From Gemmatimonadaceae bacterium (GTDB lineage Bacteria > Gemmatimonadota > Gemmatimonadetes > Gemmatimonadales > Gemmatimonadaceae), in contig JAUQWM010000025.1 in assembly GCA_030835125.1 (NCBI GenBank), forward strand, positions 1 to 32,197: a stretch of 32,197 bases of DNA, read 5' to 3'. Under the pieces are notes generated by a model. It was not told the origin of the DNA. It worked only from the letters and a program-made list of their open reading frames with translations, and searched no databases. The position numbers and the translations under genes were made by a program. Shown here piece by piece: positions 1 to 32,197 of the stretch. Each line of letters opens with the position of its first letter. Position 1 is the first letter of the stretch.

Positions 1-2
1 TC

Positions 3-34
3 GAGGGCCTCGACGCGTCAGCGGCGAGGCCCTC
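3..34. terminator. Perfect 10-bp inverted repeat, terminator-like
   Basis: GAGGGCCTCG (3-12) and CGAGGCCCTC (25-34) are exact reverse complements around a 12-nt loop. There is no T-tract on either side. It lies just beyond the 3' end of the leftward aminotransferase gene, past the GATGCCT array, so it may end that transcript or serve a gene outside the window. The structure is seen directly; the terminator role is inferred. Confidence 0.45.
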
Positions 35-45
35 AGTCCATCCCT

Positions 46-80
46 GATGCCTGATGCCTGATGCCTGATGCCTGATGCCT
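46..80. repeat. Heptamer tandem array (GATGCCT)x5
   Basis: Five perfect head-to-tail copies of GATGCCT. The last two bases of the array (CT, 79-80) form part of the reverse-strand TAG stop codon of the aminotransferase, so on the gene's sense strand the array starts inside the stop codon. The same unit recurs nine times at 30218-30280, again fused to the stop codon of a leftward gene. Confidence 0.95.
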
Positions 81-1401
81 ACCCTTGAAGGGAATCCCCC
101 AACAGATCCAGCCCGCGATCAATATCCACCTCGTCGATGACCAGCGGTGGGGCCACGCGGACCACGCTCTTCCCGCAGCCTAACAACAACAGGCCGTGCT
201 GGAACGCGGTGTCCACCAGTCGGCGCGAGGCCTCGGGGTTGGCCTCCTTCGTCCCGCGGTCCTTCACCAGTTCCATCCCCACCATCAGTCCGCGGCCACG
301 CACGTCGCCGATCACCTCGTGCCGCTCCGCCAGCTTCCGCACGCCGGAGATCAGCCGCTCGCCCATCCGCGCGGCATTCGCCATCAACCGGTTCTCGACC
401 AGGTCGAGCGTCGCCAGCGCGGCGGCGCAGCAGACCGGGTTCCCGCCGAAGGTCGAGCCGTGCGCCCCGCCCTGCCACTCGTCCACCGACTCGCGCGCAA
501 TGAAGGCACCGATGGGCATGCCCGACCCCAGCCCCTTGGCGGTGAGCATGATGTCGGGCTCGACGCCTTCGTGCTGGCAGGCCCACATCGTCCCGGTGCG
601 GCCCACGCCACACTGGATCTCGTCGAACACGAGCAGGATGCCGTGGCGATCGCAGAGATCGCGCAGTGCGCGCAGGAACCCGTCAGGCGGGAAGAGGTAG
701 CCACCCTCACCCTGGATGGGCTCCACGAAGATCGCGGCGACATCCTTCGGGTCGAGGTGGCGCGTGAACAGGTCGCCCTCGAACTCGGCGATCGACTGCG
801 CGACGAGCTGTGCATCGGTGGTGCCGGCCGCCGCGCGATACCGGTTCGGGTAGGCGACATGGTGCACGTCGGGCAGCAGGGGACCGAATCCCGAGTGCTG
901 GCGCGCCTTGCTCGACGTCAGGGCGAGCGCGCCGGTGGTCCGCCCATGAAACGCGCCCTTGAATGCGACAATCGCGGTGCGGCGCGTGGCGTGGCGCGCC
1001 AGCTTGATGGCGCCCTCCGTCGCCTCGGTGCCGGAATTGGTGAGGAAGACGCGCTTCGGGGTGCTGCCCGGCGCGAGGCGGGCCAGCCGCTCACAGAGCG
1101 CAGCCATTCCCTCGAAGTAGAAATCCGAGCCGCAGATGTGCAGGAATCGCGCGGCGGCGTCCTGCACGGCGGCGATCACCTTCGGGTGACCATATCCCGT
1201 GCTCGAGACGGCGATGCCGCTCATGAAGTCGAGGAACCGGTTGCCGTCCACGTCCTCGACCATCACGCCCTCGCCGCGGGCGATGACGAGGGGGTACTCC
1301 TTGAGGTACGCGTGCGACGTGAAGGCGCGATCGCGGTCGACGATTGCCTTGGCGACGGGACCCGGCAGCGGGGTCTTGAGCAGCGGGTAGGGACGGGACA
1401 C
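79..1401 (-). CDS. PLP-dependent class III aminotransferase (acetylornithine/4-aminobutyrate aminotransferase family)
   Basis: A 440-residue fold-type I aminotransferase that would move an amino group from an omega- or alpha-amino donor to a 2-oxo acid, with pyridoxal phosphate as cofactor in the cytosol. Visible motifs are the phosphate-binding NSGTEA (122-127), FHGRT (151-155), VEPIQGEGG (226-234), the cofactor-contacting Asp260 in FDEIQCG and the Schiff-base Lys289 in LTAKGLGSG. The length is normal for the family. The start is GTG; no Shine-Dalgarno is visible, and the 5' leader holds a small GCAGAGT array. It is not beside arginine or GABA genes, so the substrate cannot be fixed: ornithine, GABA, lysine or a broad-specificity enzyme are all possible. 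The class is certain, the substrate is not. The stop codon is merged with the GATGCCT array. Confidence 0.9.
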   Translation of the reverse strand: MSRPYPLLKTPLPGPVAKAIVDRDRAFTSHAYLKEYPLVIARGEGVMVEDVDGNRFLDFMSGIAVSSTGYGHPKVIAAVQDAAARFLHICGSDFYFEGMAALCERLARLAPGSTPKRVFLTNSGTEATEGAIKLARHATRRTAIVAFKGAFHGRTTGALALTSSKARQHSGFGPLLPDVHHVAYPNRYRAAAGTTDAQLVAQSIAEFEGDLFTRHLDPKDVAAIFVEPIQGEGGYLFPPDGFLRALRDLCDRHGILLVFDEIQCGVGRTGTMWACQHEGVEPDIMLTAKGLGSGMPIGAFIARESVDEWQGGAHGSTFGGNPVCCAAALATLDLVENRLMANAARMGERLISGVRKLAERHEVIGDVRGRGLMVGMELVKDRGTKEANPEASRRLVDTAFQHGLLLLGCGKSVVRVAPPLVIDEVDIDRGLDLLGDSLQG

Positions 1402-1422
1402 GAGAGGGCGGGATTGCAGCTT

Positions 1423-1443
1423 GCAGAGTGCAGAGTGCAGAGT
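1423..1443. repeat. Heptamer tandem array (GCAGAGT)x3
   Basis: Three perfect copies of GCAGAGT, preceded by a degenerate unit (TTGCAGC). It lies about 20 nt upstream of the aminotransferase GTG start. Unlike most arrays here it sits at a gene's 5' side, in the spacer between the leftward aminotransferase and the rightward tRNA gene. Confidence 0.8.
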
Positions 1444-1553
1444 GATGATTGGCGGTGGAACTGTAAGCTAACGGGCTCACGGTCCCTTCTCAGGCGGGAT
1501 TGGCCGCAGCGCACCAGCCTCTCAGGGGCTCGCAGCGCCGCTTCGGGATATGA

Positions 1554-1634
1554 GCGGGGGTGGCGGAACTGGTAGACGCGCGGGACTTAGGATCCCGTGG
1601 CTTGGCCGTGGGGGTTCGAGTCCCCCCTCCCGCA
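1554..1634 (+). tRNA. tRNA-Leu(UAG)
   Basis: An 81-nt cloverleaf. The acceptor arm GCGGGGG (1554-1560) pairs with CTCCCGC (1627-1633), with discriminator A1634. The D arm contains GGTAGA. The anticodon stem CGGGA/TCCCG encloses the loop CTTAGGA, giving anticodon TAG, which reads CUN leucine codons. An extended variable arm typical of class II tRNA-Leu follows, then a T arm GGGGG-TTCGAGT-CCCCC. CCA is not encoded (TTG follows). An array of GAGTTGA heptamers starts 8 nt after the 3' end. Confidence 0.96.
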
Positions 1635-1641
1635 TTGGAAC

Positions 1642-1787
<146 letters not shown>

Positions 1788-1794
1788 GCCCCAC

Positions 1795-3258
1795 TCACGG
1801 CCTGCAGAGCGGCTGGACGAAATCATCCGGGTGCGTCGACCGTTCGATGTTCATGATCGGGAAGAAGCACGCCTTGCCGTACGCCTCCGCGGCGGACACC
1901 CACTTCCGTGCCTTGATACCGAAGCGGTGCATGTCCATCAACCGCTTGCCTTGGTTGAACAGGTTCACGAATCGCGAGTAAATCAGCATGTCCTGGGCGG
2001 CAGGAGTGCCCGCATACGGCGTCTGGGCACTCAGGGCTCGCAACTGGTTGATGAACGTCGTGAAGCCCGCGGTGTTCCCACCGGCGAGTGCGTGCTCGGC
2101 CCTGATGAGGAGCATCTCGCGAGCGGAGATGATCGTCAGCGGAACCAGGTCGCCCTGTCCGTTCTGCGTGCCCTTCACGCAGCATTCCGTGACATTCGCC
2201 CTGAAGACCGGATCGATGGCGCCGGTGACCGGGTCCTTGAGCGTGGTGCTGTCGACGGCATTGCCGCCGCTCACGGGGTCGACCCATGAGTCGCAGGAAT
2301 TGGTGTTACAGGAGCTGCTCGGCGATCCCGCCTGGCTGTCACCCGCGCGCAGCTCGAGACGGTTGTTGAGGTCGTTCCCGACGTTCGGGAACCCGAGCGT
2401 AGCGGTCTGCGGCGTCAGCTTGAACTTGTAGTCCGTGCCAGCGCCCATTTCCGCAAGCGCGGCCGCGGCGTCACCATCGGCGCCGGCGTCCGCGACCAGC
2501 GGGCTGGCGACCGGTGTGGTGACCGGGGCGCCGCTCGCTCCATTCAGCTTCGCCCAGATGGCCTTGGAGTGCTTGGCACGCGCCCGCATGGCCAGGAGGC
2601 GGATCTTGGTGTCCTTGGTGAGTCCGGCCACGGCCAGGCCTTCGGTGGCCTGGGTGATGGCCGAGTCGAACACGACCGCCATGTTGCCTTCACCGATGGG
2701 TAACCCGGGGGCGCCCGGGTTGGTGTACGAACCCGTCTTGTCGGCATCGATGACGAAGTCATCGAACATCTCACCGATGGCGGTGAAGACGATCGACTCG
2801 TACAGCAGCCCCCTGGCCAGGTCGTTCTTGTCGACCAGGGTTCCGTCGTCCAGGAATCCCTTCAGGCGGCTCACGGCAGTCGCCGCGGTCCAGCGGGCTT
2901 CCGCCATTTCCGGGAAGGCCGCATCGGAAAACTCGTTGAACGGATCGGAGACCTCGCCGCGATCGGCGTAGCCATACGCGTCACGCGAGCCGACGTACGT
3001 GAGTTCATCGGTCACCGCGCCGTACGGCGCGAGGATGGCCGTCAGTCCCCGGGTGACCGTGGCGCCGGCGCCGTTGGCGATGGCGGTCGCGGAGCCGGGG
3101 TTGCCGAGCGCGTCCTCGACGACGTTGTTCGGGTTCTTCACGTCGAGGAGGCCGCTACAGCCGGCCAGCGCAACCGTGGCGAACGCCGTCGTGACGACCC
3201 GGCCAACGCGACCGGGCAGGGCCCGGTCGCGCATCGAAGCAATCAGGAATCGAGTCAT
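1795..3258 (-). CDS. SusD/RagB-family outer-membrane substrate-binding lipoprotein
   Basis: A 487-residue surface lipoprotein that would cap the adjacent SusC channel and capture ligand for TonB-dependent uptake. The N-terminus is a type II signal peptide: positive residues, a hydrophobic stretch, then lipobox LAGC with the acylated Cys34, followed by LLDVKNPN, a typical SusD start. The C-terminal half has SusD-like helical segments (ISAREMLLIRAEHAL, FINQLRALS, FVNLFNQGKRLMDMHRFG). Seven further cysteines cluster in the second half (two in CNTNSC, another shortly after in SCDSW context, ECC, ACFF, PLCR), suggesting disulfides. It starts 18 nt after the susC stop with GGAG upstream, so the two are surely co-transcribed. 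No glycoside hydrolase is nearby, so a sugar substrate cannot be assumed; peptides or other oligomers are equally possible. Confidence 0.9.
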   Translation of the reverse strand: MTRFLIASMRDRALPGRVGRVVTTAFATVALAGCSGLLDVKNPNNVVEDALGNPGSATAIANGAGATVTRGLTAILAPYGAVTDELTYVGSRDAYGYADRGEVSDPFNEFSDAAFPEMAEARWTAATAVSRLKGFLDDGTLVDKNDLARGLLYESIVFTAIGEMFDDFVIDADKTGSYTNPGAPGLPIGEGNMAVVFDSAITQATEGLAVAGLTKDTKIRLLAMRARAKHSKAIWAKLNGASGAPVTTPVASPLVADAGADGDAAAALAEMGAGTDYKFKLTPQTATLGFPNVGNDLNNRLELRAGDSQAGSPSSSCNTNSCDSWVDPVSGGNAVDSTTLKDPVTGAIDPVFRANVTECCVKGTQNGQGDLVPLTIISAREMLLIRAEHALAGGNTAGFTTFINQLRALSAQTPYAGTPAAQDMLIYSRFVNLFNQGKRLMDMHRFGIKARKWVSAAEAYGKACFFPIMNIERSTHPDDFVQPLCRP

Positions 3259-3276
3259 GGGTGTGGGATGCTCCGG

Positions 3277-6200
3277 TTAGTAGCCAAGGCGGATGGCGAA
3301 CGCGATGCGGCGACCAATCGGCCACCCGAAAGCGTCGACCGCCTCCAGATAGTTGCCGTCGGTACCACCACCGGTGTCGCGACCAACCGCGTTCGTTTCG
3401 GGATCCACGCCCTTGTAGTTGGTCTTGATGAACAGGTTGCGACCGGTCAGCGAGAACGTCGCCTCCCGCGCGCCCAGTTTCGCCGCCAACCCGGCCGAGG
3501 CCGTGTAGGTCACGCCGATTTCGCGCAACCGGAGGAACGAACCGTCCTCGTTCTGGTTGAGTCCATCGTAAGGCGACAGAGCCTTCAGCTGGGTCCACCA
3601 GACCTTGGCCGCCTCGAGGCGCTGCTCCGCGGTGCTCGCGGGGTTCCGGATCACCGCCTCGACGTCGGCAGCGGCTTGCGTGTTCGTGCCGATGGTCGGG
3701 TGTGAGTTCCGGAAGGCGTCGGTGAGGTTCGTGATGACGAAGTTCCCGCCGCGATACTCAAAGAGCGTGTTGAACCGCCACGACCGCCCGAGGCTGACGT
3801 TGCCGCCGACGGTGGCGTTCCAGTCGGGATACGGCTTGCCGAGGTAGTGATCGAGGAAGTCGCCATCGCCGTCCTGGTCGTAGCGGATCGGGTCCAGGTT
3901 GGCCATGCTGCGTGGCGTGGAGAGGTACTGGAGCACCTGGGCCTCGGTGTCCGGCACCTTGTCGCCGTTGGAATCGAACGGCAGGTCGCCCGGGTTGAGG
4001 CACATGTACGTCTCACCCGACGGTCGCGCAGAGCACGGACCGGGGAGCGCGGCGCCGAACAGGTCGCCGGGCGCCCAGAACTTGTCGGGCTCGCCGTCGC
4101 CGTCCGTATCGTCCGGGCCCTTCAGGAAGTTGCGGTAGCGGGGATAGCTGCCACCGACCTTGAGCGGCGGGGCGCCGCCCATCGAGGTGATCTGCTGGTG
4201 GATGTAGGCCGCGCTGGCAAAGACGTCGAGCGTCCAGTTGGGCCGCTGCACCAGGAACGCGTTGACCTTGAAGTCGTGGCCATCGGCATCGAGCACGCCG
4301 ACGTTGGCCAGCTGCAGGTTGGAGAAGCCGCCCGAGAGCGGGAACTGCTTGGCGATCAGTGCGTCATTGACCGTGCGGTTCCAGTAGGTGTAGTCGAAGC
4401 CAAGGCGGTTGTCCCAGAACCCGAGTTCCGCCCCCGCTTCCCATTCCGTCGAGACCTCAGGCTTCAGATCCGGGTTGCCGAGGTTGCTCGGCGCCAGGCC
4501 TGCGCCGAGTTCCGACGCGAGCGGGCTGAAAGTCGTGAACTTCGCGAAGGCGTCGGGCTGGCGGCCCGACTTGCCGATCGCGCCGCGGACGCGGAACGTG
4601 TTCACGCCCAGCGGCGACGACCACGAGTTGCGGTCGGACGGCACGATGGACAGCGACACTTTCGGGTAGAACACGCCGCCAGCGTTCTCGCCGAACGCGG
4701 ACGCGTAGTCATAACGGCCGCCGACGGTGACGAAGAGGAAGTCCTGGAATCCCAGCCCTTCCTGGAGGAAGTAGCCGCCGTTCACGGTCTGGACGAACGA
4801 CTCGCTGACTTGCGGGTTCGAACCGGCGGTCACGACCTCGAGGCCGGGGCCGGGGAAGTTGGTGTTGGATCCGCCGGAGCTCGTGCGCTTGACGATGAAG
4901 CCCTGGACGCCGGCGGTGAAGTCGGATTCCATGCCCATCAGCGTCGTCTTCCAGTTGACCTTCGTGTCGACGGTGTACTGCCGGTCCGTCGAGTTCCCGA
5001 TGCTCCGCTGGCCGGTCACGTTGTTGCCGGTGAACTGGTCGATGTCGTAGCGGAAGTACCGGAACAGGAAGTTGCGGTCGTCGGTGGCGTCGACGCCGAG
5101 CGTGGTCGTGGCAGTGATGTTGTCGGTCGGCGTGAACGTGGCGTCGAAGACGCCCGTGAACCGGCCGGCGCGATTCTCCGCGGTCTGCTGCGTCGCTTCC
5201 CGCAGCGTCATGAACGCCGCATTGCCGTACATGTTGCCGGCGCCCGTGCAGGCCCCTGACCCCGGCGCGAGCACGGCCGACTTGTCGCAGTTGGCCAGTT
5301 CAGGCTTGGCGAACATCGCCAGCGAGGTGACGCCGTAGATGTTGTTGTTGTTCTGCGGGACCTGCTGGAGCGCGTCCGCGTAGCTCAGGCGCATGCCGAG
5401 CTTGAGCGAGTTGAAGGGGACCAGGCCGAGGTTCGTCAGGCCCTGGATGCGGCGCACCTTGTCGACGGTGAGGCCGTCGAGGAAGCCGACGTCCATCGGG
5501 CCATCTTCCGACGCGTACCGGCCGGAAGCGAAGTACGTGAAGTTCGGTGTGCCGCCGGTGACCGACCCGTTCACCGTCGTGCCCATGCCGGTGCCGAGGA
5601 TGTCGTCCGAGGCGTTGATGCAGAACGGAACGTACGGGGTGACGGTCTGGCCGAAGAACGACCCGAGCCGGGCCGCCGCCGTGTCGGACTTGGCGACACC
5701 GCAGTTGTCCTTGATCCGGTCGACCTCGAAGTTGCTACCCGACTGCTCGGCGTTGAAGGTCCAGCGTGCCTGGCCGCTCGTGCCGCGCTTCGTGAAGATC
5801 TGGATCACGCCGTTGGACGCTTCGGTGCCATAGAGCGTGGCCGCGGCCGCACCCTTGAGGACCTCGACACGATCGATCGAGGTGGGATCGATGTCGTCGA
5901 GGCGGGAGACGGAACCGCCGCCGCCGGCCTGCGTGCCGCCGCCGGACGTGTTGATGCGGACGCCGTCGAGGAAGACGATCGGCTCGTTCGACATCGAGAG
6001 CGAGGCGTTTCCGCGGATGCGGATGCGCGAGCCTTCCCCGGCAATGCCTGACGAAGGCAGGATGGACACGCCCGCGTCCCGTGCCTGCAGCAGCTGCGAC
6101 GGCGTCGTGATCGGGGCGAAGGCAGGCGCCTGGATGGTTGCGATCGTGTTCCCGAGCTTGCGGACCTCGACCTGCGACCCGGTGCCGGTGACGACGACCT

Positions 6201-6552
6201 GTTCGAGCTGGAGGGCCGAGACCCCGACCTCGATGTTCAGTGTCGCGGTCTGCCCGGCGGTGACGACGACCGTCTTGTTGATCGGGCTGAACCCGATCAG
6301 GCGGACCCGAATCTCGACCTGACGCGCCGGAGCGCCGGTGATGCGGTACTCCCCCCGGTCGTTCGTGACGCCACCGACCGTAGTGCCCGCCACGAATACC
6401 TGCGCGCCGGCCAAGGGCCGGCCCGAGCCCTGCTCGGTCACGCGTCCTTCGACTGTTCCCGTTGCCGCTTGTGCCGCACCATCCGTCGCAACTGCGAGGA
6501 CGAGTGCTGCCGCAGCGAGGAACGCGCTCCTCCAGCGGACACTACTCACCAT
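3277..6552 (-). CDS. SusC/RagA-family TonB-dependent outer-membrane receptor
   Basis: An outer-membrane beta-barrel transporter of 1091 residues, energised by TonB. I chose the ATG at 6552, not an upstream start at 6597, because GGGAGG lies 5 nt before it and it begins a clean signal peptide ending near AAQA. Then follow a carboxypeptidase-regulatory-like domain (EGRVTEQGSGRPLAGAQVFV, about 30-110), a plug domain with the SusC signatures NEPIVFLDGVRIN and DRVEVLKGAAAATLYG, and a long barrel ending in Tyr. Three EF-hand-like acidic loops (DTDGDGEPD, DSNGDKVPD, DQDGDGDFLD) lie in the C-terminal third at roughly 813, 860 and 894. It precedes susD in the same operon and is driven from a sigma70-like promoter about 225 nt upstream. 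Confidence 0.93.
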   Translation of the reverse strand: MVSSVRWRSAFLAAAALVLAVATDGAAQAATGTVEGRVTEQGSGRPLAGAQVFVAGTTVGGVTNDRGEYRITGAPARQVEIRVRLIGFSPINKTVVVTAGQTATLNIEVGVSALQLEQVVVTGTGSQVEVRKLGNTIATIQAPAFAPITTPSQLLQARDAGVSILPSSGIAGEGSRIRIRGNASLSMSNEPIVFLDGVRINTSGGGTQAGGGGSVSRLDDIDPTSIDRVEVLKGAAAATLYGTEASNGVIQIFTKRGTSGQARWTFNAEQSGSNFEVDRIKDNCGVAKSDTAAARLGSFFGQTVTPYVPFCINASDDILGTGMGTTVNGSVTGGTPNFTYFASGRYASEDGPMDVGFLDGLTVDKVRRIQGLTNLGLVPFNSLKLGMRLSYADALQQVPQNNNNIYGVTSLAMFAKPELANCDKSAVLAPGSGACTGAGNMYGNAAFMTLREATQQTAENRAGRFTGVFDATFTPTDNITATTTLGVDATDDRNFLFRYFRYDIDQFTGNNVTGQRSIGNSTDRQYTVDTKVNWKTTLMGMESDFTAGVQGFIVKRTSSGGSNTNFPGPGLEVVTAGSNPQVSESFVQTVNGGYFLQEGLGFQDFLFVTVGGRYDYASAFGENAGGVFYPKVSLSIVPSDRNSWSSPLGVNTFRVRGAIGKSGRQPDAFAKFTTFSPLASELGAGLAPSNLGNPDLKPEVSTEWEAGAELGFWDNRLGFDYTYWNRTVNDALIAKQFPLSGGFSNLQLANVGVLDADGHDFKVNAFLVQRPNWTLDVFASAAYIHQQITSMGGAPPLKVGGSYPRYRNFLKGPDDTDGDGEPDKFWAPGDLFGAALPGPCSARPSGETYMCLNPGDLPFDSNGDKVPDTEAQVLQYLSTPRSMANLDPIRYDQDGDGDFLDHYLGKPYPDWNATVGGNVSLGRSWRFNTLFEYRGGNFVITNLTDAFRNSHPTIGTNTQAAADVEAVIRNPASTAEQRLEAAKVWWTQLKALSPYDGLNQNEDGSFLRLREIGVTYTASAGLAAKLGAREATFSLTGRNLFIKTNYKGVDPETNAVGRDTGGGTDGNYLEAVDAFGWPIGRRIAFAIRLGY

Positions 6553-6602
6553 GTGAGCCTCCCACGAGGAATGAGGTCTCCAGCCGACCACCAACACTGA
6601 AA

Positions 6603-6636
6603 GCGCACGCCAGGGCAGGCCCTGCCCTCTGTGCGC
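6603..6636 (-). promoter_or_regulatory. Hairpin in the susC 5' leader
   Basis: A two-part stem: GCGCAC (6603-6608) pairs with GTGCGC (6631-6636), and inside it AGGGCAG (6612-6618) pairs with CTGCCCT (6622-6628) around a 3-nt loop. It sits in the predicted untranslated leader of susC, about 50 nt before the start codon. It could control elongation, translation or mRNA stability. The structure is seen directly; the role is unknown. Confidence 0.5.
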
Positions 6637-6784
6637 CTCAGCCCAACACTTCCTGGAGCGTTTGCGTATGGCAGTTGAGTCCCGAAATCGGCTTCAATCA
6701 GGCCTCCATTTTTCCCGTCGCACACGTGCGAGCAGCTCGTGGGCGTCTTTTGTGTTGCATGGAGCAGTCTGACAAAGCGGCGCC

Positions 6785-6813
6785 ATTATGTGGCCGTCCC
6801 CAAAAGCTGTCAA
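6785..6813 (-). promoter_or_regulatory. Sigma70-type promoter for susC-susD
   Basis: On the minus strand TTGACA (6808-6813) is followed after exactly 17 nt by CATAAT (6785-6790), five of six matches to the -10 consensus and a perfect -35. The start site would be near 6778, giving a leader of about 225 nt before the susC ATG. This is the best promoter match in the window. Confidence 0.7.
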
Positions 6814-6948
6814 TAAGCTCCGCCGCCTTGTCCCTGAATCGGCACCCCTCGTCACTCCCCGATTCGGCCCGTCTCGAAGCGGGTGATTGACCGACGCTCC
6901 CACCCGGCGGGGTCCCAAGGGAGCATGCGAGCAGCTACTTTCGCCGGC

Positions 6949-6954
6949 TACCAT
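6949..6954 (+). promoter_or_regulatory. Possible -10 element for leaderless crtB
   Basis: TACCAT lies 8 nt before the crtB ATG, where a -10 would sit if transcription began at or next to the start codon. There is no good -35 and no Shine-Dalgarno. The same spacing (TATATT, 8 nt, ATG) is seen before the cyclase gene at 25179. Speculative. Confidence 0.3.
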
Positions 6955-6962
6955 TGGCACTC

Positions 6963-7925
6963 ATGCGGTCGACCCCCAGCGAAGACACGGCTCGCCTGAT
7001 GGCGTGGGGTCAACCTGCGCGCGATGGCGGGGATTCCGCCGATGCCCGGGCCTGCAGGGACATCGCCGTCCGTCACGCCCGCACGTTCTCCATGGCGAGC
7101 CGGTTACTCGCCCCTTCCAAGCGCAGGGCGGCCTTCGCCGTCTATGCAACGTGCCGGAAGGCCGACGATCTCGTGGACACTGGCGGTGGCGCGGGCAGTC
7201 GCGAGGCGCTCCGGGCCTTCCGCGACCGGGCGCTCGACGCCGTGGAGCACCGAACGTCTGACGATGCGGTGCTCAGGGAACTGGCCAGGGCGTTCGACAC
7301 GTTCGACGTCCCCGTCCACGCGCTCGTCGAGCTGTTCGATGGCGTCGCGTTGGACCTCGACCCGCGTCCTTTCTTCAGCTGGCCGGAGCTCACGACCTAC
7401 TGCGAGGGTGTGGCAGCGAGCGTGGGCGAGATGTGCTGTGCGGTGTTCGGCGTCCTGTCGTCGGAACCGCGGGACGTGTCGATCGCCGTGGCGCACGCCC
7501 GGACCCTTGGCGTCGCCATGCAACTCACGAACATCCTCCGCGACGTTGGCGAGGATGCCAGTCGCGGCCGATGCTACCTGCCCGAGGCAGAACTGGCAGC
7601 GCATGGCATCAGCCGGATGCAGATCCTCGATCGATCGCTGACCAGTGACCATCCCGGGTGGCGTTCGTTCATGGCGTTCCAGTCGGCGCGGGCACGCGAC
7701 CTGTATCGGCAGGCCCTTCCCGGCGTCGCCCTGCTCGAGCCGGACGCGCAACGGTGTGCACTGGCCTGCGCTTCGGGGTACTCGCGCATCCTCGATGAAA
7801 TCGAGGCCGCGGGGTTCGATACCCTCACCCGCCGGGTGTCGGCGTCCCGGTTGACCCTGCTGGGGGTGGCGTGGCGCGCGTGGCGCGGCCGCCTGCCCCG
7901 ATTCGCGGCCGAACAGGCCCGATGA
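6963..7925 (+). CDS. crtB: Phytoene synthase
   Basis: A 320-residue squalene/phytoene synthase family enzyme that condenses two geranylgeranyl diphosphates to phytoene, the first committed step of C40 carotenoid synthesis. The family motifs are present: HARTFSMASRLL near the N-terminus, the first Asp-rich motif in YATCRKADDLVD, and the second in QLTNILRDVGEDASRGRCYLP. I chose the ATG at 6963; a TTG three codons upstream is the alternative, and neither has a Shine-Dalgarno. The gene is first in a three-gene operon with cruF and crtI, which supports phytoene rather than squalene synthesis. It contains one of the few TTA leucine codons in the window that is not followed by GGC. Confidence 0.93.
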   Translation: MRSTPSEDTARLMAWGQPARDGGDSADARACRDIAVRHARTFSMASRLLAPSKRRAAFAVYATCRKADDLVDTGGGAGSREALRAFRDRALDAVEHRTSDDAVLRELARAFDTFDVPVHALVELFDGVALDLDPRPFFSWPELTTYCEGVAASVGEMCCAVFGVLSSEPRDVSIAVAHARTLGVAMQLTNILRDVGEDASRGRCYLPEAELAAHGISRMQILDRSLTSDHPGWRSFMAFQSARARDLYRQALPGVALLEPDAQRCALACASGYSRILDEIEAAGFDTLTRRVSASRLTLLGVAWRAWRGRLPRFAAEQAR

Positions 7926-7953
7926 CAAGTCCACCGGGACCCCCGGCCGCTCC

Positions 7954-8871
7954 ATGATGACCAGCAGCAGCCTCAAGCTGGCCTGGACGCTGTTCGCCTT
8001 CCACGCCCTGGTCATCGCGTTCTCCACCGTCGCCATGGTCACGATCCTCGCCGGGCCGCCGGGAGACCTCGTCGCGACCGAACCCGGCGCGACCATCATG
8101 CGCCTGTCCTTCAGGTTCGCCGGCCCGACGTACGTGGTGGTCGGGGCCCTGGCCACCCTGGCGTTCCTCACCGGCGTTCTCGGTTTCCGGACCGCACTGG
8201 CGGTGGCGGCAACCGCCACGCTCGCGTCGTTAGGCGCGGAGCTCGCGGGGACATCGGCCGCGCTGCCGTTCGGCGAGTACGCCTACTCGGGCATGCTCGG
8301 CTACCGGATCCTGGGGCTGGTTCCCTTCCCGATCCCCCTGTCGTGGTTCTACATGCTGGTGGGGTCGCTCGCGATCGTCGCCCGGCTCGCCCCCGCCGGG
8401 GACAACGGTCGCACGCGGTGGCGATGGGCACTGCTCGCCGGCTTGCTGATGGTGGCCTGGGACATCTCGATGGACCCGGCGATGGTGGGGACCGGGCACT
8501 GGGCGTGGGGACGGGGAGACATGTTCCGGAACGCGGGACTGCCGGGCTGGCTGACGGCGTTCTTCACCGCGGATGCCTTCTACGGCATGCCCCTCAGCAA
8601 CTGGATGGGATGGCTGCTGACCGCCACGCTGGTGGCCCGCCTGATGCTGGCGCTCGTGCCGCCAACCGTGGTCCAGCAGCGGCTGGAGCGCTCGAGCTTC
8701 CCGGTGGTCCTCTTCCTGGCCAACGGCGTCATGCCGGTGGCTTTGTGCCTGCGCGACGGGTTCTGGTGGGCAGCCGTCGCAGGAACGCTGGCCATGGGCG
8801 TCCCCGCGGCGCTGGCCCTCGTCCGTCGCGCGTCGCGGGGCATGCCCCTGCCTGAACGGCGCATGGCGTGA
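7954..8871 (+). CDS. cruF: Carotenoid hydratase, CruF-like integral membrane protein
   Basis: A 305-residue polytopic membrane protein with about eight hydrophobic segments: near residues 8-33, 50-68, 75-95, 105-135, 148-165, 190-225 and two in the last 60 residues. The run SLGAELAGTSAALPFGEYAYSG, the later AWDISMDPAM and the FFTADAFYGMPLSNWMGW region match the carotenoid-biosynthesis family that includes CruF (gamma-carotene 1',2'-hydratase) and the archaeal bisanhydrobacterioruberin hydratase. It would add water across the terminal double bond of an acyclic carotene end, giving a 1'-hydroxyl that can be glycosylated. It lies 28 nt after crtB, and its TGA overlaps the GTG of crtI, so it is made with the desaturase. 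The exact substrate end-group is inferred from context. Confidence 0.78.
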   Translation: MMTSSSLKLAWTLFAFHALVIAFSTVAMVTILAGPPGDLVATEPGATIMRLSFRFAGPTYVVVGALATLAFLTGVLGFRTALAVAATATLASLGAELAGTSAALPFGEYAYSGMLGYRILGLVPFPIPLSWFYMLVGSLAIVARLAPAGDNGRTRWRWALLAGLLMVAWDISMDPAMVGTGHWAWGRGDMFRNAGLPGWLTAFFTADAFYGMPLSNWMGWLLTATLVARLMLALVPPTVVQQRLERSSFPVVLFLANGVMPVALCLRDGFWWAAVAGTLAMGVPAALALVRRASRGMPLPERRMA

Positions 8872-10334
8872 GGATCGTCGTCATCGGTGCCGGGTTTGGC
8901 GGGCTCGCCGCGGCGATCCGGTTGCGGGCCCGGGGACACGATGTGGAGATCGTCGAGAAGCGTGACCAGCCTGGCGGCCGGGCGGGCGTCTTCCGGCAGG
9001 ACGGGTTCACCTTCGACGCCGGCCCGACGATCATCACCGCCCCGCACCTCGTCGAGGAGCTGTTCACGGCGGCCGGGGTCCGGATGGAAGCGCGGGTCCG
9101 CCTGGTTCCGCTGGATCCCTTCTACCGCGTTCGCTTTCCCGACGGAAGCACCATCGACTGGGGAATGGACGAAGCGCGGCGCGAGGCATCGATCGCGCGG
9201 TTGTCCCCGGGGGACGTGGCGGGGTACCGGCGGTTCGCGGCGCGGTCGAGGGACGTCTTCGAGCAGGCCTTCCCGCTCGTGGACCAGCCCTTCGACACGT
9301 TAGGCGCGATGGGGCGCGCGGTGCCGCGCCTCATCCGCGCCCGCGCCTGGCGCTCGGTGGCGGGTCTCGTCGAGTCGGAGGTGCGTGACCCGCGTATCCG
9401 CCAGTTGCTGAGCTTCCATCCGCTCCTCATCGGCGGGAACCCGTTCGACAGCCCGGCGATCTACGCGCTCATCCACGAACTGGAACGCCGGTGGGGCGTC
9501 TGGTTCGCCGAGGGCGGGACGGGCGCGCTGGTGAATGCCCTCGCCGAACTGGTTCAGGAGGCGGGCGGTCGACTCCGGCTCGCGGCTGAGGTGGCGTCGA
9601 TCGATGTCGATGCCGCCGGGCGGGCCACCGGCGTCACGCTCACCTCAGGCGAGAAGGTGCCGGCCGATGCCGTGATCTGCAACGGGGACGTGGTGCGATC
9701 CTATCGCGACCTGGTCCCGGCGCGGGTCCGCCGCGTCAACACCGACGCGCGCCTCTCGCGGTACCGCCACGGGATGTCGCTCTTCGTGCTGTATTTCGGG
9801 ACCGACCGCCGCTACGACGACGTCGCCCACCACGAGATCCTGCTCGGCCCGCGATATCGCGAGTTGCTCCGCGACATCTTCGACCGGCGCTACCTGGCCG
9901 ATGACTTCGCGCTCTACCTCCATCGGCCGACGGCCACGGATCGCTCGCTCGCCCCGACGGGATGCGACGCCTGGTATGTGCTCTCCCCGGTGCCCAACCT
10001 CGACGGCAGCACCGACTGGGGTTCGGCCAGCGGCGCGTATCGCGACCGGATCGTCGCCCACCTCGAGGCACGCCTGTTGCCGGGCCTGTCGAGGCACATC
10101 ATCACGGAGCGCTGCATCGATCCCCGGTTCTTCCGCGATGAGCTGAACAGCCACCTCGGGAACGCGTTCGCGGTGCAGCCCCTGCTGACGCAGTCGGCGT
10201 GGTTCAGGCCACACGTCCGGAGCGAGGATGTGCCTAACCTGTACTTCGTGGGGGCGGGGACGCATCCCGGCGCGGGGATTCCGGGTGTCCTGAGCTCGGC
10301 GAAGATCGTCGCGCGGCTTCTCGACGAACCCTGA
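8868..10334 (+). CDS. crtI: CrtI-type phytoene desaturase
   Basis: A 488-residue FAD-dependent carotenoid desaturase that introduces double bonds into phytoene on the way to lycopene or neurosporene. The N-terminus is the dinucleotide-binding motif VVIGAGFGGLAAAIRL, followed by the acidic ribose-binding EIVEK, GGRAG and the family run FDAGPTIIT. The C-terminal signature is NLYFVGAGTHPGAGIPGVLSSAK. The length is typical. It starts at a GTG overlapping the cruF TGA (GTGA), so translation is probably coupled. Some homologs act instead as 3,4-desaturases (CrtD) or oxygenases; since this is the only desaturase in the operon, the phytoene step is most likely. It carries one TTA codon, in the TTA-GGC context. 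Confidence 0.92.
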   Translation: MRIVVIGAGFGGLAAAIRLRARGHDVEIVEKRDQPGGRAGVFRQDGFTFDAGPTIITAPHLVEELFTAAGVRMEARVRLVPLDPFYRVRFPDGSTIDWGMDEARREASIARLSPGDVAGYRRFAARSRDVFEQAFPLVDQPFDTLGAMGRAVPRLIRARAWRSVAGLVESEVRDPRIRQLLSFHPLLIGGNPFDSPAIYALIHELERRWGVWFAEGGTGALVNALAELVQEAGGRLRLAAEVASIDVDAAGRATGVTLTSGEKVPADAVICNGDVVRSYRDLVPARVRRVNTDARLSRYRHGMSLFVLYFGTDRRYDDVAHHEILLGPRYRELLRDIFDRRYLADDFALYLHRPTATDRSLAPTGCDAWYVLSPVPNLDGSTDWGSASGAYRDRIVAHLEARLLPGLSRHIITERCIDPRFFRDELNSHLGNAFAVQPLLTQSAWFRPHVRSEDVPNLYFVGAGTHPGAGIPGVLSSAKIVARLLDEP

Positions 10335-10351
10335 ACAGACCGGCCCCGCTC

Positions 10352-11227
10352 CTAGAAGCGAAACGCGAACCCCAGCCACGGGATCGTCACGCTCTCCCCG
10401 AACGGGCTGATGAAGGCCAGGTCCACCGACAGGCCCTCACCGAGGAAGCGAATGCCGTAGGAGTACAGTCCTTCCGTCTCCCCGGAGACGGGGAAGATCC
10501 AGTTCTCCGAGATGAGCGAGAACCGACGCGAGACGCGGCCCTGGCCACCGACCATGACCACTGGGTTGGTCGCCAGCTCGTCCCCGGCATACCCCCATCC
10601 GAGGCCGGCCGACAGGTTACTGTCCCGGTTGCCGATGGTCCCGACCCCGTACACCAGGCCTGCACTCGTCCGGTCCCCGCCGCCGGTGCCGAAGGGCAAC
10701 AGTCCCGCCAGGGCCCCGATCGCGAACTTCGCCCGTTCGCCATTCACCACGGTGTACTTCGGCAGGAGGTAGTAGAACGTGTCCTCGATCGGGACGCCGG
10801 GGAACCAGAGAAACCCGCCGCCAATCGTGAACCGGTCCGTCAACCCCGTCGCGAACGTGTGCAGGACCAGCCAGGTATTCGAGTAATAGCCGGTGCCCTT
10901 CTCCATCGGGAACGCGGTGGACGAGAACAACAGGCGCGTGGCATGGGGATTCTCGAACCAGTACGCTCCGTCATGCAGGCGGGAGGCGGGAAACTCGATT
11001 ACCTCAGCGATGGCGGCCCTCGCCAACGAAAGTTCACCACCATCCAGGCGAAGCCGCACGCTGTCAGCCGTGACGCCGGTGATCCGGCCGACCATGGTCG
11101 AGCCGTCCTTCAGGTGAACGGAGTGACGGATCGAGTCCGCGACACTCACCGAATCGATCGATACGCGCTGGGCCAGCGCCGGTCCGGCAAGAAGCAGGCT
11201 GCCCAGCAGCAGCAGGAGGGTTCGCAT
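10352..11227 (-). CDS. Exported outer-membrane-type protein of unknown function
   Basis: I do not recognise the family. The 291 residues begin with a clear signal peptide (run of Leu, then GPALAQ, cleavage near 19). Residues about 35-85 read like a small SH3/LSm-type beta module (LKDGSTMVGRITGVTADSVRLRL, then IAEVIEF). From about 95 on, alternating hydrophobic and polar residues, many glycines and aromatics, and a C-terminal FAFRF suggest an outer-membrane beta-barrel with a terminal beta-signal. The ATG has GGGAG six nt upstream. It converges on crtI with a 17-nt gap and is divergent from tig; neither neighbour suggests a role. Confidence 0.75.
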   Translation of the reverse strand: MRTLLLLLGSLLLAGPALAQRVSIDSVSVADSIRHSVHLKDGSTMVGRITGVTADSVRLRLDGGELSLARAAIAEVIEFPASRLHDGAYWFENPHATRLLFSSTAFPMEKGTGYYSNTWLVLHTFATGLTDRFTIGGGFLWFPGVPIEDTFYYLLPKYTVVNGERAKFAIGALAGLLPFGTGGGDRTSAGLVYGVGTIGNRDSNLSAGLGWGYAGDELATNPVVMVGGQGRVSRRFSLISENWIFPVSGETEGLYSYGIRFLGEGLSVDLAFISPFGESVTIPWLGFAFRF

Positions 11228-11383
11228 CGGTGACTCCCGGCGGTTGGCGGTGGTCGTGACCGGCCAAAGCTGGCAAACCCGGTCGCAACGTCCGTTTCTC
11301 GGGGGGTATTCTCCCGGTTAACTTTCAGGACCCACCGCTTACGCAGACGGATGCGGGCGGGTTCCCGAACGAAGACCCACGCA

Positions 11384-12622
11384 ATGAACCTTCAGGTCAC
11401 CGAAAAGAAAACCGACGGCGTCGAGCGCCTCCTCCAGGTCGAGGTGCCCGCCGACATGGTTCGCCAGGCCGAGGAGAAGGCCGTTCGCCGCTACGCCTCG
11501 TCGGCGCGCCTTCCGGGCTTCCGGCCCGGCAAGGCCCCCCCGGCGATGATCCGCCAGCGCTTCGCTGCCGCCATCCGCCAGGAGACGGTGGAGTCGCTGA
11601 TCCAGGAAGCCTACAAGCAGGTCGTGGGCGACCAGGAGGTGAAGCTGGCGGCACAACCGCACGTGCACGACGTCAAGTTCGCCGAGGGAGAGCCGCTGAC
11701 GTTCGAGTTGCACCTCGAGGTGCAGCCCGACGTCCAGCTGCCCCGCACCCAGGGATTCCGCGTCACGAGGACCCTGCGGCCCGTCACCGATGACGCGGTG
11801 CAGGAGCAGATCGACTCGATGCGCGAGCAGCGCGCCACCTGGTCACCCATCGAGGGCAAGCCCGCCGAGCAGGACATGGTGACGGTGATGCTCGCCAGCG
11901 CGGACGACGCGGGGGTCATCCCCGAGGGGAAGGAATACCGCCTCATCCTGGGCGGCGGGCAGGCGATCCCGGGAATCGAGGAACTCATCATGACCTTGGC
12001 GCCGGGAGAGACGGCCGAGCGCCCGGTGAAGTGGCCGGACGACTTCCCCGACGAGGCGCAGCGGTCGAAGACGAAGCCCGTGCGGGTCACGCTGGCGGAC
12101 GCCAAACGGAAGGCCCTGCCGGTGCTGGACGAGGCGTTCGCCCGCGAGATCGGCGAGTTCGACACGGTGGATGCCCTCCGGACGGCGGTCCGCGACGACC
12201 TCGCGGCGGAGGCCACTCGTGAGGCGGAGGCCGACGTTCGCCAGAAACTCGTGGACGAGATCATCGGCGCGAATCCCTTCGACGTGCCTCCGAGCTGGGT
12301 CAACCAGATGGTGAACGCGTACCTGGAGGCCTACCAGGTCCCCGAGGCGGAGCGCGAGACCTTCGTGGCGCGGTTCCGGGCGATGGCGGAGCGGCAGGTG
12401 CGGCGGGACCTGATCGTCGACACGCTCGCCGAGCGCGAGAAGCTCGCGGCGACCGAGGGTGACATCGACGATCGGATCACGGAGCTCGCGTCCCGGCGCG
12501 GCGTGGACGTCGGCCAGCTGTACGCATCGCTGCAGAAGGCAGGGCGCCTCAAGGAGATCGAGCGCAGCCTGACCGAGGAAAAGGTCTTCACATGGTTGCT
12601 CAACCAGAACACCGTGGAATAG
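11384..12622 (+). CDS. tig: Trigger factor, ribosome-associated chaperone
   Basis: A 413-residue peptidyl-prolyl isomerase/chaperone that binds at the ribosome exit tunnel and shelters nascent chains. The N-terminal ribosome-binding domain carries the signature GFRPGK (45-50). An FKBP-type domain follows (about 150-235, with [16 protein letters not shown] and the LAPGE turn), then the alpha-helical C-terminal chaperone domain rich in Glu, Arg and Ala. I chose the ATG at 11384 because the upstream extension to 11351 has no family similarity. A TATTCT at 11307-11312 could be a -10. It is the first gene of the tig-clpP-clpX-lon order conserved in many bacteria, and ends 47 nt before clpP. Confidence 0.95.
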
Positions 12623-12669
12623 GGGCGGGTATACCCATCCCACATCTTCCTTCTCCCATCTCAATTCCC

Positions 12670-13296
12670 ATGGCCAGCATCTATCCGCCGTATGTCATCG
12701 AGCGCTCCAGCCGGGGCGAGCGCACGTACGACATCTTCAGCCGGCTCCTGATGGACCGGATCGTGTTCCTCGGGACGCCGATCAACGACGACGTCGCGAA
12801 CATCATCATCGCGCAGCTGCTGTTCCTGGACGCCGACAACCCGGAGCGCGATATCCACCTGTACATCAACTCGCCGGGCGGCTCCGTGTCCGCGGGCCTC
12901 GCGATCTACGACACCATGCAGTTCCTGAAGTCCCCGGTGAACACCATCTGCATGGGACTGGCGGCCAGCATGGGCGCCTTCCTGCTGGCGGCGGGCCACG
13001 CGGGCAAGCGCTCGGCGCTCCCGCACTCGCGCATCATGATCCACCAACCGTCAGGCGGGTACCAGGGGACGGCGGCGGACATCGAGATCCAGGCGAAGGA
13101 GATCCTGTACCTGCGGTCGAAGATGAACGAGCTCATGGGGCGCCACACCGGGCGCCAGCTCGAGCAGATCGAGCGCGACGTGGACCGTGACCGCTTCATG
13201 TCCGCCGAGGAAGCGAAGACGTACGGCATCATCGACAACATCGTGGCGAACCGTGCCGAGGTGGAGACGCCTCGCCAGCCCGCCATGGCCGGGTAG
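12670..13296 (+). CDS. clpP: ATP-dependent Clp protease proteolytic subunit
   Basis: A 208-residue serine peptidase that forms the tetradecameric chamber used by ClpX or ClpA/C unfoldases in the cytosol. The catalytic triad is visible: Ser100 in [11 protein letters not shown], His125 in MIHQPSGG and Asp174 in DRDRFM, with the same spacing as E. coli Clp[10 protein letters not shown] (65-73) forms the oxyanion-hole strand. The N-terminus [18 protein letters not shown] supports the ATG at 12670, although the frame stays open upstream into tig. No Shine-Dalgarno is seen; TATACC 35 nt upstream may be a -10 for a separate clpP promoter. A strong hairpin separates it from clpX. Confidence 0.97.
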
Positions 13297-13328
13297 GCAT
13301 TCCGCCTCACAAAACGCAACGCGGGCCG

Positions 13329-13361
13329 GCACGGGGGGTGTCGAATCGGCACCCCCCGTGC
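13329..13361. terminator. 12-bp perfect hairpin between clpP and clpX
   Basis: GCACGGGGGGTG (13329-13340) and CACCCCCCGTGC (13350-13361) pair perfectly around a 9-nt loop. AATTGCC follows rather than a T-tract, so it is an atypical intrinsic terminator or a processing/stability element. It suggests clpP and clpX are at least partly separate transcripts. Confidence 0.6.
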
Positions 13362-13483
13362 AATTGCCTCCGGGCGGCCCCGCGCGTCAATTTGGACAGG
13401 GGGTGGGTGACTGGAGCGGCGTGAGGAGGGGTCCTTCCTCGTGCCCGACCGGTCAGCCATCGCCGCCCACTCATCACTCCGTC

Positions 13484-14734
13484 ATGTCCCACGACAAGCA
13501 CCTGCGCTGCTCCTTCTGCGGAAAGTCCAAGGATTCGGTGAGGAAGTTCATCTCCGGGCCCTCGGTCTACATCTGCAACGAATGCATCGCGCTGTGTAAC
13601 GAGATCCTGGCGGAGGACGAGGAAAAGGAAGTCGCGGAGGCGATCACGCAGGTCCCGACGCCCACCGAAATCAAGGACGTCCTGGACCAGTATGTGATCG
13701 GGCAGGAGCACGCGAAGAAGGCGCTGGCGGTGGCGGTCTACAACCACTACAAGCGCATCAACTCCGGCTCGGCGCGCGACAACGACGTCGAGCTCGACAA
13801 GAGCAACATCCTGCTGCTCGGCCCCACCGGCGTCGGCAAGACCCTCCTGGCCCAGACGCTGGCCCGCATCCTCGACGTGCCGTTCACGATCGCCGATGCC
13901 ACGACGCTGACCGAGGCCGGCTACGTCGGCGAGGATGTCGAGAACATCCTCGTCAGGCTCCTGCAGGCCGGCGACTTCAACGTCGCGGAATGCGAGCGCG
14001 GGATCGTCTACATCGACGAACTGGACAAGATCGCGCGCAAGTCGGAGAACCCGTCCATCACGCGCGACGTGTCGGGCGAGGGCGTGCAGCAGGCGCTCCT
14101 GAAGATCCTCGAGGGGACGATCGCGTCGGTGCCGCCGCAGGGTGGCCGTAAGCACCCGCAGCAGGAATACATCCAGATCAACACCAAGGACATCCTGTTC
14201 ATCTGCGGAGGCGCGTTCGACGGTCTCGACAAGATCATCGAGACGCGCGTGGGCCGGAAGCAGATCGGGTTCAGCCGCGAGGACGTGCAGACCGGCAAGG
14301 CCAAGCGCGTCGCCAAGAACCCGTATGCGGAGATCGAGCCGGATGACCTCCTCCGCTACGGGCTGATCCCGGAGCTCGTGGGCCGGTTGCCGGTGGTGGT
14401 GCCGCTGGAGGCGCTCGACGAGGAGTCGCTCGTCCGGATCCTCAAGGAGCCGAAGAACGCGCTCACCAAGCAGTACCAGAAGCTCTTCGAGCTGGAGACG
14501 GTGCGCATCACGTTCGAGGAGTCGGCCCTGCGCGCGGTGGCGGAGAAGGCGCTCAAGCGCGGCACCGGTGCGCGCGGGCTCCGGGCCATCCTCGAGGAAG
14601 TCCTGCTGAACGTCATGTTCGACCTGCCAAGTCGCGATGACGTCGTCGAGGTCCGGGTCACCGAGGCGTGCATCGTGAACGGCTCGCCCCCGATGCTCGA
14701 GATCGCCCCGAAGCGCCAGAAGAAGGAAGCCTGA
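13484..14734 (+). CDS. clpX: ATP-dependent Clp protease ATP-binding subunit ClpX
   Basis: A 416-residue AAA+ unfoldase that feeds tagged substrates to ClpP. The N-terminal zinc-binding domain has four cysteines (C9, C12, C31, C34). Walker A is GPTGVGKT (113-120), pore loop 1 GYVGEDVEN, Walker [11 protein letters not shown], and the RKH pore element lies in GGRKHPQQ. The IGF tripeptide that docks on ClpP is present in GRKQIGFS. The C-terminal AAA small domain includes [13 protein letters not shown] with sensor II. The ATG at 13484 fits the canonical ClpX N-terminus; the frame is open about 300 nt upstream but without similarity. The terminator-like hairpin before it suggests it may have its own promoter. 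Confidence 0.97.
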
Positions 14735-14758
14735 GGGCGGAGGGACGAATCTCCGCGT

Positions 14759-14787
14759 CGCCGGCCGGCTCCCCGCGCCGGCCGGCG
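14759..14787. terminator. Terminator-like hairpin after clpX
   Basis: CGCCGGCCGG (14759-14768) and CCGGCCGGCG (14778-14787) form a perfect 10-bp stem with a 9-nt loop, 25 nt after the clpX stop. ATTCGTTAGGC follows, with only a short T run. The rest of the 226-nt clpX-lon gap is very GC-rich; TAGATT at 14925-14930 may be a -10 for lon. Confidence 0.55.
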
Positions 14788-14960
14788 ATTCGTTAGGCAG
14801 GCAGGCTCGCGCCGGTCCGGCCTCCCACGGCGGCGCCGCGATCCTGCGGTCCAGTCCGGCGGGACCCCGGGGCGGAACCGGGACCGGGGCCGTCCCCGAG
14901 GCGTGCGCCGCGCCCCCGTGCCGCTAGATTCCCGGACGCGCCTGTCCGCCCGAATCGCCC

Positions 14961-17369
14961 ATGCTGCTCACCCGCGACACCGAGACGTTCGAGATCCCCG
15001 ATCGACTGCCCGTCGTGCCCCTGCGCGACGTGGTCGTCTTTCCGTACGTGCTGATGCCGCTACTGATCGGCCGTCCCGGATCGCTCTCGGCGGTGGACGT
15101 GGCGGCGGCGAGTCCCGAGCGGTGGCTGGTCCTGGTGACGCAGCGGAACGCGGAGACCGCCGAGCCGACGGCGAACGACCTGTTCCGCATCGGCGTGGTC
15201 GTCCGGATCCAGCAGATGAGTCGCACCCCGAGCGGCGGGGTGCGGGTCCTGGTGGAGGCGATGGGACGCGTGCGGATCACGCGATTCGCGTCGGCGGGCG
15301 GGCACCTGCGGGCATCGATCGTTGCCGCCCCCTTTCTCACGGGCGCGCTGGCGGCGGAGGACCGGGCGCGGGCGCGGCAGACGCTGGCGCGCTTCGAGGA
15401 GTATGTCGGGCTGCAGCGGCGGATCCCAGCGGAGGTGGCAGCGCTGGCGCAGGCCTCGACGACCGAGGAGCGCATGGCCTGCGCGATCGCCGCGCACCTC
15501 ACCGTGCGCCACGAGGTCCGCCAGCGCCTGCTCGAGTCGCCGACCCTGGTCGACCTGCTCAAGGCGCTGGAGGAACTGGTGACGGCCGAGACGGACCTGC
15601 TCCGGCTCGAGCGCAAGATCGACGAGGATGTTCGCGGGTCGCTCTACCGGAACCAGCGCGAGTTCTACCTGCAGGAGCAGCTCAAGGCGATCCACCGCGA
15701 GCTGGGGCAGGAGGAGCAGGATGACCTCGACGGGCTGGCGCAACAGGTGGCGGCCAAGGGGTTCCCCGACGCGGCGCGGGCGCGCGCGGAGCGGGAGCTG
15801 CGCAAGCTGCGCCGGATGTCGCCGATGTCACCCGAGGCGACCGTGGGGCGCAACTACGTCGACTGGATGCTGGCCCTGCCCTGGAGCGAGCGCACCGACG
15901 ACGTGCTCGACGTGGACCATGCCCGGCGGGTGCTGGACGAGGACCACTTCGGCCTGGACGAGGTGAAGGACCGGATCCTCGACCACATCGCCGTCCTGGC
16001 GCTGGTGGGCCGGCTGGAGGGCCCTGTGCTGTGCCTGGTGGGTCCCCCGGGCACGGGCAAGACGTCGTTAGGCCGGTCGATCGCCCGGGCCCTCGGCAGG
16101 CGCTTCTCGCGCATGTCGCTGGGGGGCGTGCGCGACGAAGCCGAGATCCGCGGGCACCGGCGCACGTACATCGGGTCCATGCCGGGACGGATCATCCAGG
16201 CGATGCGGCGCGCCGAGGTCATGAACCCGGTGCTGCTGCTGGACGAGGTCGACAAGCTGGGGACCGACTACCGCGGCGACCCGTCGGCCGCCCTGCTGGA
16301 AGTGCTCGACCCGGAACAGAACCGCGCGTTCTCGGATCACTACCTCGAGGTCGACTACGACCTCTCGAACGTCTTCTTCATCACGACGGCCAACTCGCTG
16401 GCCACGATCCCCGACCCGCTGCGGGACCGGATGGAGATCCTCCGGCTTCCGGGGTACCTCGACCACGAGAAGCACGCCATCGCCCGGCAGTACCTGGTGC
16501 CGCGCCAGCTCGAGCGCGCCGGCGTGCCGCCGGCGTCGGTGACGCTGGAGCCCGACGTGGTTCCCGCCATCGTCCGGCAGTACACGCGCGAGGCGGGCGT
16601 CCGCGAGCTGGAGCGACGAATCGCGCGGCTGGCCCGCAAGATTGCCCGGCAGCGGGTCGCCGCGCCGGCCGCGGCGACCGGGGCCGCCACGCACATCGCC
16701 TCGGCGGACCTTCGCGAGTTGCTCGGGGTCCCGCCCTTCGACGTCGACGAGAACACGCTCGACGACAAGGTCGGCGTCGCCTCGGGGCTGGCCTACACGA
16801 CCGTCGGTGGCGAGATCCTCGAGATCGAGGTGAGCGCCGTGCCGGGACGCGGGCGGCTGCACCTGACGGGGACGTTAGGCGACGTCATGAAGGAGTCCGC
16901 CAGTGCCGCGCTGAGCTACATCCGCGGGCGGGCCCGCATGCTGGGCCTCGAACCCGAGTTCCTGCGGACGCGCGATCTCCACCTCCACATCCCCGCGGGC
17001 GCGACCCCAAAGGACGGGCCGTCGGCGGGCATCGCCATCGCCATCGCCATGATCTCGGCGCTGACCGGGGCCCCCGTCCGCGGCGACACGGCGATGACCG
17101 GCGAGATCACCCTCCGCGGCCGCGTGCTCGGCATCGGCGGGCTCCGCGAGAAGGCCGTCGCGGCGCACCGCGCCCGCATCCGTCACGTGATGATCCCGAA
17201 GCAGAATGCGCGCGACCTGGAAGAACTGCCGGCGGACGTCCTCGAGGGCCTGCAGTTCCACCCGGTCGCCACCATGGACGAGGTCCTCCTCCTGGCGTTC
17301 CGGAACCGGGTCCGGCCCGCCGACGCGACCGGCGACGTGGCCCAGCCTGCGGCGCTGCTGTCCCATTGA
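14961..17369 (+). CDS. lon: ATP-dependent protease Lon (La)
   Basis: An 802-residue cytosolic AAA+ protease that degrades misfolded and regulatory proteins. The N-terminal LON substrate-binding domain ([23 protein letters not shown]) covers about 15-205 and a coiled region follows. The AAA+ module has Walker [10 protein letters not shown] near 361 and Walker B in [13 protein letters not shown]. The C-terminal S16 protease domain carries the catalytic dyad Ser688 in PKDGPSAG and Lys731 in [12 protein letters not shown], 43 residues apart as in E. coli Lon. The length is normal. Its stop codon overlaps the engB ATG by one base (TGATG). Two of its leucines use the rare TTA codon, both in TTA-GGC. 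Confidence 0.97.
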
Positions 17370-17986
17370 TGGCGGCCGACCGCACCGACGCGCTCATCGT
17401 CAGGCAGCTCGAGTTCCTGGGGGGCATGGCCAGCGTGGATGGCTGGCGACCGGATTCCCTGCTGCCGGAGGTCGCGTTCGCCGGCCGCTCCAACGTGGGC
17501 AAGTCGTCGCTCCTGAACGCGCTCCTGCGCCGCCGCGCCGCCGCGCGCGTGTCGCGCACGCCGGGCCGCACGCGAGAGATCAACTTCTTCCGTGTCAACG
17601 ATGCCTTCATCCTGGTCGACCTCCCCGGCTACGGGTACGCGCGGGTCGCCAAGGAGCGCCAGGCGGAGTGGAGGCCCCTCATCGAGGGCTACCTGAAGTC
17701 GAGCCCCAGGCTCCGCGGGCTGGTGCTGCTGCTGGACGCGCGGCGGGAGCCCAGCGACGACGACCGCGCCATGCTGGCATTCCTCGCCGACGCGGGACTC
17801 CCGGTGCTGGTCGCGATCACCAAGATGGACAAGTTCGGGAGCGCCGCCGGCGAGGAACGGGTGAACGCGATCGCCGCGGCCCTGGAACTGGACCGCGAGC
17901 AGGTGGTACCGGTGAGCGCCCGGACCGGCCTCGGGAGGGATGAGCTCGCGTCCGCGCTGGCGGACCTGCTCGCGCAAGGCACATGA
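17369..17986 (+). CDS. engB: Ribosome biogenesis GTPase EngB (YihA/YsxC)
   Basis: A 205-residue TRAFAC-class GTPase needed for late assembly of the large ribosomal subunit. The GTP-binding motifs are G1 GRSNVGKSSL, the switch I region TPGRTREINFF, G3 DLPGYGYA, G4 TKMD and G5 SARTG. The frame is open far upstream inside lon, but the ATG overlapping the lon TGA by one base gives a normal EngB N-terminus. lon followed by engB is a common gene order. Its TGA overlaps the next gene's ATG (ATGA), implying coupled translation. Confidence 0.95.
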   Translation: MAADRTDALIVRQLEFLGGMASVDGWRPDSLLPEVAFAGRSNVGKSSLLNALLRRRAAARVSRTPGRTREINFFRVNDAFILVDLPGYGYARVAKERQAEWRPLIEGYLKSSPRLRGLVLLLDARREPSDDDRAMLAFLADAGLPVLVAITKMDKFGSAAGEERVNAIAAALELDREQVVPVSARTGLGRDELASALADLLAQGT

Positions 17987-18618
17987 GACGCATAGCCATC
18001 GGAGGGGCGCTCCTGGGGGCACTGGCCTGCACGGCCGGCGCCAGGACCGACGTGGTCACCACCACGCCGTCCGCCGCCTCACGAGACTCCTCGCGCCTCC
18101 TGGTGCCGGCCGGCTTCGGGTCGCTCAAGCAGGAGGACGTCGCCATCAGGCTGAGCCGGCGCGGGCTGCAGGTCCGCGCCATCCCTCTCGACGAGACCAT
18201 CATCCGCGTGCTGTCCCCCGACAGCTACCGCGCGCTGCGCGAGCAGCTCACCAGCCGTCGTCCGGCGCTCGACTCCCTCGCCCGGCGCACGGGACTGGGC
18301 GGGTTCTCGGTCTGGCTGGTGCGATTCCACGGGCTGGAGCAGGGCGAGACGTTCTTCAGTCCGATGGAATTCATCATCACCAGCGTCGGTCGTGACTTCC
18401 GCCCGATCGACGTGCTGCCGATCACGCCCGGCTTCGGGCAGCAAAGGCTGCGGCAGCGCGAGGTGCAGCAGGCCCTCTTCGTGTTCGACGGACAGGTGGA
18501 CGTGAACCAGCCGATCACGGTGCAGTATGAGACCACGCGCAACACGGACTGGGCGGTGGTGCTTTCGAGGATCGAGAGGGAACGCGCGCTGGTGAGGTCG
18601 AGGGCGGGGATCAAATAG
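17983..18618 (+). CDS. Small predicted lipoprotein of unknown function
   Basis: I do not recognise the family. The 211-residue product begins MRRIAIGGALLGALAC, a short type II signal peptide with Cys16 as the likely lipid-modified residue (lipobox ALAC, slightly off consensus). The mature part has no obvious repeats or catalytic motif; it includes QVRAIPLDETIIRVLSPDSY and, near the end, a beta-rich stretch (ALFVFDGQVDVNQPITVQYETT). It overlaps engB by 4 nt (ATGA) and so is the last gene of the lon-engB transcript. The G of its TAG stop is the first base of a GAGTTGG heptamer array. Confidence 0.75.
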   Translation: MRRIAIGGALLGALACTAGARTDVVTTTPSAASRDSSRLLVPAGFGSLKQEDVAIRLSRRGLQVRAIPLDETIIRVLSPDSYRALREQLTSRRPALDSLARRTGLGGFSVWLVRFHGLEQGETFFSPMEFIITSVGRDFRPIDVLPITPGFGQQRLRQREVQQALFVFDGQVDVNQPITVQYETTRNTDWAVVLSRIERERALVRSRAGIK

Positions 18619-18686
18619 AGTTGGGAGTTGGGAGTTGAGAGTTGAGAGAACGTGAGCGTCATCTCTCAACTCTCAACTCTCAACTC
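18618..18686. repeat. Inverted GAGTTGA heptamer hairpin shared by two convergent gene ends
   Basis: The left arm is GAGTTGG x2 then GAGTTGA x2 (18618-18645) plus GAGA. The right arm is TCTC plus TCAACTC x3 (18662-18686). The 18-nt segment 18632-18649 pairs perfectly with 18662-18679 around a 12-nt loop, and one more unit on each side extends this to 25 bp with a single G-U wobble. The left arm starts at the last base of the lipoprotein TAG. The right arm encodes the C-terminus of the NUDIX protein, and its TCA (18666-18668) is that gene's TGA stop. Confidence 0.92.
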
Positions 18687-19139
18687 GACCCGCAACACAT
18701 CCTCCATCGGGCCGGCATCGCCCCCACCGAAGACCTGCACCGCGTCACGAAGCGCGGACGCCGATCGCGGCCACGACAGGCGCGCCGCTGCCTCGTCAGG
18801 CGTCATCCACTCCGCCTGGTCATGCTCGATCCCGAGTTGGGGCTCCCCCGCCACGAACGCCACGAACACGATCGCCACCTGCACCGTGCCCAGGCGGTGC
18901 AGGTAGAACGGCTGGCACGTCAGGTTGTACAACCGCTCCACGTCGAGCCCGGTCTCCTCGCGCACTTCGCGGACCGCCGCATCCTCGGGGCGTTCGCCGG
19001 GCTCGACCCGGCCGTGGACCACTTCCCAGGCGCCGGTGCACCGCACACCGGTGGCCCGTCGGAGGACGAGGACCTCGAGGCCAGCTGGCTTCCTGCGGAA
19101 CGCCAGCACGTCAACCACGCCGGCTTCGAGCTGTGTCAT
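18666..19139 (-). CDS. NUDIX hydrolase
   Basis: A 157-residue NUDIX-fold pyrophosphohydrolase that would cleave a nucleoside diphosphate linked to another moiety. The Nudix box is complete: G43, then E49, R57-E58-V59, E61-E62, G64-L65, matching GX5EX7REUXEEXGU. The substrate is not evident; diadenosine polyphosphates, dATP-type nucleotides or dihydroneopterin triphosphate are possible for members of this size. The last eight residues (RVELRVES) and the stop are encoded by three GAGTTGA heptamers, so the original C-terminus was probably replaced or extended by the repeat. Because 7 is not a multiple of 3, any frame that enters this array meets TGA within three units. Confidence 0.9.
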   Translation of the reverse strand: MTQLEAGVVDVLAFRRKPAGLEVLVLRRATGVRCTGAWEVVHGRVEPGERPEDAAVREVREETGLDVERLYNLTCQPFYLHRLGTVQVAIVFVAFVAGEPQLGIEHDQAEWMTPDEAAARLSWPRSASALRDAVQVFGGGDAGPMEDVLRVELRVES

Positions 19140-19188
19140 TCCTTTCTCACCGGGCGTGTGCGCACGGGGGCGCGCCGCGGCACCAGCG

Positions 19189-21345
19189 TCAGGACTTCCG
19201 GAGCAGCGCCTTCAGCCTGGCGCTCAGGGCGCGGGGACGGAAGGGCTTCGTGATGAAGTCGTTGGCGCCGCTCTCGAAGACCTTCACCTCGCTGTCCTCG
19301 TCCCCCTTCGCCGTCAGCACCAGGACGGGCAGTTCCGCGGTGGACGGCCGTGCCCGGATGTGCTTCAGCACCTGGTAGCCATCGAGGCGCGGCAGGTTGA
19401 GATCGAGTACGATCGCGTCCGGTGCATGGCGGTCGATCTCCTCGAGCGCCTGCACGCCGTCCTTGGCCTCGATGATCGAGTAGCCCTCCCGTTCGAGCAG
19501 GTCGCGCAGCACGAGTCGCAGGGACTCCTCGTCTTCCACGAGCAGCACCGTGCTGCGGCCGGCCTTCCTGATGCCCGCAGACTCGTCGTCCACCAGCTCC
19601 AGCACCTCGTCCGGCAGGAAGCTTCCGGTCCGCGCCGGCGGCTTGATGGTGGACGTCGCCGACGGGGTTGGCATGCGCGCACCCTGCGGCCCGGCCGATC
19701 GCTGGGCCTGGCGCTGTCCCGCCGATCCGCCGCGCCCATCTCCCTCCACGGGGATTTCGACCACGCGCAGCAGTTCCTCGATATCCGTCTCGCCCGACAT
19801 GACGTGATCGACCCCGGACTCCCACATGGTCCGCATCCCGGCGCGTCGCGCGGCGTCAGCAATCCGCTCGGTCGACTCACCCGCCGAGATCCGGCGCTCC
19901 ACCTCGGCGTCGGTGACCATGACCTCCATGATCGCGAGCCGGCCGCGATAGCCGGTATTCCCGCACTCCGCACAACCCACGGGGCGCTGCAGCCCTTCGG
20001 TTGACGGAAACCAGCGCTGGAGCTTCGGGTCCGTTGGTGTGTCCTGTGCCGCCCGGCAGTGTGGGCACAGTCGGCGCAGGAGGCGTTGCGCGACCGCGCC
20101 CTTGAGCGCCGCCGCGATCTTGAAGGGCTCGATGCCGATGTCGATGAGCCGGGCCACCGAGCTCGCCGCATCGATGGTGTGCAGCGTGGAGAGCACGAGG
20201 TGGCCGGTCAGCGATGCCTGGGTGGCGATGGTCGCGGTCTCGCGGTCGCGGATCTCGCCCACGAGCACGACGTCAGGGTCCTGCCGGAGGATCGACCGCA
20301 GCGCCGACGCGAAGGTCAGGCCGGCCTTCTCGTTGACCTGCACCTGGACGATCCCGGTCAGCTTGTACTCGACCGGGTCCTCGACCGTGACGATGTTGAC
20401 GCCACGTTGCTGGATGAGCCGGAGTCCCGAGTAGAGCGTCGTCGTCTTGCCCGATCCCGTGGGACCGGTCACGAGCACGATGCCCTCGCGCAGGTTGAGC
20501 AGCCCGCCAATCCGCTCCTGCTCTCGCGGCGACAACCCCAGTCCGTCGAGGGTCATGACCGTGGACCGGCTGTCGAGGATACGAATGACCACCTTCTCGC
20601 CGGCCGAGGCCGGGAGGGTGGACACGCGGAGGTCGACGCGGTTCCCGTTCACGATCACGCGCGCCCGGCCGTCCTGGGGACGGAGGCGATCGGCGATGTC
20701 CAGCTCCGCCATGATCTTGATCCGGGACACGAGCGGTATCCCGACCGCGCGCGGCAGCATCATGGATTGGCGGAGGACCCCGTCGATCCGGTAGTTGACG
20801 ACAATGCCGCCTTCCTGCGCCTCGAGGTGAATGTCCGACGCGCGGCTCTGGATCCCCTCGGCGACGATGTGGTCGACCAGCTTGATGATCGGCCGCTCCG
20901 ACGCCTTGCTCGCGGCAATGTCGATGTCCTCGGCGGGTTCCTCGACGAACTGCTGCACGTCGTACTGCGTCATCCCCTCGAGGAGCTTCTCGACGGTGCG
21001 CTCGGGACGGTAGATCTCGGTGATCCGGTCGAGGATCCTCGCCGGCGACGCGAGGTGCATGCGGACCGCGCGCCCCGTGGCGAAACCGAGCATGCGCTCG
21101 CAATCGAGGTCGTGGGGGTCGGCGGTCGCGATGTCGATCGTCGAATTCGTAATCCGGAGTGGCAGGATCCGGAATTTCCGCGCCAACGACTCGGGCACGG
21201 CGGCCAGGGCGTCCGTCTCGGCCGCGGCAAGGTCGGCGATCGGCATCCTGAACCGGGCGGCCAGGGCGGCGAGGATGTCGTCATCCGCCGTCAGGCCCTG
21301 CGCGACGGCCGCCTCCCAAAGACTCTCGGGGCCCTCCTGCCTCAA
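19189..21345 (-). CDS. GspE/PilB-type secretion or pilus ATPase fused to a response-regulator receiver domain
   Basis: A 718-residue fusion. Residues 1-115 resemble the MshEN/GspE N-terminal domain. The ATPase core has Walker A GPTGSGKTT (294-302), an Asp box around VEDPVEY, Walker B VVLVGEIRDRETA, a His box near LSTLHT, and a zinc-binding tetracysteine (C427, C430, C458, C461). Such ATPases power type II secretion or type IV pilus assembly at the inner membrane. A Gly/Ser/Pro-rich linker (about 535-595) leads to a full receiver domain: acidic pocket E604-D605-E606, phospho-acceptor Asp648, Thr678 and Lys700. No DNA-binding output follows, so the receiver probably regulates the ATPase. The start at 21345 is a TTG with no ribosome-binding site; coding similarity seems to continue upstream to a CTG at 21429. 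No pilin, GspF or kinase gene is adjacent. Confidence 0.9.
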   Translation of the reverse strand: MRQEGPESLWEAAVAQGLTADDDILAALAARFRMPIADLAAAETDALAAVPESLARKFRILPLRITNSTIDIATADPHDLDCERMLGFATGRAVRMHLASPARILDRITEIYRPERTVEKLLEGMTQYDVQQFVEEPAEDIDIAASKASERPIIKLVDHIVAEGIQSRASDIHLEAQEGGIVVNYRIDGVLRQSMMLPRAVGIPLVSRIKIMAELDIADRLRPQDGRARVIVNGNRVDLRVSTLPASAGEKVVIRILDSRSTVMTLDGLGLSPREQERIGGLLNLREGIVLVTGPTGSGKTTTLYSGLRLIQQRGVNIVTVEDPVEYKLTGIVQVQVNEKAGLTFASALRSILRQDPDVVLVGEIRDRETATIATQASLTGHLVLSTLHTIDAASSVARLIDIGIEPFKIAAALKGAVAQRLLRRLCPHCRAAQDTPTDPKLQRWFPSTEGLQRPVGCAECGNTGYRGRLAIMEVMVTDAEVERRISAGESTERIADAARRAGMRTMWESGVDHVMSGETDIEELLRVVEIPVEGDGRGGSAGQRQAQRSAGPQGARMPTPSATSTIKPPARTGSFLPDEVLELVDDESAGIRKAGRSTVLLVEDEESLRLVLRDLLEREGYSIIEAKDGVQALEEIDRHAPDAIVLDLNLPRLDGYQVLKHIRARPSTAELPVLVLTAKGDEDSEVKVFESGANDFITKPFRPRALSARLKALLRKS

Positions 21346-21459
21346 CTGCTCGAGGCGCGGCGCATCGATCAGTGCCTGCAGCGTTGGCAGCAGCCAGTCG
21401 TCGCGAGTCGGGCGATCGTTCCCAGCCAGAGGATCCCTGCCTTTCAGGTGTGTGGGTCG

Positions 21460-21487
21460 AAACTAACGTGACTGCACGTCATGGCAA
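21460..21487 (-). promoter_or_regulatory. Candidate promoter for the ATPase-receiver gene
   Basis: On the minus strand TTGCCA (21482-21487) and TAGTTT (21460-21465) are separated by 16 nt. The spacer holds the small dyad TGAC-5-GTCA, a possible operator. Transcription would start near 21453, only about 24 nt before a CTG codon (21429) that has AGGG five nt upstream, which favours that start over the TTG 84 nt further on. Confidence 0.4.
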
Positions 21488-21540
21488 AGCTGAGCATGAC
21501 AGGCGTCCGACAGGAATGCGCAAACGACCGCCGCCGGGGC

Positions 21541-23598
21541 TCACAGGATTCGCCACAAGTCGCGTGTCAGGTCTACGCCGACCATCCAGCGGCCGTCGCG
21601 AAGGCCGCGGGCGACATCGAGTCGCACGAGGTCGAAGAACACCAGAAGCCCGGTACCGAGGGCCGGGTAGGCGGCCACACGTCGACTGCCGTGCGCGTCG
21701 CGCTCCTCCTGCAGCACGACGGTGGCGAGGGGCGCGAGCGTCGCCCTGGACGGCGATCTTCCCCAACGCCCGAGCGGTACCCCCGGGAAATGGATGGGGA
21801 ATTGCCATTCCACCCGCTGGGCGAGCAGCGCGCGGGACACAAACTGGTGGGCCCCGTACCCGGGACCCGTCACCGGTCCTCCCGCCCTGATGAGGTCCTG
21901 CGCGAGGGGACTGGAGCCGGTCCCGCCGAAGGTCTCGAGCCGCAGGCGCGCATCACCGACCGGACGCTCGAAGTTCACGTGCAGCGTGCCGCGGGTGGGA
22001 AAGGAGGTGGATCCCGGTTCGCCGAGGCGTCGCACCTGGAAGACGACCGTGGCGCCGGCGATGCCGCCCAGGATCGCGCGCTGCGCCAGCGAAAGGCGCG
22101 CGTCGGCCCGCCATCCGTGCCCCGTCATTACCGGCGGGGCCGGCCGGTATGCTCCGCTGGCGGGGACGGCCTGCACGACGGCCGGCTCCGTCCACTCCCG
22201 AGCCAGGCCGAGGGACACGGTGGCCGGCGCGAACGCCGCGTCGGCGCGGACGTCGAAGCCCCGCACCCGGTAGGGCTCGGTGAAGTCAGCCCCGAACTCC
22301 TGGGCGCCTATCGAGTTCCGGACGCCCGACACCTCCGCCCAGTCACTCGCGTCCCGGGTCTCGTCGAAGGCGCCGGCGCGGATCGCCAGCGTCGGCGCCG
22401 GCCTCCACGACATCCGCACCGAGCCCTTGAGTCGCTCGTCCGACAGCCCGTACCGCCCGGCGATGGCCACGTCGAACACCGGCCCGAGCCGCTGCCGCAC
22501 CCCGGCGCCTAACGAGAGACCTTCGGCCCGGTTGACGCGGGCCAGGTCCGACAATGAGCCGGCCAGCACGGTCGCGCGCCGGGCTCGCGCCAGCGCCGCC
22601 TGACCGACCAGTTCCCGGGCGCGTTCCTGGACCCGCGCCACGTCCGCCCCGGACACGGTGGCCAGGTCCGGGGGGACGACCGTCCGCAATGGTGCCGGGA
22701 ACTCGTACGCGGCCCGGCGCTCCGGCGGCGCCAGCTCGATCTCCGGCCCGACGAAACGGGTCGCCGGTTGCCCGGTGTTGACGCGATAGCAGCAGATCTC
22801 GAATCCCCCGCGGATGATCCCGCGCGCGGGAAACTCCAGCCACGACCCGCTGCGCCGGATCTCGATCTCCTGCCGCCGCGGGAGCCAGAAGCGCGACTCG
22901 ATCAGCGCGTTGTCGAGCACGATCGACACGTCCTCGAGCTGCTGGTCGATCAGCGCCGCGCGGGTGAACGAGAAGGCCATCCGCACCACCTGGGCATCGG
23001 CGCGCGACAGGTAGACGGCGCCCACCGCCGCGGGACGCGATGGGTCCTTCGGCCGCAGGCGCACCTCGAGAACCTCGATGACCTGGCCCGGGATCTCGAT
23101 CCGCATCGAGTCGGTGATGGCGAAGTCGTACGCCTGCAGCCCGACGTCGGACAGCGGGTGCGGCACGTCGCGCACCTCGTCGCCATCCCCCAGCCGGATG
23201 ATCCTGGGGAAGTTGTTCTGCACGATCCCCAGGTGGTCGCGGTGGTACTGGATGTCCGTCGGCAGCAGCAGGGTGTCGCGGCGACCGAGGATCAACTGCT
23301 TGCTGTGGTTCGGCGCGCGCCAGTAGACTTCGAGCGCGATCTGGTCCGCCTTCACCACCTTGGGCGGATCGGGGAAGCCTTCGCCGACCTGCGCCAGGAA
23401 CGTGAGGGCCCCGATGGCGGTTGCCGTGTAGTCGGTCAGCCCGGTGTCCGCCAGTTGCAGGGCGCGGCGCTCGGTCGCCCGCGACACCAGCGCCGTCGTG
23501 CGCGCGTCGTTCCACTCCTGCGCGCCCGACGGAACGGCTGCTCCCGGCAGCAATCCAATGGCGACTACCGCGGCTCCAGCCGCTCCCAATCGAGGCAT
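21541..23598 (-). CDS. Large exported protein, probable outer-membrane beta-barrel, function unknown
   Basis: I do not recognise the family. From the ATG at 23598 it has 685 residues; a GTG seven codons upstream (23619) is also possible and neither has a clear ribosome-binding site. The signal peptide MPRLGAAGAAVVAIGLLPGAAVPSGAQE is plain. Residues about 60-290 form a beta-rich region (EVYWRAPNHSKQLILGRRDT, PGQVIEVLEVRLRPKDPSRP, FWLPRRQEIEIRRSG) reminiscent of LolA-like or carboxypeptidase-associated outer-membrane domains. The C-terminal half has the alternating pattern of a barrel with many arginines. An unusual adjacent cysteine pair (FEICCYR) is present. It lies downstream of no obvious partner and is divergent from trpE, 50 nt away. 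One TTA-GGC codon pair occurs here. Confidence 0.75.
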   Translation of the reverse strand: MPRLGAAGAAVVAIGLLPGAAVPSGAQEWNDARTTALVSRATERRALQLADTGLTDYTATAIGALTFLAQVGEGFPDPPKVVKADQIALEVYWRAPNHSKQLILGRRDTLLLPTDIQYHRDHLGIVQNNFPRIIRLGDGDEVRDVPHPLSDVGLQAYDFAITDSMRIEIPGQVIEVLEVRLRPKDPSRPAAVGAVYLSRADAQVVRMAFSFTRAALIDQQLEDVSIVLDNALIESRFWLPRRQEIEIRRSGSWLEFPARGIIRGGFEICCYRVNTGQPATRFVGPEIELAPPERRAAYEFPAPLRTVVPPDLATVSGADVARVQERARELVGQAALARARRATVLAGSLSDLARVNRAEGLSLGAGVRQRLGPVFDVAIAGRYGLSDERLKGSVRMSWRPAPTLAIRAGAFDETRDASDWAEVSGVRNSIGAQEFGADFTEPYRVRGFDVRADAAFAPATVSLGLAREWTEPAVVQAVPASGAYRPAPPVMTGHGWRADARLSLAQRAILGGIAGATVVFQVRRLGEPGSTSFPTRGTLHVNFERPVGDARLRLETFGGTGSSPLAQDLIRAGGPVTGPGYGAHQFVSRALLAQRVEWQFPIHFPGVPLGRWGRSPSRATLAPLATVVLQEERDAHGSRRVAAYPALGTGLLVFFDLVRLDVARGLRDGRWMVGVDLTRDLWRIL

Positions 23599-23648
23599 GC
23601 CAGCGAAGTATCGAGGCACGACACGGGCCGATCAAGGAACGGCGTGAC

Positions 23649-25145
23649 ATGGTGACGTTCGAGCGATTCACCGAGCTCGCGCGCGACGCCACGCTCGTGC
23701 CCGTGTGGCGAGACGTGCTCGTGGACATCGACACCGCCGTGTCCGCATTCGCCAAGATCCGGCGCGCGCCCTTCGCCTTCCTGCTGGAATCGGCCCCGGC
23801 TGGTTCGGAAACCTGGTCCCGCTACACCTTCATGGGCACCGAGCCGCGATCGGCGTGGCGGCTCCGCGACAACCGGATCGACACCTGGACCGCGGCCGGC
23901 GGCTGGGTCGCGGCTCCGGCGACCACGGACCCGATCGCCGACCTGCAGCGCCGCGTGCGCGACGAGCGGCCGGCGAACGTGCCCGAGCTCGGCGCGTTCT
24001 GGTCAGGGGCGGTCGGCTACTTCGGCTACGACGTCGTCCGCACCATCGAGCACCTTCCGTCGCCGCCGCCGCGGGGCGTGGATGCGCCGGATGCGCTCTT
24101 CGTCTTCACGCGCGCGCTGCTCATCCTCGACAACCTGCGCGGCCTCGGTCGCATCGTCGTCGCGGTGCCGGTCAACGAGGACACCCCGACCGCCCGGGCG
24201 CGCGTGCTGTTCGACGAGGCCCAGGCGGAGATCGACACGCTGGTCGAGCGGCTCAAGGCGCCCTCGCCCCTGCGCGCGATGGCCCTCGCCGACACCGCCC
24301 CGGCAGCGGTCGGGCGATCCACGTACGACCGCGACAAGTTCCTGGCGGACGTCGAGACCATCCGCGAGTACATCGCGGCCGGCGATTGCTTCCAGGGGTT
24401 GCTGGCGCGGCGCATCGAGGTGCCCCATGACTTCGACAGCGCCGACCTGTATCGGGCGCTGCGCGCGCTCAACCCGTCACCGTACATGTACCACCTGGAA
24501 CTCGACGGCATGGAACTCGTGGGGAGCTCGCCCGAGCTGCTGGTGCGGGTCGCGGACGGCCGCGTCACGGTCCGTCCGATTGCCGGCACGCGCCCCCGCG
24601 GCGCGACCGCCGAGGAGGACGCGCGCCTCACCGCCGAGCTGCTCGCCGACGAAAAGGAACGCGCCGAACACGTGATGCTGGTGGACCTTGGCCGCAACGA
24701 CGTGGGGCGGATCGCCCGGTTCGGATCGGTGAAGGTGACCGACTTCATGACGGTCGAGCGCTATTCCCATGTCCTCCACATCGTGAGCCAGGTCGAGGGT
24801 GAGCTGCGCGAGGGATGCTCGGCGCTCGACGCGTTCCGGGCGACCTTCCCCGCCGGCACGATGACCGGCGCCCCGAAGGTCCGCGCGATGGAGATCATCG
24901 ATGAACTGGAGCCCGAGCGCCGCGGCGCGTACGCCGGCGCTGTCGGGTACGTGGCGACCGGCGACGCGCGCATGGACCTCGCGATCACCATCCGCACCTG
25001 CGTGATCGCCGGGGGCACGGCCAGCATCCAGGTGGGCGCCGGGATCGTGGCCGACTCGGTGCCGGAGCGGGAATGGGACGAGACCGGGAACAAGGCGCGC
25101 GCACTGCTCACCGCCCTCGGTCGCGTCAAGGCGGCCTCGCGCTAG
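23649..25145 (+). CDS. trpE: Anthranilate synthase component I
   Basis: A 498-residue chorismate-using enzyme that makes anthranilate with ammonia supplied by TrpG, the first step of tryptophan synthesis. The N-terminal regulatory domain has LLES (45-48), part of the tryptophan feedback site. The catalytic domain shows GDCFQGLLARR, NPSPYMYHLE, PIAGTRPRG, LVDLGRNDVGR, FPAGTMTGAPKVRAMEIIDELE and IQVGAGIVADS, all chorismate-binding family signatures. LLES, RYSHVLHIVSQVEG and the overall length favour TrpE over PabB. The ATG at 23649 has AAGGA ten nt upstream; the long upstream open frame is a shadow of the divergent gene. No trpG or other trp gene follows, so its amidotransferase partner must be encoded elsewhere. 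It ends 33 nt before the cyclase gene. Confidence 0.92.
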   Translation: MVTFERFTELARDATLVPVWRDVLVDIDTAVSAFAKIRRAPFAFLLESAPAGSETWSRYTFMGTEPRSAWRLRDNRIDTWTAAGGWVAAPATTDPIADLQRRVRDERPANVPELGAFWSGAVGYFGYDVVRTIEHLPSPPPRGVDAPDALFVFTRALLILDNLRGLGRIVVAVPVNEDTPTARARVLFDEAQAEIDTLVERLKAPSPLRAMALADTAPAAVGRSTYDRDKFLADVETIREYIAAGDCFQGLLARRIEVPHDFDSADLYRALRALNPSPYMYHLELDGMELVGSSPELLVRVADGRVTVRPIAGTRPRGATAEEDARLTAELLADEKERAEHVMLVDLGRNDVGRIARFGSVKVTDFMTVERYSHVLHIVSQVEGELREGCSALDAFRATFPAGTMTGAPKVRAMEIIDELEPERRGAYAGAVGYVATGDARMDLAITIRTCVIAGGTASIQVGAGIVADSVPEREWDETGNKARALLTALGRVKAASR

Positions 25146-25164
25146 GCGAGCCCCTGTCGCCCCG

Positions 25165-25170
25165 TATATT
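25165..25170 (+). promoter_or_regulatory. -10-like TATATT before the cyclase operon
   Basis: TATATT stands out in GC-rich surroundings and lies exactly 8 nt before the ATG of the FHA-GAF-cyclase gene. With no Shine-Dalgarno present, this spacing fits a leaderless transcript starting at or next to the ATG. No -35 is recognisable. Confidence 0.4.
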
Positions 25171-25178
25171 CCCCTTCG

Positions 25179-26762
25179 ATGCCGTTCCGACTCGTCAGCG
25201 CCGATGGCCAGCTCTCGTTTGAACTGCGACCGGGCATGCCCCTCATCCTCGGGCGTGCCCTGAGCAGCGACCTGCCCGTGCTCGATCCCACCGTGTCGCG
25301 GCGCCACGCCGAGCTCACGGTCGAGCCGTCCAGTGTATCCCTGAAGGACCTGGGGTCGAGCAACGGGACTTTCGTGAACGGGGCGCGTGTGTCCGACGTC
25401 ACCGTCCGCACGGGCGACAAGGTGGTGTTCGGCAAGATCCTGTTCGAGTTGCACGACCTGAGCCCGATGCTCATCGACGACGGGACGGCGGAGACCAAGC
25501 GGCGCGCCGCCCGTGCCGGCACGACCGTCATCCGGCAGGTGCCCGTTCCCGATGCCGACCTCACGCTCGAGCGCGCCCTCCGCGCCAGCGGCGTGCAGGC
25601 GGCGGTGGACGAGACCGCGGTCGTCCTCCCGCAGCACGAGCGCGACCGGCTCAAGCTCACCCTCCTGCTCGAGGTGTCGAAGGCCCTCACGCGGGTCACG
25701 GACGTGGGTGGACTGCTGGAGAAGATGCTGCAGTTCACGTTCCGCCTCGTCGAGGTCGACCAGGCGTCGATCCTGCTGCTCGACGAGGACCGCCAGCTGG
25801 TGGAGCGCCTGACGAAGGTGCGCGAGGGAGGCACACCGCACGAGGTCCCCATCGCGCTGGCGCAATCGGCGCTCGACCAGAAGTCGGCCCTGCTTTCCGA
25901 CAACACGGCGAACCACAGCGGGACCGGACCCACGCGCTCGTCGGTCTGTGCCCCGCTCATCGGCGGCGAGGGGCGCGCCCTGGGCGTGCTGTACGTGGAC
26001 AGCGCGGCGGCGACCCGGCGCGTGGACGACGACGACCTGGAGTTCCTCGTCGCGTTCGCCGGGATCGGCGCGGTCGCGCTCGACAACCTCCGGTTCACGG
26101 AGCGCAGCCGCCAGGACGCGCTGATCCGCGGCAACTTCGAGCGCTTCTTCACGCCCATGCTGGCGGCCCGGATTGCGGCGGCACCGGAATCGCTGCGCCT
26201 CGGCGGCGAGCGGCGCGACGTGGCGGTCCTGTTCAGCGACATCCGCGGGTTCACCACGCTGGCGGCGCGCCTCACGCCTGACGAGACCGCCCGCCTCCTC
26301 ACGGAGTACTTCTCCGAGATGGCCGAATGCGTGTTCCGGCATGGAGGCACGCTGGACAAGTTCATCGGCGATGAGGTGATGGCGCAGTGGGGCGCGCCGA
26401 TCAGCGAAGGCGACGACGCCGATCGCGCACTCGCGGCGGCCTGCGACATGATCGCGGCCCTGCAGCGCCTCAACGCGCGCTGGCTGTCGCAGGGTCGGCC
26501 GCGACTCCAGGTCGGCATCGGCATCAACTACGGCGAGGCCTTCGCCGGCTACCTGGGCTCCGAGCGCCGCCTCGAGTACACGGTGATCGGCGATACGGTG
26601 AACACCGCCAAGCGCCTGTGCTCCGCCGCGCTCGGGGGGGAGATCCTCGTCACGGGCGCGATGCGCGACCGACTCGTGGCGCCACGCGCGCTGGAGCCGC
26701 ATACGCCGCTGGAGGTCGCCTCGCGCGCCGGGCCGATCCCCGTGTTCCGGGTGGTGTCGTGA
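25179..26762 (+). CDS. FHA-GAF-class III adenylate cyclase
   Basis: A 527-residue cytosolic signalling protein. Residues 1-95 are an FHA phosphothreonine-binding domain (GR at 25-26, SRRHAEL at 40-46, GSSNGTFVNG at 59-68). Residues about 157-306 form a GAF sensor domain. The C-terminal class III nucleotide cyclase (about 345-500) has both metal-binding aspartates, Asp354 in LFSDIRGFT and Asp398 in KFIGDEV; Lys394 and Thr468 at the base-recognition positions, a pair typical of ATP use; and the transition-state residues Asn475 and Arg479 in VNTAKRL. It therefore looks like an active adenylate cyclase making cAMP, gated by a kinase pathway (FHA) and a small ligand or redox signal (GAF). Its TGA overlaps the GTG of the next gene, tying it to LPS-core synthesis. 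Confidence 0.93.
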   Translation: MPFRLVSADGQLSFELRPGMPLILGRALSSDLPVLDPTVSRRHAELTVEPSSVSLKDLGSSNGTFVNGARVSDVTVRTGDKVVFGKILFELHDLSPMLIDDGTAETKRRAARAGTTVIRQVPVPDADLTLERALRASGVQAAVDETAVVLPQHERDRLKLTLLLEVSKALTRVTDVGGLLEKMLQFTFRLVEVDQASILLLDEDRQLVERLTKVREGGTPHEVPIALAQSALDQKSALLSDNTANHSGTGPTRSSVCAPLIGGEGRALGVLYVDSAAATRRVDDDDLEFLVAFAGIGAVALDNLRFTERSRQDALIRGNFERFFTPMLAARIAAAPESLRLGGERRDVAVLFSDIRGFTTLAARLTPDETARLLTEYFSEMAECVFRHGGTLDKFIGDEVMAQWGAPISEGDDADRALAAACDMIAALQRLNARWLSQGRPRLQVGIGINYGEAFAGYLGSERRLEYTVIGDTVNTAKRLCSAALGGEILVTGAMRDRLVAPRALEPHTPLEVASRAGPIPVFRVVS

Positions 26763-27520
26763 GCACCACCACCATCCCGAAGGACTACAGCCGGTTTCGC
26801 GTCGACCACGCCCACGTGGTCGCCCACGAGTCCTGCGTGGAGTGGGCGAAGGGCGTGCTGCCGTCGCAATCGCTCTATCAGTGGGCGGCCACGCAACCCG
26901 GCAGCCGTGACCTGGGGGGGCGCATCCCGGCGTACTCGGTGCTGCTGCCCGGCCAGGAGCGACGGGTCGTCGTCAGGCACTCGCACCATGGCGGGCTCCT
27001 CGGGCGCCTGCAGGGCGACCTGTTCCTGCCCCCGACCCGCGCCCCGTATGAACTGCTCATCTCGCACCTCCTGGCCGGCCTGGGCGTCCGCACGCCGCTC
27101 GTGGTGGCAATCGCCGTGTACACGGTGCGGCGGATCCTCCGCCGGAGCGACATCGTCTCGCTCGAGCTTCCGGGCCGCGACCTCGGCAAGGCGTTGCGCG
27201 ACCAACCGGATGCCGACGTACGGCGCAGCTGGCTCGACTCCATCGCGGCGCTGGTGCGTTCGCTGACGACCATCGGCGCCTGGCACCCCGACCTGAACGT
27301 CGGGAACGTGCTGCTCGTGCAGAACGGCCCGCGGGAATGGGACGCGTACGTGCTGGACATCGACCGGCTGCAGTTCGCGCCCCCAAGCGATCCCACGGTC
27401 CGCGACGCGAATCTCGACCGGCTGGAACGCTCCGTGAAGAAGCTCCGGGCGCGCTTCGGGGCCGGCTTCGACGACGCCGAGATGAAGACGCTCCGGGAAC
27501 TGGCCAGCGCGCCGGCGTGA
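26759..27520 (+). CDS. Kdo kinase/WaaP-like lipopolysaccharide kinase
   Basis: A 253-residue protein-kinase-like fold enzyme resembling KdkA (3-deoxy-D-manno-octulosonate 4-kinase) and WaaP, which phosphorylate LPS inner-core sugars with ATP on the inner leaflet. Diagnostic parts are VVRHSHHGGLLGRLQGDLFL (71-90, glycine-rich, similar to the RHYRRGG segment of KdkA), the catalytic loop HPDLNVGNVLL with Asp178 and Asn183, and the metal-binding Asp202 in VLDIDRLQF. The start is a GTG overlapping the cyclase stop; an upstream extension in the same frame lies inside the cyclase gene and is not real. The next gene is a heptosyltransferase, again overlapping by 4 nt, which supports a core-LPS role. 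Whether the target is Kdo or heptose cannot be told. Confidence 0.8.
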   Translation: MSTTTIPKDYSRFRVDHAHVVAHESCVEWAKGVLPSQSLYQWAATQPGSRDLGGRIPAYSVLLPGQERRVVVRHSHHGGLLGRLQGDLFLPPTRAPYELLISHLLAGLGVRTPLVVAIAVYTVRRILRRSDIVSLELPGRDLGKALRDQPDADVRRSWLDSIAALVRSLTTIGAWHPDLNVGNVLLVQNGPREWDAYVLDIDRLQFAPPSDPTVRDANLDRLERSVKKLRARFGAGFDDAEMKTLRELASAPA

Positions 27521-28548
27521 TTCCGGCCCGGCTGGACCGTATCTGCGTGGTGATGATGAGCGCGGTCGGGGACGCCGTGCACGTCCTCCCGGTGATCAAC
27601 GCCCTCAAGCGACACGCTCCCGGGTCGCGGATCTCCTGGGTCCTGCAGCCGGGACCCGCCGCGCTCGTGCGTGGGCACCCATCGGTCGACGAGATCATCG
27701 TCTTCGATCGCGGCGCGGGTTGGCGCGCTTTCGCCGAGGTCCGGCGGGAACTGGCTCGGCGGGACTTCGACCTCGTCCTGAACCTCCAGGTCTACTTCAA
27801 GGCCGGTATCGTCACTGCGATGACCCGGGCGCCGGTGAAGCTCGGGTTCGACCGGGCCCGAGCGCGTGACCTGAACTGGCTGTTCACGACGCACCGGATT
27901 CCCGCCCGGGCGGTTGGCCAGCATGTCCAGGACCAGTACTTCGAGTTCCTGGAAGCCCTGGGCGTAGAGCCGCAGCCGGTGACGTGGAACCTGGGACCCT
28001 GGCCCGGTGAGGAGACCTGGCGGGACGCGTTCTTCTCCGCTTTTGATCGTCCGGTGGCGGCCATCGTGGTCGCAACGAGCAAGCCGGAAAAGGACTGGCT
28101 GCCGGACCGCTGGGCGGAGGTAACCGACATCCTTTCCGGGGAGTTCGGGCTCCAGCCGGTTCTGGTCGGAAGCCGGTCGCCTCGCGAAACTGCCGCCGAG
28201 GCGGTCATCCTGCAGCGGTCGACCACCAAGCCGGTTTCCGCGCTCGGTAGCGGGCTGCGCAATCTGGTTGGGATCCTGTCCGGGTCGGCCGTCGTCCTGG
28301 CACCGGATACCGGCCCGCTGCACATGTCCGTGGCGCTAGGCCGGCCGGTCATCAGCCTGATGGGCTACACCAACCCGAAGCGGACAGGACCCTACCGGCG
28401 GTACCAGGACCTCATCGTCGACGCCTATGGAGACCCCGGCGAAGACTACCCGGTTTCGATGGAAAACCGGCCGGGAAGGATGGCCCGGATCACGGTGGAC
28501 CAGGTGAAGGAGAAGCTCCGACTCTGGAGCGAGCGGTACCGGGGCTGA
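27517..28548 (+). CDS. ADP-heptose:LPS heptosyltransferase, glycosyltransferase family 9
   Basis: A 343-residue GT-B glycosyltransferase that would move a heptose from ADP-heptose to the LPS inner core at the cytosolic face of the inner membrane. Visible are the N-terminal acceptor-side motif MMSAVGDAVHVLPVINALK, VDEIIVFDR, DLVLNLQ, and the C-terminal nucleotide-sugar site with VLAPDTGPLHMSVALGRPVISLMG, the family hallmark. The usual WaaF-type H or K in the ATSKPEKDWLPDRWAEV segment is present as Lys. The GTG start overlaps the kinase stop (GTGA), and the longer upstream frame lies inside the kinase gene. WaaC, WaaF and WaaQ types cannot be separated here. Its stop lies inside a terminator-like hairpin. 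Confidence 0.9.
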   Translation: MIPARLDRICVVMMSAVGDAVHVLPVINALKRHAPGSRISWVLQPGPAALVRGHPSVDEIIVFDRGAGWRAFAEVRRELARRDFDLVLNLQVYFKAGIVTAMTRAPVKLGFDRARARDLNWLFTTHRIPARAVGQHVQDQYFEFLEALGVEPQPVTWNLGPWPGEETWRDAFFSAFDRPVAAIVVATSKPEKDWLPDRWAEVTDILSGEFGLQPVLVGSRSPRETAAEAVILQRSTTKPVSALGSGLRNLVGILSGSAVVLAPDTGPLHMSVALGRPVISLMGYTNPKRTGPYRRYQDLIVDAYGDPGEDYPVSMENRPGRMARITVDQVKEKLRLWSERYRG

Positions 28549-28595
28549 CGGGCCGCGGCGCGGGACCGCTTGCCGGGCGACGCGGCGGCCCTCAG
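28545..28595. terminator. Hairpin at the end of the cyclase/LPS operon
   Basis: CTGA (28545-28548), a bulged C, then GGGCCGC (28550-28556) pairs with GCGGCCC (28585-28591) and TCAG (28592-28595). The heptosyltransferase stop codon is inside the left arm. CGTTAATGCG follows. A GC-rich terminator with a large internal loop is the likely role. Confidence 0.45.
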
Positions 28596-28709
28596 CGTTA
28601 ATGCGTCCCCCGGCCCGGCGTCCAACGCACCGCGGCAGGGTGCCGTATTTGTCCTCGGGCCTCGCCCACTTCGGGCCGGCCCACAACAATCCTCACTGGA
28701 GTTCCCCCA

Positions 28710-29096
28710 ATGAAGTACGTGCGCGTTCTGCTCATGGTGCTGGCGGCGATCGTGTTCGTCGCGCCGGCGTCGCAGGCGCAGGGTGGCGGCGGCGGTGGCC
28801 GCGGCCGCGGTGGCCAGATGACGGCCTTGATGGCGAATATCACGTTGACGGCTGATCAGCAGGCGAAGGTCGACTCGATCACGGCGGCCTTCCGCGAGCA
28901 GCGCATGGCGCTGATGCCCGCGGGCGGCGGCATGGGCGGCATGGACTCGACCACGCGCGCCAAGATGACGGAGATGACCAACAAGCAGTACGACGACATC
29001 CGCAAGGTCCTCACCGAGGAGCAGGCGAAGGTCTTCGACGAGAACCGCAAGAACCTGCCGCAGGGACGTCGCGGCGGCGGAACGGGCGAGCGTTAG
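28710..29096 (+). CDS. Spy/CpxP-like small periplasmic protein
   Basis: A 128-residue exported protein: signal peptide MKYVRVLLMVLAAIVFVAPASQAQ (cleavage near 23), a Gly/Arg-rich linker, then helical segments with two LTxxQ-type motifs, LTADQQAKVDSI and LTEEQAKVFDENR, the pattern of the Spy/CpxP family of ATP-independent periplasmic chaperones and stress sensors. The tail is again Gly/Arg-rich (QGRRGGGTGER). GGAG lies 9 nt before the ATG. It is monocistronic, between two hairpins. The similarity is limited to the LTxxQ motifs and helical layout, so chaperone activity is inference. Its stop codon lies in a CGTTAGGCT context, one of the GTTAGGC sites in the window. Confidence 0.8.
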   Translation: MKYVRVLLMVLAAIVFVAPASQAQGGGGGGRGRGGQMTALMANITLTADQQAKVDSITAAFREQRMALMPAGGGMGGMDSTTRAKMTEMTNKQYDDIRKVLTEEQAKVFDENRKNLPQGRRGGGTGER

Positions 29097-29120
29097 GCTG
29101 CACCCGTCCCGATGCCGGTG

Positions 29121-29152
29121 AGGCGCCGCGGCCCGTGAGGGTCGCGGCGCCT
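29121..29152. terminator. Bidirectional terminator between convergent genes
   Basis: AGGCGCCGCG (29121-29130) and CGCGGCGCCT (29143-29152) form a perfect 10-bp stem with a 12-nt loop; TTGCCGTTT follows on the plus strand. It lies between the Spy-like gene and the converging maf gene. Here an ordinary hairpin does the job that heptamer arrays seem to do at the other two convergent junctions. Confidence 0.7.
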
Positions 29153-29159
29153 TGCCGTT

Positions 29160-29756
29160 TCAGGCCACCGGGGCGGCGCCGAACTCGTAGTGCACGCCGA
29201 CCTTGCCGAGCAGCGCCACCAGCCGCCCGATGGCCAGTCCCATCACCGCGAAGTAATCGCCGTCGATCCGCTCCACGATCACCGCGCCGTAGCCCTGGAT
29301 GCCGTAGGCGCCCGCCTTGTCCATCGGTTCCCCGGTGGCGATGTACGACGCGACCTGGTCGTCGGTCAGCGCGCGGAAGGTCACGTCGACCGCCTCAACG
29401 CCCGATTCCATCACGCCGCGGCGCGCCACCGCCACCGCGGTGAGCACCGTATGGGTGCGGCCCGACAGGCGGCGCAGCATGCGGGCAGCGTCGGGCACGT
29501 CCACCGGCTTCCCGAGGATGTCGCCGTCGACGACGACGATGGTGTCGGCGCCGATGACCACGGCATCCGGCTCGCGCGCCGCCACCACGCCGGCCTTGGC
29601 CCGTGCCAGGCGCTCGGCGTGAATGGCCGGCGATTCGCCGGGGAGGACCGACTCGTCGACGTCCGCCGGCTGCACGTGGTGGGGAATGCCGATCAGCGTC
29701 AGGAGTTCCCGCCGCCGGGGGGACTGCGAGGCCAGGATGATGTGCGCCGGCGTCAT
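29160..29756 (-). CDS. maf: Maf-family nucleoside triphosphate pyrophosphatase
   Basis: A 198-residue house-cleaning enzyme that hydrolyses non-canonical or excess nucleoside triphosphates (dTTP, UTP and modified forms) to monophosphates. The motifs are [13 protein letters not shown] at the N-terminus, the acidic [19 protein letters not shown], and [13 protein letters not shown] in the C-terminal half. I chose the ATG at 29756, which overlaps the dtd stop (ATGA); a start four codons upstream is less likely. The pairing with dtd makes a two-gene quality-control unit. Its 3' end faces a bidirectional terminator. Confidence 0.93.
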
Positions 29757-30202
29757 CGCTCGAGCCACAGCGTCACGGGACCGTCGTTCACCAGTTCCAC
29801 GTCCATCATCGCGCCGAACTCGCCCGTCTCGACGTGCAGCCCGGTGCCCCGCAACTCGGCGATGAACCGTTCATAGAGCGGAATCGCCTGTTCAGGGCGG
29901 GCCGCGTCGATGAAGCTCGGGCGCCTGCCCTTCCGGGCATCGCCATACAGCGTGAACTGCGAGACGACCAGCAACGCGCCCCCGACATCCGTCAGGGCGA
30001 GGTTCATCTTCCGCTCGGCGTCGGCAAAGAGCCTCAACCCGGCAACCTTCTCCGCCATCCACGCGACCTTCGCGTCGTCGTCATCGTGTGTGAAGCCGAC
30101 GAGCAGGACATAGCCGCGGGTGACGGTACCGGCGACGCGCATGGCGTCGCCTTCCCGGATCCGCACCTCGGCACGGCTGACGCGCTGGAGCAGAACTCGC
30201 AT
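29753..30202 (-). CDS. dtd: D-aminoacyl-tRNA deacylase
   Basis: A 149-residue homodimeric enzyme that removes D-amino acids (and glycine from tRNA-Ala) mischarged on tRNA, a translation proofreading step. Family signatures are [13 protein letters not shown] at the N-terminus, [21 protein letters not shown] with the catalytic SQFT, and the Gly-cisPro motif in [10 protein letters not shown]. The start at 30202 matches the universal DTD N-terminus; a frame continuing upstream through the repeat array is not coding. A GATGCCT array begins 15 nt upstream, leaving no room for a conventional ribosome-binding site or promoter outside the array. Confidence 0.95.
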
Positions 30203-30217
30203 CTGAATGGAGGAGAG

Positions 30218-30280
30218 GATGCCTGATGCCTGATGCCTGATGCCTGATGCCTGATGCCTGATGCCTGATGCCTGATGCCT
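30218..30280. repeat. Heptamer tandem array (GATGCCT)x9
   Basis: Nine perfect copies with no interruption. They fill nearly the whole gap between the ACR3 stop and the dtd start. The last T (30280) is the first base of TCA, the reverse-strand TGA of the ACR3 gene. On the sense strand the array reads AGGCATC, which has no stop in any frame. Unit and orientation match the five-copy array at 46-80. Confidence 0.95.
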
Positions 30281-31344
30281 CAGAACAATCGCGAGCGCGA
30301 CCAGCGCGCCAGGTAGACGAGCGCCACGAGGACCGGGACCTCGATCAACGGCCCGACGACGCTCGCCATCGCCTCGCCTGACGCGATCCCGAAGGTGGCG
30401 ATCGCCACCGCGATGGCCAGCTCGAAGTTGTTGCCCGCCGCGGTAAAGGCCACCGATGCCGAGGCTTCGTACCCGAAGCCCAGGGTGCGCGAAAGGAGCA
30501 GGGCGGAACCGAACATGAGGATGAAGTACACGACGAGCGGCACCGCGATGCGCACGACATCCACCGGCGAGGCCAGGATGCGATCCCCCTGCATCGCGAA
30601 CATCAGGACGATCGTGTAGAGCAGCCCGACCAGGGCGGTCGGGCCGAGGCGCCGCATGAACGTGTCCTCGTACCATGTCTCGCCCCGCGCCCCCACCAGG
30701 ACACGCCTGGTGATGTAGCCGGCGAGCAGCGGGATGCCCAGGAAGATCCCGACGCTGCGCGCGATCGACCCCATGGAGACGTTCAGCGTCGTCGTTTCCG
30801 CACCCATCCACCCCGGGATCACGTTGAGGAACAGGTAGCCGAGGAGCGCATAGGTGACGATCTGGAACAGGGAGTTCACGGCGACCAGCACCGCCGCCAG
30901 CTCCCGCGAGCCGCCCGCCAGGGAGTTCCAGATCAGGACCATTGCGATGCACCGCGCGAGGCCGATGAGGACGAGCCCGTTCCGGTACTCGGGGAGGTCG
31001 GGGAGGAAGATCCAGGCCAGGACGAACATCAGGACCGGACCCACCAGCCAGTTGAGGGCCAGCGATGTCGTCATGACGCGGACATCCCGCGTGTGCTTTC
31101 CGACCGCGTCGTACCGCACGCGCGCGAGGACCGGGTACATCATCCAGAGCAGGCCGATCGCGATCGGGACCGAGACGCCGGCGAGCTGCACGCGGTCGAG
31201 CGCGGCGCCGAGCTGCGGATACGCCTGGCCGAGGAGCAGGCCGCTCGCCATCGCCGCGAGGATCCAGACCGGGAGGAACCGGTCGAGGGTGGAGAGCCCG
31301 GCGAGCGGTTGCCGGTCGCGGGCGGTCATCGGGGACGCGGTCAT
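30280..31344 (-). CDS. ACR3-family arsenite efflux transporter
   Basis: A 354-residue integral membrane protein with about ten hydrophobic segments that would export arsenite (or antimonite) using the proton gradient. The conserved metalloid-binding Cys132 lies in [15 protein letters not shown], and the family motifs [18 protein letters not shown] and [15 protein letters not shown] with its conserved Glu are intact. The N-terminus before the first segment is a little long; Met6 is an alternative start. The ATG overlaps the stop of the metallophosphoesterase (ATGA), so the two are co-translated. No arsR, arsC or arsA is in view, so regulation by arsenic is not evident. It ends exactly at the nine-copy GATGCCT array. 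Confidence 0.9.
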
Positions 31345-32120
31345 GCCGAAGGGGCCTCGCCGGGAGGATCCAGCCGGGACCCGCCCGATGCGAGGTAGTG
31401 CGCGAACTCGTCAGGCAGGGTACTGGCGCGGATCGCGCTCACGGCCCGCCCCACGTCGTACGCGACGCGCCGGTGTGAGACGTCGATGGCGTCCGGGGTG
31501 ATCGCGAGGAGCGCGTACCCGGCCCGGGGGTCGCCGTCCTTCGGGCGACCGACGCTTCCCGTGTTGACGAAATGCACGTCGTCCACGACCCGGTGCCAGG
31601 GACGGTGGGTATGGCCGAACGCGATGACGTCACCCGCCTTCAAGCCGGCCAACCCTGCCATCTTCCGGCAGAAGTCGTCGGGTCGATCCTCGGTCCAGTA
31701 GACGGTGTTGAGGGTCGGCGTCCCGTGCACGAGCACGATACGCGGGCCAGCCGAGTGACCGCCGTACGGGTGGATGTCCAGGCGAAACGGTAGCGCCGCC
31801 AGTGCCCGCGTGGTGCGGGGTGAGCAGGTCGCCTTCGTCCACTCGAAGCTCGCGTGCGACAGGGCTTCCTGGCGGGGATCCTCGTACCGGCAGCCACAGT
31901 GCTTGTAGGCGAGGCCGACGGTCGAGTCATAGTTCCCGGACACACCGGCAATGCCACGGGCGGCGATCGCTGCTACGACCTCGTCGGGCCACGGCGCGTA
32001 GCCAACGAGGTCCCCCAGGTGGTAGGTCGCGTCCACGCCGATCGAGTCGATGTCGGCCAGGACCGCCTCGAGCGCCGGGAGGTTCGCGTGGATGTCGGAA
32101 ACGAGGGCGATGGTGGACAT
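31341..32120 (-). CDS. Calcineurin-like metallophosphoesterase (YfcE/MJ0936 type)
   Basis: A 259-residue cytosolic phosphoesterase with a two-metal site. The five family motifs appear in order: SDIHAN near the N-terminus, LGDLVGY, GNYD (Tyr in place of the usual His), VHGTP and GHTH. A short CGC cysteine cluster (KHCGCRYED) lies in the middle. Relatives hydrolyse phosphodiesters or phosphoproteins, and substrates are mostly unknown. It overlaps the ACR3 gene by 4 nt, an arrangement that suggests a linked but unexplained role. There is no ribosome-binding site; the ATG lies 7 nt from a GAGGGTC heptamer array running to the window edge. Confidence 0.9.
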
Positions 32121-32127
32121 GGGAGTC

Positions 32128-32197
32128 GAGGGTCGAGGCTCGAGGGTCGAGGCTCGAGGGTCGAGGCTCGAGGGTCGAGGGTCGAGGGTCGAGGGTC
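32128..32197. repeat. Heptamer array (GAGGGTC/GAGGCTC)x10 or more, cut by the window edge
   Basis: Ten perfect 7-bp units. The first six alternate GAGGGTC and GAGGCTC, and the last four are all GAGGGTC; a degenerate unit (GGGAGTC, 32121-32127) touches the ATG of the metallophosphoesterase. The array continues beyond the window. Each TCGA junction gives local dyads, so the strand can fold on itself. Confidence 0.93.

Follow-up and report, generated by a model that had tools for sequence, protein, structure and literature searches.

Heptanucleotide arrays behind stop codons in a Gemmatimonadaceae genome: gene-end bias, inverted pairing and word turnover between relatives

Background

What brings tandem copies of one heptanucleotide, in the same orientation relative to the gene, into contact with the stop codons of two genes on a single contig? 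Heptamers are the commonest long microsatellites in many bacterial species, and they pose the questions of why the unit has seven nucleotides, why arrays lie at gene ends and why one word prevails in each genome. The original prediction for this DNA had proposed that GATGCCT arrays reach stop codons by targeted insertion or grow from a seed next to the stop, and that copy number at one of the two loci could tune expression of dtd and maf. The window examined here is the whole stretch of 32,197 nucleotides, an entire contig (C73) from a 4.48 Mb genome in 73 contigs (G000) whose nearest named relatives are Gemmatimonadetes MAGs.

Heptamer arrays in the window

The first array is a perfect tract of 5.4 copies of GATGCCT at positions 43–80 (+), which reads AGGCATC on the strand of a class-III aminotransferase gene (79–1401, −; Pfam PF00202) and shares two bases, the AG at 79–80, with that gene's TAG stop (79–81, −). 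The second, a perfect tract of 9.0 copies at 30218–30280 (+), also reads AGGCATC on the strand of its gene, an SBF/ACR3-type transporter (30280–31344, −; Pfam PF01758), and shares the single A at 30280 with the TGA stop (30280–30282, −). Five copies at 46–80, nine at 30218–30280, a start inside the stop codon at each locus (TAG in one, TGA in the other) and a common orientation relative to the gene had all been predicted correctly. Behind the first array lies a GC-rich hairpin with an 11-bp outer stem (2–35, −). An exact copy of window bases 1–79 lies in contig C12 (L107, 5060–5138), indicating that the contig starts in a repeat node belonging to two loci, which leaves both the copy number of the first array and its upstream flank in doubt.

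The second array stands in a co-directional series of genes (phosphoesterase, transporter, array, dtd, maf) with two 4-bp overlaps, one between the calcineurin-like phosphoesterase gene (31341–32120, −) and the transporter gene and the other between dtd, encoding D-aminoacyl-tRNA deacylase (29753–30202, −; Pfam PF02580), and maf (29160–29756, −; Pfam PF02545). Array and dtd are 15 bp apart, and the array fills 62 of the 77 intergenic bases, which is most of the region upstream of dtd and less than the whole that had been claimed. A scan of positions 20001–32197 found no promoter-like sites. Counts from a scan of the window for intrinsic terminators were modestly above those from shuffled sequences, and none among the matches listed lies at the arrays.

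Other heptamers form arrays elsewhere in the window. A TGCAGAG array occupies 1422–1444. A GAGTTGA/GAGTTGG array (1642–1686, +) just behind a tRNA-Leu gene (1554–1634, +) is the left arm of an inverted pair whose right arm, a TCAACTC array (1746–1787, −), lies 7 bp from the stop of the gene at 1795–3234 (−). An AGTTGGG/AGTTGAG array (18618–18648, +) is fused to the TAG stop of the gene at 18052–18618 (+), and its inverted partner, another TCAACTC array (18663–18686, −), overlaps the 3' end of the convergent gene at 18666–19139 (−). The contig ends inside a GTCGAGG array (32125–32197), and the assembly was probably broken by arrays.

Heptamer arrays across the genome

Three exact copies of GATGCCT were found at 125 overlapping places in the genome, with no match for the reversed control pattern, indicating that these arrays are not due to chance. 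Searched in the same way, as three perfect copies, the word was found in one of 395 genomes of the phylum. In 400 kb of sequence taken from this genome without selection, 25 arrays of 18 bp or more had a period of 7, and no other period from 2 to 15 was represented by more than 4. A larger set of 211 period-7 arrays was drawn from 1.2 Mb that had been chosen partly for GATGCCT and is enriched for such loci; its units were AGGCATC (70 arrays), GAGAGTT (18), CGAGGGT (14), GACTCGT (14), GGGCATC (10), GGGAATC (10) and others. Arrays of three to four copies were the commonest, although the 18-bp detection limit cuts this distribution short. Nineteen of the 211 fell within genes as called by our own codon-usage scorer, which was used rather than Prodigal. 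Apart from one 42-bp hairpin and short matches attributable to chance, different arrays had no flanking sequence in common.

Two further features of this genome were observed along the way. Long called ORFs on contig C8 (L103, 6212–11897) contain many different heptamer arrays and may represent a non-coding or decayed region that was miscalled. Separately, CGTTAGGC (GTTAGGC) occurs 146 times in a 0.79 Mb sample of the genome, against 7.3 expected from an order-2 Markov model, and in the window at 8229, 9299, 14792, 16067, 16874 and 29092 on the + strand and at 178, 10232 and 22507 on the − strand. It is mostly coding and in one frame (xCG TTA GGC), such that 154 of 239 TTA codons sit in G-TTA-GGC; it is also common in certain other genera of the family (L170, L172), and none was seen in 31 kb checked of the same-genus genome G005. 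GTTAGGC may be a Chi-like or uptake-like motif.

Placement and polarity at gene ends

Thirteen arrays share one or two bases with a stop codon, whereas random placement in the same intergenic regions gives 3.4 on average and at most 10 in 1000 simulations. Arrays within 15 bp of a stop number 79, against 51 expected from random placement. Exact fusion to the stop is a minority, the tip of a wider gene-end bias: no more than 7 of the GATGCCT arrays overlap the stop by one or two bases, and the distance from GATGCCT array to stop has a median of 21.5 bp and exceeds 60 bp in 14 of 54 cases. What survives of the proposed base-precise placement is thus a genome-wide concentration at gene ends with fusion above chance; base-precise targeting is not the rule. 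Distances from stops throughout the genome, which had been named as the observation that could overturn the proposal if random, are broad and yet enriched at 15 bp or less.

Other heptamer units are placed like GATGCCT, and some arrays lie upstream of genes in antisense orientation. Array density per kb of intergenic DNA is 2.50 between convergent, 1.37 between tandem and 0.60 between divergent genes. The arrays also have a marked polarity. Within 15 bp of stops, the purine/G-rich strand is directed away from the gene in 23 AGGCATC arrays and toward it in 3, and the corresponding numbers for other units are 43 and 9; near starts, other units are directed away in 14 cases and toward the gene in 1. 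Another genus has the same polarity (17 away, 5 toward). TAG makes up 13 of the 23 stops that have an AGGCATC array close behind them, whereas it accounts for 27% of stops overall (p = 0.002). We make no claim that the AGGCATC phase is locked to the stop, as the T|AGG phase accounts for 8 of 23 arrays and the two stop-forming phases together give p = 0.16.

Word turnover among relatives

One same-genus genome (G005; 72% complete and fragmented) was compared with this one, each species being represented by one assembly. G005 contains no GATGCCT and has GGGTTC-type heptamer words instead; among four genomes searched, GGGTTCG arrays were found in G005 only. Each genome has one dominant word: AGGCATC here, GGGTTC in the same-genus relative and TGCTGAG in another genus. 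In 21 syntenic intergenic regions, counted by eye, arrays are present in 12 from this genome, in 9 from G005 and in 7 from both. Because this sharing gives p = 0.11 (one-sided Fisher test, with regions partly chosen for arrays), we treat it as a trend and not as a statistical claim; arrays may have been gained independently at some of the shared slots.

At individual slots the two genomes can be aligned closely. At one locus (C59/L133 here, C85 in G005) both genes end in TAG and the left arms align over about 33 nt, copy by copy and without an indel, yet the units are AGGCATC here and GGGTTC-type in G005, and the right arm has changed as well. The word also differs at two slots of C58/L132 and at C11/L105. 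Judging from such alignments, slots can outlast the word that fills them, and some process would appear to rewrite the word across the genome. At C28/L122, G005 reads TAC-TGA-TC followed by a CAACTC-type heptamer array and lacks the GATGCCT array, whereas our genome reads TAC-T|AGGCATC copies and then the same CAACTC-type array. The difference is probably a gain here and not a loss in G005, because the GATGCCT word is absent from all other genomes searched; on this comparison, the array lies inside the presumed ancestral stop (TGA→TAG) and supplies the present one. At C8/L102, G005 has an ordinary hairpin where this genome has an array, and at the dtd locus it lacks the array and has an extra gene.

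More distant relatives have arrays of their own. Genus g75, of the same class, has TGCTGAG in three copies at 225+194 places in one genome (G337) and at 54+33 in another (G392); these arrays surfaced as matches to another pattern's reversed control, were then confirmed, and likewise have period 7 and lie at gene ends. Other genera of the family had few syntenic slots, and in 20-kb samples from them arrays were sparse. GAGTCGT, CCCTCAC and CCTGTTC arrays surround an intergenic hairpin in the Gemmatimonadetes MAG Ww170 (L021, 5520–5690 and 8940–9035), and in G020, from another genus of the family, a GC-rich hairpin has GATTGGT/AACAACC-type heptamers on either side (L172, 15813–15925).

Origin of the arrays

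An inverted partner accompanies 73 of 182 arrays, against 6 with shuffled units, and 27 of 68 in another genus, against 1. The reading that we prefer, and to which we give an even chance of being right, is that the arrays are genome-wide heptanucleotide microsatellites behind stops that were grown by slippage, paired by fold-back copying and supplied with a common word by exchange. Under this scheme, arrays would lengthen by polymerase slippage in 7-nt steps, and fold-back template switching would generate an inverted partner from one arm. About 60 dispersed copies of a single word are more than slippage by itself can account for; the current word would spread from one dispersed array to another, by template switching or by gene conversion, an exchange that we infer because each genome has one dominant word. 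Arrays would survive where they do least harm, from the stop codon to the next regulatory site, and some might become part of a stop codon or replace a 3'-end hairpin. If the arrays also act in termination or in protecting mRNA 3' ends, that putative role would be secondary.

The main rival reverses this last point. It holds that the arrays are selected 3'-end elements: hairpins folded from the inverted arms would terminate transcription or shield mRNA 3' ends, with the arms co-evolving because pairing is selected. The hairpins are predicted to be very stable (−68.2 kcal/mol over 107 nt at L102 and −67.7 at the L133 slot in this genome, −58.4 at L314 in G005), arrays are enriched between convergent genes, an ordinary hairpin takes the same place in G005 at C8/L102, and a study of Xanthomonas reports that transcripts start or stop more often at G4-forming than at control repeats (PMC4692102). 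However, an inverted partner is missing for about 60% of arrays, the array upstream of dtd folds weakly (−14.3 kcal/mol), the examples that were folded showed no U tracts, and close relatives differ by gain or absence of an array at many orthologous slots. We regard selected 3'-end function as improbable, at something like half the likelihood of slippage and exchange.

A further possibility, which we consider doubtful and a little less probable again, is that gene-end slots are conserved across the genome while the word changes in concert at many dispersed loci, including both arms of inverted pairs, through a trans-acting copying process that uses neither a reverse transcriptase nor a Y1 transposase. 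Neither reverse transcriptase (PF00078) nor, in a search limited to the Y1 family, Y1 (RAYT-type) transposase (PF01797) was found in this genome or in the incomplete G005. Telomerase- or DGR-like templated arrays were rejected on the first of these absences and REP/RAYT mobilisation on the second.

It is very unlikely that the arrays are G-quadruplex regulatory repeats of the kind proposed for GGGNATC in Xanthomonas and Nostoc. Two minor units here are exactly GGGAATC and GGGCATC, and placement and pairing agree with the published description (PMC4692102), but the main unit, AGGCATC, contains GG only. Moreover, units without a GG or CC run keep the polarity near stops (23 of 27 here and 12 of 12 in another genus), indicating that G-quadruplexes are not its general cause.

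That a mobile element inserts specifically at stop codons, close to one branch of the original prediction, is about as unlikely and if anything slightly less credible. The C28/L122 array inside an ancestral TGA, the enrichment of TAG beside AGGCATC arrays and the excess of stop overlaps count in its favour; set against them are the wide variation in distance between array and stop, the lack of a common flank, and the absence of Y1 transposase and reverse transcriptase from this genome and the incomplete G005. A MITE or larger mobile element was rejected on the flanks, which have only the 42-bp hairpin in common. Finally, tuning of dtd-maf expression by array copy number, suggested by an array that takes up most of the 77-bp gap before dtd, is unsupported and has next to no likelihood, given the co-directional genes, the lack of a promoter-like site within 20001–32197, the missing array at the orthologous locus of G005 and the GATGCCT-type arrays beside many other genes.

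Comparison with known systems

REP/BIME elements are intergenic, lie behind genes, occur in inverted pairs and form hairpins. The arrays described here are likewise intergenic, behind genes and in inverted pairs, but they are built of tandem heptamers where REP units are palindromic, and no Y1 (RAYT-type) transposase was found with them. Our literature search found no paper on heptamer repeats in Gemmatimonadota.

Heptanucleotides were identified as the commonest class of long SSRs in most genomes by Mrazek et al. 2007, who proposed a 7-nt polymerase contact (as cited in PMC4679880 and PMC4692102); gene-end polarity and word turnover are absent from these citing accounts, as far as they were read. 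The TAACTGA repeats of Beggiatoaceae, Cyanobacteria and Bacteroidetes (MacGregor 2015, PMC4679880) are also dispersed intergenic heptamer arrays with one dominant word. Theirs, however, lie mostly just upstream of start codons, whereas the arrays here lie at gene ends, and only one indirect repeat was reported among them.

The closest likeness is to the GGGNATC heptameric repeats of Xanthomonas and Nostoc (Rehm et al. 2015, PMC4692102), for which the paper already describes coding-strand placement behind stops, overlap with the stop and inverted pairing. Those repeats are also described as favouring four units and as forming G-quadruplexes in vitro. The present arrays are similarly dispersed intergenic tandem heptamers (211 in 1.2 Mb, 19 in genes), placed behind stops on the coding strand or upstream on the non-coding strand, and they too form convergent inverted pairs (73 of 182, against 6 in the control). 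They differ from the GGGNATC repeats as described there in that the GGG tract is broken in the main word, with GGGCATC and GGGAATC as minor units of 10 arrays each, and in that many unrelated words occur in one genome. In two Xanthomonas genomes compared in the same account, 83% of repeats had as counterpart a G-rich repeat pattern within a shared gene context, whereas here the word switches between relatives at shared slots. Relative to the sections read of that paper, what is new is the turnover of words at conserved slots and the same polarity in GG-free units. The former makes sister genomes whose words differ at shared slots a direct test between slippage with conversion and targeted insertion, and the latter separates gene-end effects from G-quadruplexes.
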